A DNA stretch of 64,000 nt from Allohoeflea poritis (GTDB taxonomy: Bacteria > Pseudomonadota > Alphaproteobacteria > Rhizobiales > Rhizobiaceae): contig NZ_JAPJZH010000002.1 of assembly GCF_027889715.1 (NCBI RefSeq), positions 310,001 to 374,000 of the forward strand, read 5' to 3'. The notes under the pieces are model-generated. The model made no database searches. It had not been told where the DNA came from and saw nothing but the letters and a program-made list of their open reading frames with translations. Below, one piece after another: positions 1-64,000 of this stretch. The translations under genes and the position numbers were made by a program. Numbering within the stretch: the first letter of the stretch is position 1; each line of letters begins with the position of its first letter.

Positions 1-549
1 CATCAACACCACGTAGCAGATGAGGAAGAACTGGATCGGATCGAGCGTATTGAGTTCAGGAAAGCCGTTGCGCACATAGATCGAAAGGCCGTCCTCACCG
101 CCATAGGCGGGCCAGGAAATGGCGAAATAGTAGATCATCTGCGCGAAGGCGAGCGTGATCATGATGAAATAGACACCGGATGTGCGCAGCGCAATGAGAC
201 CGATCAGAAACGCGACGACAGCCGACAGCACGATCGCCACGAGCCAGATCAACAGCATGTCGTTGCTGCCTGAAACCATGAATGGCCAGGCAAAGAGCGG
301 CTCCTGGTTGAAGGCGTGGGTTGCCAGGATACCGGCGGCATAACCGCCGAGACCGAAGAACGCCGCGTGGCCAAAGGATACCATGCCGCCAAGGCCCAGC
401 GCCAGATTGAGACCGACGCCGGCCAGTGCCAGGATCGCGACCCGCGTAGCCAGCGTGATGTAGAAGGGCTCGCCCTGCATCAGCGCAAGAAACGGCACGG
501 CCAGCAGGCCAAGTGCAAGCGCCCAGTTGATGACGGTTTCACGGCTCAT
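1..549 (-). CDS. livM: Branched-chain amino acid-type ABC permease LivM (partial)
   Basis: This is the first 183 codons of an inner-membrane permease of the LivM family. The gene starts at 549 and runs off the left edge, so its C-terminus is not seen. The visible protein is very hydrophobic, with several membrane segments, and carries the glycine-rich LNLALGLGGMVSFGHAAFFG stretch typical of LivH/LivM permeases. Its ATG overlaps the TGA of livH in an ATGA tetranucleotide (546-549), so the two are translationally coupled. Because it closes an aromatic-CoA operon, I infer that the transporter imports the aromatic acid rather than leucine. ATPases LivG/LivF would be expected beyond position 1. 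Confidence 0.9.
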   Translation of the reverse strand, partial: MSRETVINWALALGLLAVPFLALMQGEPFYITLATRVAILALAGVGLNLALGLGGMVSFGHAAFFGLGGYAAGILATHAFNQEPLFAWPFMVSGSNDMLLIWLVAIVLSAVVAFLIGLIALRTSGVYFIMITLAFAQMIYYFAISWPAYGGEDGLSIYVRNGFPELNTLDPIQFFLICYVVLM

Positions 550-1469
550 TGCGAACCCGCCGCGAAGAGGCCCTGCGGTTTGACCGCAAGGATGATGGCC
601 ATGAGGATATAGATGGCCATGGAAGCCAGCGCCGATCCGACGGACGTCGCCTGCGAGGGACCCATGAAGAGTTCGAAGAAATTGGGCAAGAGAATGCGCC
701 CGAGCGTGTCGACCACGCCGACCAGGATAGCGCCGATCAGTGCGCCCTTGATCGAGCCGATCCCGCCAATGACGATGACGACGAAAGCCAGGATCAGCAC
801 CGGTTCACCCATGCCCACCTGCACCGACTGGATGGCGCCGACAAGCGCGCCGGCAAGGCCGGCCAGCGCCGCCCCGAGCGCAAAGACAACCGTGTAGAGC
901 GTGCGGATATCGACGCCCAGCGCACCGATCATCTCCCGGTCCGATTCACCGGCCCGGATGCGCATGCCGAGCCGGGTGCGCGAGATCAGCAGGTAGAGGC
1001 CGAATGCGATCAACACGCCGACGACGATGATCGAAAGCCGGTAGAGCGGATATTGCGCTCCGCCTGGCAGCGATACCGCCCCTTGCAGGGCGGCGGGAAT
1101 ATCGAGATAGAGCGGAAAGGAGCCGAAGACCCAGCGCGTGCCTTCCGAAAAGATCAGGATGAGGGCAAAGGTTGCCAGCACCTGGTCGAGATGGTCGCGG
1201 TCGTAAAGGCGTCGTATCACGACAATCTCCACGATCGCCCCCGCAGCCGCCGCGCCCGCGAGGCTGGCGACAAGCCCGAGCCAGAATGAGCCCGTCGCCA
1301 GCGCGACCGTCGCGCACAGGAACGCGCCGATCATGTAGAGCGACCCGTGCGCCAGGTTGATCAGCCCCATGACGCCGAAGACAAGCGTCAGCCCGGCAGC
1401 CATCAGAAACAGCATGACGCCGAACTGGATGCCGTTGAGCAATTGTTCGATAAAGAGGGCGAGTGTCAT
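546..1469 (-). CDS. livH: Branched-chain amino acid-type ABC permease LivH
   Basis: This 307-residue protein is a full-length LivH-family permease with about eight membrane segments. The N-terminal FIEQLLNGIQFGVMLFLMAA and GLINLAHGSLYMIGAF segments are characteristic of the family. It would form the transmembrane channel with the LivM-like protein that follows. The gene overlaps livM by 4 bp and is separated from the binding-protein gene by 72 bp that contain a strong hairpin. In related Liv-type systems the same architecture carries amino acids, urea, amides or aromatic acids. The operon context favours an aromatic carboxylate here, but substrate cannot be read from the sequence. Confidence 0.92.
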   Translation of the reverse strand: MTLALFIEQLLNGIQFGVMLFLMAAGLTLVFGVMGLINLAHGSLYMIGAFLCATVALATGSFWLGLVASLAGAAAAGAIVEIVVIRRLYDRDHLDQVLATFALILIFSEGTRWVFGSFPLYLDIPAALQGAVSLPGGAQYPLYRLSIIVVGVLIAFGLYLLISRTRLGMRIRAGESDREMIGALGVDIRTLYTVVFALGAALAGLAGALVGAIQSVQVGMGEPVLILAFVVIVIGGIGSIKGALIGAILVGVVDTLGRILLPNFFELFMGPSQATSVGSALASMAIYILMAIILAVKPQGLFAAGSQ

Positions 1470-1506
1470 CCTGCGCTCGGCCTGTCGCTCGCGTTAGACG
1501 GAAAGG

Positions 1507-1534
1507 GCGCGCGGGAGCAACGGCCCCCGCGCGC
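1507..1534 (-). terminator. Intercistronic GC-rich hairpin between the SBP and livH genes
   Basis: A perfect 9-bp inverted repeat (GCGCGCGGG and CCCGCGCGC) is separated by 10 nt and lies in the 72-nt gap after the binding-protein stop codon. There is no T-run on the downstream (minus) side. It therefore fits an mRNA-stabilising or partial-termination hairpin, of the kind that raises binding-protein levels over permease levels, better than a full terminator. Confidence 0.6.
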
Positions 1535-1541
1535 GCATTCG

Positions 1542-2681
1542 TTACAGCTTGCAATCGCCGACATAGGCGCTGGAGCGGTCCTCCAGACCGACACCGATGA
1601 TCTTGTTCGTCAGCACATCGCCTTCCTTGATCACTTCACGGACATAGATATCCTGGATCGGATGCTGGTTGCTGTCGAATTTGAAATCACCGCGCACGCT
1701 GTCGAAATCTGCCTCTTTCAGGGCCGCGCGGAAGGCGTCGGCATCCTTGACGTCGGCCTTCTGCATCGCTGACAGGATAAGGTTCGCCGTATCGAAACCC
1801 TGGCTGGCGTAAAGCGACGGCAGGCGGCCATACTCGGCCTGGAATGCCTCGACGAATGCCTTGTTGGCGGGATTGTCGATATCCTTCGACCACTGCGAGG
1901 AGTTCTTCACGCCCAGCGCCGCCTCACCGACGGCCCCGAGAATGCCCTGATCGAAGGAGAAAGCCGGTCCCATGACCGGAATGTCCACGCCGGACTGTGC
2001 GTATTGCTTCATGAAGGCAATACCCATGCCGCCCGGCAGAAAGAAAAACACGCTGTCCGCGCCCGAAGCCCTGATCTGCGCGATCTCTGCGGCATAGTCC
2101 GTCTGGCCGAGCTTGGTGTAGAGCTCGTCGGCGACATCGCCCTCATAGAAGCGCTTGAAACCGGTCAGCGCATCCTTGCCGGCCGGATAGTTCGGCGCCA
2201 GGATGAAGGTCTTCTTGAAACCGGCGCTGTTGGCGTGGCCGCCCATCGCCTCGTGCAGATTATCGTTCTGCCAGGCGACGTTAAAATAGTTCTCATGACA
2301 GCCCTTGCCGGCCAGCATGGACGGTCCGGCGTTGGGCGAAAGGTAGAACACGCCCTGCCCGACGGCGCTTGGCACCACGGCCATGGCGAGGTTCGACCAG
2401 ATGATGCCGGTCAGCACATCGACCTTTTCCTTCTGGATCATCTTATCGGCGATCTGAACGGCAAGGTCCGGCTTGCGCGCATCGTCCTCCACGATGACTT
2501 CAAGATCCTTGTTGCCGGCCATCTTGGCGGCCAGCATGAACCCGTCGCGCACATCGACCCCGAGGCCGGAGCCGCCGCCCGAGAGCGTGGTGATCATGCC
2601 GACCTTGACCGGTTCGGCAAGCGCGCCGGCGCTGACCGTGAGGCCCAGGCCTAAAAGGCTTGCGGCAATAAGCTTCTTCAT
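1542..2681 (-). CDS. ABC transporter substrate-binding protein, Leu/Ile/Val-binding family
   Basis: This 379-residue periplasmic binding protein starts with a clear signal peptide (MKKLIAASLLGLGLTVSAGALA), followed by the KVGMITTLSGGGSGLGVDVRDGF segment typical of type-1 periplasmic binding folds (LivJ/AmiC-like). It should deliver substrate to the LivHM permeases encoded just downstream. It lies 21 nt after the aryl-CoA ligase gene. Distant relatives of this family bind benzoate derivatives, and the genetic context argues for an aromatic acid such as 2-aminobenzoate. That assignment is an inference, since the ligand residues cannot be judged by eye. Confidence 0.9.
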   Translation of the reverse strand: MKKLIAASLLGLGLTVSAGALAEPVKVGMITTLSGGGSGLGVDVRDGFMLAAKMAGNKDLEVIVEDDARKPDLAVQIADKMIQKEKVDVLTGIIWSNLAMAVVPSAVGQGVFYLSPNAGPSMLAGKGCHENYFNVAWQNDNLHEAMGGHANSAGFKKTFILAPNYPAGKDALTGFKRFYEGDVADELYTKLGQTDYAAEIAQIRASGADSVFFFLPGGMGIAFMKQYAQSGVDIPVMGPAFSFDQGILGAVGEAALGVKNSSQWSKDIDNPANKAFVEAFQAEYGRLPSLYASQGFDTANLILSAMQKADVKDADAFRAALKEADFDSVRGDFKFDSNQHPIQDIYVREVIKEGDVLTNKIIGVGLEDRSSAYVGDCKL

Positions 2682-2702
2682 TTTGTTTCCTCCCTTGGTG
2701 TT

Positions 2703-4328
2703 TTAGTTTTTCAGTCGAAAGCGCTGAACCTTGCCCGTCTGCGTCTTGGGCAGGCTTTCGATAAATTTGATGGATCTTGGATATTTGTAGGGCGCGATCG
2801 TCGCCTTGACGTGATCCTGCAACCGCTTGATCGTGACCTCATCCGGTGAAACGCCCTCACTCAGTACGACATGCGCTTCCACGATCTGACCGCGCTCCTC
2901 ATCCGGTGCCCCGACGACGCCGCACTCGGCGACATCCGCATGCGCCAGAAGCGCTGCCTCGACCTCAGGGCCGGCGATATTGTAGCCGGCTGATATTATC
3001 ATGTCATCCGCGCGGGCGACGAAGTGGAAGACACCGTCTTCATCCTGCATGAAGGCATCGCCGGTCACGTTCCAGCCATCGCGCACATAATCGCCCTGGC
3101 GCGCATCGTTGAGATAGCGGCATCCGGTGGGGCCGCGTACCGCCAGTTTGCCGGTTTCGCCGCGCGGCACCTCGTTCATCTGATCGTCGACGACCTTCGC
3201 TTCATAGCCGGTCACCGGCGTTCCGGTCGCACCGGGCTGCGAGTGGCCGAGCCGGTTGGAAATGAAGATATGCAGAAGCTCCGTCGCGCCGATGCCGTCC
3301 AGGATCGGTTTGCCGGTCTTCTCCCGCCACATCTCGTAAACCGGAGGCGGCAATGTCTCGCCAGCCGAAACGGCGACCCTCAGGGACGAAAGATCGGCCC
3401 CTTCTTCCATGGCGGCGAGCATCGCCCGATAGGCCGTCGGTGCCGTAAAACAGATGGTCGCCTTAAAGGTGTGGATGATATCGATCATGTTCGGCGGGGT
3501 GGCGCTTTCCAGCAGCGTCGCGGCCGCGCCGAAACGCAACGGAAAGATCGCAAGCCCGCCAAGACCGAAGGTGAAGGCCAGCGGCGGCGAGCCGACGAAG
3601 ACATCGTCGGGCGTGACACCGAGCACTTCCCTGGCATATCCGTCGGCGATCACCAGCAGGTCGCGGTGGAAATGCATTGTCGCCTTGGGTTCGCCCGTCG
3701 TGCCGGAGGTAAAGCCGAGCAGCGCGACATCGTCGCGGCCTGTTTCGACGGCATCGAAAAGTACCGGCTTGTTCAGTGCAACGCGGTCGAGCTCGGCATC
3801 ATGATTGGCCGTGCCGTCAAAGCCGATCACCTTTTCAAGGAATTGGCTGTCCTTGGCGCAATGGGTCAGTTCATCCATCAGCCGCGTGTCGCACAGGGCC
3901 AGCGAGATTTCCGCCTTGTCGACGATCTTTGCAAGCTCGGCGGCGCGCAGCATCGGCATGGTGTTGACGACCACCGCGCCGGCTTTGGTGGCGGCGAGCC
4001 AGCAGGCAACCATCGCCGGGTTGTTTGCCGAACGTATGAGGATGCGATTGCCCGGCTTGACGCCGTAATCCTCGACCAACGCATTGGCAATGCGGTTTGT
4101 CCAGTCGGCGAGTTCCTTGTAGGTCCTGCGCCGTCCGTTGCCGATCAGCGCCGTGTGGTCGGCGAAACCCTTGTCCACCATGGCATCGGTCAGTTCCACC
4201 CCGGCATTGAGCCGCTCCGGATAGTTGAAACCGCCGAGGTCGAGAACCGGCCAGCTTTCATGCGGCGGAAGATTGTCGCGTGTAAACGTATCGGTATGGG
4301 CCGTCGGGCCGAGCGGTGCCCCAGTCAT
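2703..4328 (-). CDS. Aryl-CoA ligase (benzoate/2-aminobenzoate-CoA ligase family)
   Basis: This is an acyl-adenylate-forming enzyme of 541 residues, a normal length for benzoate- and 2-aminobenzoate-CoA ligases. The AMP/phosphate-binding loop TSGTTGEPKA is at residues 207-216, GWNVTGDAF marks the C-terminal hinge region, and the catalytic lysine of KTQTGKVQRF is at about 533. It would activate an aromatic acid with ATP and CoA in the cytoplasm and so commit it to the CoA-dependent ring-attack route. The start is 2 nt after the acyl-CoA dehydrogenase stop, in a tightly packed operon. The company of a monooxygenase/old-yellow-enzyme fusion points to anthranilate or salicylate over plain benzoate. 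Confidence 0.85.
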   Translation of the reverse strand: MTGAPLGPTAHTDTFTRDNLPPHESWPVLDLGGFNYPERLNAGVELTDAMVDKGFADHTALIGNGRRRTYKELADWTNRIANALVEDYGVKPGNRILIRSANNPAMVACWLAATKAGAVVVNTMPMLRAAELAKIVDKAEISLALCDTRLMDELTHCAKDSQFLEKVIGFDGTANHDAELDRVALNKPVLFDAVETGRDDVALLGFTSGTTGEPKATMHFHRDLLVIADGYAREVLGVTPDDVFVGSPPLAFTFGLGGLAIFPLRFGAAATLLESATPPNMIDIIHTFKATICFTAPTAYRAMLAAMEEGADLSSLRVAVSAGETLPPPVYEMWREKTGKPILDGIGATELLHIFISNRLGHSQPGATGTPVTGYEAKVVDDQMNEVPRGETGKLAVRGPTGCRYLNDARQGDYVRDGWNVTGDAFMQDEDGVFHFVARADDMIISAGYNIAGPEVEAALLAHADVAECGVVGAPDEERGQIVEAHVVLSEGVSPDEVTIKRLQDHVKATIAPYKYPRSIKFIESLPKTQTGKVQRFRLKN

Positions 4329-4330
4329 GA

Positions 4331-5497
4331 CTAAGCTCCGGTCTGGGCGGTGGCTAGCGCCTGCCGCGCAATGACGATTTTCTGAACATCGGACGCACCC
4401 TCATAGATGCGCAGGGCGCGGATATCGCGGTAAAGGCTCTCGATGATGTGGCCCGAGCGCACGCCGTCGCCGCCATGGATCTGAACCGCCTTGTCAATCA
4501 CCTCCTGCGCCTTGTCGGTGGCGTAGAGTTTTGCCATCGCCGCCTCACGCGTGACGCGCACAGCGCCCATGTCCTTGGTCCAGGCGGCGCGGTAGATAAG
4601 CAGAGCCGCAGCATCGACGTCGAGCGCCATGTCGGCGATATGGCCCTGCACCATCTGCAGGTCGAACAGCGGCGCGCCGAAGAGTTCGCGATTGGCGGCG
4701 CGGTTGACTGTCTCGTCCAGCGCCCGGCGCGCAAAACCGAGCGCCGCCGCCCCGACCGTGGAGCGGAAGACGTCCAGCACCGACATGGCGATGCGGAACC
4801 CGCTGCCCGCTTCGCCGATCAGGGCGCTTTCCGGAATTCGACAATTTTCAAAAGAAAGCCGCGCAAGTGGATGCGGTGCAATAACATTTATGCGTTCGGC
4901 AATTTCAAGTCCGGGCGTATCGGCGGGCACGACAAAGGCGCTGATGCCCTTCGCGCCCGGTGCCTCTCCCGTCCGGGCGAAGACCGTGTAGACATCGGCG
5001 ATCCCGCCATTGGAAATCCAGGTCTTTTCGCCGTTCAGCACATAGTCGCCGCCCTCGCGCGCGGCGGTCATCTCCATATTGGCCACATCCGAACCCGAAC
5101 GCGGTTCCGAAAGCGCAAATGCCGAAAGCGCCGCCCCCTTGCGGGTTTTCGCAAGCCATTGCCGTTGCTCGGGCGTTCCGAAGAAAGACAGCGCGCCGGT
5201 GCCGAGGCCCTGCATGGCAAAGGCGAAATCGGCTAGTCCGTCGTGACGCGCCAGGATCTCCCGCGAAAGGCAGAGTGTGCGCACATCCATGGTTGAACCG
5301 GCTTCGTCCGGATCGACGGCGCTGGCTTCCAGCCAGCCGGCCTCACCCAGCTTCCCGGCGATCCGCCGGCAGCTCTCATCGACATCGCCGTGGTCGATAT
5401 CCGTCAGGTTCGCGCCGACCCAGGCGTCGAACCGCTCATAGTAATCGCGATGCGTGTCGTCGAAGAAGGGCCAGTTCAGGAAACTGCGGTCGGCCAT
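4331..5497 (-). CDS. Acyl-CoA dehydrogenase family protein
   Basis: This 388-residue flavoenzyme of the acyl-CoA dehydrogenase family has the [18 protein letters not shown] flavin/substrate segment and, near the C-terminus, IYEGASDVQ. The glutamate of that motif (about residue 366) aligns with the catalytic base of medium-chain acyl-CoA dehydrogenase. It sits between the ligase and crotonase genes with 2-nt gaps on both sides. In the inferred pathway it would oxidise a non-aromatic CoA thioester formed after ring reduction, on the way to beta-oxidation. Physiological substrate and electron acceptor (probably ETF) are inferred from the family. Confidence 0.9.
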
Positions 5498-5499
5498 GC

Positions 5500-6315
5500 T
5501 CAGTTGCCCTCGAAAACGGGTTTTTCCTTGGCGACGAAGGCATCATAGGCGCGCTTGAAGTCGCGCGTCTGCATGCAAATCGCCTGTGCCTGCGCCTCCG
5601 CCTCGATCGCCTCGTCGATCGACATTGCCCATTCCTGCTTGAGCATTGTTTTTGTCATCATGTGGCCGAAATTCGGACCTTTTGCGAGTTTCGTCGCGAA
5701 ATCAACGGCCTCGCTTTCCAGCGCTTCGGCATCCACCAGGCGGTTGAAGAAGCCCCAGCGTTCGCCTTCCTCGGCCGACATGGTCCGGCCGGTGAAGAGA
5801 AGCTCGGATGCCCGACCCTGGCCGATGATGCGCGGCAGGATCGCGCATGCGCCCATGTCGCAAGCTGCCAGACCGACGCGGGTGAACAGAAACGCCGTTT
5901 TCGCCCCGGGCGTTCCGAAGCGGATGTCCGAGGCCATGGCGACAATCGCGCCGGCGCCGACGCACACGCCGTCCACCGCCGCGATAATGGGCTTGCCGCA
6001 GCCGACCATCGCCTTGACGAGATCGCCGGTCATGCGCGTGAACTCGAGAAGACCCTTCATGTCGCGGTCGAGCAGCGGGCCGATGATGTCATGCACATCG
6101 CCGCCCGAGCAGAAATTCCCGCCATTGGAACCGAAGACGACGGCATCGACATCATCCGCATAGACCATGTCGCGAAACGTGTCGCGCAGCTCCGCATAGC
6201 TGTCGAAGGTCAGCGGGTTCTTGCGATCCGGCCGGTCCAGCGTGATGACAGCGACCGTGCCTTCCATGCGCCAGTTAAAATGCTGAGGCACAAGGCCCGC
6301 CAGTTGTCTGCTCAT
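5500..6315 (-). CDS. Crotonase (enoyl-CoA hydratase/isomerase family) protein
   Basis: This 271-residue crotonase-fold protein has the family CoA-binding and oxyanion-hole features ([14 protein letters not shown] and [19 protein letters not shown]). By eye, the two glutamates that catalyse hydration in classical enoyl-CoA hydratases are not at their expected positions: GAGAIVAMA and [12 protein letters not shown] replace the usual GCELA and PEIxLGxxPGAGG. A ring hydrolase or another crotonase reaction in the CoA-aromatic pathway is therefore possible. The ATG overlaps the MarR stop in an ATGA at 6312-6315, and the acyl-CoA dehydrogenase gene follows. Confidence 0.85.
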
Positions 6316-6785
6316 CGCGGACGCACTCCCTTGATCTGCACATTGTCGAGAAGTTCGACGAGGACATCGGCATCCTCGTCACTGAGCATGTTGAGCATGC
6401 TCGCGATCCAGCCTTCGTGAACCCCGGCCATATGGGCGAATTCATCTCGGCCCTTGTCGGTGAGTTGCACGATCATGGCCCGCCGGTCGCCGCTGACCGG
6501 CACCCGCACGACCAGCCCGTCGGAGACCAGGCGTTCGACAATACCTGTCACATTGCCGTTCGAGACCATCAGCGCCGCCGAAAGCGCGCTCATCTTCATG
6601 CCCTCGCGCTCGCGATAGAGCGCCGCCAGCACGTCGAAACGCGGCAGTGTCGTCGCGAACTCGACCCGCAGACGCTCGCGTATCTCGGCCTCCATCTGCC
6701 GCGATATCTTCAGCAGCCGAAGCCAGATGCGCAGGCGCTGCTTGTCGCGTTCCTCATTGTCGGCGGTCTCGGCAATGTTGCTCAT
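6312..6785 (-). CDS. MarR-family transcriptional regulator within the aromatic-CoA operon
   Basis: This is a 157-residue winged-helix regulator of the MarR family. Start codon ATG 6783-6785 is chosen because it forms an ATGA overlap with the SDR stop (6782-6784). An upstream in-frame extension would lie inside the SDR gene. The [30 protein letters not shown] segment is the recognition helix-turn-helix, followed by the wing [15 protein letters not shown]. MarR proteins in such clusters often sense the aryl-CoA or free acid and derepress the operon. Being embedded mid-operon would give autoregulation. A candidate operator palindrome lies upstream of the operon at 9931-9944. Confidence 0.88.
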
Positions 6786-7543
6786 ACCTCGCCTCCCGAT
6801 ACGGATACGGCCTGTCCGGTAATCGCACCGGAATTCGGACCGCACAGCCAAAGGACCGTCTGCGCGACTTCATCCGGCTGGATGAAACGCCCCATCGGGT
6901 TGGTCCGCAGAAGCGCCTTGGTCGCCTCGTCTCGATTCATACCCGTTTTGTCCATGACATTGTCCAGCGCCTCGGTCAGCATCGGCGTTTCCGTATAGCC
7001 GGGGCAGATCGCATTGACGGTGATTCCGCTGGTCGCAAGCTCCATCGCGACCGAACGGGTCAGGCCTATGGCGCCGTGCTTGGCGGCACAGTAATGGGCG
7101 ACATAGGGATAGCCGCGCAGCCCGGCCACGGAGGCAATGGTGACGATGCGGCCCCAGTCCTTGTTCTCCATGGCGGCGACACCCGCATGGATCGTCAGGT
7201 AAACGCCGGTCAGGTTGACGTCGATCGTCTTGCGCCAGCTTGCAACGTCAAGCTTTGCAAAGGGAGACGCCTGCGCCGCGCCGGCATTGGCAACAACGAT
7301 ATCGGCGCCGCCGTGATCGTCGCTGACGGTCGCAAACAAAGAGGCAACGCTATCCGGATCGGTGACATCGCAGGTCCTGGCCGTGATGCCATCCTGCGAT
7401 TTGGCCACCTCGTCCAGGGCCTCCCGCCGACGCCCGGATACGGTCACTGTCGCACCGGCCTTGGCGAGCTTGCGCGCGATCGCCGCGCCGACGCCCGAGC
7501 CGCCGCCGGTCACCACCGCATGTTTTCCGCTCAGTTTGCCCAA
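6782..7543 (-). CDS. SDR-family NAD(P)-dependent dehydrogenase (3-hydroxyacyl-CoA type)
   Basis: This 253-residue short-chain dehydrogenase/reductase has the cofactor motif TGGGSGVG (residues 12-19), the structural NAG (86-88), and catalytic Ser138, Tyr151 and Lys155 (YCAAK). The best start is a TTG at 7541-7543, 4 nt after the stop of the monooxygenase/reductase gene, with an AAAGG-like ribosome site upstream. No ATG gives a complete Rossmann motif. In the anthranilate-CoA pathway a hydroxyacyl-CoA dehydrogenase of this size is expected for the beta-oxidation-like steps. Substrate is inferred from the operon only. Confidence 0.88.
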   Translation of the reverse strand: MGKLSGKHAVVTGGGSGVGAAIARKLAKAGATVTVSGRRREALDEVAKSQDGITARTCDVTDPDSVASLFATVSDDHGGADIVVANAGAAQASPFAKLDVASWRKTIDVNLTGVYLTIHAGVAAMENKDWGRIVTIASVAGLRGYPYVAHYCAAKHGAIGLTRSVAMELATSGITVNAICPGYTETPMLTEALDNVMDKTGMNRDEATKALLRTNPMGRFIQPDEVAQTVLWLCGPNSGAITGQAVSVSGGEV

Positions 7544-7547
7544 TTGT

Positions 7548-9833
7548 TCACACCTTTATGGTTTGCGCCTCGGCACGCTCGGCAAGCCGCACGAGTTGAT
7601 CGCGGCCGGCGAGATATGGCAGCGGCCATTCGGTCTGCGTATCGCCGAGACCCGCCGCAGTGTGCAGTGTCCAGTAGGGATTGGCCAGATGCGGCCGGGC
7701 AAGACACACAAGATCGGCACGACCGGCCATCAGTATCGAATTGGCGTGATCGGGCTCGTAGATATTGCCGACGGCCATGGTCGCCATGTCGGCCTCGTTG
7801 CGGATGCGGTCCGAGAACGGCGTCTGGAACATGCGCCCGTAGACCGGCTCGGCCCGGATCGAGGTCTGCCCGGCGGAAACGTCGCAGATGTCGACGCCAG
7901 CATCCTTCAACATGGCGGCAATCGCCACCGCATCGTCCGGCGTCACGCCCTCATCGCCGACCCAGTCACAGGCGGAAATGCGCACCGAGATCGGCTTCCC
8001 GTCGGGCCATGCGGCGCGGACCGCACGGTAGACTTCGAGCGGAAACCGCATCCGGTTCTCGAGCGAACCACCGTAATCGTCGTCGCGCCTGTTGGTCAGC
8101 GGCGTGATGAAGGACGACAGCAGGTAACCGTGGGCGGCGTGAATCTCCAGCATGTCGAAACCGCAGCGATCCGCCATCTGCGCCGAGGCGACGAACTGCT
8201 CGATGACGCGCTCCATATCCGCCCGGTCCATGGGTTTCGGCGCCTGGTTGTTCGGCGACCAGGCAATGTCCGAGGGCGCCAGAAGCGGCCAGTTGCCATC
8301 CTTGAGCGGCGCATCCATCTCCTCCCAGCCGAGCTGTGTGGAGCCCTTGGCGCCGGAATGGCCGATCTGCATGCAGATCTTTGCCGGCGTTTGGCTGTGC
8401 ACGAAGTCGACGATGCGGCTCCAGGCCGCCTCATGCTCCGGTGCGTAGGTTCCGGGACATCCCGGCGTGATGCGCCCCTCCGGGCTGACACAGGTCATTT
8501 CCGTATAGACCAGTCCCGCGCCGCCCTTCGCCCGTTCGCCGTAGTGGACAAGATGCCAGTCGGTCGGACAACCATCGACGGCCTTGTACTGCGCCATCGG
8601 CGAGACCACGACACGGTTTGCCAGCGTCATGTCGCGCAACCGGTAGGGTGCGAACATCGGCGCACGATGGCCGTTGACGCCGGCACGCGCCTGGAACCAG
8701 CCCTCGGCGCGCTTCATCCAGTCCGGATCGCGCATGCGCAGGTTCTCATGGCTGATGCGCTGCGAACGCGTCAGCAGCGAATAGTTGAACTGCACCGGAT
8801 CGAGATGCAGGTAGCGTTCGACATTCTCGAACCACTCCGTGGAATTGCGCGCGGCCGATTGCAGCCGCAATACCTCGACCCGCCGCTCCTCCTCGTAGCG
8901 GTCGAAAGCCGCCTGCATCGAAGGTTCGCTGTGCAGGTAGTCGGCCAGCGCGATGGCGCTTTCCATGGCAAGCTTGGAGCCCGAGCCGATGGAGAAATGC
9001 GCCGTCGCCGCGGCATCGCCCAGCAGGACGACATTTTCGTGCGACCAGCGCTCGCAAAGCACCCGCGGGAAATTCAGCCATGCCGAACCGCGAATATGCC
9101 TGGCATTCGACATCAGCGAATGGCCGCCGAGATATTTGGCGAAGATCTTCTCGCAGACGGCGATGGACTCTTCCTGGCTCATGTCGCCAAAGCCGAATTT
9201 TTCCCACGTCTCCTCGCGGCACTCGACGATGAACGTCGCCGTATCGTCGTCGAACTGGTAGGCATGCGCCCAGATCCAGCCGTGTTCCGTCTCCTCGAAG
9301 ATGAATGTAAAGGCGTCGTCGAATTTCTGATGCGTGCCGAGCCACACGAACTTGCACTGGCGCACATCGATCTCCGGCCGGAAGGATTCCGAAAACTCGT
9401 TGCGCGTCTTCGAGTTCAGCCCGTCCGAAGCCACAACGAGATCGTAGTCGCGCGCATAGGCCGCGGCGCTTTCCATCTCCGTTTCGAAGCGCAATTCGAC
9501 GCCCAGCGAACGGGCCCGTTCCTGCAGGAGCAGCAGAAGCTGCTTGCGTCCGATACCGCAAAAACCATGCCCGGTGGAAACTTCGGTGGTTCCGCGATAG
9601 TGAACGGCAATGTCGTCCCAATAGGCGAAGTGCTTGCGAATGGCCTCGGCACTGACCGGATCGTTTTCCTGGAGATTGTCCAGCGTCTCGTCGGACAAGA
9701 CCACGCCCCAGCCGAAAGTATCGTCCGGTTTGTTGCGCTCGATCACCACGACCTCGTGGTTCGGATCGCGCAGCTTCATGGTGATGGCGAAATAGAGCCC
9801 GGCCGGCCCTCCTCCAAGGCATGCAATGCGCAT
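7548..9833 (-). CDS. Fused FAD monooxygenase/old-yellow-enzyme: 2-aminobenzoyl-CoA monooxygenase/reductase or salicylyl-CoA 5-hydroxylase
   Basis: This 761-residue two-domain flavoenzyme has an N-terminal aromatic-hydroxylase FAD domain (GGGPAG at 7-12; a [14 protein letters not shown] phosphate-binding motif before the middle). From about residue 395 comes an old-yellow-enzyme barrel ([30 protein letters not shown] near 563; [13 protein letters not shown]). This fusion is the hallmark of 2-aminobenzoyl-CoA monooxygenase/reductase, which hydroxylates and then reduces the ring of anthraniloyl-CoA. Bacterial salicylyl-CoA 5-hydroxylases share the fold. As first gene of the operon it sets the pathway: CoA activation, hydroxylation, ring reduction, then beta-oxidation-like steps. 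The choice between anthranilate and salicylate remains open. Confidence 0.9.
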
Positions 9834-10007
9834 CGGTACATCCCCGTTGGTCTGCAGCGGAACCGTTTATCTCAGGGTCCGCAATCCGTTTCATGGAGAA
9901 AGGTTGCCACTCTTCCAGAGATATTTCAAGCTTAAAATTTTTAGGTAGAAATGTTTTTAAACTTCAACAGAATGGCGTTGAACGGAAGCGGATTTTCCGG
10001 ATGCCAG
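9834..10007 (-). promoter_or_regulatory. Promoter region of the aromatic-CoA operon with a candidate MarR palindrome
   Basis: These 174 nt separate the operon's first gene from the upstream DauA-like gene and include an AT-rich block that stands out from the GC-rich surroundings. Within it, CTTAAAATTTTTAG (9931-9944) is a nearly perfect palindrome (12 of 14 positions symmetric), about 100 bp before the start codon. Palindromes of this size are typical MarR-family operators, so the MarR encoded in the operon is the obvious candidate binder. No experimental support is visible, and AT-rich DNA is often self-complementary by chance. Confidence 0.35.
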
Positions 10008-11180
10008 TCAACTTTCGCCGGCCTGCGATCGCCGCCGCAGACGAAGCGGCGAGACGTCTGTTGCCCTGAAACCGCGCTGTTCAAGGCCTTCGGGTACCGG
10101 TCTTCCGGTCACCAGCCGGGCCGCGAGCTGCGAGAGGCCGGGGGCGGTCTGGATGCCGTAGCCGCCCTGACCGGCCAGCCAGAACAATCCTTCGACGGAC
10201 GGATCGTACCCGCAGACCGGCGCATGATCGCCGACGAATGTCCGCAAGCCCGCCCAACAGTTCTCCACGCGCTTTACATCAACGCTGAAGGCGCGCTGGA
10301 TTCGGTCGATACAGATCGCGATATCCATCTCTTCCGGCTGCGCGTCGCATGGCGCGGACGGTGTTTCGTCGGCCGGCGAGATCAGCAGCCGGCCTGCATC
10401 CGGTTTGAGATAGAACTGTTCGTCCACGTCAACGGTAATCGCCCATCTGGACGGATCGGCGCCCTCCGGCGCGGCGATGACAAGCGCCGTGCGGCGTTTT
10501 GGAACAAGGCCCGCCGGATCTGCACCCATGATGGCCGCCAGCTCATCGGCCCAGGCGCCCGCCGCATTGACGACAACCGGCGTGACGATCGTGTCGTGAC
10601 GCGTCGAAAGGACCCACGACCCGTTCTTGCGCTCGGCGGCCTTGACTTCCGATCCGACAACCACCTCGCCGCCACGCTGCCTCAGACCGCGCAGATAGCC
10701 ATGGTGAAGCGCATTCACATCGATATCGCTTGCCTGTTCCTCGTAGAGCCCGCCGGCGACGTAGCCCGGCCGCAACAGTGGAGACAGGGCGCGGATTTCG
10801 TCTTCATCGAGCATCCGCAGGCCCGTGCTGCCCGACAGCCTGCACCGAAGCGCCTCGAGACTGTCCATCTGGTCGTCTCGTGCCGCGTAAAGAACGCCGC
10901 GCGGCGTAAGCAGTGGATGTTCGCCGAAGACCTCCGGCGGGTTTTCGTAGAACACCCGCGACTGGCTGGTCAGCACCCGGATCGGCGCCGGCCCGTAAAA
11001 TTCGGAAAAGACGGCGGCGGAGCGCCCGGTTGTATGGTAGCCCGGGTGGCTTTCCATTTCGATGACGACGACACGCGCGTCGGCGGCCAGCTCATAGGCG
11101 ACCGATGCGCCCGCGATGCCCGCGCCGACAATGGCGATATCAAACTTTCGATGGGAATTCTGACTCAATACCGGCTCCAC
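10008..11180 (-). CDS. DauA-like FAD-dependent D-amino acid/amine dehydrogenase
   Basis: This 390-residue FAD oxidoreductase of the DAO fold has the dinucleotide motif GAGIAG at 19-24. The segment VVVIEMESHPGYHTTGRSAAVFSE strongly resembles D-arginine dehydrogenase DauA of Pseudomonas. The C-terminal GQGGYGIQTAPGLSQLAA closes the FAD site. Start is a GTG at 11178-11180, since no in-frame ATG precedes the Rossmann motif. It would deaminate a D-amino acid or secondary amine in the cytoplasm or at the membrane face and pass electrons to the respiratory chain. It lies 126 nt downstream of an FAD/GcvT fusion gene on the same strand, so co-transcription is possible. The exact substrate cannot be told. 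Confidence 0.8.
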   Translation of the reverse strand: MEPVLSQNSHRKFDIAIVGAGIAGASVAYELAADARVVVIEMESHPGYHTTGRSAAVFSEFYGPAPIRVLTSQSRVFYENPPEVFGEHPLLTPRGVLYAARDDQMDSLEALRCRLSGSTGLRMLDEDEIRALSPLLRPGYVAGGLYEEQASDIDVNALHHGYLRGLRQRGGEVVVGSEVKAAERKNGSWVLSTRHDTIVTPVVVNAAGAWADELAAIMGADPAGLVPKRRTALVIAAPEGADPSRWAITVDVDEQFYLKPDAGRLLISPADETPSAPCDAQPEEMDIAICIDRIQRAFSVDVKRVENCWAGLRTFVGDHAPVCGYDPSVEGLFWLAGQGGYGIQTAPGLSQLAARLVTGRPVPEGLEQRGFRATDVSPLRLRRRSQAGES

Positions 11181-11306
11181 TATCCCGAATGAGGGCCATC
11201 ACGATTCGGCCCGCCGGGGGACAACCGGCAGTTTATTCAGCCGCGCACAAATTCAAATAAAAAAATTTACTCTCCGGTCAAACCATGTGGCGAGCGCATC
11301 AAACGA

Positions 11307-13778
11307 TTATTGCCGGATCCGCTCGCTTTTCGGATCGTAAAGCGGTTTCAGGCTGGCGATCGCCTCAAACCGCTCACCGGCAACTTCGATCTCGAATTTC
11401 GACGCGAGCATGTCCTTGCCGCTCTCGCCGTCGCGCACCGGCACGTAGCCGAGCCCCACCGCGCCGCCGAGATGATGCCCGTAATTGCCGGATGTAAGGT
11501 AGCCCGCAATCTCGCCGTCGCGGACGATCGGCTCGGCATGGAAAAGCAACGGTTGCGGGTCGACAAGCTGGAACTGCACCAGCCGCTTGGTCAGCCCGTC
11601 GCGCTTGCGGTCGAGCACCGCCTCACGACCGATGAAAGGTCCGAAACGGCCGTCGGGCTTGTCCGTCTTCACCGCAAAACCGAGGCCGGCTTCCAGAACA
11701 TGATCCTCATCGGTGATGTCGTGGCCGAAATGACGATAGGCCTTTTCCATGCGGCAACTGTCCAGCACATGCATGCCCGCCAGGCGCAGCCCCTCGCCCT
11801 CGCCGGCGGCCATCATCGTGTCGAAGACGTGCCGTGCCATGTCAGCTGACACATAGAGCTCCCAGCCGAGTTCGCCGACATAGGTAATGCGGTGCGCGCG
11901 CACCGTCGCCATGCCGAGCTCGATGGTCTGAAACGTTCCGAACGGGAAGGCTTCGCTAGAAAGGTCGGCCGGCGTTGCCTGCTGCAGGATCTTGCGGGCA
12001 TTCGGGCCCATCACGCCAAGCACCGCCTCGCTGCTGGTGACATTGACGGCAATGCAGCGCGCCTCTTCGGGAATGTGACGCCTGAGCCAGGTGAAATCGC
12101 GATTGGCGACGGCCGCGCCGGTCACGACCATGAAGCGGTTCGCCGCAAGCCGCGATACCGTCAGATCGGCTTCGATGCCGCCGCGTGCGTTGAGCCACTG
12201 CGTGTAGACGATCCGCCCCGGCGCGACGTCGATATCATTGGCGCAGATACGCTGCAGCACGTCCATCGCGTCGGGGCCTTCGACGAGGAACTTGCCAAAG
12301 GCCGACAGGTCAAACGCCGCCGCGCTTTCGCGGACGGCCCTGTGTTCTCCGGCCGCATAGGCGAACCAGTTCTGCCGCTTCCAGCTATATTCATATTCGG
12401 GTTTGACGCCCTTTGCGCGATCCTCGGCCGGCACGAACCAGTGCGGTCGCTCCCAACCCGCCGTCTCGCCGAAGCAGGCGCCGCGCTCGGCCATCTTTTC
12501 GTGAAAGGGCGTGTGCCGGACATTGCGGGCCGTCTCGTATTGCCGGTACGGGAAGTGGTCGGCGTAGAGAAGGCCTAGGGTCTCCGTCACCCGGTTTTTC
12601 AGATAGGTGCGGTTGCCCTGGAAGGGCTCCATGCGGCGTATATCCACATCCCACAGATCGAAGGGCGGCTCGCCCTCGACAATCCACTCGGCAAGCGCCT
12701 TGCCAGCCCCGCCGGCCGACTGGATACCGACCGAGTTGAAGCCGGCAGCAACAAAGAAATTCTCGACCTCCGGCGATGGGCCGAGCAGATAGCGGTCGTC
12801 CGGCGTAAAGCTTTCCGGCCCATTGAAGAACGTATGGATCCCGGCGCTTTCAAGCAGCGGCAGGCGCTCGACGGCCTTTTCGAGAACCGGCTGGAAATGG
12901 TCGAAATCCTCCGGCAATTCATCGAAGCAGAAATCCTCCGGTATGCCGTCCATGCCCCAGGGTTTGGACACCGGCTCAAACGCGCCGAGGAGGATTTTCC
13001 CGGCATCCTCCTTGTAATAGGCGCACTCGTCCGGCACCCGCAGCACCGGCAGGTTGCCGGGAAGGCCGGTGACGGCTTCCGTCAGGATGTAGAAATGCTC
13101 GCATGCATGCAGCGGCACGTTGACGCCGGCCATCCGCCCGACTTCGTGGCCCCACATGCCGGCACAGTTGACGACGATATCGGCGGTGATTTCTCCCTTG
13201 TCGGTGCGCGCGCCCGTCGCCCGGCCGTCCTTGGTATGTATGGCTTCGACCTTCGTGTTCTCGAAGACCTTCACGCCCTTGTTGCGCGCACCCCGCACCA
13301 GCGCCATGGCGATGTTGGCAGGATCGCCCTGCCCGTCGAGCGGAATGTGCAACCCGCCGACGACGCCATCCGTGTTGAGATAGGGGTACATGTCGCCGCA
13401 ATCCTTCGCGGTGACGACATTCACCTCCACCCCATGGGTCTTGGCCATCGAGGCATTGCGCAGGAATTCCTCCATCCGCTCATCGCTCAGCGCCACGGCA
13501 AGCGATCCATTGCGCTTGAAACCCGTCGCAATGCCGGTTTCCGCCTCCAGCCCGCCGTAAAGCTCCTGGCTGTATTTAGCGAGCCGTGTCATGTTCATCG
13601 TCGCCCGCAGTTGCGCGATCAGTCCGGCCGCATGCCAGGTGGTGCCGCAGGTCAGTTGTCTGCGCTCGACGAGCACGACATCGCTCCAGCCGAGATGGGC
13701 GAGATGATAGGCGACGGAGCAGCCGACGACGCCGCCGCCGATGATGAGAACGCGGGTATGCCGGGGAAATTCGGCCAT
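11307..13778 (-). CDS. FAD-dependent demethylating dehydrogenase with GcvT domain (dimethylglycine/sarcosine dehydrogenase family), copy 1
   Basis: This 823-residue protein combines an N-terminal DAO-type FAD domain (IIGGGVVG from about residue 12) with a C-terminal GcvT-like tetrahydrofolate-binding half from about residue 430. His49 in CGTTWHAAG aligns with the histidine that carries covalent FAD in dimethylglycine and sarcosine dehydrogenases. Such enzymes oxidatively remove N-methyl groups and hand the formaldehyde unit to tetrahydrofolate. The ATG at 13776-13778 is chosen because it directly precedes the Rossmann fold; an upstream extension has no family similarity. A divergent MocR regulator lies 329 nt away. 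It differs clearly from the second copy at 19178, so the two probably have different N-methyl substrates. Confidence 0.85.
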   Translation of the reverse strand: MAEFPRHTRVLIIGGGVVGCSVAYHLAHLGWSDVVLVERRQLTCGTTWHAAGLIAQLRATMNMTRLAKYSQELYGGLEAETGIATGFKRNGSLAVALSDERMEEFLRNASMAKTHGVEVNVVTAKDCGDMYPYLNTDGVVGGLHIPLDGQGDPANIAMALVRGARNKGVKVFENTKVEAIHTKDGRATGARTDKGEITADIVVNCAGMWGHEVGRMAGVNVPLHACEHFYILTEAVTGLPGNLPVLRVPDECAYYKEDAGKILLGAFEPVSKPWGMDGIPEDFCFDELPEDFDHFQPVLEKAVERLPLLESAGIHTFFNGPESFTPDDRYLLGPSPEVENFFVAAGFNSVGIQSAGGAGKALAEWIVEGEPPFDLWDVDIRRMEPFQGNRTYLKNRVTETLGLLYADHFPYRQYETARNVRHTPFHEKMAERGACFGETAGWERPHWFVPAEDRAKGVKPEYEYSWKRQNWFAYAAGEHRAVRESAAAFDLSAFGKFLVEGPDAMDVLQRICANDIDVAPGRIVYTQWLNARGGIEADLTVSRLAANRFMVVTGAAVANRDFTWLRRHIPEEARCIAVNVTSSEAVLGVMGPNARKILQQATPADLSSEAFPFGTFQTIELGMATVRAHRITYVGELGWELYVSADMARHVFDTMMAAGEGEGLRLAGMHVLDSCRMEKAYRHFGHDITDEDHVLEAGLGFAVKTDKPDGRFGPFIGREAVLDRKRDGLTKRLVQFQLVDPQPLLFHAEPIVRDGEIAGYLTSGNYGHHLGGAVGLGYVPVRDGESGKDMLASKFEIEVAGERFEAIASLKPLYDPKSERIRQ

Positions 13779-14107
13779 GATGGACTCCCTGCGGTACAGG
13801 CGGAAAGCGCCGCTGGTGAAATTTTTCCTGATATTTTCACGAAACGTGTGAAAGGTCCAGCCCGTTCTGCGAGATACGCCTGCGACCGGCAAGGGCGCGA
13901 CATGGCAGGCCGCTTCTGGCCCATTGTGGCACCACCGCACACCCCGATGGCAAGACCATTCTGGCAGCAAATATCCCACCACCAAACGGCCAGTTGAACA
14001 GAATCCGGAGCCAGGACTTGATTTACGTGATCAGTTTGGCCTCATAATAGGGCCAGTTAATCGGGACAGAAAGGCGATCCGAACGCCAAAGGGAGCGCGA
14101 CCGGACC
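13779..14107 (+). promoter_or_regulatory. Divergent promoter region between the FAD/GcvT gene and tauR
   Basis: This 329-nt non-coding stretch separates divergently oriented genes. I see no convincing small gene in it. It carries two copies of GGCCAGTTRA described separately, and a possible regulatory inverted element (TTTGGCC at 14035-14041 facing GGGCCA at 14050-14055). It must hold the promoters of both the demethylase gene (leftwards) and the MocR regulator gene (rightwards). No clear -35/-10 pair could be singled out. Confidence 0.5.
13988..14060 (+). repeat. GGCCAGTTRA direct repeats, candidate TauR/MocR operator
   Basis: GGCCAGTTGA (13988-13997) and GGCCAGTTAA (14051-14060) are direct repeats whose starts are exactly 63 bp apart, close to six helical turns. 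They lie 48-120 bp upstream of the regulator gene. The second copy continues leftwards as ATAGGGCCAGTT, which matches 10 of 12 positions of ATGGTGCCAGTT upstream of xsc. MocR-type regulators such as GabR and TauR bind direct repeats on one face of the helix, so this is the expected layout for autoregulation. The assignment is inferential. Confidence 0.45.
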
Positions 14108-15586
14108 ATGCGCAATTCACTTTTTCATGTCGAACGCATGGAGATGACCACCCTCCAGACGCAGATTCGCGAGATGCTGGTCTCGGCGATGCTTTCCGGC
14201 CAGTTGCCGGTCGGCGCGCCGATCCCTTCCACGCGGGCCATGGCCAAGCGTCTGAAAGTGTCGCGCAACACGGTCATGCTGGCCTATCAGGCGCTGGCAT
14301 CCGACGGTTATCTCGTCGCGCGCGAGCGCTCGGGCTTCTATGTCTCCCCCGATATCCATGACGGGACTGTCGCGGAGATGGCCGCGCTGCCGGAAGCAAC
14401 GGGAGACCGGCCGGAACCCGATTGGCACGGCCGTTTCCGGGTTCAGCCGAGCAGCCAGACGAATGTCGAAAAACCCGACAACTGGCACGACTATCCCTAT
14501 CCCTTCATCTACGGGCAGGCCGATGCGGCACTGTTCCCGATCGCCGCCTGGCGCGACTGCATGCGCCAGTCCATGGGCCGCAAATGGCTCGAGGCCTGGA
14601 CCAACGACCATTTTGCCGAAGACGACAGGATCCTGATCGAACAGATACGCCAGCGCATCCTGACACGCCGCGGCATTCTTGCCGGCCCCGACGAGGTCCT
14701 GATCACCCTCGGCGCGCAGAACGCGCTCTATCTGCTCTCCAGCCTGCTCGTGAAGCGCGACACGACGGTTGCGATCGAGGACCCCGGCTACCGCGATATT
14801 CGCAACATCTTCCAATTGCGGACAGACCACATTCGCAATGTTCCCGTGGATTCGGAAGGCATCACGCTAAGCGACGAACTAAAGGGCTCGGAACTGGTCT
14901 TTGTCACGCCCAGCCACCAGTATCCGACCAACGTCACGATGAGCCTGGAACGCCGCAAGGCGCTCCTTGAATGGGCAAACGAGAACAACGGCCTGATCAT
15001 CGAGGACGATTACGAGTTCGAGACGAATTACGAGGGCGAGCCGACGCCGGCGCTCAAATCGCTCGATCAGGGCCAGCGCGTCCTTTATGTCGGCAGCCTG
15101 TCGAAATCGCTGATGCCGGGCCTGCGCATGGGTTTCATGGTCGCGCCCGCGGCGCTGATCCGCGAGGCGCGCGCGTTGCGCCGGCTGATGCTGCGCCACC
15201 CGCCGGGCAACAATCAGGGCGTCGTCGCTTTGTTTTTGGCGCTCGGGCATCACGACACGCTGATCGGGCGCCTGCACCGCAGCTACCGCGATCGCTGGAT
15301 CACCATGGGCAAGGCGCTTGACGCACACTTCCCCGGCTGGGCCGAAACGCCCGGCTTCGGCGGAACGTCCTATTGGGTCAAGGGGCCGAAATGGCTCGAT
15401 TGCAATGAACTTGCCAGCCGGGCGCTCGAAGAGGGAATCGTCATCGAACCGGGCGATATCTATTTCTCGGATCCCGAAAACCACCGCAATTATTTCCGGC
15501 TCGGCTTCTCCTCCATCGCCGAGGAGCGTATCGAGCCGGGGATCGAGCGTCTGGCGGGCATCGTCCGCACCATGGCGCCCGGCTGA
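14108..15586 (+). CDS. tauR: MocR-family (GntR-aminotransferase) regulator, probable taurine regulator TauR
   Basis: This 492-residue protein has a GntR winged helix-turn-helix at the N-terminus (about residues 15-82; IPSTRAMAKRLKVSRNTVMLAY) fused to a fold-type-I aminotransferase-like domain. The PLP lysine is Lys333 in VGSLSKSLMPG. MocR proteins bind an external amine substrate through PLP and act as activators or repressors. The immediate neighbour is xsc, the central taurine-degradation gene, 120 nt downstream on the same strand, which supports the TauR identity known from Rhodobacter. Start ATG 14108 has GGGAG upstream. Whether the effector is taurine itself or an N-methylated taurine is not known. 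Confidence 0.75.
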   Translation: MRNSLFHVERMEMTTLQTQIREMLVSAMLSGQLPVGAPIPSTRAMAKRLKVSRNTVMLAYQALASDGYLVARERSGFYVSPDIHDGTVAEMAALPEATGDRPEPDWHGRFRVQPSSQTNVEKPDNWHDYPYPFIYGQADAALFPIAAWRDCMRQSMGRKWLEAWTNDHFAEDDRILIEQIRQRILTRRGILAGPDEVLITLGAQNALYLLSSLLVKRDTTVAIEDPGYRDIRNIFQLRTDHIRNVPVDSEGITLSDELKGSELVFVTPSHQYPTNVTMSLERRKALLEWANENNGLIIEDDYEFETNYEGEPTPALKSLDQGQRVLYVGSLSKSLMPGLRMGFMVAPAALIREARALRRLMLRHPPGNNQGVVALFLALGHHDTLIGRLHRSYRDRWITMGKALDAHFPGWAETPGFGGTSYWVKGPKWLDCNELASRALEEGIVIEPGDIYFSDPENHRNYFRLGFSSIAEERIEPGIERLAGIVRTMAPG

Positions 15587-15623
15587 GACTGGTTCAAACT
15601 ACCGGCTGATCTGGCTCTACGAC

Positions 15624-15635
15624 ATGGTGCCAGTT
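15624..15635 (+). promoter_or_regulatory. Third GCCAGTT element upstream of xsc
   Basis: ATGGTGCCAGTT lies 72-83 nt before the xsc start codon, in the 120-nt gap after tauR. It matches 10 of 12 positions of the ATAGGGCCAGTT element upstream of tauR. A shared element at both promoters is what one would expect if the MocR regulator controls itself and xsc. A 12-nt match with two mismatches is suggestive only. Confidence 0.35.
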
Positions 15636-15706
15636 TGCCCCTATCAAGCAGAAAACATCCGCCGTGCAAGGCGTGATCCATCCGCATCCTGAGAGGAATA
15701 GCCGTT

Positions 15707-17482
15707 ATGAAAATGACCACCGAGGAAGCCTTCGTAAAGGTTCTGCAGATGCACGGCATCGAGCATGCTTTCGGCATCATCGGATCGGCCATGATGCCGA
15801 TCTCGGACCTTTTCCCGAAGGCCGGCATAACGTTCTGGGACTGCGCCCACGAAACCAATGCCGGCATTATCTGCGACGGCTATACGCGTTCCACCGGCAA
15901 GATCGCCATGGCGGTCGCCCAGAACGGGCCGGGCATCACCAATTTCGTCACTCCGATCAAGACCGCCTACTGGAACCACACGCCCATGCTTCTGGTCACG
16001 CCGCAGGCGGCCAACAAGACCATCGGCCAGGGCGGTTTCCAGGAAGTGGAACAGATGGCGCTGTTCCGCGACATGGTCTGCTACCAGGAGGAAGTGCGCG
16101 ATCCCTCGCGCATGGCGGAAGTCCTCAACCGGGTTATTGAAAAGGCCATCCGCGGCTCCGCGCCCGCGCAGATCAACGTGCCGCGCGATTTCTGGACCCA
16201 GGTCGTCGATATCGAACTGCCGCAGATCGTCCGGCTGGAACGCCCGGCCGGCGGTGCGGATGCGATCGACCGCGCGGCCGAGCTTCTGTCGAATGCACGC
16301 TTCCCGGTCATCTTGTCCGGCGCCGGCGTCGTCATCGGCGGTGCCATCGACGATTGCCGCAAGCTCGCCGAGCGCCTCGATGCGCCGGTGGCCAGCGGTT
16401 ATCAGCACAATGACAGTTTCCCGGGAAGCCATCCGCTCGCCTGCGGCCCGCTCGGCTACAACGGCTCCAAGGCGGCGATGGAACTGATTGCCCAGGCCGA
16501 CGTCGTGCTGGCGCTTGGCACCCGGCTCAACCCGTTCTCCACCCTGCCCGGCTACGGCATCGACTACTGGCCGAAGGATGCCAGCATCATCCAGGTCGAC
16601 ATCAATGCCGACCGCATCGGCCTGACCAAGAAGGTCACCGTCGGCATTTGCGGCGATGCCAGGCTCGTCGCGCAGCAGATCCTCGAAAAGCTCTCGCCGT
16701 CGGCCGGCGACACGGACCGCGACGAGCGCAAGGCACTGATCCACCGCACCAAGTCGGCCTGGCTGCAGACCCTTTCGAGCATGGACCATGAGGATGACGA
16801 TCCGGGCACCACCTGGAACCAGGACGCCCGCACAGACCAGCCGAACCGCATGTCGCCGCGCAAGGCCTGGCGCGCCATCCAGGCGGGCCTGCCGAAGGAG
16901 GCGATCATATCCTCCGATATCGGCAACAACTGCGCGATCGGCAATGCCTACCCGACCTTCGAGCAGGGCCGCAAATATCTGGCGCCCGGCCTGTTCGGGC
17001 CGTGCGGCTACGGATTCCCCGCCATTCTCGGCGCCAAGATCGGTTGCCCGGATACGCCGGTCGTCGGCTTTGCCGGAGACGGCGCTTTCGGCATTTCGAT
17101 GAACGAGATGACCTCGTGCGGCCGCGACGAATGGCCGGCCATCACCATGGTGGTCTTCCGCAACTACCAGTGGGGCGCGGAAAAGCGCAACACGACGCTC
17201 TGGTTCGACAACAATTTCGTCGGCACAGAGCTCGATCCGCATCTGAGCTACGCGAAGGTCGCCGAGGGCTGCGGGCTGAAGGGCGTGACGGTTACCAATC
17301 AGGACGATTTGACAACAGCGCTGCACGAGGCCTGCAATGCCCAGAAAGACGGCGTCACCACCTTTATCGAGGTCATCCTCAACCAGGAACTCGGCGAGCC
17401 GTTCCGCCGCGACGCCATGAAAAAACCGGTCGAGGTGGCGGGCATCAATCCGGACGATATGCGTCCGCAACAAGGCGCGTAG
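15707..17482 (+). CDS. xsc: Sulfoacetaldehyde acetyltransferase
   Basis: This 591-residue thiamine-diphosphate enzyme converts sulfoacetaldehyde and phosphate to acetyl phosphate and sulfite (EC 2.3.3.15), the desulfonation step of taurine and other C2 sulfonates. The N-terminal FGIIGSAMMPISDLFPKAGI and CAHETNAGIICDGYTRSTG are close to Xsc family sequence. Glu49 is the expected activator of the thiamine ring, and the ThDP motif starts at GDGAFG, around residue 457. Length matches the family. GAGAGGAA is a good ribosome site. No phosphate acetyltransferase, taurine aminotransferase, taurine dehydrogenase or sulfite exporter gene is in the window, which is unusual for an xsc locus. Confidence 0.93.
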   Translation: MKMTTEEAFVKVLQMHGIEHAFGIIGSAMMPISDLFPKAGITFWDCAHETNAGIICDGYTRSTGKIAMAVAQNGPGITNFVTPIKTAYWNHTPMLLVTPQAANKTIGQGGFQEVEQMALFRDMVCYQEEVRDPSRMAEVLNRVIEKAIRGSAPAQINVPRDFWTQVVDIELPQIVRLERPAGGADAIDRAAELLSNARFPVILSGAGVVIGGAIDDCRKLAERLDAPVASGYQHNDSFPGSHPLACGPLGYNGSKAAMELIAQADVVLALGTRLNPFSTLPGYGIDYWPKDASIIQVDINADRIGLTKKVTVGICGDARLVAQQILEKLSPSAGDTDRDERKALIHRTKSAWLQTLSSMDHEDDDPGTTWNQDARTDQPNRMSPRKAWRAIQAGLPKEAIISSDIGNNCAIGNAYPTFEQGRKYLAPGLFGPCGYGFPAILGAKIGCPDTPVVGFAGDGAFGISMNEMTSCGRDEWPAITMVVFRNYQWGAEKRNTTLWFDNNFVGTELDPHLSYAKVAEGCGLKGVTVTNQDDLTTALHEACNAQKDGVTTFIEVILNQELGEPFRRDAMKKPVEVAGINPDDMRPQQGA

Positions 17483-17493
17483 GGCAAAGCAAG

Positions 17494-17512
17494 GGGCCGG
17501 CGCGACCGGCCC
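17494..17512 (+). terminator. GC-rich hairpin after xsc
   Basis: GGGCCGG pairs with CCGGCCC over a 5-nt loop, 12 nt after the xsc stop codon and inside the convergent gap with the MttB-family gene. It is followed by TTCGACC rather than a T-run, so Rho-independent termination is only moderately supported. Confidence 0.5.
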
Positions 17513-17517
17513 TTCGA

Positions 17518-17546
17518 CCAGCGTCGGCTTTACCTGCCGACGCTGG
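17518..17546. terminator. Second, 10-bp hairpin in the xsc/mttB convergent gap
   Basis: CCAGCGTCGG pairs perfectly with CCGACGCTGG across a 9-nt loop, only 13 nt from the MttB-family stop codon. Being symmetric and central to a convergent pair, it could serve as a terminator for transcription from both sides. Confidence 0.55.
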
Positions 17547-17559
17547 AGAGTTCATGGAA

Positions 17560-19134
17560 TTACTCCGCTTCCAACTCGATATTGAACCGCTCGCGAATGC
17601 GCCTGTCGAGATCTGCGGAGATATGTTTCGGAAAGACCGTTGAAAGAATCCGGTTCTTCTCCGCGATCGCCGTCTCCACGATATCCGGCCTGCCTTTTTC
17701 AACCCACTCCTTGGGGCTCGTCCGGTCGCCGATCACCGGATAGATATATTCGGTCTGCATCAGCGCCAGTGTCTGCTCGTGGCCGAGATAATGTCCCGGC
17801 CCGTTGATGGACACATCCTCGATCGAGGCGAGCGAAAGCGATTCGTCATTGACCTCGATACCGCGAACGCAGCGCATGCACTGACCCAGCATGTCGTTGT
17901 CGATGATCAGGCTTTCCAGCGAGAAGCCGAGCAGAGAGGCATGCATGCCGGCCGATTCATAGACCATGTTGAGACCGGAAAGTCCGGCCATCACATTGGT
18001 GATGCCTTTCTCGTATCCGGCCTGAACGTCCGGCACTTTGGAATCGGCGATGCCGGCCGCCGCGCCGCCCGGAAGGTCATAGAAATGGGCCATCTGCGCG
18101 CAGGCCGCCGAAAGCAGCGCCTGCTCGCCCGATCCGCCCGACATGGCGCCGGTGCGCAGATCGGACACGAAGGGCCAGGTGCCGAATATCGCCGGATGTC
18201 CCTTTGAGATGGCATTCACATAGACCAGGCCGGCAAGCACCTCGGCAACCGCCTGCACCACCGCCCCGGCAATCGCCGCCGGCGCGGTCGCACCCGCCTG
18301 CCCCGCCGAAAGCAGCAGAACCGGCATGCCCGCGCGCACGCATTGCTCGAGCACATGACAGGCATCCTCGGCAAACCGCAGCGGCGGCACAACGAAACAG
18401 TTCGAGTTGGAAACGAAGGGGCGCGCCCTGAAAGCCGCTTCGCCACCGGCGATCATATGCAGCATTTCCAGCGATGGCTTCACGCTCTCGCCGACCGAAA
18501 AACTCGTTCCGATATGCTTGGTTGTTCCCAGAAGGCAGGCATAGAGCGTGTTGATGTCGAGTTGGACAGGATCGGGAATATCGCGTGCGACCACGGGCCG
18601 TTGGAAGAAATGCACATTGTCCAGTGTTTCGACGATACGGGCCGCGTCATAAAGATCGCGTAACTCGGATTCGCGGTATTCGCGCCTTTCCACGTCGACG
18701 ATATGCACCGCCGCGCCGGCTGTCCCGAAATGCACCTTCTTGCCGGACAAAATCATATCGTGCGCGGGATCCTGGCCGCAAATCGTCAAGTTGCGGGCCG
18801 CGTTTCGCACCGTGTCCATGACCAGTTCGCGCGGAAACCGCAATCGTCCGTCCTCGCCATAGGTCGCGCCGGCGGCTGTGCACACATCTATGCAGCTCTC
18901 GATCGGCTGTCCCATCCCGACATCCTCAAGGACGGTGAGCGCCGCCTCGTGAATGCGTTCCAGATCGTTTTCCGAAAGCGGGCGATAACTGCCCGACGAC
19001 ATGCCCGGCCGGACCGGGCGCACCGATTTGTCCAGCGGCGCGGCGCGCATGGCCCGCCTTGCTTCGCGTCCTCCCGAACGGCGTCTTTCCCGTTCCACGC
19101 CCGGCACCTCCACCTCGTCAACAAGCTTCGACAT
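17560..19134 (-). CDS. Trimethylamine methyltransferase (MttB) family protein, non-pyrrolysine type
   Basis: This is a 524-residue member of the MttB superfamily (PSEEDLxRIHEAAL-like N-terminal repeat region; GTAGAAVHIVDVERREY; a glycine-rich barrel with GAMSGGSGEQALLSAA). The frame is open throughout, with no in-frame amber codon, so it is a non-pyrrolysine homologue. Characterised members demethylate quaternary amines such as glycine betaine, proline betaine or carnitine and transfer the methyl to a corrinoid protein. ATG 19132-19134 is chosen as start; an upstream extension would cover the preceding gene's end. It follows an FAD/GcvT demethylase gene by 43 nt and is convergent with xsc. 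No corrinoid protein or reactivase is encoded in the window, so the methyl acceptor is unknown. Confidence 0.85.
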   Translation of the reverse strand: MSKLVDEVEVPGVERERRRSGGREARRAMRAAPLDKSVRPVRPGMSSGSYRPLSENDLERIHEAALTVLEDVGMGQPIESCIDVCTAAGATYGEDGRLRFPRELVMDTVRNAARNLTICGQDPAHDMILSGKKVHFGTAGAAVHIVDVERREYRESELRDLYDAARIVETLDNVHFFQRPVVARDIPDPVQLDINTLYACLLGTTKHIGTSFSVGESVKPSLEMLHMIAGGEAAFRARPFVSNSNCFVVPPLRFAEDACHVLEQCVRAGMPVLLLSAGQAGATAPAAIAGAVVQAVAEVLAGLVYVNAISKGHPAIFGTWPFVSDLRTGAMSGGSGEQALLSAACAQMAHFYDLPGGAAAGIADSKVPDVQAGYEKGITNVMAGLSGLNMVYESAGMHASLLGFSLESLIIDNDMLGQCMRCVRGIEVNDESLSLASIEDVSINGPGHYLGHEQTLALMQTEYIYPVIGDRTSPKEWVEKGRPDIVETAIAEKNRILSTVFPKHISADLDRRIRERFNIELEAE

Positions 19135-19177
19135 CGGCGTCAATCCTCCAATATGCGGCCGCTCAACTCCTCCGGCA

Positions 19178-21613
19178 CTATGCCCGCAAACGCTCGTTTT
19201 CCGGATCGTAGATGACTTCCGGAACGACCGTTGCGGGTCGTTTTTCGCCATAGATATCGACCAGGAGCCGCGTTCCTTCCGCTGTCTGCGCGGCATCCAC
19301 ATAGCCGAGCGCGATGGACTTTCCGGTACGGTGTCCGAAACCGCCCGACGTGATCAGTCCGACGCGCTGGTCGCCCGAGAAAACCGGGCTTCCGTAAGGC
19401 GCTTCGGTGCCGTCTCCCGGCTCGAGCTCCATGGCGACGAACCGCTCGGCGACGCCCTCCTGGCTTTGCTTCAACAGCGCCTCGCGACCGATAAACTGCG
19501 TCTTGTTCAGCTTGACGAAACGGTCGACGGCGGATGTCAGTGGCGTATATTCGGAAGACAGATCCTGTTTCCAGCCTCGATAGCCCTTTTCAAGGCGCAT
19601 CGAATCCATCGCATACATGCCGAAATGGCCGATACCGTGCGCTTCGCCGGCTTCCAGCAATTGCTTGTGCACCGCCGCCATGGTCTCCATCGGCATGTGC
19701 AGCTCATAGCCGAGTTCGCCGACGAAATTGACCCGCAATACGAGCCCGTGCGCCATGCCGATCGTGATCGGCGCGGCACACAGCCAAGGCAAGGCCGCGT
19801 TCGAGGGGTCTTCATCGGCAATCGCTGAGAGGATTTCACGCGATTTCGGCCCTGCCAGCACCAGCGTGCCGTAGCGGGCGGTGATATCCTCCAGCGACAC
19901 CGAACCATCATCCGGCATGTGCTGCTTGAGCCAGTCGCGGTCGTGCCAGTAGCCCGCCGCCGGCCCGATCAGCCAGAACCGATCATCGGCGAGCCGCGTG
20001 ATCGTCAGCTCGGTCATCACCCGGCCGCTTTCGGCGCAGAAATAGGCCAGCGACACACGCCCCTGCCGCGGAAGCGATCCCGTGATCATGCCGTCGAGCC
20101 AGTCGGCTGCGCCCGGTCCTGAAAGCTCGAACCGTGTGAAGCCGGTCAGGTCGAGAATGCCGGCACGCTCGGTGACGGTCTTGACCTCGGCGGCGATCGC
20201 ATCGTCGAAATGCGGCCGTCCATGGGTCAGGTCCGGCTCCGGCCGGTCGCCCTCGCGGGCAAACCAGAGCGGCCGCTCCCAGCCGCCGAAACTGCCGAAC
20301 TGCGCACCGTGTTCCGCCATGGCATCGTAGAGCGGCGAGGCCTTTGCCGGACGTCCTGCCGGCCACGGCCGGTGCGGCAGATGCATCGCATATTCGTTCT
20401 GATAGACCTCGATGGCCTTGACCGTCGCGTATGTTTTCGTCGCGTAGTCGGTGAAACGCCGCGGATCGACCATCCAAAGATCGAGTTCCGTTTCGCCTTC
20501 GGTAATGAACTCGGCGATCACCTTGCCGGCCCCGCCTGCCTGGCATATGCCGAATGTGAAAACGCAGGCTTCGAAGAAGTTGGTCAGCCCGGGCGCCGGA
20601 CCGATCAGCGGCAAGCCGTCCGGCGCGTAAGGGATCGGCCCGTTGATGACCTTCTGCACGCCGCCGGTCGCCAGCATCGGCACCCGCTCGCAGGCGGCGT
20701 TGATATACCATTCGAGCCGCTCCAGATCGTCCGGATAGAGCTGGAAGGCGAAATCCTCGGGTGTGCCTTCTTTCAGCCAGTGCGGCGTCGCCTGCCACTC
20801 ATAGGGCCCGAGGATGAGCCCGTTGCCCTCCTGGCGCAGATAGTAGCTGTCGTCCGGATCGCGCAGCAGCGGCACTTTCTTGTCCAGCGCCTCCAATTCG
20901 CCGATCGCCTCGGTCACCAGGTACTGGTGCGACATGGTCACCATCGGAATGTCCCGCCCGACCATGCGGCCGATTTCATCGGCGTAGTAGCCAGCCGCAT
21001 TGATGACGATCTCGGCATGGACGCTGCCCTTGTCCGTCGTCACGTCCCAGGTGCCGTCGGCCCGCTGGGACAGCCCCGTCACCTTGGTAAAGCGCGCCAC
21101 CTTGGCACCCTTGTCGCGCGCGCCCTTGGCAAAAGCCTGGGTAAGCTGCGCCGGATCGATGTCGCCGTCTTCGGAGTCCCAGGCGCCACCCATGAGGTCG
21201 TGCGTCTCCAGCCAGGGATAGTATTTGCCCTTCAGTTCCTGTGCGGAGAGCACGTCCATGTCCATGCCGGCGGCATTGGCCATGGAAGCGACATGCTCGA
21301 ACTCCTGCATGCGCTCTTTCGAGTGCGCCAGGCGCACGGCACCCGTCATGTGGCGGTTGATGGGATAGCCGACCTCGTCGCCGAGCCTGTTGTAGAGCCG
21401 CGAGCCGTAGTTCTGCAGCTTCATCAGGTTGAGATTGCCGGAGAAATTCGGCGTATTGCCGGCCGCGTGCCAGGTCGAACCGGATGTCAGCTCGTTCTTC
21501 TCGATCAGCAACACATCGGTCTCGCCGGCCATCGCCAGATGATAAAGACAGCTTGCGCCGACGGCGCCGCCACCGATGATGACAACACGGGCGTGGGAAG
21601 CGAGCTCGGCCAT
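19178..21613 (-). CDS. FAD-dependent demethylating dehydrogenase with GcvT domain, copy 2
   Basis: This 811-residue protein of the dimethylglycine/sarcosine dehydrogenase family has an FAD domain with IIGGGAVGA near residue 12 and the likely covalent-FAD histidine His49 in SGSTWHAAGN. From about residue 430 comes a GcvT-type folate-binding region (FVGELGYELHMPME; DSMRLEKGYRGWKQDL). It should oxidise a secondary or tertiary N-methylamine and pass the one-carbon unit to tetrahydrofolate. It lies in an operon with an XRE-cupin regulator (17 nt upstream) and an MttB-family methyltransferase (43 nt downstream). This suggests stepwise removal of methyl groups: first from a quaternary amine, then from the resulting tertiary or secondary amine. 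Confidence 0.85.
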   Translation of the reverse strand: MAELASHARVVIIGGGAVGASCLYHLAMAGETDVLLIEKNELTSGSTWHAAGNTPNFSGNLNLMKLQNYGSRLYNRLGDEVGYPINRHMTGAVRLAHSKERMQEFEHVASMANAAGMDMDVLSAQELKGKYYPWLETHDLMGGAWDSEDGDIDPAQLTQAFAKGARDKGAKVARFTKVTGLSQRADGTWDVTTDKGSVHAEIVINAAGYYADEIGRMVGRDIPMVTMSHQYLVTEAIGELEALDKKVPLLRDPDDSYYLRQEGNGLILGPYEWQATPHWLKEGTPEDFAFQLYPDDLERLEWYINAACERVPMLATGGVQKVINGPIPYAPDGLPLIGPAPGLTNFFEACVFTFGICQAGGAGKVIAEFITEGETELDLWMVDPRRFTDYATKTYATVKAIEVYQNEYAMHLPHRPWPAGRPAKASPLYDAMAEHGAQFGSFGGWERPLWFAREGDRPEPDLTHGRPHFDDAIAAEVKTVTERAGILDLTGFTRFELSGPGAADWLDGMITGSLPRQGRVSLAYFCAESGRVMTELTITRLADDRFWLIGPAAGYWHDRDWLKQHMPDDGSVSLEDITARYGTLVLAGPKSREILSAIADEDPSNAALPWLCAAPITIGMAHGLVLRVNFVGELGYELHMPMETMAAVHKQLLEAGEAHGIGHFGMYAMDSMRLEKGYRGWKQDLSSEYTPLTSAVDRFVKLNKTQFIGREALLKQSQEGVAERFVAMELEPGDGTEAPYGSPVFSGDQRVGLITSGGFGHRTGKSIALGYVDAAQTAEGTRLLVDIYGEKRPATVVPEVIYDPENERLRA

Positions 21614-21630
21614 ATGAACCTCACTATTGT

Positions 21631-22227
21631 TCAGTAGATGGGTGGGGAGACGACCCAGATCGCGACAGCCGGTTCGTCCGAGTTGTTCTCCCAGTCGAAC
21701 TCTTCTTCCTTGAAGCGGAAACTGTCACCGGCATGGACCGTGAATTTCTTGTCGCCAATGCGGATATCGAGCATGCCGGACACCATATAGGCGGTCTCCT
21801 CCGTCATGCGCAGCGCTGGCCTGGAGCGCTTCGAACGGGGCGCGAAAATGCTGCGGATCACTTCGAAGGAACCGGACAGGTCCGGTGAAAGCAGTTCTTC
21901 GGCCAGCCCGCCTTCAGTATCGCCGCTCGTGCGCCTCAAGCCGGCCCGCGTGATATAACCGCGTTCCGCCTCCGACACGTCCGACAACACCAGAAACCAG
22001 CCCAGCGGCACACCGAACAGGTCGGCGACCTGCCGCAGTTCTTCGGTCGAAAGCTCCGATATGCCGCGCTCGACCTGGCTGAGATAGCCGATCGAGCGGC
22101 CGAGCTTGACCGCCATTTCGGTCAGCGTCATGCCCTTTGATTGCCGGATCGCCCTGATGTCCCGGCCGATATCAGCCGACACGTTACCCGGGTCGTATTT
22201 TTCCGCCTGCGCGCCGTCGCTTGCCAT
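21631..22227 (-). CDS. XRE-family regulator with C-terminal cupin domain
   Basis: This 198-residue protein has an N-terminal HTH of the Cro/CI (XRE) type (about residues 20-75; MTLTEMAVKLGRSIGYLSQVERG) and a C-terminal double-stranded beta-helix cupin (MTEETAYMVSGMLDIRIG ... HAGDSFRF). This architecture regulates amine, polyamine and amino acid catabolic genes such as PuuR-like systems, with the cupin binding the small effector. ATG at 22225-22227 is preferred over a TTG four codons upstream. As the first gene of the demethylase/MttB operon it probably autoregulates. A 6-bp inverted repeat lies about 75-97 bp upstream of the start. Confidence 0.85.
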   Translation of the reverse strand: MASDGAQAEKYDPGNVSADIGRDIRAIRQSKGMTLTEMAVKLGRSIGYLSQVERGISELSTEELRQVADLFGVPLGWFLVLSDVSEAERGYITRAGLRRTSGDTEGGLAEELLSPDLSGSFEVIRSIFAPRSKRSRPALRMTEETAYMVSGMLDIRIGDKKFTVHAGDSFRFKEEEFDWENNSDEPAVAIWVVSPPIY

Positions 22228-22301
22228 TGTGCCGTCCAAACCGTTTGCGTCACGCGCCAGCCCGCTGGCGAGACATGCCGGCGAGCTTCCATCAACGCTG
22301 A

Positions 22302-22324
22302 TGAAAAATCAACAGTTATTTTCA
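22302..22324 (-). promoter_or_regulatory. Inverted repeat upstream of the XRE-cupin operon
   Basis: TGAAAA (22302-22307) and TTTTCA (22319-22324) form an inverted repeat with an 11-nt AT-rich spacer in the 120-nt gap between the ferredoxin-reductase-like gene and the XRE-cupin gene. It stands out from GC-rich flanks and has a spacing suitable for a dimeric HTH regulator. It may be the regulator's own operator, or simply promoter AT-richness. Confidence 0.35.
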
Positions 22325-22347
22325 CGGGCGGCAAATGCGCCGGATTG

Positions 22348-23511
22348 CTAGTCCTGGCTCGCCAGTTCCCGGCGCGCCATCATGTGGGCACGCGGCATGT
22401 TGACGGCATCGACGCAAAGCAGCCGATCGCCGGCAAAGTAGCGCACGGCAAAGGCGTTCTCCGCCTCGTCTCCCTCGACTTCGGTGCGGTCGTAGCCCTG
22501 TGAGAGACCGGCAATCTGCAGCTTGATGTCATACTGGTCCGACCAGAACCAGGGCACAGGATCGTACAACTCGTCCGAACCGAGCATGGCCCCGGCCGCG
22601 TGCTTGCCCTGGTCGATGGCGTTCTGGACGCTTTCAAGCCGGATATGTCGCTGGTAGCGCCCCGAATAGAAGCTCGAGCAGTCGCCGGCCGCGTAGATAT
22701 CCGGATCGGACGTGCGACACGTCCCGTCGGTCGAAACGCCATTCTCGATCGTCAGGCCCGCCTGCACGGCAAGTTCGCAGACCGGCTCGGCACCGACCGC
22801 CATGAGGATCATGTCGGCCTCGATTTCCTGCCCGTCGCGCAACCGGATCCGCTCGACCCGTCCAGCGCCCTCGATCGACTCCAGCACGGCATTGAGATGG
22901 ATGGCCACGCCGTTCCTGCTGTGCGCACGGTGGAAATAGTCCGACATCTGCGGACAAACGACGCGCTGCAGGACCCGCTCCATGCCCTCGATCACCGTGA
23001 CATCGTGCTTGAAGGAACGCAGCGCCGAAGCCACCTCCAGGCCGATATAGCCGCCGCCGATGATCGCTATTCGCGTCTCCGGCTTAAGCTCATTCGTGAT
23101 CGCCTCGACATCGGCGATCGTGCGCATGTAGTGAACCCCTTCCAGGTCGAGGCCCGGCACCGGGATCTTGCGCGAACGCGTGCCGGTCGCCAGCAGCAGT
23201 TTCGAATAGGCAAGCGCATCGCCGCCCTGAAGCATCACCTTCCGGCTCCCCGGATCGATGCTTTCGACCCAAACGGAAAGCCGCGCATCGATATTGAACC
23301 GGTCGAAATAATCCGGCCCCTTGAGCATCAGGCGTTCCAGGCTCATCTCACCTTTCAGGAATGCCTTGGAAAGCGGCGGCCTCTGATAGGGCGCATGCGG
23401 CTCGTCGCCGATCAGGACAAGATCGCCATCATAACCCTGTTGGCGCAACGTTTCGGTCGCCTTCTGGCCGCACTGGCCGGCACCGATGATGATAATCGGA
23501 TCATTCGCCAT
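22348..23511 (-). CDS. FAD/NAD-dependent ferredoxin reductase-like oxidoreductase
   Basis: This 387-residue pyridine nucleotide-disulfide-type flavoprotein has an N-terminal FAD motif (IIGAGQCGQKATETLRQQGY) and a central NAD(P) motif (IAIIGGGYIGLEVASALRSF), with TDGTCRTSDPDIYAAGD completing the FAD site. The layout matches rhodocoxin, putidaredoxin and dioxygenase ferredoxin reductases. It is probably the electron-feeding partner of a ferredoxin-dependent oxygenase or demethylase, but no ferredoxin, Rieske oxygenase or P450 gene is in the window. It follows the stand-alone AsnC-domain gene by 21 nt, so the two form a small operon. Confidence 0.85.
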   Translation of the reverse strand: MANDPIIIIGAGQCGQKATETLRQQGYDGDLVLIGDEPHAPYQRPPLSKAFLKGEMSLERLMLKGPDYFDRFNIDARLSVWVESIDPGSRKVMLQGGDALAYSKLLLATGTRSRKIPVPGLDLEGVHYMRTIADVEAITNELKPETRIAIIGGGYIGLEVASALRSFKHDVTVIEGMERVLQRVVCPQMSDYFHRAHSRNGVAIHLNAVLESIEGAGRVERIRLRDGQEIEADMILMAVGAEPVCELAVQAGLTIENGVSTDGTCRTSDPDIYAAGDCSSFYSGRYQRHIRLESVQNAIDQGKHAAGAMLGSDELYDPVPWFWSDQYDIKLQIAGLSQGYDRTEVEGDEAENAFAVRYFAGDRLLCVDAVNMPRAHMMARRELASQD

Positions 23512-23532
23512 CGGATCGCTCCTGCAATGCCA

Positions 23533-23769
23533 CTAAAATGCGGTGAAGGTCATCGTTGTCAGCGACCGGGCAATGCCGGGAATGTTCAACACATTGTCGT
23601 GGACATATTTACCGATATCCTCGCCCTTCGGAACGTAGATCTTCATCAGAAGATCGAACTCGCCGGACGTCGAATAGAGTTCCGACACGATCTCGCGGTC
23701 ATAGAGCTTGTCGGCAACGGCATAGGCCTTGCCGGGCTGACACTGGAGTTGAACGAAAACGCAGGTCAT
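23533..23769 (-). CDS. Stand-alone Lrp/AsnC ligand-binding (RAM) domain protein
   Basis: This is a 78-residue protein consisting only of the AsnC/Lrp effector-binding alpha-beta domain (MTCVFVQLQCQPGKAYAVADKLYD ... STSGEFDLLMKIYVPK), with no DNA-binding helix-turn-helix. Such stand-alone modules form oligomers and bind small amino-acid-like ligands. ATG 23767-23769 begins exactly where the domain begins. The frame's upstream extension is arginine-rich and unlike the family. It precedes a ferredoxin-reductase-like gene by 21 nt and is divergent from a ureohydrolase gene. Its role may be sensing or co-regulation, but I cannot assign it. Confidence 0.8.
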   Translation of the reverse strand: MTCVFVQLQCQPGKAYAVADKLYDREIVSELYSTSGEFDLLMKIYVPKGEDIGKYVHDNVLNIPGIARSLTTMTFTAF

Positions 23770-24003
23770 GGCCTCCTCCAATCGCTGTTCACGCGCCCTG
23801 AACGCGGGTGCTGAAAGTCGCTGTACGTTACGCCGCCGAAAAGCCTTCATCCGGCCGGCAACCGGCGCATCTATTGCATCGATCGCGATCGCAGGCAATC
23901 ATTATGCATACCGGTCCGGTTGCTATCGAAATCACGGCGCTGACAATGCGTGCCCGTCGCGTCAATGGCGTCGAAACCCAACGCTCCTTTACAGGAAAAA
24001 TCA

Positions 24004-24984
24004 ATGCCCGATCCCTTCTTCCAGCCCGTTTCGGGCATCGACTCGCCCCGCTTCGCCGGTGTCCCCACCTTCATGCGGCTTCCCCATGTCGAACTGGACG
24101 ACAGCCGCATCGCCGATGTAGATGTCGGCCTTGTCGGCATTCCGTTCGACAGCGGAACGACCAACCGGCCGGGCGCGCGGCACGGCCCCCGTCAATTGCG
24201 CGATCAGTCAACCATGATCCGCATGAGCCACCCGGTGACACGCACCAATCCGTTTGAACTGGTCAATTGCGCCGATCTGGGTGACGTCAACCCGAACCCC
24301 GTCAGCATCGAGGACACATTCGAGCGCATCACGGCTTTCTACCGACGCCTGGCAAGCCAGGGCATCCGACCGCTTTCCTTTGGCGGCGATCATTCGCTGT
24401 CCTTTCCCGTGCTTCAGGGCATTGTCGACAAGGGCAACCCGGTCGGCATGATCCATTTCGACGCCCATACGGATCTCTTCGACGGCTATTTCGGCGATTT
24501 CAAGCTGACCCATGGCACACCGTTCCGTCGCGCCGTGGAGGCCGGGGTGCTCGACCCTGAACGCGTCGTGCAGATCGGCATCCGCGGCACGGCCTATGGC
24601 TTCGACGATATCGAATGGGCCGAAGAGCATGGGGTGCGTATCATTCGCATCGAGGAGTTCATGGACCGCGGCATCGAAGACGTCATGACCGAGGCGCGGC
24701 GGATCGTTGGGTCGGCCGAGACCTATATCAGCTTCGACATTGATTTCATCGACCCGGCCTTTGCCCCCGGCACCGGAACGCCCGAGATCGGCGGCCCCGA
24801 CACCTACACGGCGCAGCGATGCGTGCGCCTTCTCGATGGCGTGAACATCATCGGCGCGGATGTGGTAGAGGTCTCGCCGCCGCTCGATCCGTCCGGCGCG
24901 ACGGCCTGGGTCGGTGTCTCGATTGCCTTTGAAATCCTGTGCGTTCTCGCCCGCAGCCTGGAGGCCCGAAAGTCCGGCGCCTGA
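24004..24984 (+). CDS. Ureohydrolase (agmatinase/guanidino-acid hydrolase family)
   Basis: This 326-residue arginase-family enzyme has the full binuclear manganese set: His130 in GGDHS, Asp153, His155 and Asp157 in FDAHTD, and Asp245 and Asp247 in SFDIDFIDP. It would hydrolyse a guanidino compound to urea and an amine or amino acid. Agmatinase, guanidinobutyrase and guanidinopropionase cannot be told apart by eye. ATG 24004 is chosen because it starts the conserved N-terminus; earlier in-frame codons fall in the divergent promoter region. The arylformamidase-like gene follows after 96 nt on the same strand. A link to the DauA-like enzyme (arginine metabolism) is possible. Confidence 0.88.
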   Translation: MPDPFFQPVSGIDSPRFAGVPTFMRLPHVELDDSRIADVDVGLVGIPFDSGTTNRPGARHGPRQLRDQSTMIRMSHPVTRTNPFELVNCADLGDVNPNPVSIEDTFERITAFYRRLASQGIRPLSFGGDHSLSFPVLQGIVDKGNPVGMIHFDAHTDLFDGYFGDFKLTHGTPFRRAVEAGVLDPERVVQIGIRGTAYGFDDIEWAEEHGVRIIRIEEFMDRGIEDVMTEARRIVGSAETYISFDIDFIDPAFAPGTGTPEIGGPDTYTAQRCVRLLDGVNIIGADVVEVSPPLDPSGATAWVGVSIAFEILCVLARSLEARKSGA

Positions 24985-25080
24985 ACCGGCATCGCATCCG
25001 GCTCATTCGCTGCCCACTTGCGCCAACGGTTTCTTTCAGGCCACAGTGTCGTACGGGATTGGAGAACTTGGAATTTCAGC

Positions 25081-25908
25081 ATGCTGATGCACCAGATATC
25101 GGACTGGGACGACGCCTACGCCAACATGGCAAACATTCCCGGCGGCGAGGACTATCCGGCAAAATGGGCCGCTCAGGCAAAGCGGTTCCGGCAGGAATAC
25201 CGCGCGACCGGGCGGGCCGAATTCGATGTCGAATATGGCGCCGGCGAGCGCAACACCTTCGATCTTTTTCATCCAGACGGTACGCCGAAAGGGCTGATCG
25301 TCTTCGTGCATGGCGGCTTCTGGCGGGCATTCGACAAATCGTCCTGGTCGCACCTTGCGGCCGGCCCGCTGGCTCACGGCTACAGCATCGCCCTGCCCTC
25401 CTACACACTTTGTCCCGATATCCGCATCGCCGGCATTACCGAGGAAGTCGGCGAGGCGGTGACGGCCGCTGCAGGCCGTGTGGGCGGCGCGATCCACCTG
25501 GCAGGCCATTCGGCCGGCGGCCATCTGGTGACGCGAATGGTTTGCCGCAATACGCCCCTGCCCCCGGATGTCATCGAGCGCATCCGGCTGACGGTCTCGA
25601 TCAGCGGCGTTCACGATCTGCGTCCGCTGATGCGCACGGAGATGAACGACACGCTCAACATCGACCGCATGGAAGCGCTGACCGAAAGCCCGGCCTTGCT
25701 TGAGCCGGTCGGCGATACACGCCTGATCTGCTGGGTCGGCGGCGGGGAGCGTGCCGAGTTTCTTCGCCAGAATGCGCTGCTGGCCAGTATCTGGAAGGGT
25801 CTGGGTGCGGCGACGGTCGACGTCGAGGAGCCCGACCGTCACCATTTCAATGTGGTGGAGGGGCTCCAGGAGGCGGACCATCCGCTGACCTGCGCTTTGT
25901 GCGGCTAG
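25081..25908 (+). CDS. Alpha/beta hydrolase, arylformamidase (kynurenine formamidase)-like
   Basis: This 275-residue alpha/beta hydrolase has the HGGFW oxyanion motif at 77-81 and nucleophile Ser144 in GHSAGG, with a distal RHHFNVVEGL carrying the likely catalytic histidine. The HGG[FY]W signature is shared with kynurenine formamidases and related carboxylesterases. If it does act on N-formylkynurenine, it would feed kynurenine and, through kynureninase, anthranilate to the operon at 1-9833. No tryptophan dioxygenase or kynureninase gene is visible, so this is speculative. Its last 62 nt overlap the 3' end of ccoS on the other strand. Start 25081 is the first ATG with a conserved N-terminus. 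Confidence 0.75.
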   Translation: MLMHQISDWDDAYANMANIPGGEDYPAKWAAQAKRFRQEYRATGRAEFDVEYGAGERNTFDLFHPDGTPKGLIVFVHGGFWRAFDKSSWSHLAAGPLAHGYSIALPSYTLCPDIRIAGITEEVGEAVTAAAGRVGGAIHLAGHSAGGHLVTRMVCRNTPLPPDVIERIRLTVSISGVHDLRPLMRTEMNDTLNIDRMEALTESPALLEPVGDTRLICWVGGGERAEFLRQNALLASIWKGLGAATVDVEEPDRHHFNVVEGLQEADHPLTCALCG

Positions 25909-26068
25909 CACCGTTGTCCGGAAGCGGCTCCTCGCTGTCATCCAATATGCGATGCGCCGCGCCTTCAAGATCCTCATATTGACCGGAACGGATGGACCAC
26001 AGGAATGCGACCAGTCCGAGCGCGCCGAGAAACAGGGCCACCGGTATAAGGTAGAGCAGATTGTTCAC
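25847..26068 (-). CDS. ccoS: Cytochrome cbb3 oxidase maturation protein CcoS
   Basis: This small membrane protein of 73 residues has one N-terminal transmembrane helix (NLLYLIPVALFLGALGLVAFLW) followed by the SGQYEDLEGAAHRIL motif typical of CcoS. It is needed for cofactor insertion into cytochrome cbb3 oxidase. It starts with GTG (26066-26068) overlapping the TGA of ccoI, so it is translationally coupled. The proline-rich C-terminal tail is longer than usual. The gene's 3' end runs 62 nt into the convergent hydrolase gene. Confidence 0.92.
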   Translation of the reverse strand: MNNLLYLIPVALFLGALGLVAFLWSIRSGQYEDLEGAAHRILDDSEEPLPDNGASRTKRRSADGPPPGAPPPH

Positions 26069-28365
26069 TGCGCCGGTTCCGGTGCCTTCGCGCCAAGCCG
26101 ATCATCCGGCTGAGACGCCGTCGCAAATTGCGCTGCCTTGCGCTTCCGGATCCTGAGGCGAAGCGCGTTCAATACAACGACGAGCGAGGAAGACGACATG
26201 GCCAGGGCCGCTACCAGCGGCGTGGCGTAGCCGAGGATGGCCGACGGAATGGCGATCATGTTGTAGACGATCGCAAGGCCGAAATTCTGGCGGATCAGGC
26301 TTCCGGCCTTCTTTGAGACGGCGATGGCATTGCTGACGGCTGAAAAGTTCTCGTGGAGGAACACGAAATCTGCGGCGTTGCGGCCGACATCGGCGGCGCT
26401 TGCCGGCGCCATCGATACATAGGCGCTGACCAGAGCCGGTGCGTCGTTGAGGCCGTCGCCGACCATCAGCACCTTCCTGCCCTCCTTGACCAGCCCCGAT
26501 ACATAGGCGGCCTTTTCGCCGGGCAGCACGCCGCTTCGATAGCGCGAGATGCCGAGTGTCTCCGCCAGCCGCGCGACAACGCCCGCCCTGTCGCCGGAGA
26601 TAATTTCGACCGGATATCCCTCGGCCTTCAGTTCGGCGACGGTTGCCGCCGCGCCGCTGCGCAGGCGGTCTTCAAAAACGAAAGCCGCGAGGAACCGGCC
26701 GTCGGCACTGAGCACCGCCTGCCCCTTGTCCTCATTGTCGCCGCTTCCGCCGCCCGTAACGGCAAGAGCCCAGTCGGCGCGGCCGAGCCGGTAGGTCACC
26801 CCGTCGCGCCGTGCCTCGAGGCCTGCGCCCGGTACTTCCTCAATGGCTTCAAAATCAGCCGTTTGTGCACTGCCGGCCGCCTGGGCAAGCGCCCGCGACA
26901 GCGGATGCCGCGAATGGGTGCCGAGCTGCGCCGCCAGCTCCAGATATTCCGGCCGGATCGCATCGGCATTCAACAGGCGTGGCCGACCGAGAGTCAGCGT
27001 GCCGGTCTTGTCAAAGACGATCGTGTCGGCCTGTGCCAGGCGCTCCATTGCCACCCCGTCCTTGGCCATGATGCCGTCTTCGAAGAGACGCCCGGCAGCA
27101 ACGACCTGAACGACCGGAACCGCCAGTGCCAGCGCGCAGGGGCAGGTTATGATCAGCACCGCGATCGCGATGTAGAGCGAATGGTGCCAGTCGCCGGATA
27201 CGATCATCCAGCCGATGAAGGAAAACAGCGCCACCAGATGAACGACGGGCGCATAAAGCTCTGCCGCCCGGTCGGCGATACGCCGGTAACCGGCCTTACC
27301 GCTTTCGGCGCGTTCCATGAGCTGCATCATCTCGGCCAGGAAGGACTGGCTCGCGGGCGCCAGCGCTTCGATCGTCAATGGTCCGGTCAGGTTGAGCGTT
27401 CCGGCCCGCAGCACACTGCCTTGCGAGACGGTCTGCGGCGCGCTCTCGCCATTGACCAGCGAACAATCCAGGTCACTCGAGCCGGAAATGACCCGCGCAT
27501 CGACCGGCACGCGGTCGCCGGCCGCCAGCAGGATTGTCATGCCCGCGCTGATATCGTCCACCGGCAGGAACACCTTGGAACCGTCGGATTTCAGGGTCAT
27601 CGCCCCGCGTGGCGACAGTCGTGCCAGCCCCTTCACGGCCGAGCGCGCCTTTTCACGCATCATGTGATCGAGCGTGCGGCCGATCAAAAGGAAGAACAGC
27701 AGCGTGACCGAGGCGTCGAAATAGGCGTGTTCACCGGAATTGATCGTTTCATAAAGGCTCATGGCGAAGGCCAGGACCACCGCCAGCGATATCGGCACAT
27801 CCATGTTGAGCCGCCCGTTCCGCAAGGCCGAAAAGGCGGAGCGGAAGAAGATCCGTCCGGAATAGGCTAATGCCGGAATGGCGATCAGCGCCGAGATCCA
27901 GTGAAACAGGTCGCGTGTCGCGGCCTCCGCCCCCGACCAGACCGAAACCGACAGGAGCATGATATTGGCGGCGGCGAAACCGGCCACCGCCAGCGAGCGC
28001 AGCATCATCGAAAGGGTCTTGTCTTCCGCTTCGCCGGCAAAGTCGAACAGATGCGCCTCATAGCCGAGCCGGTGCAGCGTCTGGATGATCGCGCCCGGAT
28101 CGCCGGCGCCGTCCGACCAGGCGACACTGACCCGCTTTGTTGACATGTTGACGCGCGCATTATCAATGAATTCCAGCCGGTTAAGACCGTTTTCTATATT
28201 CCTGATGCAAGCGCCGCAATGAATACCCGGAACGCTGAGATCTGTCTGCCGCAGCCCGCTGCCGATATCGCGGCTGGCAAGCCGCATTTCCTCGCTGGAC
28301 GGCCCGTCATGCAGCGCCTTCTCAAGCGCGACGGCCGATTCGGTTCCGGGCGCGCAGCAGCTCAT
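26065..28365 (-). CDS. ccoI: Copper-transporting P-type ATPase CcoI (FixI)
   Basis: This 766-residue P1B-type ATPase delivers copper for the CuB site of cytochrome cbb3 oxidase. It has an N-terminal heavy-metal domain with GIHCGACI (Cys50 and Cys53), preceded by an extra MSCCAPG. Then come eight predicted membrane helices with the intramembrane CPC motif (TCPCALA), the phosphorylation motif DKTGT and the hinge GDGLND. It belongs to the ccoGHIS operon: TAATG overlap with ccoH upstream and GTGA overlap with ccoS downstream. The position next to ccoNOQP makes the Cox-assembly role (FixI/CcoI) much more likely than copper detoxification. Confidence 0.95.
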   Translation of the reverse strand: MSCCAPGTESAVALEKALHDGPSSEEMRLASRDIGSGLRQTDLSVPGIHCGACIRNIENGLNRLEFIDNARVNMSTKRVSVAWSDGAGDPGAIIQTLHRLGYEAHLFDFAGEAEDKTLSMMLRSLAVAGFAAANIMLLSVSVWSGAEAATRDLFHWISALIAIPALAYSGRIFFRSAFSALRNGRLNMDVPISLAVVLAFAMSLYETINSGEHAYFDASVTLLFFLLIGRTLDHMMREKARSAVKGLARLSPRGAMTLKSDGSKVFLPVDDISAGMTILLAAGDRVPVDARVISGSSDLDCSLVNGESAPQTVSQGSVLRAGTLNLTGPLTIEALAPASQSFLAEMMQLMERAESGKAGYRRIADRAAELYAPVVHLVALFSFIGWMIVSGDWHHSLYIAIAVLIITCPCALALAVPVVQVVAAGRLFEDGIMAKDGVAMERLAQADTIVFDKTGTLTLGRPRLLNADAIRPEYLELAAQLGTHSRHPLSRALAQAAGSAQTADFEAIEEVPGAGLEARRDGVTYRLGRADWALAVTGGGSGDNEDKGQAVLSADGRFLAAFVFEDRLRSGAAATVAELKAEGYPVEIISGDRAGVVARLAETLGISRYRSGVLPGEKAAYVSGLVKEGRKVLMVGDGLNDAPALVSAYVSMAPASAADVGRNAADFVFLHENFSAVSNAIAVSKKAGSLIRQNFGLAIVYNMIAIPSAILGYATPLVAALAMSSSSLVVVLNALRLRIRKRKAAQFATASQPDDRLGAKAPEPAQ

Positions 28366-28868
28366 TACTGGTTCCTGTCCGCTGAAATGATGACCCGCTG
28401 CACATCCGTATAGACGACGGCATCATCCTTTGAGGCGGTTGCCTTGACCAGCCACTGCCCGCTCGCAAGGCCGTGGCCAGCGGCGTAGCTGCCGTCTTCC
28501 CGTGCCTGCAACTCGATCAGCCGGTCCTGGTCCTCACGGACGGGGCGGCTGAAAGCGACGGTTACCCGATCCGCGGCGATGGGCGTGCCGAGCGCATTGG
28601 CCAGCGTGTAGCGCACGGTCTGCGTGTCCACCTCGATCGCGGACGTCCACCCCCGCGCCTTCATCGCCTCGACGCGCGCCACATCGGTGTCAAACTGCTG
28701 GCTCGCCACATACGTGTTCTTGACGATGAGACCGCTCCAGCTCGAACCGGCGAAATACGCCATCGTGGCGTTGACCGTTATGATCGTGCCGAAAAACAGA
28801 ACCATCACGCCAAGCATGTGCCAGCCCGTGAAGGGACCGTGGAGTATGGAGCGGAATGTCTGCATCAT
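28365..28868 (-). CDS. ccoH: Cytochrome cbb3 assembly protein CcoH (FixH)
   Basis: This 167-residue protein has a short N-terminal cytoplasmic part, one transmembrane helix (GWHMLGVMVLFFGTIITVNA) and a periplasmic beta-rich FixH domain (VTVAFSRPVREDQDRLIELQ). CcoH stabilises the assembling cbb3 oxidase complex. The start MMQTFRS has a strong GGAGG site, and its ATG overlaps the ccoG stop. Its TAA overlaps the ccoI ATG by one base. Position in the G-H-I-S order is canonical. Confidence 0.93.
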   Translation of the reverse strand: MMQTFRSILHGPFTGWHMLGVMVLFFGTIITVNATMAYFAGSSWSGLIVKNTYVASQQFDTDVARVEAMKARGWTSAIEVDTQTVRYTLANALGTPIAADRVTVAFSRPVREDQDRLIELQAREDGSYAAGHGLASGQWLVKATASKDDAVVYTDVQRVIISADRNQ

Positions 28869-30433
28869 TTATCCTCCGGGGCATCGAACGCCGCGTTGTA
28901 GACGTCCATTTCCGTGCTGGCCTTGTCTTCGGCAACGAGATTGAACTGGGTCTTGCCGGGCTGCACCAGATCGGATGGCTGTTTGATATAGACCTTGATC
29001 GTGCGCAGCCTATCAGGGTCGACCGGAATGGCAAAAGACCGGCCATCGGGTTGATCGATCCCGGTCACCGACATTGTGGCGCCGGGAAGTCCCTCGAGCG
29101 ACAGGAAAATCACCCGCGGTTCGGGGATCATGTTGAGCAGCTTGACCGTGTATCCGTTGCGGATCGATCCGTCCGAAAGGGTGACGAATTGCGGATTGCG
29201 GTCATGCAGGACATTGAGTTCCAGCCGGTCGCGCGACAACAGCGCGAAGAGCAGGGCCAGGCCGACAAGTGCCCAGACGCCGAAATAGAGCATCGTCCGG
29301 AAACGGAAGATGATGCGCCAGTCGAAGTGCTGAATCTTGTCGATGAACGAGCCGTCCTTGTTGCGGATCAGGTCCGGACTGATCGGGCTCGTTCCGCCGG
29401 CCGTCGCCAGCTTCATGTTTTCCGTATATTCGTTGAGCGTCGCATAGGCGATCAGCCCGCGCGGCTTTCCGAGCTTGTCCATCACGCTGTCGCAGGCGTC
29501 GATGCAAAGCGCGCAGGTAATGCATTCGAGCTGCTGGCCATCGCGAATGTCGATACCCATCGGGCAGACCACCACACAGGCATTGCAATCGACACAGTCG
29601 CCGACGGCCTTGCCCTCGGCCTTCGCCCGCTTGGCGTGACGTGAGCGCGGCTCGCCCCGCCAGTCATTATAGGTGACCACCAGCGAGTTCTCGTCCAGCA
29701 TCGCCGCCTGGATACGCGGCCACGGGCACATATAGGTGCAGACCTGCTCCCGCATCAGCCCGCCGAACACATAGGTCGTCGCCGTCAGCACCGCCACGGT
29801 GATATAGGCGACCGGTTCCGCCTGCCCCGTTACGGCGTTGACAAGCAGCGTCGGCGCATCGGCGAAATAGAAGATCCAGGCGCCGCCCGTCGCGACGGCA
29901 ATCAGCAGCCATATCGCGTGTTTGGAGACCCGCTTGGCGAGCTTGTCGACCGACCATGACGCCTTGTCCAGCTTCATGCGCTGATTGCGTTCGCCCTCGA
30001 TCGCCCGCTCAACGACCAGGAACAGATCGACCCAGACTGTCTGCGGACAGGTATAGCCGCACCAGGCCCGCCCGACGGCCGACGTGACCAGAAACAGGCC
30101 GAACCCGGCCATGACCAGAAGACCGGCAACGAAGAAGAATTCCTGCGGCCAGATTTCGATGAAGAAGAAATAGAAACGCCGGTTGGCGAGATCCACCAGC
30201 ACCGCCTGATCCGGCGCGAACGGGCCGCGATCCCACCGGATCCACGGGGTCAGGTAATAGATACCCAGTGTGATGAACATGATCAGCCACTTGAAGCGGC
30301 GGAACTGGCCGCTGGCGCGCTTCGGGAAGATCTTCTTGCGCGCCTCGTAAAGCGGCTTGCGGGCCCAGGCGGCGTTGACGGCCTGGGCGTCGAACTGCTC
30401 GACATCGGTTGTTTGCGAACGAGTATCCGTCAT
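28865..30433 (-). CDS. ccoG: Cytochrome c oxidase accessory protein CcoG (FixG), ferredoxin-type
   Basis: This polytopic iron-sulfur protein of about 522 residues is required for cbb3 oxidase biogenesis, where CcoG acts as a copper reductase. It shows CGYTCPQTVW, CTYMCPWPRIQ and a cluster-binding CVDCNACVVVCP ... CITCALCIDAC region, flanked by several membrane helices and a C-terminal Ig-like periplasmic domain. Start at 30433 (MTDTRS) is chosen; an ATG 9 nt upstream (30442) is an alternative and neither has a strong ribosome site. The 200-nt gap to ccoP holds its promoter region. I found no clear FNR box there. Confidence 0.93.
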   Translation of the reverse strand: MTDTRSQTTDVEQFDAQAVNAAWARKPLYEARKKIFPKRASGQFRRFKWLIMFITLGIYYLTPWIRWDRGPFAPDQAVLVDLANRRFYFFFIEIWPQEFFFVAGLLVMAGFGLFLVTSAVGRAWCGYTCPQTVWVDLFLVVERAIEGERNQRMKLDKASWSVDKLAKRVSKHAIWLLIAVATGGAWIFYFADAPTLLVNAVTGQAEPVAYITVAVLTATTYVFGGLMREQVCTYMCPWPRIQAAMLDENSLVVTYNDWRGEPRSRHAKRAKAEGKAVGDCVDCNACVVVCPMGIDIRDGQQLECITCALCIDACDSVMDKLGKPRGLIAYATLNEYTENMKLATAGGTSPISPDLIRNKDGSFIDKIQHFDWRIIFRFRTMLYFGVWALVGLALLFALLSRDRLELNVLHDRNPQFVTLSDGSIRNGYTVKLLNMIPEPRVIFLSLEGLPGATMSVTGIDQPDGRSFAIPVDPDRLRTIKVYIKQPSDLVQPGKTQFNLVAEDKASTEMDVYNAAFDAPEDK

Positions 30434-30568
30434 TGGTGTCATCTTCGGTTGCGGTTGGTTGTACACGCTGCCTTGGTCTGCGGGACGATCGACGCCCTCC
30501 CCGATGGCCAAGTACGGCCTACACCAATCCGCCCCTTTATTGATCCGGCCGTCCTGCGACCGAACGAT

Positions 30569-30623
30569 GCACTGCGGCGATTTGCCTGCCCCTCACGTGG
30601 GCGGCCCTTGGCCGCCGCAGTGC
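30569..30623 (-). terminator. Complex hairpin downstream of ccoP
   Basis: Just after the ccoP stop codon (minus strand) lies a perfect 7-bp stem, GGCGGCC/GGCCGCC with a 3-nt loop (30600-30616). Alternatively, an outer 10-bp pairing, GCACTGCGGC with GCCGCAGTGC (30569-30578 and 30614-30623), can form. There is no T-run, so it could terminate the ccoNOQP transcript, protect its 3' end or lower readthrough into ccoGHIS. Confidence 0.55.
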
Positions 30624-30634
30624 CATTTTAATGC

Positions 30635-31498
30635 CTACTGGCCGCCGCCCAAAGAGTGAACGAACACGGCGAGTTGCTTGATGACAGGCTCGCCGAGCCG
30701 GTCGACCCATGCGGGCATCACGCCGTGCTTGGGATTGGCGATCTGGCCGGCAATCTCGTCCTCGGTTTCACCGTAGAACCAGATCGCATCGGCAAGGTTC
30801 GGCGCGCCGAACTCGATATCGCCCGTGCCGTCATCACCGTGACATACCGCGCATTGCTCGGCATAGATCACGGAACCCGGCTCCACCAGCGACGCATCCG
30901 ACGGATCGCCCGTCAGGCTGACCACATAGGCAGCCACCTGGCGAATTTCCTCCGGCTCCAGCAGGTCGGCAAATGCCGGCATGTCGGAGAAGCGCGAATC
31001 GTCCTCGGCTTCGTAGCGAACGCCATGCGCAATCGTCTGGTAGATGTTGTTGATGTCTCCGCCCCACAGCCAGCTGTCGTCATTGAGGTTCGGATAGCCG
31101 GGTGCGCCCTGCGCGCCGGAACCGTGACACTGAACGCAATTGACCTTGTAGGCGGCCGAACCGCCGGCGATCGCGAACTGCAGCAGGTCCGGATGCGAGG
31201 AAATCTCCTCGACCGGCATCTGCGCGATCCGGTCGACGAATTGTGACTGCACTTCCTCGGCCGCCGCCATTTCCTGTGCGACGCTGGCACGGCTTGAATA
31301 GCCGAGCAAACCCTTTGTCGCATCATTGATCAGCGGGATGGACGGATAGGCGATCATGTAACCGATACTCCACACGATGGTCGCGTAGAAGGTCCAGACC
31401 CACCAGCGCGGCATCGGCGTATTCAGCTCCTTGATGCCGTCCCACTCATGGCCGGTGGTCTCGGTACCGCTGATTTCGTCAATTTCTCTTTCAGACAT
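30635..31498 (-). CDS. ccoP: Cytochrome cbb3 oxidase dihaem subunit CcoP (FixP)
   Basis: This 287-residue membrane-anchored dihaem cytochrome c has an N-terminal CcoP domain with one transmembrane helix (WWVWTFYATIVWSIGYMIAY) and two CxxCH haem sites, CVQCH at 121-125 and CAVCH at 216-220. It takes electrons from cytochrome c or the bc1 complex and passes them to CcoO. Length is normal. It follows ccoQ by 3 nt as the last gene of ccoNOQP and is followed by strong secondary structure. Confidence 0.96.
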   Translation of the reverse strand: MSEREIDEISGTETTGHEWDGIKELNTPMPRWWVWTFYATIVWSIGYMIAYPSIPLINDATKGLLGYSSRASVAQEMAAAEEVQSQFVDRIAQMPVEEISSHPDLLQFAIAGGSAAYKVNCVQCHGSGAQGAPGYPNLNDDSWLWGGDINNIYQTIAHGVRYEAEDDSRFSDMPAFADLLEPEEIRQVAAYVVSLTGDPSDASLVEPGSVIYAEQCAVCHGDDGTGDIEFGAPNLADAIWFYGETEDEIAGQIANPKHGVMPAWVDRLGEPVIKQLAVFVHSLGGGQ

Positions 31499-31501
31499 CG
31501 T

Positions 31502-31678
31502 CTATTCCTTGTCATCCTTGTTCGGACCGTCTTCGTCCTTCAGCGGAATCCGGGCAATCTCGTCAGCTTCTTTCTTGCTGCCGGGCCGGAAGGTGTAGAT
31601 CACCACCGCGACAAAGACGATCACCATGAACAGCAGGCCCCAGCTATCGGCAAAGGTCCGCATTGTCTGGTAATCCAT
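31502..31678 (-). CDS. ccoQ: Cytochrome cbb3 oxidase small subunit CcoQ (FixQ)
   Basis: This 58-residue protein was read directly from the sequence between ccoO and ccoP: MDYQTMRTFADSWGLLF, then a hydrophobic helix (MVIVFVAVVIYTFRPGSKK) and a charged tail ending in PNKDDKE. One membrane segment and the FRPGSKKEADE motif are typical of CcoQ, which stabilises the complex and helps CcoP interact with CcoNO. It starts 11 nt after ccoO and stops 3 nt before the ccoP ATG. Confidence 0.95.
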   Translation of the reverse strand: MDYQTMRTFADSWGLLFMVIVFVAVVIYTFRPGSKKEADEIARIPLKDEDGPNKDDKE

Positions 31679-31689
31679 GACCCGGTCTC

Positions 31690-32421
31690 CTAGCGGTAGC
31701 CCGAGGTCGGATCGTAGCTGGAGAAATCGACCAGCGTTCCGAGCATCTGGAGATATGCGACCAGCGCATCCATTTCGGTGAGCCTTGACGGATCGCCGTC
31801 GAAATCACCGAGAACGGCTTTCGGATAGCGCTCCTCGACCCCTGACCAGTCCGCGTCGGGATCGGCCTGGGCCTCGAGATCGGCTTTCGCATTCTCGATC
31901 ATGGCCTCGTCATAGGGCACGCCCACGGTGACATTGGCTTTCAATTCAAGCGCGATGTTCTCGTAGTCCAGTTCCCGGTCGAGCAGGAATGCGTAGCTCG
32001 GCATAATCGATTCCGGGACCACCGAACGCGGCTCGACCAGATGCTGGACGTGCCATTCGTTGGAATAGCGGGCCCCGACCCGGGCCAGATCGGGCCCGGT
32101 GCGTTTCGAGCCCCACTGGAACGGATGATCGTACATCGATTCCGCGGCCAGCGAATACGGTCCGTAACGCTCCACTTCGTCGCGGAACGGCCGGATCATC
32201 TGGCTGTGGCAGACATAACAGCCTTCGCGGATATAGATGTTGCGCCCGGACAGCTCCAGCGGCGAGTACGGCCGCATGCCCTTCACCTTCTCGATGGTGT
32301 TCTCGAGATAAAAGAGCGGTGCGATCTCGACGATACCGCCGATACTGACGACCACCAGGGAGGTAACCAGCAGCAGGGTCGCGTTTTTTTCGAGTATTTT
32401 GTGCCTGTCAATCATTGCCAT
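31690..32421 (-). CDS. ccoO: Cytochrome cbb3 oxidase monohaem subunit CcoO (FixO)
   Basis: This 243-residue membrane-anchored cytochrome c has an N-terminal helix ([20 protein letters not shown]) and a single haem motif CYVCH at 68-72, followed by [17 protein letters not shown]-like sequence conserved in CcoO. It relays electrons from CcoP to the haem b of CcoN. It lies 12 nt after ccoN and 11 nt before ccoQ. GGAG is suitably placed for the ATG at 32421. Confidence 0.96.
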
Positions 32422-32433
32422 TTTGGTTATCTC

Positions 32434-34056
32434 CTATTCGGCCGGCTGCACGGCAGGCTGGCTGCCCGGTATGGGAGCTTCCTCCCGTTCCCGACCGAGG
32501 ATGGTCATGATGATGTTGTAGCCCATGACGAGTCCGCCAACGAAGTACAGAGCACCACCGACGGTCCGCAGGATGTAGTAGGGCTTCATCGCGGCAACGC
32601 TCTCGGCGAATGAGTAGACCAGGAAGCCCTGATCATCATATTCGCGCCACATCAGGCCCTGCTGGATACCGGCCACCCACATCACCGCCGCATAGATGAC
32701 GATGCCGAGCGTGGCGAGCCAGAAATGCCAGTTGACAAGCCGCAGCGAATAGAGCCGCTGGCGGTGCCAAAGCTTGGGCACCAGATAGTAGATGGCTCCG
32801 AAGGAGATCATTCCGACCCAGCCCAGCGCACCGGAGTGCACATGACCGATGGTCCAGTCGGTATAGTGGCTCAGGCTGTTCACCGCCTTGATCGACATGA
32901 CCGGGCCTTCGAAGGTCGACATGCCGTAGAATGCGACGGCGATCACCATCATGCGCACGATCGGATCGGTCCGGATCTTGTCCCAGGCGCCCGACAGCGT
33001 CATCAGGCCGTTGATCATGCCGCCCCAGCTGGGCATCCACAGCATGACGGAAAAGACCATGCCGAGCGTCTGCGCCCAATCCGGCAGCGCCGTATAGTGC
33101 AGATGGTGCGGTCCGGCCCAGATGTAGAGGAAGATCAGCGACCAGAAGTGGATGATCGACAGGCGGTAGGAGTAAACCGGCCGGCCGACCTGCTTCGGGA
33201 TGAAGTAGTACATCATGCCGAGGAAGCCTGCGGTCAGGAAGAAGCCGACCGCGTTATGGCCGTACCACCACTGCGTCAGCGCGTCCTGCACGCCGGCAAA
33301 AGCCGAAAAGCTCTTGGCGCCGAGGAAGGAAACCGGCACCGCCAGATTGTTGACGACATGCAGCATGGCGATCGTCACGATGAAGGCGAGGTAGAACCAG
33401 TTGGCCACATAGATATGCGGCTCCTTGCGCTTCATGAGCGTGCCGAGGAAGACCAGCAGATAGACGACCCAGACGACCGTCAGCCACAGATCGACATACC
33501 ATTCCGGCTCGGCATATTCCCGGCCCTGGGTGATGCCCAGAAGATAACCGGTCGCCGCCATCACGATAAACAGCTGATAGCCCCAGAACACGAACCAGGC
33601 CGCATTGCCGCCCCACAGCCGCGCCCGCGTGGTGCGCTGCACGACATAAAAGGACGTCGCCAGAAGGGCGTTGCCGCCGAAGGCGAAGATCACCGCCGAG
33701 GTATGCAGCGGCCGCATGCGGCCGAAATTGAACCAGGGTTCTATGTTGAGATCCGGAAAGGCAAGCTGTGCGGCAACCACCACACCGACAAGAAAACCGA
33801 CAATCCCCCAGAAGAGCGTCGCAACCGCCCCGTATTTGACCACTTCGTCACTGTAGCCGGATGTATCGGCCGGTGCGGAAGCGGCTTGCGCCGTGCTGAA
33901 CTTGGCGTTGCGCAGCAGCACGACGACGGAGATCAGCAACACGAAAAACAGCACCCACATATGGGCTGCGAACATGTTGTCCCGTGCAAAGGCTGCACCA
34001 AGCAGAGCCAGAAAGGCTCCGATGCCGACAGCGACGGTCTCGACAGCGAATTTCAT
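32434..34056 (-). CDS. ccoN: Cytochrome cbb3 oxidase catalytic subunit CcoN (FixN)
   Basis: This is the 540-residue haem-copper oxidase subunit I of the C family with about fourteen membrane helices. It has the conserved ligand segments ([17 protein letters not shown] near the first low-spin haem histidine; [23 protein letters not shown] carrying a CuB histidine; [14 protein letters not shown] carrying the haem ligands). It reduces oxygen to water with very high affinity, for microaerobic respiration. It is the first gene of ccoNOQP and stands 92 bp from a perfect FNR/FixK box. Confidence 0.97.
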
Positions 34057-34147
34057 TGATTACCCCCAAATAGGCAGCATAACTAAGGTGGCGGGTCCCT
34101 TTCCCACCAAACAGGCCGCTTTATTTCAAAATATGCAAAGATCTTCA

Positions 34148-34161
34148 TTGATCTCGATCAA
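34148..34161. promoter_or_regulatory. Perfect FNR/FixK (anaerobox) site between ccoN and the hemerythrin gene
   Basis: TTGATCTCGATCAA is a perfect match to the FNR/FixK consensus TTGAT-N4-ATCAA. It is centred 98 bp upstream of the ccoN start codon and 123 bp upstream of the divergent hemerythrin-domain gene. It is fully palindromic and can serve either or both genes. The Crp/Fnr protein encoded at 36774 carries the E..SR recognition residues for this half-site. Confidence 0.88.
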
Positions 34162-34277
34162 TGCAGCAATTGACCTTTTGACGCATATGTCACGGCTATG
34201 CTCAATGCCCTTGAATTGATACCGGATAGGATGGAACTTCGCCAGCGGTGCATAACGGCGAAGTCACGGAGGTTCTG

Positions 34278-34802
34278 ATGCACCAGCCCGCGGCGTTGGA
34301 ACTGATCGACGAATCGGCGCGGTTTTTCAGCGCACCGGACGGCGATCCGCTGGAGGCCCTTGAAAAAGCCCACCTGACGCAACTGGCGCTGTGCGACATG
34401 CTTGAGCAGATCGCCGATTCGATACCTGGCCAGATCAACAGGCAGACCTGCAGCCGTCTCGCCGACAAGCTGCTGCCGTTGATTCGCGACATCCACAGTT
34501 ACGAGGAAGAGACCCTCTACCCGCGGGCCATGAAAAGCCTCGGCGGTGCGCCGGAGCTGGAAACGACAATCACGCGTCTGAAATTCGAACATTGTGAGGA
34601 CGAGTGCTTCGCCGAGGAACTCGCGGACGCACTGCATGAGCTGGCAACAGCCAACGCACCGAAAAATCCCGAGGCGACCGGCTACATGCTCCGCGGCTTT
34701 TTCGAAGCCCTGCGCCGCCACATCGCCTTCGAGCACGAGCACCTTGTGCGCATGCTGCGCCACGCGGCAATGGAAGAACGAATCGGACTGGTGACCGGGT
34801 AG
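34278..34802 (+). CDS. Hemerythrin HHE-domain protein
   Basis: This 174-residue helical protein has the hemerythrin-like HHE pattern: IRDIHSYEEETLYP, LKFEHCEDE and HIAFEHEHLV histidine/glutamate clusters for a non-haem di-iron centre. Start ATG 34278 is selected because GGAGG sits 5 nt upstream; a GTG ten codons earlier has no such site. Proteins of this type bind oxygen or nitric oxide, or repair iron-sulfur clusters. Divergence from ccoN across a perfect FNR box suggests induction at low oxygen, so a role in oxygen or NO handling beside the cbb3 oxidase is likely. Confidence 0.85.
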   Translation: MHQPAALELIDESARFFSAPDGDPLEALEKAHLTQLALCDMLEQIADSIPGQINRQTCSRLADKLLPLIRDIHSYEEETLYPRAMKSLGGAPELETTITRLKFEHCEDECFAEELADALHELATANAPKNPEATGYMLRGFFEALRRHIAFEHEHLVRMLRHAAMEERIGLVTG

Positions 34803-34842
34803 CCTTTCCGGCTTGCCTCAAACCGAATACCGATACGCACTG

Positions 34843-36639
34843 CTATTCGGACCACAGGACGATCGCATCCGCCATCTCGATCTCATACCACGCATCGGTG
34901 ATCCGACCCCGAAACTCGAAAACGATGAGCTGGACATTGCCCCGCTCGCTCCGCAGATTGAAGACCAGCGGTCCGGATTCGGCCGGCGCGGCATCCGCCG
35001 CCCGTGCTCGCTCAAACATATCCTCCACGGCAACCTGCCATATATCGTCGCCCCTGGAGATAATGACCTTTGAGCCGCTGACAGCGATTGTCAGGCCTGA
35101 ACTGTCGGTGTTGCTCCCGCTTGTCAAAGATTCTCCGAATCGGTGACCGCCGTAGAAAACCGCCCCTTCGGGCACGGCGAACTCCAAGGTCTCAGTCCAA
35201 CCGGAATAGTAGACGTATTCGGAGCGGTCGCTGGAAGGCGAATCCATATTCAATTGGCGGATTATGTCCTGCGCATCCGCTTGCATGCCGTCTTTTTCGA
35301 AGGGATCGTCTGCCCGTCCCGCAAACAGGGGCGCCAGCAATTCGAGGTGTCCGGCCTCCGCAAGCAAATTCACAATCGAACGGCCGTCCTCGGACTGCCT
35401 GGAGCTGAGTTGACCTACGTCTCCAACCCCGCCGTCACGCAGAAGTCCCGCCTCCTGCAAGAGCACAATCAAACGCGCATACTGACTTCGGACGCTTACG
35501 GAATTGGCGCCCCACGGCCCGAAACTGGAAAGGAGGAGGAATACCGAAAGCAGGCCAATGATCAGGCGCGGGCCGATCTTGGACGACCGGGCCGCGCACC
35601 AGACGACCAGAACGATCGCCCACAATCCGACAACCGCCAGACCGTACCGCTCCGGTGTGACACCATATTCCGAGACCCGCCGGAAGAGGCCGACGAAGAG
35701 GAGGCCAAGCGGTACGATCAACAGCCAGAACCAGCTTTTTTGAAAGGTCCGTATCAGGACTGAACCATCCCGTTGCCACGGCTTTGCGATCAGCCATATG
35801 CCCGTCCCGCCAATGGCGAACAGCAGGACCATGAAGCCGATCTGTCCTCGCGGCAATTCCCAGTTCAGCAGTATTCGGCCGGCATAAAGATAGAGTATTG
35901 CGACATAGACAAGCGCGATCGGAATCAACAGATAGTTGAGAAGCAGAGACGAACCGGATATCAGCAATCCCGAATGCGCTCGCGGCTCGAAAGGCTCGGA
36001 AAGGTCGCGAGACACCATGGAAAGGCCGAATATCGGGCCGACAAGCATCGTTGCCGTGCACAATATATGTTCGGCACTGTCGGAACCCAATCGTATCGAG
36101 AACAGGTACTCGACACTCTCGACAATCGCCACCAGACCAAGGAAGAATATCAGCCCGACAACGCTTGCCAGAACGATCGCCAGCGCCAGCCGGGCATTGA
36201 AGATCCAGATCGCGTTGTCGTCACTGCCAGGGCGCAGATAGCCTGCCACCATGACAAGCAGCACCAGTCCCGGAAGCCAGAACATCGTCAAGACCTGGAA
36301 CTCAAGCGCGGTGACGAACCAGAATGGCATCGTGGCGACGATCCCGGCGACAAGCGCAAGAACCACGCCTGTTATCCAATTGACTTGCCGCGTCTCGGCG
36401 AACAGATGAGCCGCGCCGGATGCCAGGAAAGCGGCACCAAGAGCGCCATACAATGATTCCGTTTTCAGCCAGATGCCCGCGTAAGGAGGATTGTAAATAC
36501 TCGATAAGGTTATGATTTCAGCTATTTGCAGATTGCAAATGACCGCTGCCATCACGCTGACCGCAACAGGAATTGGAAACCTGATTACGGTCAGTGACAG
36601 ATCGGGAAGCAAGAGCCCCAGGCGATTGGTTGTTGGCAT
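34843..36639 (-). CDS. DUF4153-type membrane protein of unknown function
   Basis: This 598-residue protein has roughly twelve hydrophobic segments in its first 400 residues and a soluble C-terminal part of about 190 residues. The sequence pattern (LLISGSSLLLNYLLIPIALVYVAILYLYAG; VTPERYGLAVVGLWAI) matches DUF4153 proteins, whose biochemical role is not established. The C-terminal part looks like a surface or periplasmic domain. It sits alone between the hemerythrin-domain gene (convergent, 40 nt) and fnr on the same strand. No operon partner is evident, and I cannot assign a function. Confidence 0.7.
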   Translation of the reverse strand: MPTTNRLGLLLPDLSLTVIRFPIPVAVSVMAAVICNLQIAEIITLSSIYNPPYAGIWLKTESLYGALGAAFLASGAAHLFAETRQVNWITGVVLALVAGIVATMPFWFVTALEFQVLTMFWLPGLVLLVMVAGYLRPGSDDNAIWIFNARLALAIVLASVVGLIFFLGLVAIVESVEYLFSIRLGSDSAEHILCTATMLVGPIFGLSMVSRDLSEPFEPRAHSGLLISGSSLLLNYLLIPIALVYVAILYLYAGRILLNWELPRGQIGFMVLLFAIGGTGIWLIAKPWQRDGSVLIRTFQKSWFWLLIVPLGLLFVGLFRRVSEYGVTPERYGLAVVGLWAIVLVVWCAARSSKIGPRLIIGLLSVFLLLSSFGPWGANSVSVRSQYARLIVLLQEAGLLRDGGVGDVGQLSSRQSEDGRSIVNLLAEAGHLELLAPLFAGRADDPFEKDGMQADAQDIIRQLNMDSPSSDRSEYVYYSGWTETLEFAVPEGAVFYGGHRFGESLTSGSNTDSSGLTIAVSGSKVIISRGDDIWQVAVEDMFERARAADAAPAESGPLVFNLRSERGNVQLIVFEFRGRITDAWYEIEMADAIVLWSE

Positions 36640-36773
36640 TCAAAAACTCACCGATCGGTTATTTGAAGCTTGGTTCCGCTGCATATCAGACCAAAGCAAT
36701 CACTGGTTGTAAAGCAGCGATCATGGCCAAATTGGGATCCGGACCGGAGTTTTCGAATTCGCCGCTCTTTGCG

Positions 36774-37502
36774 TCAGACGGCCGCCCGGTGCGCCAGCCG
36801 TTCCATGTCGGGCACTGTCACGTGGCGGTTGTTTTCGATCTGGATAACCCCGTCCTTGCGCAGTTTCGTCATCTGCCGGCTGACGGTTTCTATGGTCAGA
36901 CCGAGGAAATCGGCGATATCGGCCCGCGTCAAAGGCAGTTCGAATACGATTCCGTCGGCGCCTTCCGACTCGGGATCGATATGGGTGGCGATCAGATAAA
37001 GGAAGCTGGCAACCTTCTCCGCCGCCGTCTTGCGACCCAGCGTGACCATCCAGCCGCGTGCCTCGTCAAGCTCATTGAGCGTCTGCTGCAGAAGCCTGTG
37101 TTCGAGATTCGGGCTCTCCTCGATCATGCGGTCGACCGCCTTGCGCGGAAAGGTGCAGATCCGGACGGTTGTCGCCGATTCCGCGTTGGTATCGCTGGAG
37201 GTCTTGAACGGACGGCCAAGGAAATCCGGCGCAAACTGCAGGCCGACGATCTGCTGCCGCCCGTCGGCCAGGATCTTCGTCAGCTTGACGACCCCCGACA
37301 GGATGTTCGAATAGTGTGTGACCGGCTCGCTGTCGGCCACCAGGGCTGTTCCTGCCTTGATCTCCCGCCGGCTGGCCACCTTGTTCAGATGCGTCAGCTC
37401 CTCAGGCGTCAAGGAGCCGCACATTCCGTGATGGCGCGCTTCGCAGGCCTGGCACAGGACCGGCATATCGGAGTTGTGAATATCCCTACGGTGTTCTGTC
37501 AT
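36774..37502 (-). CDS. fnrN: Crp/Fnr-family oxygen-sensing regulator with Fe-S cysteines
   Basis: This 242-residue FNR-type regulator has N-terminal cysteines Cys17, Cys20 and Cys28 and a further Cys116, in the positions expected for a [4Fe-4S] oxygen-sensing cluster. A cNMP-like beta-roll follows, then the DNA-binding helix ADIADFLGLTIETVSRQMTKL, whose E..SR residues recognise TTGAT. It activates genes under low oxygen. The FnrN/FnrL subgroup is distinct from cluster-less FixK. Likely targets here are ccoNOQP (box at 34148) and the divergent hemN (box at 37681), and possibly itself. Confidence 0.9.
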   Translation of the reverse strand: MTEHRRDIHNSDMPVLCQACEARHHGMCGSLTPEELTHLNKVASRREIKAGTALVADSEPVTHYSNILSGVVKLTKILADGRQQIVGLQFAPDFLGRPFKTSSDTNAESATTVRICTFPRKAVDRMIEESPNLEHRLLQQTLNELDEARGWMVTLGRKTAAEKVASFLYLIATHIDPESEGADGIVFELPLTRADIADFLGLTIETVSRQMTKLRKDGVIQIENNRHVTVPDMERLAHRAAV

Positions 37503-37680
37503 TTTTTATCCGGTTATCTGCCGGTATCTTCCTTGTATTCATACACTTTCGATATGTGTGCGATCAATGGCCATTGACGCGCGAAAATCAACTTCAAGAA
37601 CGGCCTGGCTGCCCGCAACATGTTGTAAATCCGTCCGTCTTGCCCTTTCCGGTATCGCATGCAGCCAATTGTCTCACCCT

Positions 37681-37694
37681 TTGACAAGGATCAA
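37681..37694. promoter_or_regulatory. FNR box in the fnrN-hemN intergenic region
   Basis: TTGACAAGGATCAA matches the FNR consensus TTGAY-N4-RTCAA in both half-sites. It lies about 105 bp upstream of the hemN start codon and 180 bp upstream of the divergent fnr gene. It links oxygen-independent haem synthesis to the neighbouring FNR protein and could also mediate fnr autoregulation. Confidence 0.8.
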
Positions 37695-37792
37695 TGAGCC
37701 CGGCCGGAGGCCACGCTAGGAATTCCCGCAACTTTGTTACGCCATTTGCGCGCACCGGCGGACAGCCGGAAAATTTGTATCGGAGCAGGTTG

Positions 37793-39145
37793 ATGCACGA
37801 GATCCTGGTCGAGAAACTCAAGAAGCCGACGCCCCGCTATACCAGCTATCCCACCGCGCCGCATTTCAGTGAAGCGATCGGCGCCGCGCAATACGGGCAA
37901 TGGCTGCGCGCCTTGCCCGCCGGCAGTTCGGTCTCGCTCTACGTCCATATCCCCTTTTGCGACCGCCTTTGCTGGTTCTGCGGCTGCACCACCAAACAAA
38001 CCCGTCAATACAAGCCGATAGAGCGCTATCTTGAATCACTTTACAAGGAAATCGCGACGATCGGCGCGCTGACGAGCGATACGGCTGTGGTGACCGATCT
38101 GCATCTTGGCGGCGGATCGCCAACCATGCTCGCCCCTGCGGATTTCGCGGCTCTGCGGTCAGCCATCGAGACGCATTTCGTTCTTTCCGCCGATGCGGAA
38201 ATCAGCACCGAAATGGATCCGAACGATCTCGACGAGGATAAATACGACGCCATGGCGGCATTCGGGGTCACCCGCGCCAGCCTCGGCGTCCAGGATTTCG
38301 ATCCGAAGGTCCAGGCGGCGATCAACCGTCCGCAGACCTTCGCGCAGACCCGCGCCGTCGTGGACGCCATGCGCGCGCGCGGCGTTGCGTCCGTCAATCT
38401 GGACATGCTCTACGGCCTCCCGCACCAGAGCCTGGAAACGGTCGACGACACGGTCGCCAAGATCCTGTCGCTCGATCCGGACCGGATCGCCCTGTTCGGC
38501 TATGCACATGTCCCGTGGATGAAAAAGCACCAGACCATGATCAACGAAACCGTGCTGCCGGGCGTCGAAGAGCGATTTGCGCAGGCCGACCGGGCCGCAG
38601 CGCTGCTGACGGAAAACGGCTATCGCCGCATCGGCATGGATCACTTTGCACGCGAGCACGACACGCTCAGCCAGGCAGAGAGCGAAGGCGCGCTCAACCG
38701 CAACTTCCAGGGCTACACGACCGACAATGCCGACGCGCTGATCGGGCTCGGCGCCTCATCCATCGGCCGGCTGCCCCAGGGCTATGTTCAGAACACACCA
38801 TCGACGCATGATTACCAGCGGCGCGTCGACGCCGAAGGCGGGCTGGCGACAGTGCGCGGTATCCAGCTGTCGCAGGACGACGCGATGCGCGGCTGGCTGA
38901 TCGAGCGGCTGATGTGCGATTTCGCCTTCTCCTGCGATGAACTGAGAACTAGGTTCGGCGCGGCAGCCGATGCACTTTTGAAGGAGGCGGATGCGCTTGC
39001 GGAATTCGACGAACATGACCTGTTCGTCAAGGATGCCGCAACCTACCGGGTCACGGAATCCGGACGCCCCTATGTGCGCACCATCGCCGCAGAGTTCGAC
39101 AGTTACCTGCGCAAGGGCAAGGCCCGGCACTCCGTTTCGGTTTGA
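37793..39145 (+). CDS. hemN: Oxygen-independent coproporphyrinogen III oxidase HemN
   Basis: This 450-residue radical-SAM enzyme performs anaerobic decarboxylation of coproporphyrinogen III in haem synthesis. The cluster motif CDRLCWFCGC (Cys56, Cys60, Cys63) is present, together with YTSYPTAPHF at the N-terminus and NRNFQGYTT, which are HemN signatures. ATG 37793 has GGAG upstream and starts the conserved PRYTSYP region; a start at 37694 would add a non-conserved segment inside the FNR box. Placement beside an FNR gene and box is classic for supplying haem to cbb3 oxidase when oxygen is scarce. Confidence 0.95.
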   Translation: MHEILVEKLKKPTPRYTSYPTAPHFSEAIGAAQYGQWLRALPAGSSVSLYVHIPFCDRLCWFCGCTTKQTRQYKPIERYLESLYKEIATIGALTSDTAVVTDLHLGGGSPTMLAPADFAALRSAIETHFVLSADAEISTEMDPNDLDEDKYDAMAAFGVTRASLGVQDFDPKVQAAINRPQTFAQTRAVVDAMRARGVASVNLDMLYGLPHQSLETVDDTVAKILSLDPDRIALFGYAHVPWMKKHQTMINETVLPGVEERFAQADRAAALLTENGYRRIGMDHFAREHDTLSQAESEGALNRNFQGYTTDNADALIGLGASSIGRLPQGYVQNTPSTHDYQRRVDAEGGLATVRGIQLSQDDAMRGWLIERLMCDFAFSCDELRTRFGAAADALLKEADALAEFDEHDLFVKDAATYRVTESGRPYVRTIAAEFDSYLRKGKARHSVSV

Positions 39146-39235
39146 ATGAAATCGGTCTGACCTGCCTTCGCCTCAGGGCCTCCGGAGCGTAGGCGACCGT
39201 ATTCGGCAGTCGTAGCCCATTCCGGGAACACGTTC

Positions 39236-39247
39236 GACAATTTTGTC
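39236..39247. promoter_or_regulatory. Palindrome upstream of the GMC oxidoreductase gene
   Basis: GACAATTTTGTC is a perfect 12-nt palindrome in the 210-nt gap between hemN and the GMC oxidoreductase gene, about 110 bp before its start codon. It could be an operator or part of the promoter. Nothing else in this gap stands out. Confidence 0.3.
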
Positions 39248-39355
39248 AAATACCCACCATTCTTTTTTCAGCGATCGGGGTTGTGCTACACCTAGGCGCC
39301 CGCGCCAAGGCAACGCGTGCGCTGGGATTGTGAAGCGTTCAGGGAGGTGTTCACG

Positions 39356-40969
39356 ATGTTTGACTATGTGATTGTCGGCGGTGGCTCGGCCGGTTCCGTT
39401 CTTGCGGCACGCCTGAGCGAAGATCCGGACATCTCGGTCTGTCTTCTTGAAGCCGGCGGTGACGGCAAGGGGCTGTTGGTCCGCATGCCGGTCGGAACCG
39501 CCGCGACCCTTTCCGGCTGGCCGCTCAAGATCAACAACTGGGCCTTTGAAACCGTTCCGCAGCCGGGTCTGAACGGGCGCCGGGGATATCAGCCGCGCGG
39601 CAAGGCGCTGGGCGGATCGAGCGCCATCAACGCCATGATCTATATACGCGGTCACCGTGCCGACTATGACGACTGGGCCGATCTTGGCTGCGACGGCTGG
39701 TCGTTCGACGAGGTCCTGCCCTATTTCCGGAAGGCGGAAAACAACGAACGGGGCAGCAACGAATTGCACGGTGCGGGCGGTCCGCTGCAGGTCTCCAACC
39801 AGCGCTCGCCGCGCCCCATCAGCCACGCCTTCATCGAGGCGTCCAGGCAATGCCAGCATGTCCACAACGAAAACTTCAACGGTCCGGACCAGGAAGGCGT
39901 CGGCCTTTATCAGGTCACCCAGTTTCACAGCGCCGAAAAGAATGGCGAACGCTGCTCGGCAGCGGCCGCCTATGTGCATCCGAACGAGAAGCGGCCCAAC
40001 CTCACGATCATCACCAATGCCCATGCGACACGCATCGTCTTCGACGGAAAACGGGCCGTGGGTGTCGCTTACCGCGTCGGCCGCGAGGAAAAGCAGATAC
40101 AGGCCGGGCGCGAAATCATTCTCAGCGGCGGTGCGTTCAATTCGCCGCAACTGCTTCAACTTTCGGGCGTCGGCCCGGCGGACGAATTGTCCGCGCACGG
40201 CATCGATACAGTCCATGAACTGCCGGGTGTCGGCAAGAATCTCCAAGATCATCTCGACTATGTCTTCGCCAGCAAGACGGGCACCTGGGACGTCCTTGGC
40301 ATTACGCCGAAACGGTTTGACCGCCAGATCGCCGCGGCCTTGGAGTGGAGGCGCACCGGCACCGGAATGCTCGCCTCGCCCATCGCCGAGGCCGGCGCTT
40401 TCCTGAAAACGAACCCCTCCCTGGAACGCCCGGACGTCCAGTTGCACTTCGTCATCGGGATCGTCGACGATCACAACCGCAAAATGCACGTCGGTCATGG
40501 CTATTCGTGCCACGTCTGCATATTACGGCCCCATTCGCGCGGCGAAGTCGGGCTGATCGATTCCGATCCGCTGAAGCAACCGCGCATCGATCCGCAGTTT
40601 CTGGCTGATGCGCGCGACGAGGACACGCTCCTGGCCGGCGTCAAGATGACCCGCCAGATCCTGGAGGCCCCTGCCCTGCAGCCGTTCCGCAAGAAGGATG
40701 TTTATCCTTATTCCGGCCTCAGCGATGACGATTTGCGCGACGATATCCGCCAGCGCGCTGACACGGTCTATCACCCGGTCGGGACCTGCAAGATGGGCAC
40801 CGACGATATGGCCGTCGTTGATCCTCGCCTCAAGGTCAGGGGGCTGGATGGGCTGCGGGTTGTCGACGCATCGGTGATGCCGAAACTGGTCGGCGGCAAC
40901 ACGAACGCGCCCACCATCATGATCGCCGAGAAAGCGGCTGACATGATCCGTCAGGACCGGGCAGCCTAG
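39356..40969 (+). CDS. GMC-family FAD oxidoreductase (choline/alcohol dehydrogenase type)
   Basis: This 537-residue glucose-methanol-choline oxidoreductase has the N-terminal FAD motif VIVGGGSAGSVLAARLSE and the signature GKALGGSSAINAMIYIRG, with catalytic His in YHPVGTCKMG and Asn in GGNTNAPTIMIAEKAADMI. It would oxidise an alcohol to the aldehyde with electrons to the membrane quinone pool. Choline dehydrogenase is one member, but betaine aldehyde dehydrogenase and a choline transporter gene are absent nearby, so the substrate is open. Start ATG 39356 follows AGGGAGG. The gene is monocistronic. Confidence 0.85.
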   Translation: MFDYVIVGGGSAGSVLAARLSEDPDISVCLLEAGGDGKGLLVRMPVGTAATLSGWPLKINNWAFETVPQPGLNGRRGYQPRGKALGGSSAINAMIYIRGHRADYDDWADLGCDGWSFDEVLPYFRKAENNERGSNELHGAGGPLQVSNQRSPRPISHAFIEASRQCQHVHNENFNGPDQEGVGLYQVTQFHSAEKNGERCSAAAAYVHPNEKRPNLTIITNAHATRIVFDGKRAVGVAYRVGREEKQIQAGREIILSGGAFNSPQLLQLSGVGPADELSAHGIDTVHELPGVGKNLQDHLDYVFASKTGTWDVLGITPKRFDRQIAAALEWRRTGTGMLASPIAEAGAFLKTNPSLERPDVQLHFVIGIVDDHNRKMHVGHGYSCHVCILRPHSRGEVGLIDSDPLKQPRIDPQFLADARDEDTLLAGVKMTRQILEAPALQPFRKKDVYPYSGLSDDDLRDDIRQRADTVYHPVGTCKMGTDDMAVVDPRLKVRGLDGLRVVDASVMPKLVGGNTNAPTIMIAEKAADMIRQDRAA

Positions 40970-41336
40970 AGCGAGTTGCGATTAGCTTGAGGTCTTTCGG
41001 TTTCGCCGGCAAATTCCAGCGCCCTTGCGGGCGTTGAATACAGAACCCGACAAGCCGAATTTAATATTCACGTATTGCAACTATAAACATGCATCAATAA
41101 CCAAAAATACATAAAGTTAGCCACCTAAAGTAGAGATCATTTACAAATTATTCGCCGTTCTTGTTTACCAATATAGGTCGCGGCCTCTACCAGTCCGAGT
41201 GAATTAGTCGCTTGTGTTCGCCGCCAGTGCCGACGTAGCGCGCCTCAACTCAATTGCTCATTCCATTTCGCTGTTTCCAGCATGTTTTACCCGTGCCGGA
41301 TCGGACCGACTGGAATCGACTTCACAGGGTATCAAG
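40970..41336 (+). other. AT-rich intergenic region before the chemoreceptor gene
   Basis: This 367-nt stretch has no gene that I can support. A small hairpin (CGCCC-TTGC-GGGCG, 41020-41033) may end the GMC transcript. From about 41040 to 41200 the base composition turns AT-rich (repeated AATA, TATA and CATAAA words), as expected for the promoter of the chemoreceptor gene. I did not find a convincing consensus sigma-70 or sigma-28 promoter. Confidence 0.5.
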
Positions 41337-43535
41337 ATGGGAACCACCAGCACAAATTCACCCACGGGTCTGTTTGGGATCTTCAACAATCTCACCATTG
41401 CGAAGAAAATCGGCATCGGCACCGGTTTGATCCTCGTATTTCTTGTTGCCGTCTCGCTGATCGCCTATCTCGGCCTGACCGGCGCAGACCGGAATTTCAA
41501 GCAATACAGGTCATATGCCATACAGACCAACCAGTTGGGGCGCATTCAGGCCAACCTTCTTCTGGCCCGGCTCTACGCCAAAGACTACATCCTGAAAAAC
41601 ACCGATGAAGCGGCCGAGAAGGTCAGCGGCCGGATCGTGGCGACCTCGAACTTGATCGAAGAGGCGCAGGATATGTTCACGCGCCCCGAAGCGCTGGAAC
41701 TCATGGCGACGGCAAAGAGGGACATTGCGCTGTACCAGTCCTCGTTCGACCGTGTGACGGAACTCGTCAAACAGCGCAACGAAATCGTCGACACGCTCAA
41801 CACGCTCGGCCCGTCAGCCGAACGCAACCTCACCGAGATCATGCAAAGCGCCTTTGCGGACAACGATGCGACAGCCAGCTTCTATGCGGGTAAAGACCTC
41901 AGGAGCCTTCTGCTCGCACGCCTCTATGCCAACCGGTTTCTGATCGACAACGAACCGGCAAGCGCGGAACGGGCCAACAGCGAACTTGCGGACTTCAAGT
42001 CGTTGGCAGGCAGGATGCTCAGCGAGCTGCAGAACCCGAAGCGTCGCGAACTGGCCTCAAGCGTTCTGAAAGAAGCCGGAGAGTACGAGGCGGCGTTCAA
42101 CAACGTTGTCGAAATCATCAACGAACGCAACGGCATTATTCGCGGCACGCTGGATGTAATCGGACCGAGGCTTGCCGAGCAGACGGAGCAGCTGAAGCTG
42201 GCCAACAAGGGACTGCAGGACACATTAGGCCCGCAGGCGACTCAGGAAGTCAGCGACGCCGTACTGGAGACGGAGATTGTTTCCCTCGTCGCTATCCTGG
42301 TCGGGATCCTGCTGATCTATGCGATCTCGCGCGCCATCTCACGCCCTGTCATCAACATGTCGAGCGCCATGCGCAACATAGCCTCGGGCAAACTCGACGA
42401 AACCATCCCGGCGCTTGGCCAGAAAGACGAGATCGGCCTGATTGCGGAAGCGCTGTCCAGCTTCAAGGATGCTGCGATAGAGAAGCAGGAAATTGAAAGA
42501 AGCGCGGAAGAGGAACGACAGGCCACGGAAAAGGAGCGGTCGGACCGGGAAGCCCAGAAGGCCGTGGAGAACGAACAGGTTCAGTTCGCGGTTTCTTCGA
42601 TGGCCCAAGGGTTGAGCAAGTTTGCCGATGGCGACCTTGCATTCCGGCTGGAGGATCCTTTCGAGGGAAGCCTTGATGGCCTGCGCAACGATTTCAACAA
42701 CTCGATCAGCAAGATCAACGAAACGTTGAGCCAGATTTCCTCCGACGCCCATTCGATCGACTCCAAGTCGGCCAGCATCAGAGACGCAGCCGACAACCTT
42801 TCCGGCAGGACGGAAAGGCAGGCTGCATCTCTGGAAGAGTCGTCGGCTGCGCTCGAGGAGATCACCAAGACGGTGGAACACTCCACGCAACAGGCCTCGG
42901 ACGCCGCCAAGGCAGCCGATTCCGCCAAGAGCGACGCCGAACAGTCCAGAGAGGTCGTTGTCAACGCAATGTCCGCGATGGAACGCATCGAAAAGGCTTC
43001 CAACGAGATCTCCACAATCATCAACGTGATCGACGAAATCGCATTTCAGACAAACCTGCTCGCCCTCAATGCGGGCGTGGAAGCGGCACGGGCCGGCGAG
43101 GTCGGCAAGGGCTTCGCCGTCGTCGCGCAGGAGGTGCGTGATCTCGCCCAAAGGGCAACGACCGCAGCCGACGAGATCAAGGAGCTGATCACGAAATCGG
43201 GACAGGAAGTCACCAATGGCGGCGAAATGGTGAGAGCGGCCGGCCAGTCTCTCTCCCAGATCTCCGAGCACGTCACGAATATCAGCGAGCAGATCAAGTC
43301 CATCGCCGTGTCGGCCACCGAGCAGTTGTCCGGCATCCGGGAAGTCAGCCAGGCGGTTGCCCAGATGGATCAGACGACGCAGGAAAACGCCGCGATGGTC
43401 GAGGAATCAAATGCTGTAACGGCTGAGATGGCCGAGGAGATTCGCAGCCTGACCGGCAAGATCAACACGTTCAAACTGGAGCGTGACCGCGGCCTGGCAC
43501 ATATGCAGGAACCGCAACTGGCCGCTGCCGGATAA
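41337..43535 (+). CDS. Methyl-accepting chemotaxis protein
   Basis: This 732-residue chemoreceptor has a first membrane helix at about residues 22-45 ([20 protein letters not shown]) and a mostly helical periplasmic domain of about 255 residues, close to the bimodular HBM size. A second helix ([17 protein letters not shown]) is followed by HAMP and the cytoplasmic signalling coil with its conserved tip ([18 protein letters not shown]). It lacks a C-terminal CheR/CheB pentapeptide and ends in LAAAG. It would sense a small ligand and signal to CheA. The gene is monocistronic, with no che or flagellar genes nearby. Start ATG 41337 is preferred. Confidence 0.93.
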
Positions 43536-43542
43536 AAAACAA

Positions 43543-43567
43543 GCCCCTCGATGGACTGTCGAGGGGC
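43543..43567 (+). terminator. Hairpin after the chemoreceptor gene
   Basis: GCCCCTCGA pairs with TCGAGGGGC over a 7-nt loop, 8 nt after the chemoreceptor stop codon. It is a strong 9-bp stem preceded by an A-run. It is the first of two stems in the convergent gap. Confidence 0.65.
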
Positions 43568-43581
43568 CTGGACTGAATTTG

Positions 43582-43603
43582 AAGGGGGCCCAAGGGCCCC
43601 CTT
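43582..43603. terminator. Bidirectional terminator hairpin in the convergent gap
   Basis: AAGGGGGCCC pairs with GGGCCCCCTT across a very short loop and is followed by TCTGTTT on the plus side. Its symmetry and position 20 nt from the stop of the minus-strand binding-protein gene make it a good bidirectional terminator. Confidence 0.7.
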
Positions 43604-43623
43604 TCTGTTTCGGGAATTCAGCG

Positions 43624-44607
43624 TCACATGCCGCTGGTGATCTTGTCCGTGTGGGAACCTTCCGGCTCCTTGGTGATCACCGGATCGGAACCGCCGGCCA
43701 GAAGCGACTGAACCGTGCGGTCGTGGTCGGCAGGATCGAGCGTTCCGTCGGAGCCGGCGACGAGCTTGTTGATCTCGCGCATCATCCGCTTCTGGTGCTT
43801 TTCGGTCTGGGCGCCGGTCGCATCGTTTTCAAGCACGATTTCAGCAGCCTCGTCCGGGTTTTCCTCGGCGAATTTCCAGCCCTTCATCGAGGCCGCGACG
43901 AAACGCTGGAACATGTCGACCTTCTTCGGATCGTCGAGATCGGCTTCCAGCACATAAATGCCGTCTTCAAGCGTCGCAACGCCCTGGTCCTCATACTGGA
44001 AGGTGATCAGGTCCTCTGCGGCGATGCCGGCATCGATGACCTGCCAATATTCGTTGTAGGTCATGGTCGAGATGCAGTCGGCCTGCTTCTGCAGCAGCGG
44101 ATCCACATTGAAGCCCTGCTTGAGAACGGTCACGCCATTGTCCGATCCGTCGGTCGGAATGCCGAGCTGGCTCATCCAGGACAGGAACGGATATTCGTTG
44201 CCGAAGAACCAGACACCGAGCGTGCGGCCGCGGAAATCCTCGGGTTTGGTGATGCCGCTTTCCTTCAGACAGGTCAGCATCATGCCGGAACGCTTGAACG
44301 GCTGGGCGATGTTGACGAGCGGCACGCCTTTTTCGCGCGAGGCCAGTGCCGCCGGCATCCATTCGATGATCACATCGGCGCCTCCGCCGGCGATCACCTG
44401 CGGCGGCGCGATGTCCGGACCGCCGGGTTTGATTTCAACGTCGAGATCGACCTCGTCGTAAAAGCCCTTGTCCTTGGCAACGTAGTAGCCGGCGAACTGC
44501 GCCTGTGTCACCCATTTGAGCTGCAGGGTCAGCTTGTCCGCCGCCAGGGCGGTACTTGTCGCAAGGCCCATGGCAAGGCCGAGGCTGAGAGCCAGTAATT
44601 TCTTCAT
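43624..44607 (-). CDS. ABC transporter substrate-binding protein, NMT1/THI5-like (pyrimidine operon)
   Basis: This 327-residue periplasmic binding protein of the SsuA/TauA/ThiY-like class has a signal peptide (MKKLLALSLGLAMGLATSTALA) and the hallmark LQLKWVTQAQFAGYYVAKDKGFY at the mature N-terminus. This class binds thiamine precursors, pyrimidines, riboflavin, aromatic sulfonates or taurine. The ATG at 44605-44607 has GAGGAG 8 nt upstream and is preferred over a GTG three codons earlier. It is the last gene of an operon starting with pyrimidine-catabolic enzymes, so uptake of uracil, thymine or a hydantoin is inferred. Confidence 0.88.
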   Translation of the reverse strand: MKKLLALSLGLAMGLATSTALAADKLTLQLKWVTQAQFAGYYVAKDKGFYDEVDLDVEIKPGGPDIAPPQVIAGGGADVIIEWMPAALASREKGVPLVNIAQPFKRSGMMLTCLKESGITKPEDFRGRTLGVWFFGNEYPFLSWMSQLGIPTDGSDNGVTVLKQGFNVDPLLQKQADCISTMTYNEYWQVIDAGIAAEDLITFQYEDQGVATLEDGIYVLEADLDDPKKVDMFQRFVAASMKGWKFAEENPDEAAEIVLENDATGAQTEKHQKRMMREINKLVAGSDGTLDPADHDRTVQSLLAGGSDPVITKEPEGSHTDKITSGM

Positions 44608-44648
44608 TTCAGTCACTCCTCTGGTTAGGGCTCCGTCTTTTTGTTTTG

Positions 44649-45509
44649 TCAGCTCCTGTAGGACGGATGCCAGAATGTAACGGCGCGTTCGATGAGGGCC
44701 AGCAATCCGTAGGACAACGAACCCGCAAGCGCCGCGACAAAGATTTCAGCCCAGACCATGTCGATATTCATGCGACCGACCTCGGTTGAAATGCGAAAGC
44801 CCATGCCGACGATCGGCGTGCCGAAAAACTCGGCGACGATCGCCCCGATCAGGGCCAAGGTGGAATTGATCTTAAGCGCGTTGAAGATGAACGGCATTGC
44901 GGCCGGAAGCCGCAGCTTGACCAGCGTCTGCCAGTATCCCGAAGCGTAGGTCCGCATCAGGTCCCGCTCCATTGCGCCGCTGGCGGCAAGCCCGGCCACC
45001 GTGTTCACCAGCATCGGGAAGAAGGTCATGACAACGACGACCGCCGCCTTTGAATGCCAGTCGAAACCGAACCACATCACCATGATGGGCGCGATACCGA
45101 TGACCGGCAGCGCCGCGACAAGATTGCCGACCGGCAAGAGCCCCTTGCGCAGGAACGGCACGCGATCGACCACGACCGCCGCAATGAAGCCGGACGCGCA
45201 GCCGATGGCGTAACCCGCCAGCACAGCCTTCAGGAAGGTCTGGTAAAAGTCCGCCCACAGAATATCGACGGACGATGTGATCCGCGCCCAGATCATGCTC
45301 GGCGGCGGCAAAAGCACGCTCGGAATATTAAAGCCGACGGTGATGCCCTCCCACAGCGCGATCAGCGCCGCGCCGAAAAGCGCCGGTATGAGCAGATTGA
45401 TGGACTGCGTCAGCGGCTGATGGGCCGGGCGCAACCGCACCAGCCACATATTGGCGAGCCAGGCCGCGACCCAGAAGAGCAACGCGGCTATCAGCACGCC
45501 GCTGTTCAT
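44649..45509 (-). CDS. ABC transporter permease (SsuC/TauC type)
   Basis: This 286-residue permease of the BPD-transp-1 family has about six helices and the EAA-type loop YASGYWQTLVKLRLPAAMPF, which docks the ATPase. The ATG (45507-45509) overlaps the stop of the preceding permease gene in an ATGA, so the two permeases are probably made as a coupled pair and form a heterodimer. It belongs to the pyrimidine-type operon and lies 41 nt from the binding-protein gene. Confidence 0.9.
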   Translation of the reverse strand: MNSGVLIAALLFWVAAWLANMWLVRLRPAHQPLTQSINLLIPALFGAALIALWEGITVGFNIPSVLLPPPSMIWARITSSVDILWADFYQTFLKAVLAGYAIGCASGFIAAVVVDRVPFLRKGLLPVGNLVAALPVIGIAPIMVMWFGFDWHSKAAVVVVMTFFPMLVNTVAGLAASGAMERDLMRTYASGYWQTLVKLRLPAAMPFIFNALKINSTLALIGAIVAEFFGTPIVGMGFRISTEVGRMNIDMVWAEIFVAALAGSLSYGLLALIERAVTFWHPSYRS

Positions 45510-46453
45510 CGCGCCATGCCCATGCGGTTCATCACGATGCGCGAGGAAAGATCGACCAGCATGACCAGCATGGCGGCAAGCACCGCCGCTGAAACAAGCG
45601 CCGACCAGATCTGGATCGTCTGCCCGTAATAGGAACCGGTCAGCAACCGCGCGCCCAGACCGGCAACCGCGCCGGTCGGCAGTTCGCCGACAATGGCGCC
45701 GACAAGGCTGATGGCCACGGCGACCTTCATGGAGGTGAAGAGAAACGGCACCGCCGACGGCCAGCGCAGCTTCCAGAAAACCTGCGAACGGCTGGAATTG
45801 TAGGTGCGCATGAGGTCCAGATGCATGACATCCGGCGAGCGCAATCCCTTCACCATGCCCACGGCGACCGGGAAGAACGACAGATAGGCCGAGATCAGAG
45901 CCTTGGGTAGTACATCCTTGACGATATACTCTACATGCGTACCCGCTAGCGCATCGGGCAGGAAGCGCGACAGATCGATCGCGTTCAAGACAACGATGAG
46001 CATCGGGGCGATCGCCAGGATGGGAATTGTCTGGCTGGTGATGATCCACGGCATCAGGCTCTTGTCGAGAATGTTGGAATGCACGATCAGCACAGCGAGC
46101 AGGATGCCAAGACCTGTCCCAAGGACAAATCCCATCAGGGTCGAATAGAGGGTGATCCAGCCATGATAGACGAGGCTGCGCTTGGACGTGATCTTCTTCA
46201 GCGCCGTCGTTTCCCAGATCTCGCTCGCCACCTGGTGCGGCGCCGGCAAAACCGGACGATCCTGCGCCATCGTGTTGCTGACGAGCTGCGATGTTGAAAT
46301 CTCGGTTCCGGCCCGAGCCGCCTGATCGCGCTCGAACGGCGCATTCAAAAGCACGGCAAATGCGTACCAGGCAACGACAATGACGGCGACAACCGTCCCG
46401 ACCGGAAGAACGCGGTCATAAAAGATGCCGGACAAACCGGTTCTCTCTCTCAT
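45506..46453 (-). CDS. ABC transporter permease (SsuC/TauC type), partner
   Basis: This permease of about 315 residues belongs to the same family as its neighbour, with an EAA loop (RTYNSSRSQVFWKLRWPSAVPF) and six or more helices. Start at 46453 (MRERTGL) is preferred because a purine-rich AGGGAAGGCAGG lies just upstream. An ATG at 46489 would add 12 residues but has a weak site. It has an unusual extended loop after the first helix. It ends in an ATGA overlap with the next permease gene and follows the ATPase gene directly. Confidence 0.88.
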   Translation of the reverse strand: MRERTGLSGIFYDRVLPVGTVVAVIVVAWYAFAVLLNAPFERDQAARAGTEISTSQLVSNTMAQDRPVLPAPHQVASEIWETTALKKITSKRSLVYHGWITLYSTLMGFVLGTGLGILLAVLIVHSNILDKSLMPWIITSQTIPILAIAPMLIVVLNAIDLSRFLPDALAGTHVEYIVKDVLPKALISAYLSFFPVAVGMVKGLRSPDVMHLDLMRTYNSSRSQVFWKLRWPSAVPFLFTSMKVAVAISLVGAIVGELPTGAVAGLGARLLTGSYYGQTIQIWSALVSAAVLAAMLVMLVDLSSRIVMNRMGMAR

Positions 46454-46489
46454 CGACCTGCCTTCCCTGTTAGCGGTGTCGCCCCGCAT

Positions 46490-47269
46490 TTAATCGTCAT
46501 AGGAATGCCCCTGCCGCAGACCTTCGCGCACCTGATGCGCAATCGCAAGAAACTCCGGTGACTCGCGGATATCGAGCGACCGGTCGTCACCGAGATCGCA
46601 ATCGATGATCTCGTGGATGCGCCCCGGACGCGGGCTCATGACCACAATACGCGTTGAAAGGAAAACCGCTTCGGGAATGGAGTGCGTGACGAACACAACG
46701 GTCTTTTTGGTCTGCGCCCATAATTTGAGGAGCTGCTCGTTGAGATGGTCCCGGACAATCTCGTCGAGCGCGCCGAACGGCTCGTCCATCAACAGCATAT
46801 CCGGATCGAACGACAGCGCGCGCGCAATCGAGGCCCGCTGCTGCATGCCGCCGGAAAGCTGCCAGGGGAATTTCTTGTCGAAGCCGGTCAGGTTGACGAG
46901 TTCGAGGTTCTTGCGGATCAGCTCCGTCCGCTCGGCCTTGGCGATCCCCATCACCTCAAGCGGCAGCGAGATATTGCCGCCGATGGTGCGCCACGGATAA
47001 AGCGCAGCAGCCTGGAAGACATAGCCATAAGCCCGGGCGAGCCGCGCCTGTTCGGGCGTCACGCCATTGACCGAGATCGACCCGCCCGTCGGCTTTTCGA
47101 GATCGGCGATTACCCGCAGGAGGGTGGTCTTGCCGCAGCCCGACGGGCCGATGAACGACACGAACTCGCCGGTCTGGACCTGCAGGTTGATGTTGGACAG
47201 CGCATGCACCGGACCGTCATTGGTCTGGAAGGTCAGGTCCAGATCCTTGGCGTCAATGACCACGCTCAT
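46490..47269 (-). CDS. ABC transporter ATP-binding protein (SsuB/TauB type)
   Basis: This 259-residue ATPase has Walker A GPSGCGKTT, signature LSGGMQQR, Walker B MLLMDEPFGALD and the switch histidine in VFVTHSIPEA. It energises the two permeases encoded immediately downstream. It stands between dihydropyrimidinase (53 nt upstream) and the permeases, which ties the transporter to pyrimidine catabolism. Confidence 0.93.
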   Translation of the reverse strand: MSVVIDAKDLDLTFQTNDGPVHALSNINLQVQTGEFVSFIGPSGCGKTTLLRVIADLEKPTGGSISVNGVTPEQARLARAYGYVFQAAALYPWRTIGGNISLPLEVMGIAKAERTELIRKNLELVNLTGFDKKFPWQLSGGMQQRASIARALSFDPDMLLMDEPFGALDEIVRDHLNEQLLKLWAQTKKTVVFVTHSIPEAVFLSTRIVVMSPRPGRIHEIIDCDLGDDRSLDIRESPEFLAIAHQVREGLRQGHSYDD

Positions 47270-47322
47270 GCGGCGGTTCCGGTGCTGTCTTGCATTTCAG
47301 AGGCGCAGGCAAATGCCATTCA

Positions 47323-48780
47323 TCAAACCCCGCTGGCCGGAATTCCGGTGCGCTGGACTTTCCGTGGAGCTGTGACTTCTTTCCATTTCGACAGCGCCTT
47401 GTTGACCGCGTGGAACGGCTCGCGCGCAACGAATTCGCCATGGCCTTCCCTGGTCTTGATTTCGCCGTCCTCGACCGAAACCAGCCCGCGCGTCAGGGTG
47501 AAACGCGGCAGACCCTTGATCTCCTTGCCTTCGAACACATTGTAGTCGATGGCCGATTGCTGGCTCTCGGCGGTGATCGTCTTTTCAAGCTTGGGATCCC
47601 AGACGACGATGTCGGCATCGGCGCCGACAAGGATCGCGCCTTTCTTCGGATAGACATTCAGGATCTTGGCGATATTGGTCGACGTCACGGCGACGAATTC
47701 GTTCATCGTCAGCCGGCCGGTGACGACGCCATAGGTCCACAGCATCGGCATGCGGTCCTCCAGACCACCCGTGCCGTTGGGAATCTTGGTGAAATCGCCG
47801 ACGCCATAGCGCTTCTGTTCCGTGGTGAAGGCGCAGTGGTCCGTCGCCACCACCTGGAGCGAGCCGGCCGCAAGGCCGTGCCACAGCGAATCCTGGTGCT
47901 TCTTGTTGCGGAACGGCGGCGACATGACGCGCCGCGCCGCATGATCCCAGTCGTGATGCCCGTACTCGCTGTCATCCAGCGTCAGATGCTGGATCAGCGG
48001 TTCGCCATAGACACGCATGCCGTTCTGGCGCGCCCGGCGGATCGCCTCGTGCGCCTGTTCGGACGAAGTGTGCACCACATAGAGTGGAACGCCCGCCATG
48101 TCGGCGATCATGATCGCCCGGTTGGTCGCTTCGCCTTCAACCTTGGCCGGGCGCGAATAGGCATGGGCCTCGGGCCCGTTATTGCCTTCGGCCAGCAGCT
48201 GCGCCTGCAACTGCGCGACCACATCGCCATTCTCCGCATGGACCAACGGCAGGGCGCCGAGTTCCGCGCAGCGCTTGAACGACGAATACATCTCGTCATC
48301 GTCGACCATCAGCGCGCCCTTATAGGCCATGAAATGCTTGAACGTGTTGATGCCCTTGTCGCGCACAACCGTTTCCATCTCATTGAAGACCTGCTCGCCC
48401 CACCAGGTGATCGCCATGTGGAAGGAATAGTCGCAATTGGCCCGGGTCGACTTGTTGTCCCACATCTGGATCGCCTCGAGCAGCGACTGGCCAGGCGACG
48501 GCAGGGCGAAATCGACCACCATGGTCGTGCCGCCGGAAAGCGCCGCGCGCGTCCCGCTCTCAAAATCGTCGGTGGAGTAAGTGCCCATGAAGGGCATTTC
48601 CAGATGGGTATGCGGATCGATGCCGCCCGGCATCACGTAGCAGCCGGTCGCATCCAGCAGCGTGTCGCCGGTCAGGTTCGGCCCGATTTCCGTAATCACG
48701 CCGCCTTCCACCTTGACGTCCGCCGCGTAGGTCAGATCGGCGGTGACGACCGTTCCGCCCTTGATAACCGTGCTTGCCAT
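47323..48780 (-). CDS. hydA: Dihydropyrimidinase (hydantoinase)
   Basis: This 485-residue cyclic amidohydrolase has metal ligands His57 and His59 in GGIDPHTHLEMPF and the lysine of FKHFMAYKG (Lys154), expected to be carboxylated and bridge two zinc ions. Length and sequence fit D-hydantoinase/dihydropyrimidinase. It opens dihydrouracil or dihydrothymine to N-carbamoyl-beta-amino acids, the second step of reductive pyrimidine breakdown. It lies between the carbamoyl-amidase gene (14 nt) and the ABC ATPase gene. Dihydropyrimidine dehydrogenase, the first step, is not in the window. Confidence 0.92.
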   Translation of the reverse strand: MASTVIKGGTVVTADLTYAADVKVEGGVITEIGPNLTGDTLLDATGCYVMPGGIDPHTHLEMPFMGTYSTDDFESGTRAALSGGTTMVVDFALPSPGQSLLEAIQMWDNKSTRANCDYSFHMAITWWGEQVFNEMETVVRDKGINTFKHFMAYKGALMVDDDEMYSSFKRCAELGALPLVHAENGDVVAQLQAQLLAEGNNGPEAHAYSRPAKVEGEATNRAIMIADMAGVPLYVVHTSSEQAHEAIRRARQNGMRVYGEPLIQHLTLDDSEYGHHDWDHAARRVMSPPFRNKKHQDSLWHGLAAGSLQVVATDHCAFTTEQKRYGVGDFTKIPNGTGGLEDRMPMLWTYGVVTGRLTMNEFVAVTSTNIAKILNVYPKKGAILVGADADIVVWDPKLEKTITAESQQSAIDYNVFEGKEIKGLPRFTLTRGLVSVEDGEIKTREGHGEFVAREPFHAVNKALSKWKEVTAPRKVQRTGIPASGV

Positions 48781-48794
48781 GTCAGTCTCCCAAC

Positions 48795-50042
48795 TTATTC
48801 AACAATCTCCGCCGTCTCGACGACGGCGTGAAACAATACATCCGCGCCGGCGCGCGCCCACTCGGGAGAAATCTCTTCATCCTCATTGTGGCTCAGCCCG
48901 TCGACGCAGGGGCACATCACCATCGCGGTCGGCGCGACGCGGTTGATCCAGCATGCATCATGCCCGGCGCCCGATACAAGGTTGCGGTGCGAATAGCCGA
49001 GCCGCTCGGCGGCGTTGCGCACGGCCGCAACACAGTTCTCGTCGAACGCGACCGGATCGAAGTGACCGGCCTCTTCGATCTCGATTTCCAGCCCGAGATC
49101 ATGGGCGATCTTCGGCGCTTCCGCCTCGATGCGCGCCTTCATTCCGTCGAGCACATCCCTGTGCGGCGAGCGGATATCGATGGTGAACACCACCTTGCCC
49201 GGAATGACGTTGCGGGAATTGGGATGGAAATCGCAATGGCCGATGGCGCCGACTGCCTCGGGCTGATGGCTCATGGCGATGTCGTGTACGAGATCGGCGA
49301 TGCGCGCCATGCCGAGCCCCGCATTGCGGCGCATGGGCATCGGGGTCGAGCCCGTATGCGCGTCCTTGCCGGTGAGCGTCACCTGCAGCCACCATAGCCC
49401 CTGCCCGTGCGTGACCACGCCGATGTCCTTTTCCTCAGCCTCCAGAATCGGGCCCTGTTCGATGTGCAGCTCGTAGAAGGCATGCATTTTGCGGTCGCCG
49501 ACCTCTTCCTCGCCGCGCCAGCCGATGCGCTTCAGCTCGTCGCCGAATGTCTTGCCTTCCGCATCGACCCGGTCATAGGCCCAGTCCTGTGTGTGCATGC
49601 CGGCAAAAACGCCGGAAGCGAGCATGGCCGGCGCGAACCGCGTGCCTTCCTCGTTCGTCCAGTTGACGACGACGATCGGATGTTTGGTCTTGATGTTGAG
49701 ATCGTTGAGCGTGCGGACGATTTCGAGACCGCCCAGAACACCGAGCACCCCGTCATATTTGCCGCCCGTCGGTTGGGTATCGAGATGGCTTCCCACATAG
49801 ACCGGCAACGCGTCCGGATCGGTACCCTCGCGCCGAAAGAACATATTGCCCATCTGGTCGACGCCCATGCTCATGCCGGCGTCTTCGCACCATTTCTGGA
49901 ACAGCGCCCTGCCCTCGGCGTCTTCGTCGGTCAGTGTCTGCCGGTTGTTGCCGCCGCGCACGCCGGGGCCGATCTTGGCCATTTCCATCAGGGCATCCCA
50001 AAGCCGGTCACCGTTGATCCTCATATTTCCGGTCAGTGTCAT
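48795..50042 (-). CDS. Zn-dependent N-carbamoyl-amino acid amidohydrolase (beta-ureidopropionase type)
   Basis: This 415-residue M20/carbamoylase-family amidohydrolase has metal-binding segments GSHLDTQPTGGKYDG, NWTNEEGTRF, ELHIEQGPIL and SGAGHDACW. It removes the carbamoyl group from N-carbamoyl-beta-alanine (or 3-ureidoisobutyrate), releasing CO2, ammonia and the beta-amino acid. GGAGGACACCG precedes the ATG at 50042. The position between an omega-aminotransferase and dihydropyrimidinase gives the third step of the reductive pathway. L-carbamoylase activity on hydantoin products is the alternative. Confidence 0.9.
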   Translation of the reverse strand: MTLTGNMRINGDRLWDALMEMAKIGPGVRGGNNRQTLTDEDAEGRALFQKWCEDAGMSMGVDQMGNMFFRREGTDPDALPVYVGSHLDTQPTGGKYDGVLGVLGGLEIVRTLNDLNIKTKHPIVVVNWTNEEGTRFAPAMLASGVFAGMHTQDWAYDRVDAEGKTFGDELKRIGWRGEEEVGDRKMHAFYELHIEQGPILEAEEKDIGVVTHGQGLWWLQVTLTGKDAHTGSTPMPMRRNAGLGMARIADLVHDIAMSHQPEAVGAIGHCDFHPNSRNVIPGKVVFTIDIRSPHRDVLDGMKARIEAEAPKIAHDLGLEIEIEEAGHFDPVAFDENCVAAVRNAAERLGYSHRNLVSGAGHDACWINRVAPTAMVMCPCVDGLSHNEDEEISPEWARAGADVLFHAVVETAEIVE

Positions 50043-50072
50043 CGGTGTCCTCCTTGAGTATGCTTGTTTTTC

Positions 50073-51395
50073 TCAGTCCAGCGATTTAAGCACGCCGCCC
50101 AGCGTATCGACCAGGACATCGATGTCGCTCTTCTCAATGATCAGCGGCGGCGACAGGGCGATGATATCGCCCGTGGTGCGGATGAGGAGGCCCTTGTTGT
50201 AGGCATCCAGGAACGCCGAGAAAGCGCGCCGCGTCGGCTCGCCGGCAATCGGCTCAAGCTCGATCGCACCGATCAGGCCGATATTGCGGATGTCGATCAC
50301 ATGCGGCAGGCCCTTCAGCGAGTGCAGCGCCTCTTCCCAATACGGCGCCATCTCGGCGCCGCGCGTCAGCAGGCCCTCCTCCTGATAGGTCTCCAGGGTG
50401 CCGAGCGCCGCCGCCGATGCCATCGGATTGCCCGAATAGGTGTAGCCGTGGAAGAACTCGATCATGTGCTCCGGGCCGTTCATGAAGGCATCGTGGATCT
50501 CGTTCTTCACAAACACCGCGCCCATCGGCACGACGCCGTTGGTCAGGCCCTTGGCCGTCACCATGATGTCCGGGGTAACGTCGAAGTAATCGGCCGCGAA
50601 TGGCGTTCCGAGACGGCCGAACCCGGTAATCACCTCATCAAAGATAAGCAGGATGCCGTGCTTGTCGCAGATCTCGCGCAGCCGCCTGAGATAGCCCTTG
50701 GGCGGCAGCAGCACGCCGGTCGAACCGGCCACAGGCTCGACGATGACGGCCGCAATGGTCGAGGCGTCATGCAGAGCGATAATGCGCTCCAGATCCTCCG
50801 CCAGTTCCACTCCGTGCTCTGGCTCCAGCCGCGTGAAAGCGTTGCGTTCCAGATCGTGGGTGTGGCGCAGATGATCGACGCCGGTCAGCAGCGTTCCGAA
50901 CATCTTGCGGTTGGGCACGATGCCGCCGACGGAGATGCCGCCGAAATTGACGCCGTGGTAGCCGCGCTCGCGCCCGACCAGCCGGAACCGCGAGCCGTCG
51001 CCCTTGACCCGGTGATAGGCCAGCGCTGTCTTCAGCGCCGTTTCCACCGATTCCGATCCGGAATTGGTGTACATGACATGGTCGATCCCGGGCGGCGTCA
51101 ACTGAACCAGTTTGGAAGCCAGTTCAAAGGCCTTGGGATGCCCCATCTGGAAAGCAGGCGCATAGTCCAGTTCGCCGGCCTGCTGGCGGATCGCCTCGAC
51201 GATCTTCGGCCTGTTGTGGCCCGCATTGACGCACCAGAGCCCCGCCGTGCCGTCGAGCACCTTGTTGCCTTCCGCGGTGACGTAATGCATGCGGTCGGCG
51301 GAGACGAACATGCGCGGATTCTTCTTGAACTGGCGGTTGGCCGTAAACGGCATCCAGAAGGCATCAAGATTGTTCGTTGTGACCGGAGCATTCAT
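50073..51395 (-). CDS. Omega-amino acid (beta-alanine)-pyruvate aminotransferase
   Basis: This 440-residue class-III PLP aminotransferase has Lys282 (TAKGLTNG) as the Schiff-base lysine and IFDEVITGFGR just before it. The N-terminal NNLDAFWMPFTANRQFKKNPRMF is typical of beta-alanine:pyruvate transaminases. It would convert beta-alanine to malonate semialdehyde after pyrimidine breakdown. It is the first gene of the operon, with a near-consensus RutR operator 76 bp upstream. It could also act on beta-aminoisobutyrate from thymine, or on taurine (omega-transaminases are promiscuous). Confidence 0.9.
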   Translation of the reverse strand: MNAPVTTNNLDAFWMPFTANRQFKKNPRMFVSADRMHYVTAEGNKVLDGTAGLWCVNAGHNRPKIVEAIRQQAGELDYAPAFQMGHPKAFELASKLVQLTPPGIDHVMYTNSGSESVETALKTALAYHRVKGDGSRFRLVGRERGYHGVNFGGISVGGIVPNRKMFGTLLTGVDHLRHTHDLERNAFTRLEPEHGVELAEDLERIIALHDASTIAAVIVEPVAGSTGVLLPPKGYLRRLREICDKHGILLIFDEVITGFGRLGTPFAADYFDVTPDIMVTAKGLTNGVVPMGAVFVKNEIHDAFMNGPEHMIEFFHGYTYSGNPMASAAALGTLETYQEEGLLTRGAEMAPYWEEALHSLKGLPHVIDIRNIGLIGAIELEPIAGEPTRRAFSAFLDAYNKGLLIRTTGDIIALSPPLIIEKSDIDVLVDTLGGVLKSLD

Positions 51396-51470
51396 GACCC
51401 TGACCTCCCAATTCGGCGGGCGTGGCCGCCCGGGCGCCCTTTAGCTTCCATTAACGGCAAGTCGAAAAAC

Positions 51471-51486
51471 TTGACTGAATGGTCAA
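51471..51486. promoter_or_regulatory. RutR operator between the pyrimidine operon and rutR
   Basis: TTGACTGAATGGTCAA matches the E. coli RutR consensus TTGACCAnnTGGTCAA at 12 of its 14 defined bases. It is located 76 bp upstream of the aminotransferase start codon and 154 bp upstream of the divergent rutR gene. RutR releases this site when it binds uracil or thymine, which would derepress the pathway. The regulator encoded next to it is very close to RutR, which strongly supports the assignment. Confidence 0.85.
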
Positions 51487-51639
51487 AATGTAGGCTAGAA
51501 GAGCACAGAGAGACGGTCAAGAGCTATTGTTATTCAAGACGAAAATAACAAGGGACTTGCACACCGGACAAAGCTGTTGCAAGCCTAAGAGCCCAATATA
51601 AAGGCAAACTGCCTAAGGAAAGAACGAAACCAGTCATTC

Positions 51640-52266
51640 ATGGCAAGCTCCAGCAACAAGCGGACGCGCATACAAGGCATCAATCGCGGCATCATCCTGG
51701 AGGCCGCCCTCGAGGTCTTTTCCACCTACGGATTTCGCGGCTCAACGATTGATCAGATTGCCGAAAAAGCCGGCATGTCGAAGCCCAACCTGCTCTACTA
51801 TTTTCCGCGCAAGGAAGACATCTACGTCACCGTTCTGGAAGACACGCTGGAGGACTGGCTGACGCCGTTCCGTCACATCGACCCGGAGGGCGACCCGGTC
51901 GAGGAGCTTCGCAAATATATCGCCCTGAAGATGGAGCTGTCGGCAAGCAAGCCGGAGAGCTCGCGGCTTTTCGCCAATGAGATCCTCCATGGCGCCCCGG
52001 CGATCCAGGATTTCCTGAAAACCAATCTCAAGCGGCTGGTGGACGAGAAGGCCGGCGTGATTCTCCGCTGGATCGATGAGGGCCGGCTGGCGCCGGTCGA
52101 TCCATACCACCTGATCTTCATGATCTGGGCGACCACGCAGCACTATGCGGATTTCGACGTCCAGATCCGCGCCATCCTCCCGGAGCAGACGGTCCGACCG
52201 GCATTTTTCGACGACGCCACCGATTCCATCCTCTCCATCCTGCTGAACGGCATCAAGCCGCGCTAG
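51640..52266 (+). CDS. rutR: TetR-family pyrimidine-responsive regulator RutR
   Basis: This 208-residue TetR-type regulator has an N-terminal HTH (ALEVFSTYGFRGSTIDQIAEKAGMSKPNLLYYF). Its C-terminal stretch, DPYHLIFMIWATTQHYADF, is almost identical to that of E. coli RutR. RutR binds uracil and thymine and controls pyrimidine catabolism and related genes. It is divergent from the reductive pyrimidine operon across a RutR-like operator. A second NMT1-type transporter operon follows downstream. Here it would control the reductive (Pyd) route, since no rutABCDEFG genes are present in the window. Confidence 0.92.
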   Translation: MASSSNKRTRIQGINRGIILEAALEVFSTYGFRGSTIDQIAEKAGMSKPNLLYYFPRKEDIYVTVLEDTLEDWLTPFRHIDPEGDPVEELRKYIALKMELSASKPESSRLFANEILHGAPAIQDFLKTNLKRLVDEKAGVILRWIDEGRLAPVDPYHLIFMIWATTQHYADFDVQIRAILPEQTVRPAFFDDATDSILSILLNGIKPR

Positions 52267-52422
52267 ACCTACCGGCGAGGCTACTGGAGCGCCCTGTCGG
52301 GCGGCAATGCAGACGCCTGATTGCATGGCGAACTTATTGCGCGCGCCGGTACGTGATAGCCGATGACAGGGCTGTGGAGGATGCGCGGTCGAACCGCGGT
52401 CCAATCATGACATCCACTTGAC

Positions 52423-52440
52423 ACGTGCCATGAGGCATGT
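52423..52440 (+). promoter_or_regulatory. Candidate promoter element and inverted repeat before the second NMT1-type operon
   Basis: A consensus TTGACA (52418-52423) abuts ACGTGCC-ATGA-GGCATGT, a 7-bp inverted repeat with one mismatch. Both are in the 236-nt gap after rutR and about 70 bp before the binding-protein gene. The repeat may be an operator overlapping the promoter, but it does not resemble the RutR site. No convincing -10 sequence is at 17-bp spacing. Confidence 0.35.
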
Positions 52441-52502
52441 CCCTATTTTGCGATGCACAAAATCAGAACAACAAGCATGAGTGACAACAGGGAACACCAA
52501 AC

Positions 52503-53513
52503 ATGATCAAAAGAACAGCGATCGCATTGCTGGCGATGTTTGCGCTTGCAGGCCACGGCAATGCACAGTCCACCAAGGTGCCGTTTGCCCTCGACTGGAA
52601 ATTTGAAGGGCCGAGCGCGGCCTACTTCGCGGCGATCGACAACGGGCATTTCAATGCCGAGGGTCTCGACGTCGAGATAAGCCCCGGCAAGGGATCTCTG
52701 GACGCGATACCGAAAGTGGCGACCGGAGCGTTCCCGGTCGGTTTTGCGGACATCAACAGCCTGATCAAGTTTCTCGACCAGAACCCCGGCGCGCCGGTCA
52801 AGGCGGTTATGATGATCTACGACAAGCCGCCCTTCGCGGTGGTCGGCCGCAAATCGCAGGGTGTGAGCGCGCCGAAGGATCTTGAAGGCAAGACGCTGGG
52901 CGCACCGCCGCCCGATGGCGCATGGGCGCAATTCCCGGCTTTTGCCACCGCAAATGAGATCGATCCTGGCAAGGTGACGGTGGAGCCGGTCGGCTTCCCG
53001 ACTCGCGAGCCGATGCTGGCCGAGGGCAAGGTCGACGCGATTACCGGATTTTCCTTCTCCAGCTTCCTGAATCTGGTTCGCCTTGGCGTGCCGGAGGAAG
53101 ACATTTCCGTGATACTGATGGCAGACCACGGCCTGTCCCTCTATGGCAATGCGGTGATCGTCAACACGGACTTCGCGGCTGCCAATCCGGAACTGGTCAA
53201 AGGCTTTCTGCGTGCCGTCGCCAATGGCTGGCGCGATGCGATCGCTGACCCGAAAGGCAGCGTGGAAATGATTGCCAAGCGCAACCCGGCGCTCGATGTG
53301 GATCTGGAAACACGACGTCTGCAGCTTGCCATCAATGCCAATGTCGTCACCGACTATACCGAAAGCAACGGCATCGGCGACATCGATGCGGACCGGTTCG
53401 CGAAGGCACTCACGCAGCTTTCGCAAACCTACGCGTTCAAGAATGCGCCGGATGCGACGCTGTACTTTACAGACGAATATCTTCCGGACGCCTCGGATCG
53501 AACCGTAAAGTAA
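52503..53513 (+). CDS. ABC transporter substrate-binding protein, NMT1/THI5-like (second system)
   Basis: This 336-residue binding protein has a signal peptide (MIKRTAIALLAMFALAGHGNA) and VPFALDWKFEGPSAAYFAAID, the NMT1-type N-terminus. Two features common in this class are visible: a TREPMLAEGKVDAITGF ligand segment and a C-terminal lobe ending in YFTDEYLPDASDR. It is paired with its own ATPase and a single permease, so the latter probably forms a homodimer. Position next to rutR allows a second pyrimidine-related substrate. It is followed by a hairpin that reaches to within 6 nt of the ATPase gene. Confidence 0.88.
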   Translation: MIKRTAIALLAMFALAGHGNAQSTKVPFALDWKFEGPSAAYFAAIDNGHFNAEGLDVEISPGKGSLDAIPKVATGAFPVGFADINSLIKFLDQNPGAPVKAVMMIYDKPPFAVVGRKSQGVSAPKDLEGKTLGAPPPDGAWAQFPAFATANEIDPGKVTVEPVGFPTREPMLAEGKVDAITGFSFSSFLNLVRLGVPEEDISVILMADHGLSLYGNAVIVNTDFAAANPELVKGFLRAVANGWRDAIADPKGSVEMIAKRNPALDVDLETRRLQLAINANVVTDYTESNGIGDIDADRFAKALTQLSQTYAFKNAPDATLYFTDEYLPDASDRTVK

Positions 53514-53520
53514 GGCAGGT

Positions 53521-53544
53521 TGCCGGCGGTGAAAGCCGCCGGCA
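53521..53544 (+). terminator. Intercistronic hairpin between the SBP and ATPase genes
   Basis: TGCCGGCGG and CCGCCGGCA pair perfectly (9 bp) over a 6-nt loop, 7 nt after the binding-protein stop codon and ending 6 nt before the ATPase start codon. It lies where the ATPase ribosome site should be. It may therefore both stabilise the upstream message and reduce ATPase translation. Confidence 0.65.
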
Positions 53545-53550
53545 TGATCG

Positions 53551-54375
53551 ATGAACGAACAGGTCACCCTCCCCGCCGACACGATTTCAGGCCCGCGCAT
53601 CGAACTGCGTGCGGTCACGCATACCTATCAGACGGAATCCGGACCGCTTCCGGTTCTCGACGATCTGAGCTTCGCATGTGCGGACCGGAGTTTCACGGCG
53701 GTTGTCGGGCCTTCCGGATGCGGCAAGTCCACCCTGACCCGCCTGGTCGCGGGGCTGTTGAAACCGGACGAAGGCCAGGTGTTTCTCCACGGTGAAGAGG
53801 TCAGCGGCCCGCGCGCCACCGTCGGCATGGCGTTTCAGAATCCGGTGCTTCTGGAATGGCGCACGATCATCGAAAATGTCGTTCTTCCGCTGGAGATCGT
53901 GCCGAACAATCTCTCCAAGTCCGATAGGACCGCCCGCGCCCACGAGCTCCTGTCACTGGTTGGATTGGCGGGATTTGAAAACAAGCGCCCCTCGGAGCTT
54001 TCCGGCGGCATGCGCCAGCGCGCCTCGCTTTGCCGGGCCATCGTCCACCGTCCCGAGGTCCTGATACTGGACGAACCCTTCGGCGCTCTCGACGCCTTCA
54101 CCCGCGAGGATTTGTGGCAGATCATGCAGGCGCTGCGCAAGGAAGAGAACGTTACGTGCATTCTGATCACGCACGATCTGCGGGAGTCGGTTTTTCTGGC
54201 CGAACGCGTCGTCGTCCTGTCCGGACGGCCGGCTCATGTCCAGTTCACGCTGGATGTGGATTTGCCCGAAAACCGCACGCTGGAGGATCTGTATTCGCCC
54301 GGCGCCACGGAGATGCTGCATGAGTTGCGCCACCAGATCGAAATCGCGCAGGGACGCGTCGATGCCAATGTCTGA
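53551..54375 (+). CDS. ABC transporter ATP-binding protein (second NMT1-type system)
   Basis: This 274-residue ATPase has Walker A GPSGCGKST, signature LSGGMRQR, Walker B LILDEPFGALD and switch histidine in LITHDLRES. It powers the permease encoded 15 nt downstream. No good Shine-Dalgarno sequence precedes the ATG, because the intercistronic hairpin occupies this place. Substrate is that of the adjacent binding protein and not readable from the ATPase. Confidence 0.93.
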   Translation: MNEQVTLPADTISGPRIELRAVTHTYQTESGPLPVLDDLSFACADRSFTAVVGPSGCGKSTLTRLVAGLLKPDEGQVFLHGEEVSGPRATVGMAFQNPVLLEWRTIIENVVLPLEIVPNNLSKSDRTARAHELLSLVGLAGFENKRPSELSGGMRQRASLCRAIVHRPEVLILDEPFGALDAFTREDLWQIMQALRKEENVTCILITHDLRESVFLAERVVVLSGRPAHVQFTLDVDLPENRTLEDLYSPGATEMLHELRHQIEIAQGRVDANV

Positions 54376-54390
54376 CGGGTTTCAGGGCCG

Positions 54391-55152
54391 ATGAGCAAGA
54401 TGCATCGTATAGGCGTGCCCGTGGCCGCCGTCCTGATTTTCCTGCTGTTGTGGGAGTGGCTCGTCTGGTTCAACGGCTGGCCCAATTACAAGATGGCCTC
54501 GCCCACCGATATCGGACCTGCCATGTGGCAGTATCGGTGGCTGTTCCTGGAATATGGCTGGGACACGCTGTGGAGGACGGTCGTCGGCCTCGCACTCTCG
54601 GTGATCGTCGGCACCTTGCTCGGCATGGTCATGGGCTTTTCGAAGCTGATGCGCGACGCGCTCTATCCGTTGCTTGTCGGCTTCAACGCCGTGCCCAAAG
54701 CAACCGTCGTTCCGGTGATTGCGCTGATCTTTGTCGGCATGCACGATACGAACACGATCCTGATCGCCTTCATGATCTCGTTCTTTCCGATCGCCGTTTC
54801 GATTTCCATCGGCCTTTCGACACTGGAGCCGGAATACAGGGACATTCTGCGGGCGCTGGGCGCCAGCCGTTTCACGATCTTCCGGAAGATAGCGCTGCCC
54901 AAAACGCTTCCCGAATTCTTCGGCGCGCTGAAGGTCTCGGTGACGCTCGCCTTCATCGGCACCAACCTCATGGAAATCGTCGAACCGCACGGCAAAGGTC
55001 TCGGACACCTCTTCGACAGCGGCAAGATCAATGCCGACTATCCCTTGATGTTCGCCGTCCTCATTGCTCTTGCGGCACTCGGCATATTGCTGTTCTACGT
55101 CGTCGTCATGCTGGAACGCATATTCGCGGGCTGGTCCGAGCGCGGGACCTAG
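54391..55152 (+). CDS. ABC transporter permease (second NMT1-type system)
   Basis: This 253-residue permease of the SsuC/TauC class has about six helices and the EAA docking loop LRALGASRFTIFRKIALPKTLPEF. Only one permease gene is present, so a homodimer is expected, unlike the two-permease system at 44649-46453. It completes an SBP-ATPase-permease operon. The TAXI-TRAP operon starts 186 nt further on with its own promoter region. Confidence 0.92.
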   Translation: MSKMHRIGVPVAAVLIFLLLWEWLVWFNGWPNYKMASPTDIGPAMWQYRWLFLEYGWDTLWRTVVGLALSVIVGTLLGMVMGFSKLMRDALYPLLVGFNAVPKATVVPVIALIFVGMHDTNTILIAFMISFFPIAVSISIGLSTLEPEYRDILRALGASRFTIFRKIALPKTLPEFFGALKVSVTLAFIGTNLMEIVEPHGKGLGHLFDSGKINADYPLMFAVLIALAALGILLFYVVVMLERIFAGWSERGT

Positions 55153-55261
55153 CGCACCGACGCAAGTCTCGTCGCTGACAATCGGCTGCCGCATCCCTTG
55201 GCAGACACATCAGAACAAGTCGGTTGGACAATCACATTAGTTGATAACGTATATGTGAATT

Positions 55262-55295
55262 TTTTATCGATTTTTTCTCGCATATTACGATAAAA
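55262..55295 (+). promoter_or_regulatory. Inverted repeat in the TAXI-TRAP promoter region
   Basis: TTTTATCG (55262-55269) and CGATAAAA (55288-55295) form a perfect 8-bp inverted repeat separated by 18 nt, 44-77 bp before the binding-protein start codon. The surrounding 100 nt are strikingly AT-rich for this window, marking a promoter. A dimeric repressor or activator could bind here. No regulator gene is adjacent. Confidence 0.45.
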
Positions 55296-55338
55296 TATAT
55301 ATATTGAGCCCGATCAGGAGATTTCGGGAGGAATAATC

Positions 55339-56265
55339 ATGCGAAAATCCTTGCTTTCCATCTGCATGGCCGCGGCTTTTTTTGCCGGCACCGCCGCCGT
55401 TGCGGCTGAGGAACTGCGCATCGGCACGGCCAGCCTCGGCGGCGCCTTCTATCCGATCGGACAGGGCATTTCGAACCTGGTGAACAAATATGCCGGTGGC
55501 GATATGACCATGGTCCCGGTCGTCACGGGCGGCTCGGTACAGAACCCGCGCCTCGTCGGCGACGGCGAGGTCGACATCGCCATCACCAACAACAACCTGG
55601 CCGTTCTGGCCACAAAGGGCATCGGGCCCTACAAGAGCGGTGCCATCGACATCAAGGCCGTCGCCGCGCTGCATCCCAGCGTCCTGCACATGATCGTGCT
55701 CGACGGCTCGGACATCAAATCCTTCGAGGACATCAAGGGCAAACGCGTTGCGGTCGGGCCGGCCGGCGGCGGAACGCTCGGCTTCATGAATTTCCTGCTG
55801 CCGCTGCACGGCATGACGATGGATGACATTACGCCCAGCTTCCTGTCCTATTCGGACGGTTTCAGCCAGCTTTCCGACGGCAATGTCGATGCCGCCTTCG
55901 CGCTGTCCGGCTATCCTGCTTCGGCGGTGATGCAGGCCGGTGCCAGCAACAAGCTGCGCTTCATCGAATTCGCACCAGGCAAGCTCGACGAGGCGCTCGG
56001 CAAGAACGGCGCGTTCAAATCGGTGGAGATCCCGGCGGATGTCTACAGCACGGATGCACCCGGCACCGTCATCGGGGTCAACAATATGCTGATCGTCCCG
56101 TCCGACACGGATGCCGACAAGGTCTTCGCAATCACATCCGCCGTCTTCGAAAATCTCGACGAGTTCAAGGCCGAAAACGCCAATGCCCGTCAGATCGATC
56201 CGGACGATTCGAAGAACCTTGCCATTCCGCTGCACGAGGGTGCGGCGCGCTATTTCAACAAATAG
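55339..56265 (+). CDS. TAXI-family TRAP transporter solute-binding protein
   Basis: This 308-residue periplasmic protein has a signal peptide (MRKSLLSICMAAAFFAGTAAVAA) and LRIGTASLGGAFYPIGQGISNLVNK, the hallmark of TAXI (TRAP-associated extracytoplasmic immunogenic) binding proteins. It binds a small acid and presents it to the fused TRAP permease encoded downstream. GGGAGGAA precedes the start. Known TAXI substrates are few (glutamate, ketoglutarate and the like), so the ligand is unknown. A hairpin separates it from the permease gene. Confidence 0.92.
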   Translation: MRKSLLSICMAAAFFAGTAAVAAEELRIGTASLGGAFYPIGQGISNLVNKYAGGDMTMVPVVTGGSVQNPRLVGDGEVDIAITNNNLAVLATKGIGPYKSGAIDIKAVAALHPSVLHMIVLDGSDIKSFEDIKGKRVAVGPAGGGTLGFMNFLLPLHGMTMDDITPSFLSYSDGFSQLSDGNVDAAFALSGYPASAVMQAGASNKLRFIEFAPGKLDEALGKNGAFKSVEIPADVYSTDAPGTVIGVNNMLIVPSDTDADKVFAITSAVFENLDEFKAENANARQIDPDDSKNLAIPLHEGAARYFNK

Positions 56266-56283
56266 ACCGGCTGGAACACCGAC

Positions 56284-56310
56284 GGCGGCACGGTCGTTCG
56301 CCGTGCCGCC
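56284..56310 (+). terminator. Intercistronic hairpin between TAXI SBP and TRAP permease genes
   Basis: GGCGGCACGG and CCGTGCCGCC pair perfectly (10 bp) across a 7-nt loop, followed by TCTTTCC. It lies 18 nt after the binding-protein stop. It would make the binding protein more abundant than the permease by stabilising or partly terminating the message. Confidence 0.7.
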
Positions 56311-56334
56311 TCTTTCCGGGGAAAGCGCCGCACC

Positions 56335-58230
56335 ATGCCGTCTGTATCGGACCTTCGACGAGCGATAACCATTGAATCGGTGACCGGCGCGCTGGCGCTC
56401 GCCCTCGGCCTCTATCACCTCGCGATCGTCTCAGGGCTTTTCGCCATCTCCACCATGGAGATGCGCCTCACCCATCTGATGCTCGCCTTCTGCCTGCTGT
56501 TTCTGACGCGGCCGATACTGAACGCAACCAGGGGCACCACAGCCGACCGCATCGTCTCGTTGCTGCTGGTCGCCGCCACCGCCGGCGCCAGCCTTTGGCT
56601 GCTTTCGCGCTGGAAGGACATCGCCTTCAGCGGCGGCCTGACGGAACCGGGCGATTTCTATGCCGGCGCCGTTATCGTCATCCTCGTTTTCGAGGCGGCG
56701 CGCCGCGGAGTCGGCGCGATCCTTGCGGCGATCACGCTGGTCTTTTTCCTATACCCCTTCGTCAGCCCCTACCTGCCGGGCCTGCTCAACAGCCGCGGCT
56801 ACAGTTTCGAGCGCATCGTCATCTTCCTGACGACGGATACGCAAGGCGTATACGGCATCCCCATCGGCGTTGCGGCAACCTACATCATCATCTTCACGAT
56901 CTTCGGATCGCTCTTGTCGAAATTCGGCGCCGGCGACTTCTTTTTCGAACTGTCGCGCCGCCTCACCTACGGCATGCGCGCGGCCGGCGCCAAGACGGCG
57001 GTTCTGTTCTCGACGCTGATCGGTATGATTTCCGGCTCCGCCGCCGGCAACGTTGCCGTTACGGGCACCCTGACAATCCCGATGATGAAACGCGAAGGCT
57101 ATGCGCCGCATCAGGCCGGCGCAATCGAGGCCGTCGTCTCGACGGGCGGCCAGATGATGCCGCCGGTCATGGGCGCCGCCGCTTTCCTCATGGCCGAGAT
57201 CGTCGGCGTGCCTTACGTCACGATCATGGGTGTCGGCCTCCTGCCTGCCCTGCTCTTCTTTGGCTCCATCTTTTTCATCGTGCATCTGCAGGCGGTCAAA
57301 AGCGACATCAAGCCAAAGACGGAAGGCACGCAGGACGACCGCTCCACGTGGCAGGTCGTGCTCGACGGCTCGCGCTTCATCGCCACATTCGCACTGCTGC
57401 TTGGCCTGATGCTGACCGGCTATTCGCCCTTCAAGGCCTCGTTCTGGTCGATTATCTTCCTGGTCGTCAGCGAACTCCTGTGGACGCGGGACTTCAATTT
57501 TTCTTTCGTGCGCCGGCTCGCGGCGGGCATTGCCGATGGCGCCCGCAATGTCGCGCCGATCTCCGCCGCCTGTGCCGCCGCCGGCGTCATTTCCGGAACC
57601 CTGGCGATCAGCGGTCTCGGGCCGAAGATCGCTATCCTCATCGATCTTGCCTCGGGCGGCACGCTGTGGCTTGCCCTGCTCCTGACCATGGTGGCGGCCA
57701 TCATCCTCGGCATGGGCCTGCCCACAACGGCCGCCTATCTCATCCTGGCAACGGTCGTCGCCCCCGCCCTTGTCAAGCTCGGCATGCCGACCCTGACAGC
57801 ACATTTCTTTGTCTTCTATTACGGTTGCATTTCGACGATCACACCGCCCGTTGCGCTGGCCGCCTATGTGGCGGCGGGCATCGCCGGATCGGACATCAAC
57901 AAGGTCGGCTGGACGGCAGCGAGCTATGGCCTCACCAGCTATCTGCTGCCCTTCGCCTTCTGCTTCGGCCCCGGCCTGCTGTTGCAGGGAACGTCGCTGG
58001 AGAACCTTGTCGCCGTGATCACAGCAACGGCCGGAACATTCGCCATCGCCATCGCGGTCGTCGGATGTTTCAACCGGCCTCTGACCTGGGCAATGCGGGC
58101 GCTTGCCCTTGCAGCCGGCGCGCTGCTGCTCTTCCAGGGCTTGGCAACCGCCGCGGCCGGCGCCGTTCTTCTCATCGCCCTGCTTGCCGCAGACCGCATG
58201 CGCTTGCGGCCCGGCACCAACCAGATCTGA
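56335..58230 (+). CDS. Fused TRAP transporter permease (4TM/12TM, TAXI type)
   Basis: This 631-residue permease joins the small DctQ-like and large DctM-like TRAP membrane subunits in one chain, the normal arrangement for TAXI systems. It has many hydrophobic helices, GMISGSAAGNVAVTGTLTIPMM and ILGMGLPTTAAYLILATVVAPAL, motifs typical of the DctM part. It would use a sodium or proton gradient to import the acid bound by the TAXI protein. The cupin gene follows after 9 nt. Confidence 0.93.
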   Translation: MPSVSDLRRAITIESVTGALALALGLYHLAIVSGLFAISTMEMRLTHLMLAFCLLFLTRPILNATRGTTADRIVSLLLVAATAGASLWLLSRWKDIAFSGGLTEPGDFYAGAVIVILVFEAARRGVGAILAAITLVFFLYPFVSPYLPGLLNSRGYSFERIVIFLTTDTQGVYGIPIGVAATYIIIFTIFGSLLSKFGAGDFFFELSRRLTYGMRAAGAKTAVLFSTLIGMISGSAAGNVAVTGTLTIPMMKREGYAPHQAGAIEAVVSTGGQMMPPVMGAAAFLMAEIVGVPYVTIMGVGLLPALLFFGSIFFIVHLQAVKSDIKPKTEGTQDDRSTWQVVLDGSRFIATFALLLGLMLTGYSPFKASFWSIIFLVVSELLWTRDFNFSFVRRLAAGIADGARNVAPISAACAAAGVISGTLAISGLGPKIAILIDLASGGTLWLALLLTMVAAIILGMGLPTTAAYLILATVVAPALVKLGMPTLTAHFFVFYYGCISTITPPVALAAYVAAGIAGSDINKVGWTAASYGLTSYLLPFAFCFGPGLLLQGTSLENLVAVITATAGTFAIAIAVVGCFNRPLTWAMRALALAAGALLLFQGLATAAAGAVLLIALLAADRMRLRPGTNQI

Positions 58231-58239
58231 GGATAATCC

Positions 58240-58815
58240 ATGGCACAGACATTCAGGCGGGTCGTGACCGGCCACGATACGGACGGCAGGGCCGTCATCG
58301 TCTCCGATGAGGCCGCGACGCATATCCTTCAGCGTCCCAGCCGTCCCGGCGTCACGCTCACCAATTTCTGGATATCGGACGGAACACCGGCCGAATATGA
58401 CGGCGCGGAAGAAACATGCACCGGCGATTTCGTGCTGCATCCGCCGCAGAACGGTTCCGTCTTCCGATGCGTCGAATTCGGCCCTGAGGATCCCGAGGTT
58501 ATGGCCAAAATCGACGGCAAGACGGCCTTTGCCGAAATGGGCGCCGCGCACAATGTCGTCGAGGGCGCCCGCCACCCCTATATGCACCGCACCGATTCCG
58601 TCGACTACGCCGTTGTTCTGAAGGGCGAGATCGACATGCTGATGGATGAGACCGAAGTGCATCTGAAGGCCGGCGACATCGTCGTCCAGCGCGGCACCAA
58701 CCACGCCTGGGCCAATCGCGGCACCGAGTCCTGCATTATCGCCTTCATCCTCGTCGACGGCGTGACGCAGCGTGATGCGGACCCGCAGGACGCGAAAGGT
58801 ATTCCGAAGCGCTAA
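58240..58815 (+). CDS. Cupin-domain protein
   Basis: This 191-residue protein has a C-terminal cupin barrel (HRTDSVDYAVVLKGEIDMLM; LKAGDIVVQRGTNHAWANRG) with histidines and a glutamate that could bind a metal. It ends the TAXI-TRAP operon and may isomerise, decarboxylate or oxidise the imported compound, or sense it. No substrate can be assigned. Its TAA overlaps the TAG of the convergent DMT transporter gene by 3 nt. Confidence 0.8.
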   Translation: MAQTFRRVVTGHDTDGRAVIVSDEAATHILQRPSRPGVTLTNFWISDGTPAEYDGAEETCTGDFVLHPPQNGSVFRCVEFGPEDPEVMAKIDGKTAFAEMGAAHNVVEGARHPYMHRTDSVDYAVVLKGEIDMLMDETEVHLKAGDIVVQRGTNHAWANRGTESCIIAFILVDGVTQRDADPQDAKGIPKR

Positions 58816-59747
58816 AGATCCGGCGCGAAGGCAACGACCACCAGACCCAGCACGATAACGACCGCCCCTGCCATCACGGCCAGGCTCGCCCAGCCATTGC
58901 CGAGCGCGCCCTCGTAAAGGATGACGAAGACCGGGATCAGATAGCCATAGGAAAAGACTTTCGAGGCCGGCAGGCGCATCGAGGCATATTGCACGAGGAA
59001 GAAGGTTCCGGCGGATATGAAAACGGCAAGATAGGCAATCGCGATCCAGACCACGGAGGGATGAGCGGTCCAGTCGGTCGAAGCGACCTCCCCGGCCCCA
59101 TAGATCGCGACCGCGATGAACGTTCCGATGGTCGTCCAGAAGCTGGTCATCACCACCGGTTCGTTGCGGTTGAACTTCTTGACCAGCGGCGCCATCAGGG
59201 CGTGACACACGCAACCGAAGAAAAACAGTGTTTCGCCCGCACCGATATCGAAAGCGAGGATGGCATTGAGATCGCCCCGGAAGATGACCCAGATCGCACC
59301 GCAGCCGGCGATGAAGAGGCTGAGCAGCACGATCGGCCGCACCGTCTGCCCCAGGATCACGAATCCGAACCCGGCGCTCATCAACGGAATGAGCGTAAAG
59401 ACGGCGCTCGTCGAAACGGGATGGGTGATCTTCAGCGCCATGAACATGGTGATGAAATAAACGCCCATCAGCAGGCCGAGCAGCCCGTAGCGCCATGGGG
59501 CCGTTTCCGGCCATGGTATGCGCCGGTACATCGCGAAGGTCACGGCACCCATTGCGAGCGTCGCGAGAAAGAACCGCATGGTGTTGAGCGCCGCCGGGCC
59601 GATATGCGGCATTGCCAGCGCGCCAAGCGAGAACGAGCCGGAAATGAGCGCCGCGAACAGCACCATCGCAAGATGGCCCTGCAGCTTTTCCCGCCCGCTG
59701 GCGAGTTCACCCGTCGTCAAAATCGACGTTTCCGTCCGTTCGCTCAT
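58812..59747 (-). CDS. DMT-superfamily (EamA-type) transporter
   Basis: This 311-residue inner-membrane protein has ten predicted helices in two EamA repeats (for example ALNTMRFFLATLAMGAVTFA and KVFSYGYLIPVFVILYEGALG). EamA proteins export amino acids, nucleosides or other metabolites. ATG 59745-59747 is chosen as start; the codons upstream give no membrane segment. It is followed by the convergent cupin gene and lies 116 nt downstream of the FAD hydroxylase gene on the same strand. The substrate is unknown. Confidence 0.88.
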   Translation of the reverse strand: MSERTETSILTTGELASGREKLQGHLAMVLFAALISGSFSLGALAMPHIGPAALNTMRFFLATLAMGAVTFAMYRRIPWPETAPWRYGLLGLLMGVYFITMFMALKITHPVSTSAVFTLIPLMSAGFGFVILGQTVRPIVLLSLFIAGCGAIWVIFRGDLNAILAFDIGAGETLFFFGCVCHALMAPLVKKFNRNEPVVMTSFWTTIGTFIAVAIYGAGEVASTDWTAHPSVVWIAIAYLAVFISAGTFFLVQYASMRLPASKVFSYGYLIPVFVILYEGALGNGWASLAVMAGAVVIVLGLVVVAFAPDL

Positions 59748-59863
59748 TACACGTCCCGTATTGCCGGTCAGCTTGCCCGGTGGCATGGATCGGCTCCGGC
59801 CGGCACCCATACAGGAACGCGGATGCGCCCGCCAGACCTGTCATGGTCCTTGGAGAGCGGCGC

Positions 59864-61450
59864 TCACGAAACGTCTTTCCCGCTGACCATTGCCAACAGC
59901 TGCTCGGCGTCCCCAATCGTATCACCCGTCCACGCCACATAGCCGTCCGGCCGCACAAGGACGAGGCGACATCCGTAATCGCCATCAATGTCTGTGTTCG
60001 TGAATTCGACAACCGTTAGCGGCACGCCGGCGTGTTCAGCAGCGCCTTTCAGCGCTTGCGCCGCTTCGCCGGAACCGCCGAAATCCAGCAATGTGAAACC
60101 GTCGGAAAGACGATTGATCGTGGTGGAGCCATCCTTCATCGCGAGCGGCGGAAGATGGTGGCCGGGCCGGGCCGTAAGATCATGGATGCCGATGGCCGAG
60201 GTTTCAGCCCCCTCTTCACCGTCGACAATTGCGGAGCCGCCATATTGTGGGGCGAACGTCGAGATGCCGATATTCGCACCGGCACCGGCGCGCTCCGCCC
60301 ACGCCTTCTCGAAGCCGGCGCGATGGCGCTGCGGGTCGAACGCGCGCACAAAGGCCCGGTCCTCGGTGATGAAGCGCGCGATGAAGTCCTTTGCCGTCGA
60401 CTGGAACACCGGCCGCCTCTCATCGTCGTAGCTGTCGAGCAGTCGCGCCCCTCCCCAGCCCCGAACATCCGCCGCCAGCTTCCAGCCGAGATTGCGTGCA
60501 TCCTCGAAGCCGGTATTGATGCCATAACCGCCATAGGGCGGATGGCTGTGCGCCGCGTCCCCGGCCAGGAAAATCCGCCCCTGCCGATAGGTCTCGGCCA
60601 CGGAGATACGCAGATCCCAGAACCCGACATATTCGAGTTCCAGGTCGAAATCCGTGCCGACCGCCTGCCGGATCAGCGCGGCGAAATCGAAATTGTCCCG
60701 GTCGGTGTCGGCCAGAACCGGCGCATGGAAAAAGAACGACTGTTTCCATTCCACCATGCCGAAGAACATCCAGTAGCCGTCATTGTCCGGATGCAGGACG
60801 TTGTAAAACTGCTTGTCGCGGAAACCCTCGATCAGCTTGAAGAATGCCGGCGAACGGAACACCACAAGCGCCATCAGCCGGTCATGATCATCCAGGGCTT
60901 CGCCTATCCCCGCGGCTTGCCGGACCCCTGACCGGCTGCCGTCGCAGCCGACGAGATATTGGCCGCGCAATTCGCGGGTCTCGTTGCCCCTGCGCGCCGC
61001 CAGGGTCACGCCGTCCGGCCCGTCCGCGACCGTTTCGCACGCCCAGCCATAGAGCACGTCGACACTCTCCAGCGCCTCCAGACGCTCGCGCAGCACCCGC
61101 TCCGTCTCATATTGAGGCAACCGTTCATTGTCGGCGTTGTAATAGGGCCGCACGGCGGCGCGTTTGAACCAGTCATAATGGTAGCCGCTCAGAAGCGTCC
61201 CATAGGCCGTCAGCCCGCCGAGGCCGACATTGCTGGGGATCGTCTTGGCCGCGCGCATCGCATCCTCGACCCCCCAGGCCCGCATATGCTCCATCGTCCG
61301 CTGCGTCAGGTTCTGGCCCTTGGGGATACGCGGCGGCTCCAGGTTCCGCTCGACAACCCCGACCCGTATGCCGCGCTGCCCCAGCTCGATGGCAAGGCCG
61401 GCGCCGACAGGCCCGCATCCGGAGATCAAAACCTCATATTCGCCGGACAT
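59864..61450 (-). CDS. FAD-dependent aromatic-ring monooxygenase (phenol/3-HPP hydroxylase family)
   Basis: This 528-residue flavin hydroxylase has FAD motif GCGPVG (11-16), a DG segment (VGCDGSRSGVRQAAGIG) and FLAGDAAHSHPPYGGYGINTGFEDARNLGWKLA-type sequence, characteristic of the PheA/TfdB/MhpA group. The C-terminal domain is thioredoxin-like. These enzymes insert one oxygen into a phenolic ring with NAD(P)H. It lies 56 nt after the DctM gene, so the imported substrate of that TRAP system is probably an aromatic acid or phenol. The precise substrate cannot be decided. Confidence 0.88.
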   Translation of the reverse strand: MSGEYEVLISGCGPVGAGLAIELGQRGIRVGVVERNLEPPRIPKGQNLTQRTMEHMRAWGVEDAMRAAKTIPSNVGLGGLTAYGTLLSGYHYDWFKRAAVRPYYNADNERLPQYETERVLRERLEALESVDVLYGWACETVADGPDGVTLAARRGNETRELRGQYLVGCDGSRSGVRQAAGIGEALDDHDRLMALVVFRSPAFFKLIEGFRDKQFYNVLHPDNDGYWMFFGMVEWKQSFFFHAPVLADTDRDNFDFAALIRQAVGTDFDLELEYVGFWDLRISVAETYRQGRIFLAGDAAHSHPPYGGYGINTGFEDARNLGWKLAADVRGWGGARLLDSYDDERRPVFQSTAKDFIARFITEDRAFVRAFDPQRHRAGFEKAWAERAGAGANIGISTFAPQYGGSAIVDGEEGAETSAIGIHDLTARPGHHLPPLAMKDGSTTINRLSDGFTLLDFGGSGEAAQALKGAAEHAGVPLTVVEFTNTDIDGDYGCRLVLVRPDGYVAWTGDTIGDAEQLLAMVSGKDVS

Positions 61451-61506
61451 GGGCTACTCCTCTTCAGACAACGGTCTCGCCGCTACATCTGCTTCCGATC
61501 GTAATG

Positions 61507-62811
61507 CTATCCGAACATCGTATTCGGCAACAGCAGAGCCAGTTGCGGGAATGCGAGCACCAGGATGATGGCCGCGAGCATCGCGAACCAGAACGGCCAT
61601 ATGCCGCGGAAGATCGTGTTGAGCGAAACGTTCGGCGCAATGCCCTTGACGACAAACACATTGACGCCGACCGGCGGCGAGATCAGCCCCATCTCCAGCG
61701 CAATGACCATAAGGACCCCGAACCAGACCATGTTGATGCCGAGCGGTTCGATAATCGGCTGCACCAGCGGCACGGTCAGGACGAGGATCGCAAACCCGTC
61801 CATGAACATGCCAAGCACGATGAAAATGGCGAGGAACGCGATGACCACCTGAAAGCCGGTGAAGCCCTGTGCATCGACCCAGAGGGACAACGCATAGGTG
61901 ATACCGGTAAAGCCGATGAAAGTCTTGAAGACAAAGGCCCCGAACAGGATCATGAAGACGGTGCCGGACGATTTGAGCGTGCTGGAGAACACTTCGACGA
62001 TGTTTGCCCAGGTCAGCTTTCGGCGGATGGCCGTGACGATCAGCGCCAGGAACGCGCCGATGCCAGCCGCTTCGACGGCAGAGAACACGCCGGTGTAGAT
62101 ACCGCCGATCGTCAGCACGATGATGCCAACGATCCAGCCGGCGCGGCCCGCCGCGCGCAGCCGATCGCGAAGCGGTTCGGCAGCCGCACCGCCCGGCGCC
62201 TTTTCCGGATTGCGCGACACCACGATCCAGATCGCCAGGATGAACAGGGCGGTCAGCAAGAGGCCGGGAATGACGCCGGCCATGAACAGCCGGCCGATGC
62301 TTTCTTCGGTCAGGATAGCATAGATCACGAAGCCTGCGGACGGCGGAATGAGAATCCCGAGCGTGCCGCCGGCGGCAATCGAACCGGTCGCCAGCCCGTC
62401 ATGATATTTGTAGCGCTGCATCTCCGGCAGCGATACGCGCCCCATGGTCAGTGCCGCGGCCAGCGAAGACCCCGACAGGGCCGAGAAACCCGCACAGCCA
62501 ACCACGGTTGCGGACGCCAGACCGCCCTTCAAATGGCCCAGCCAGGAATGAGCGGCATCGTAGAGGTCGCGGCTCATCCCCGATACGCCGGCCAGATTGC
62601 CCATCAGCACGAAAAGCGGGATGATCGTCAGCGGATAATTCGATGCCTCATTGTAGATCTCGCCCGCCAGCTTGGGGATCGCCGCCTGCGGGCGGATAAA
62701 ATAGATCCCGACCGTCCCGACGAGCATCATGGTGACCCCGACCGGCATGCGAATGAATAGAAGAATAAAGAGCGCCAGAAAGCCGAGAAAGGCGATCGCG
62801 GTATTGTCCAT
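61507..62811 (-). CDS. dctM: TRAP transporter large permease DctM
   Basis: This 434-residue permease with about twelve helices has GCAGFSALSGSSLAAALTMGRVSLPEM and LGILIPPSAGFVIYAILTEESIG, standard for DctM. It forms the transport channel with DctQ and works with the DctP binding protein. Its ATG overlaps the dctQ stop (TAATG). The gene precedes an FAD hydroxylase gene. Confidence 0.95.
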   Translation of the reverse strand: MDNTAIAFLGFLALFILLFIRMPVGVTMMLVGTVGIYFIRPQAAIPKLAGEIYNEASNYPLTIIPLFVLMGNLAGVSGMSRDLYDAAHSWLGHLKGGLASATVVGCAGFSALSGSSLAAALTMGRVSLPEMQRYKYHDGLATGSIAAGGTLGILIPPSAGFVIYAILTEESIGRLFMAGVIPGLLLTALFILAIWIVVSRNPEKAPGGAAAEPLRDRLRAAGRAGWIVGIIVLTIGGIYTGVFSAVEAAGIGAFLALIVTAIRRKLTWANIVEVFSSTLKSSGTVFMILFGAFVFKTFIGFTGITYALSLWVDAQGFTGFQVVIAFLAIFIVLGMFMDGFAILVLTVPLVQPIIEPLGINMVWFGVLMVIALEMGLISPPVGVNVFVVKGIAPNVSLNTIFRGIWPFWFAMLAAIILVLAFPQLALLLPNTMFG

Positions 62812-63341
62812 TAGTCACCGATCTCGTTGGGGTCTTCTCCTGAGAAATGCGAGAGGCCTATGGCAAGCCTAAGCAGGAGATGCAGCGTGTAGACGCCGAG
62901 CGTAACGCCAAGGAAGTAATAGAACGGGCGGTGCTCGATGCTGAAATTGTTGGTAATGCAGGCCTTTTCGATACCGCAGGCGGCGCCGAACAGCGCATAG
63001 GTGGAAAGGCCGGCGATCGCCGCCGCCAGGATCCGCATCACCGTGTCGGTGTAACGCGTTACGCGCCGGCCGAAGAAGTAGGAGATCACATCGACGCTGA
63101 CATGGGCGTTGTGGCGCGCGCCATAGGCGACCGCCGCCCCGGCGACGAGCGTCAGGGTGACCACCGACAGGTCCTCGATCCCGAATATCGGATCATTCAG
63201 ACCGTAGCGCCAGGTGACCGCCGCGATGGTGATCAGCATGAGGCCGACGATGGATACCGCCCCGATAATCGCCAGCAGCCCGGCCACGCGGCCGAGCTGC
63301 CTGTCCAACCAGACGAGCGTACTGGGTGTTTCGTCGGACAA
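62811..63341 (-). CDS. dctQ: TRAP transporter small permease DctQ
   Basis: This 176-residue membrane protein with four predicted helices (LLAIIGAVSIVGLMLITIAAVTWRYG and others) is of normal DctQ size. The only sensible start is TTG (63339-63341), 3 nt after the dctP stop, giving LSDETPSTLVWLD read with initiator methionine; later ATG codons would delete the first helix. It couples DctM to the binding protein. Confidence 0.9.
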   Translation of the reverse strand: MSDETPSTLVWLDRQLGRVAGLLAIIGAVSIVGLMLITIAAVTWRYGLNDPIFGIEDLSVVTLTLVAGAAVAYGARHNAHVSVDVISYFFGRRVTRYTDTVMRILAAAIAGLSTYALFGAACGIEKACITNNFSIEHRPFYYFLGVTLGVYTLHLLLRLAIGLSHFSGEDPNEIGD

Positions 63342-63344
63342 GGA

Positions 63345-64000
63345 CTATTCGCCCTTCATGATGGCCATGACTTCGCCGACGGTCTTTGACCCGGCCTTCT
63401 GCTGCATGATCTCGGCCAAAACCGGCTCGATCCTGGCGTTGAAGCGCGCCTTTTCCTCGTCGCTGAGATCGATCATCTCCAGCCCCGCATCGGTCGCCAC
63501 CTTGATGCCGAACTGGGTTGCCTTCTGATACCCCTCGCCGCCGGATTTCGAAAGCCATTCGGCCGAGGCTTCGTCGACCCAGCCGCGTTCTTCCTCGCTC
63601 AAGCCGTTATAGACATCCTTGTTCATCAGCAGCACGAAGGCGGAGCCGGAACCCGGCATCCATGTCGTCACATAATTCCCCGGCTCATGAAGCTTGAAGG
63701 CGGCGATCGCCGAACTGTCGATGGCAATACCGTCAATGACGCCATTGGCCAGATTCTGGTTGATCACGGTCACCGGCTGGGCCACCGCGGAGGCACCCAA
63801 TGCCTCCATGAACGGAACATCCTGTTTCGCGGTGACGCGGATCTTCATGCCTTCAAGGTCCTCCAGCTTACGGACCGGCTTGTCTTTTGTGATCAGCACG
63901 GGCGGCGCATTCGTCCAGACCGCCAGCAGCTTGGCGTCATATTCTTCTTCCAGCGTGCTGCGGGCCCGCAGGATCGCTTCCGTGCAGGCATTCGGGCTGT
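63345..64000 (-). CDS. dctP: TRAP transporter solute-binding protein DctP (partial)
   Basis: This is the C-terminal 217 codons of a DctP-family periplasmic binding protein, which continues past the right edge. The visible part contains KPVRKLEDLEGMKIRVTAK and ASAVAQPVTVINQNLANGVIDGI, the ligand-pocket region of DctP proteins, and ends in KTVGEVMAIMKGE. The substrate is unknown. Neighbouring DctQM and an aromatic hydroxylase gene suggest an aromatic or phenolic acid. The start is outside the window. Confidence 0.93.
   Translation of the reverse strand, partial: SPNACTEAILRARSTLEEEYDAKLLAVWTNAPPVLITKDKPVRKLEDLEGMKIRVTAKQDVPFMEALGASAVAQPVTVINQNLANGVIDGIAIDSSAIAAFKLHEPGNYVTTWMPGSGSAFVLLMNKDVYNGLSEEERGWVDEASAEWLSKSGGEGYQKATQFGIKVATDAGLEMIDLSDEEKARFNARIEPVLAEIMQQKAGSKTVGEVMAIMKGE

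Follow-up and report, generated by a model that had tools for sequence, protein, structure and literature searches.

The window, a stretch of 64,000 nucleotides of Allohoeflea poritis contig NZ_JAPJZH010000002.1 (forward strand, positions 310,001 to 374,000), contains a group of genes arranged around a tauR-xsc pair (14108-17482, plus strand). On both sides of this pair lie predicted methyl-removing enzymes: two DMGDH-like FAD/GcvT proteins and a non-pyrrolysine MttB homologue. The demethylating enzymes number three, as do the methyl groups of a quaternary amine. An earlier note on this DNA described this gene order and the lack of an adjacent Tpa or TauXY; Pfam and NCBIfam profiles located every gene it named, and both statements are correct. 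Xsc belongs to its family by two models (TIGR03457, 972.5 bits, cut-off 676.4; NF005713, 1042.5 bits, cut-off 620), and searching the genome at E ≤ 1e-150 yields its gene alone.

Table 1. Features of the island and its flanks, in window coordinates
Feature	Coordinates	Strand	Description	Basis
DauA-like FAD amino-acid/amine dehydrogenase	10008-11180	-	candidate for deamination to sulfoacetaldehyde, from taurine or N-methyltaurine	PF01266
GcvT1	11307-13778	-	DMGDH-like FAD/GcvT; candidate N-methyltaurine (or dimethyltaurine) demethylase	Pfam, structure match, orthologue context
CTGGAC box	13853-13860	-	upstream of GcvT1; resembles TauR half-site CTGGACYTAA	
TauR-like box CTGGCCCTATTATGAGGCCAA	14036-14056	-	upstream of tauR	
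tauR	14108-15586	+	MocR-type regulator: GntR and aminotransferase domains	Pfam, tree
Inverted repeat CTGGCTCTACGACATGGTGCCAG	15611-15633	+	between tauR and xsc	compared by eye
xsc	15707-17482	+	sulfoacetaldehyde acetyltransferase	TIGR03457, NF005713
mttB	17560-19134	-	non-pyrrolysine MttB superfamily; candidate taurine betaine:corrinoid methyltransferase	PF06253
GcvT2	19178-21613	-	the other DMGDH-like FAD/GcvT demethylase; mttB follows 43 bp downstream	Pfam, NCBIfam
HTH-cupin regulator	21631-22239	-	heads gcvT2-mttB operon; start uncertain	PF01381 and PF07883

GcvT1, tauR, xsc, mttB and GcvT2 occur together in three other genomes (L009, which is Nitratireductor sp. XY-223, L010 and L011) at 82-96% identity, accompanied by the HTH-cupin gene at 74-89%. 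Because these five genes are kept together in three other genomes, the position of the candidate demethylase genes next to xsc is more than chance. The earlier note had named conservation beside xsc as a check on its reading, and the set is indeed kept in these relatives; in 14 additional families of the order, taurine genes lie close to GcvT1 orthologues. The three relatives have an extra TauABC-type transporter between gcvT2 and mttB. A search of the A. poritis genome with their TauA turned up nothing close, the top match reaching 24% (E 8.6e-7); as a positive control, the same query gets a 71% copy in genome G145. Uptake is therefore unexplained.

Both FAD/GcvT proteins have the DMGDH-type build (DAO, FAO_M, GCV_T and GCV_T_C, about 820 amino acids). 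The open reading frame of GcvT1 spans 11307-13985 on the minus strand, and the start fitting the relatives is the ATG at 13778 (MAEFPRHTRVLIIGGG...). Its domains are PF01266 (DAO), PF16350 (FAO_M), PF01571 (GCV_T) and PF08669, and it matches the solved structures of DMGDH (4pab, 495 bits) and dimethylglycine oxidase (1pj5, 431 bits). GcvT1 shares its domain build with these enzymes but differs in gene context, which suggests a methylated taurine and not a methylated glycine. Neither GcvT1 nor GcvT2 is a member of the trimethylamine N-oxide demethylase model NF053776 (160.9 and 152.7 bits; cut-off 1100). In the records examined, the GcvT1-type gene is annotated merely as an FAD-dependent oxidoreductase. 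The HTH-cupin gene recurs in many GcvT2-GcvT1-MttB cassettes.

What kind of enzyme is MttB? Its open reading frame runs to 19302, overlapping GcvT2; the likely start is the ATG at 19134. The protein falls in the MttB superfamily (PF06253, 387.9 bits; gathering score 25). It is not a pyrrolysine-type TMA methyltransferase: it scores 384.9 bits against TIGR02369, below the cut-off of 525, and its frame is open without internal stops. The nearest solved structures are glycine betaine methyltransferase 9yce and 2qne (206 bits). Seven other MttB homologues are encoded in the genome, and the island protein is a divergent paralogue, 24-27% identical to copies L001-L006 and 42% to L008. One of the seven (769 bits to PF06253) lies beside an OpuAC-type binding protein in a corrinoid hub about 104 kb away, together with B12-binding, DUF1638, pterin-binding and RACo-type proteins. 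This hub resembles the MtgC/MtgD system of Ruegeria pomeroyi as the excerpts of PMC12478193 describe it; there too an MttB-superfamily enzyme has no adjoining corrinoid protein, and the B12 protein, DUF1638 protein, pterin-binding enzyme and RACo-type reactivase are encoded elsewhere in the genome. MtgBCD, according to the same excerpts, demethylates glycine betaine, whereas the island MttB is divergent and tied to taurine genes.

Among the NCBIfam matches listed for the regulator (25 of 60 families), the PdxR model NF052282 alone passes (363.6 bits; cut-off 320) and no TauR model appears. The regulator tree places it in an 11-row clade (support 100/100) with regulators encoded beside tauABC, tpa or xsc; the TauR rows are genes in taurine clusters, with no experimentally characterised TauR among them. 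It is 72% identical to the TauR of taurine cluster L154. From the tree and the gene context we argue for a predicted TauR rather than PdxR. The TauR half-site has the consensus CTGGACYTAA (excerpts of PMC5320631). CTGGAC stands at almost the same offset upstream of GcvT1 in all three relatives. At the place comparable to CTGGCCCTATTATGAGGCCAA they have CTGGCC (L009 and L011) or CTGGCT (L010), and the inverted repeat CTGGCTCTACGACATGGTGCCAG is common to all four genomes of the clade with three bases variable; both comparisons were made by eye. Within the clade we saw CTGGAC before GcvT1, CTGGCC/CTGGCW variants elsewhere, and no full CTGGACYTAA repeat set. As putative TauR sites, the boxes upstream of GcvT1 and tauR are suggestive only.

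How far does the link to taurine genes reach beyond this clade? At 25 of the 66 places in the order with GcvT1 orthologues (at least 59% identity), in 15 families with its own included, xsc, tauR, tauABC or tpa lies in the fetched stretch. Taurine genes were found at none of 20 control loci carrying GcvT1 relatives below 59%, all in genomes with xsc and 15 of them from one family. The 59% line was set after viewing the order-wide table and was unchanged for the class sample. Within the order, GcvT1 lies no more than 20 kb from xsc in 13/41 cases against 0/32. Canonical clusters include it: L154 reads GcvT2-tauCBA-tauR / tpa-cupin-GcvT1-...-xsc, and L150 reads xsc / GcvT1-tpa / tauR-tauABC. GcvT2 homologues also lie near tauABC (L151, L154, L161, L179, L180, L201 and L203). 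At least 10 changes of the taurine-linkage label are forced on the GcvT1 tree; taurine linkage is therefore not one inherited event. Order-wide, xsc is present in 40 of 65 genomes with GcvT1 and in 53 of 332 others, counts that, like those for the class, are confounded by ancestry.

The linkage is much weaker across the class than in the order. In the class-wide sample, GcvT1 and xsc lie within 20 kb in 2 of the 28 genomes with both genes (G504, 1.1 kb; G720, 58 bp; binomial 0.038, with the chance expectation roughly set at 44 kb in 4 Mb). Taurine genes occur at 2 of 40 fetched loci, and xsc in 28/61 GcvT1 genomes against 16/319 others. Within the order, 25 of the 65 GcvT1 genomes have no xsc over the cut-off, G072 showing a partial, sub-threshold match; such genomes contain 4 of the 25 taurine-linked places. 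In f1/g3, GcvT1-GcvT2 lies instead beside an aminotransferase (8/8) and often a homocysteine methyltransferase (6/8). Many GcvT1 and MttB orthologues lie apart from xsc or in genomes that lack it, so these families are probably not restricted to taurine.

Which enzyme would produce sulfoacetaldehyde? The DauA-like gene starts 126 bp after GcvT1, and homologues follow GcvT1 in L009 (81% over 144 amino acids), L011 (61%) and L010 (54%). The closest solved relative is the D-arginine dehydrogenase DauA (3nyc, 331 bits). R222 and R305 of DauA form what we take to be its carboxylate-binding arginine pair; the DauA-like protein has Arg aligned at both sites (offset by hand), which does not distinguish carboxylate from sulfonate. 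With this pair kept, an ordinary D-amino acid substrate is equally possible, and the protein is a candidate taurine or N-methyltaurine deaminase. Genome-wide, we found no TauY orthologue: the query, labelled TauY by its position ahead of xsc, matches at 33% at best. For Tpa (the label "tpa" in clusters coming from gene context), the best hit, at 52%, is encoded at 50073-51395 and passes the AptA model NF052567 (751 bits; cut-off 500). This model does not separate Tpa from AptA, since it also accepts a tpa-like gene from taurine cluster L127 (600.5 bits).

We think it probable that cells use the island to grow on N-methylated taurines, most likely including the quaternary form, by a series of steps ending at Xsc. 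What we observed is which genes and enzyme families the island has, that they are conserved and linked to taurine genes, and that the genome encodes the corrinoid hub; all substrates, the order of steps, the deamination, uptake and regulation we infer. MttB would move one methyl of taurine betaine (N,N,N-trimethyltaurine) to the corrinoid protein of the hub, encoded there with its reactivase and a pterin-binding enzyme. GcvT2 and GcvT1, as FAD- and THF-dependent enzymes of the DMGDH type, would take dimethyltaurine to N-methyltaurine and then taurine, supplying methylene-THF. The DauA-like flavoprotein or the AptA-type aminotransferase would yield sulfoacetaldehyde, from which Xsc would form acetyl phosphate and sulfite. 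The two arms may be controlled by TauR, sensing taurine, and by the HTH-cupin regulator, sensing the upstream methylated compound. The link between GcvT1 and taurine is the firmest part of this pathway. The earlier note's route from demethylation to Xsc is partly supported: it gains from the conservation with taurine genes and loses from the sparse linkage of MttB to xsc or a TauR-like regulator outside the clade.

MttB might instead be a separate module for a different quaternary amine, for instance glycine betaine, packed by chance beside FAD/GcvT enzymes that take N-methyl- or dimethyltaurine to taurine. We consider this unlikely. It would explain why, of the 25 GcvT1 places linked to taurine genes, 21 have no MttB in the stretch (for example L149, L150, L153-L155 and L157), and glycine betaine methyltransferase is among the nearest solved kin. 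For the xsc-MttB co-occurrence that the earlier note proposed to check, xsc is present in 38/48 genomes with MttB against 55/349 others, counts again confounded by ancestry. Linkage in position is rare: 3 of 42 MttB hits, its own included, are no more than 20 kb from xsc. Yet MttB is in the island of all four clade genomes, and the seven further homologues, one in the hub beside the OpuAC-type protein, also speak against a separate module. Other families have MttB near xsc (G039, G148) or near TauR-like MocRs (five f1 genomes, G283, L012) that group in the tree with TauRs of tauABC clusters; with L052, such linkage is sparse.

The whole GcvT2-GcvT1-MttB cassette could also serve glycine betaine, dimethylglycine and sarcosine, or another carboxylate betaine, with xsc adjacent through clustering of osmolyte genes. 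The closest solved structures (DMGDH/DMGO and glycine betaine methyltransferase) and the many copies in xsc-less genomes or far from xsc would fit, but the excess of taurine genes around GcvT1 over the control loci, and the joining of the cassette in L009-L011 to tauABC-type genes and not a betaine transporter, make this quite improbable. That tauR-xsc and the methyl-group genes are unrelated and merely adjacent in this lineage agrees with the window's lack of the relatives' tauABC and with the frequent separation of related cassettes, but is scarcely credible given the same closely similar neighbours in four genomes and a linkage that recurs in other families with so many forced label changes. 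The methylated-taurine reading in its fullest form, a complete taurine betaine route, is possible but doubtful. It would comprise the first taurine betaine:corrinoid methyltransferase, a di- and monomethyltaurine demethylase pair and a DauA-like dehydrogenase replacing Tpa/TauXY between taurine and sulfoacetaldehyde, and would mean that GcvT1-family proteins in the taurine regulons of alphaproteobacteria are methyltaurine demethylases, common but so far overlooked.

With canonical taurine dissimilation (TauABC, Tpa or TauXY, Xsc, Pta; TauR regulon) the island shares Xsc, a TauR-type regulator and, suggestively, TauR-like boxes, and the same clusters in the relatives hold TauABC-type, Tpa-like and Ald-like genes. 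The island differs in adding two demethylases and MttB, and its genome in showing no close TauA or TauY and nothing nearer to Tpa than the AptA-type protein. In Alcaligenes faecalis and Paracoccus versutus, as Weinitschke and colleagues reportedly found in 2006, N-methyltaurine yields sulfoacetaldehyde for Xsc with release of methylamine. The island route would likewise pass through sulfoacetaldehyde and Xsc, but would first transfer the methyl to THF and only then deaminate. Methylated taurines occur in marine algae and animals. The excerpts of PMC5762795 count taurine and N,N,N-trimethyltaurine among osmolytes. Suvorova and Rodionov (2016; PMC5320631, in excerpt) place a COG665 oxidoreductase in the TauR regulons of some Rhodobacterales; it may be the same enzyme type as GcvT1, but the taurine section of that paper proposes no demethylation role or methylated taurine. 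In the open-access literature (titles and starts of abstracts; most subscription journals lie outside this scope) we found no genes assigned to methyltaurine demethylation. If the assignment to methylated taurines holds, a common alphaproteobacterial gene ties these compounds to one-carbon metabolism and sulfonate breakdown, and GcvT1 in taurine clusters would be a marker of methyltaurine use for genomes and metatranscriptomes.

A second taurine cluster, suspected at 44-51 kb from CTGGAC matches and the Tpa-like protein, proved to be a pyrimidine-degradation cluster. It encodes a dihydropyrimidinase, an amidase of the allantoate/ureidopropionase kind and the AptA-type aminotransferase, and its CTGGAC boxes fall within open frames or at their ends.

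GcvT1-type FAD/GcvT enzymes are tied to taurine genes, repeatedly and specifically, within the order. Of 397 sampled genomes, 105 carry GcvT1 relatives (E<=1e-250), at 114 places in all, and 93 have an xsc that passes its cut-off. Where xsc is present, 13 of 41 GcvT1 places at 59% identity or more (counting our own) are no further than 20 kb from it, and none of 32 places below 59% is; this line was set after the table had been inspected. All 66 places at or above 59% were examined with their surroundings, mostly 8-10 kb per side. Xsc, tauR, tauABC or tpa stands in 25 of them (own included), spanning 15 families; G040 counts solely through xsc at 16.6 kb, and three places without taurine genes lie on contigs shorter than 3.5 kb. 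An xsc over cut-off is missing from the genomes of four of these places (G007, G072, G119, G367); there the link is tauABC, joined in G072 by tauR. No taurine gene was seen at 20 control loci below 59%, all from genomes with xsc and 15 from one family.

The arrangements vary: xsc, GcvT1-tpa and tauR-tauABC (L150); tauABC-tauR and tpa-GcvT1 (L149, L197); tauABC-tauR adjoining GcvT2-GcvT1 (L151, L180); GcvT2-tauCBA-TauR-Ald-GcvT1 (L161); and GcvT2-tauCBA-tauR, tpa-cupin-GcvT1, then a TRAP-like transporter, GMC oxidoreductase and xsc (L154). A GcvT1 tree of 120 rows, 31 of them labelled for taurine context, requires 12 changes of that label; starred branches force at least 10 of these, and shuffled labels need 27.6 on average. 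The midpoint root divides the tree into a 99-row group, which contains every labelled row, and a 21-row group with none. Taurine context is thus clustered, yet more than one inherited event.

The simplest meaning of this link is demethylation of N-methylated taurines. The earlier note had proposed, as one reading, that taurine betaine is demethylated stepwise to N-methyltaurine or taurine, then oxidatively deaminated to sulfoacetaldehyde for Xsc. Its pairing of demethylase with taurine genes recurs within the order; the quaternary substrate and the DauA-like step are proposed from gene position. Its gene calls were correct, with two starts shifted.

Genes of the island in the window
Gene	Position	Strand	Remark
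DauA-like flavoenzyme	10008-11180	-	leftmost gene of island
GcvT1	11307-13778	-	start shifted inward to 13778
tauR	14108-15586	+	between GcvT1 and xsc
xsc	15707-17482	+	right of tauR
mttB	17560-19134	-	start shifted inward to 19134
GcvT2	19178-21613	-	right of mttB
HTH-cupin regulator	21631-22239	-	rightmost gene of island

When MttB was used to scan genome contigs, the whole set was present in three relatives (L009-L011) among the best 80 of at least 577 loci. Identities in Nitratireductor sp. XY-223 (L009) are 96% for Xsc, 94% for TauR, 92% for GcvT1, 91% for MttB, 95% for GcvT2 and 89% for the HTH-cupin protein; in L010 and L011 they are 82-93% for the enzymes and tauR, and 74-75% for the HTH-cupin protein. 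A DauA-like gene lies downstream of GcvT1 in L010 (54%) and L011 (61%); in L009 it stands 1.3 kb farther away, with 81% identity across the 144 aa present. The L010 and L011 copies are less similar than their neighbours, so they may be homologues other than strict orthologues.

In all three relatives a TauABC-type transporter of roughly 3.2 kb, on the opposite strand, separates gcvT2 from mttB. Each subunit compared with models scored highest against a taurine ABC model, below cut-off: TauA of L009 and L010 (TIGR01729, 182 and 174; cut-off 304), TauB of L010 (288 bits; 357) and TauC of L009 (246 bits; 342). TauA of the G145 tpa-xsc cluster is 71% identical to that of L009. In the window the gcvT2-mttB gap (19134-19178) is 43 bp and holds no such transporter, and a genome-wide search found no close TauA.

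PMC5320631 gives the TauR consensus as CTGGACYTAA. In all four clade genomes (the window and L009-L011), CTGGAC occurs upstream of GcvT1 at a near-identical offset, CTGGCC or CTGGCT 5' of tauR, and the inverted repeat CTGGCWCTAMGRCATGGTGCCAG between tauR and xsc; no TauR-like box was seen upstream of their HTH-cupin genes. At L149, L154 and L155 the tauR-tpa region contains CTGGACCTA.

How closely does MttB follow taurine genes? Order-wide, MttB at 57% or more occupies 52 places, 42 in xsc genomes, three within 20 kb of xsc: our own; G039, where it faces tauBA-tpa-tauR-ald-xsc with GcvT1-tauC further left; and G148, where xsc faces MttB-GcvT1-homocysteine methyltransferase-like-GcvT2. At L052 MttB is about 7 kb or more from xsc and tauR. 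A MocR regulator resembling TauR lies no more than about 2 kb from MttB in five genomes of family f1 (four g3, one g7) and at L012, and G283 joins MttB to a TauR-like MocR, Ald and GcvT1; none was seen at the sixth fetched f1 MttB locus (G323, L195). On a 30-row tree the MocRs near MttB form a 100/100 group with the regulators of L161 and L162, both tauABC clusters; the window's TauR falls in an 11-row group (100/100) whose members come from tauABC clusters that mostly also hold tpa, xsc and GcvT1. Xsc is absent from six of eight f1/g3 genomes carrying MttB, which argues against a taurine-to-Xsc route there. Our 5.58 Mb genome has eight MttB homologues and one xsc match; three further MttB copies (L003, L006, L008) adjoin an FAD/GcvT relative 38-44% identical to GcvT2, so such pairs also occur outside taurine genes.

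This genome has a single B12-binding_2 match; its locus, L283, comprises genes for an OpuAC-type binding protein, homocysteine S-methyltransferase, MttB (769 bits), the B12 protein itself, DUF1638, pterin-binding enzyme and RACo-type reactivase. This hub resembles MtgC/MtgD and partners of Ruegeria pomeroyi, where, according to PMC12478193, a single corrinoid protein serves both methionine synthesis and glycine betaine demethylation. The island MttB would be a second MttB served by the L283 corrinoid hub.

The DauA-like enzyme is, by gene position, a candidate for deamination. Two arginines that we take to be DauA's carboxylate clamp are both retained when the window protein is aligned to DauA, which would suit any small anionic amine. 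The genome's AptA-type enzyme, its top Tpa match (52%), could also serve, since a tpa-like gene at L127 passes the same AptA model. Xsc is preceded by an NTF2-family protein and an FAD-binding oxidoreductase on pSymA of S. meliloti and on a Shinella plasmid, a pair taken by position as TauXY; our genome-wide search found no close TauY (best match 33%).

With 59% and 20 kb kept fixed, a class-wide sample (381 genomes, own included) gave two linked GcvT1-xsc pairs of 28 (G504, G720); in G720 a gap of 58 bp separates the genes, and tauR and tpa are close by. The 40 of 61 GcvT1 places fetched were mostly solitary or in GcvT2-GcvT1(-MttB) cassettes apart from taurine genes. Xsc occurs in 28 of 61 GcvT1 genomes versus 16 of 319 others, a comparison confounded by ancestry. 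The component families are already known; as far as the open-access literature searched shows, the combination and proposed substrates are new.

Other contexts were seen. FAD/GcvT relatives about 50% identical to GcvT1 lie near 2-aminoethylphosphonate transaminase and phnA on S. meliloti pSymA (L169, 17348-19825 and 22591-26543) and an Aminobacter plasmid (L174, 9992-12469 and 20447-22436), possibly as N-methyl-aminoethylphosphonate demethylases; two control loci (L232, L233) have PhnW-like genes. At f1 loci L158, L159, L185-L187, L189-L191 and L196, in genomes mostly without xsc, GcvT2 and GcvT1 lie on either side of a PLP aminotransferase, often together with a homocysteine S-methyltransferase, perhaps for some other methylated amine. 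At L153-L156 a TRAP-like transporter, IclR-like regulator and GMC oxidoreductase lie near xsc, maybe, we assume by analogy, an isethionate module supplying the same Xsc. On pSymB of S. meliloti strain Ak57 (L147, 9406-11837) GcvT1 matches in three pieces with no gene annotated, reflecting a broken gene or sequencing errors. Elsewhere in the window, 546-9833 encodes a benzoate-CoA-ligase-like enzyme, acyl-CoA dehydrogenase, enoyl-CoA hydratase, MarR regulator, branched-chain-type ABC transporter and salicylyl-CoA 5-hydroxylase (NF006101, 1309 bits), and 43624-51395 is a pyrimidine-degradation cluster of dihydropyrimidinase, allantoate/ureidopropionase-type amidase, AptA-type aminotransferase and ABC transporter.
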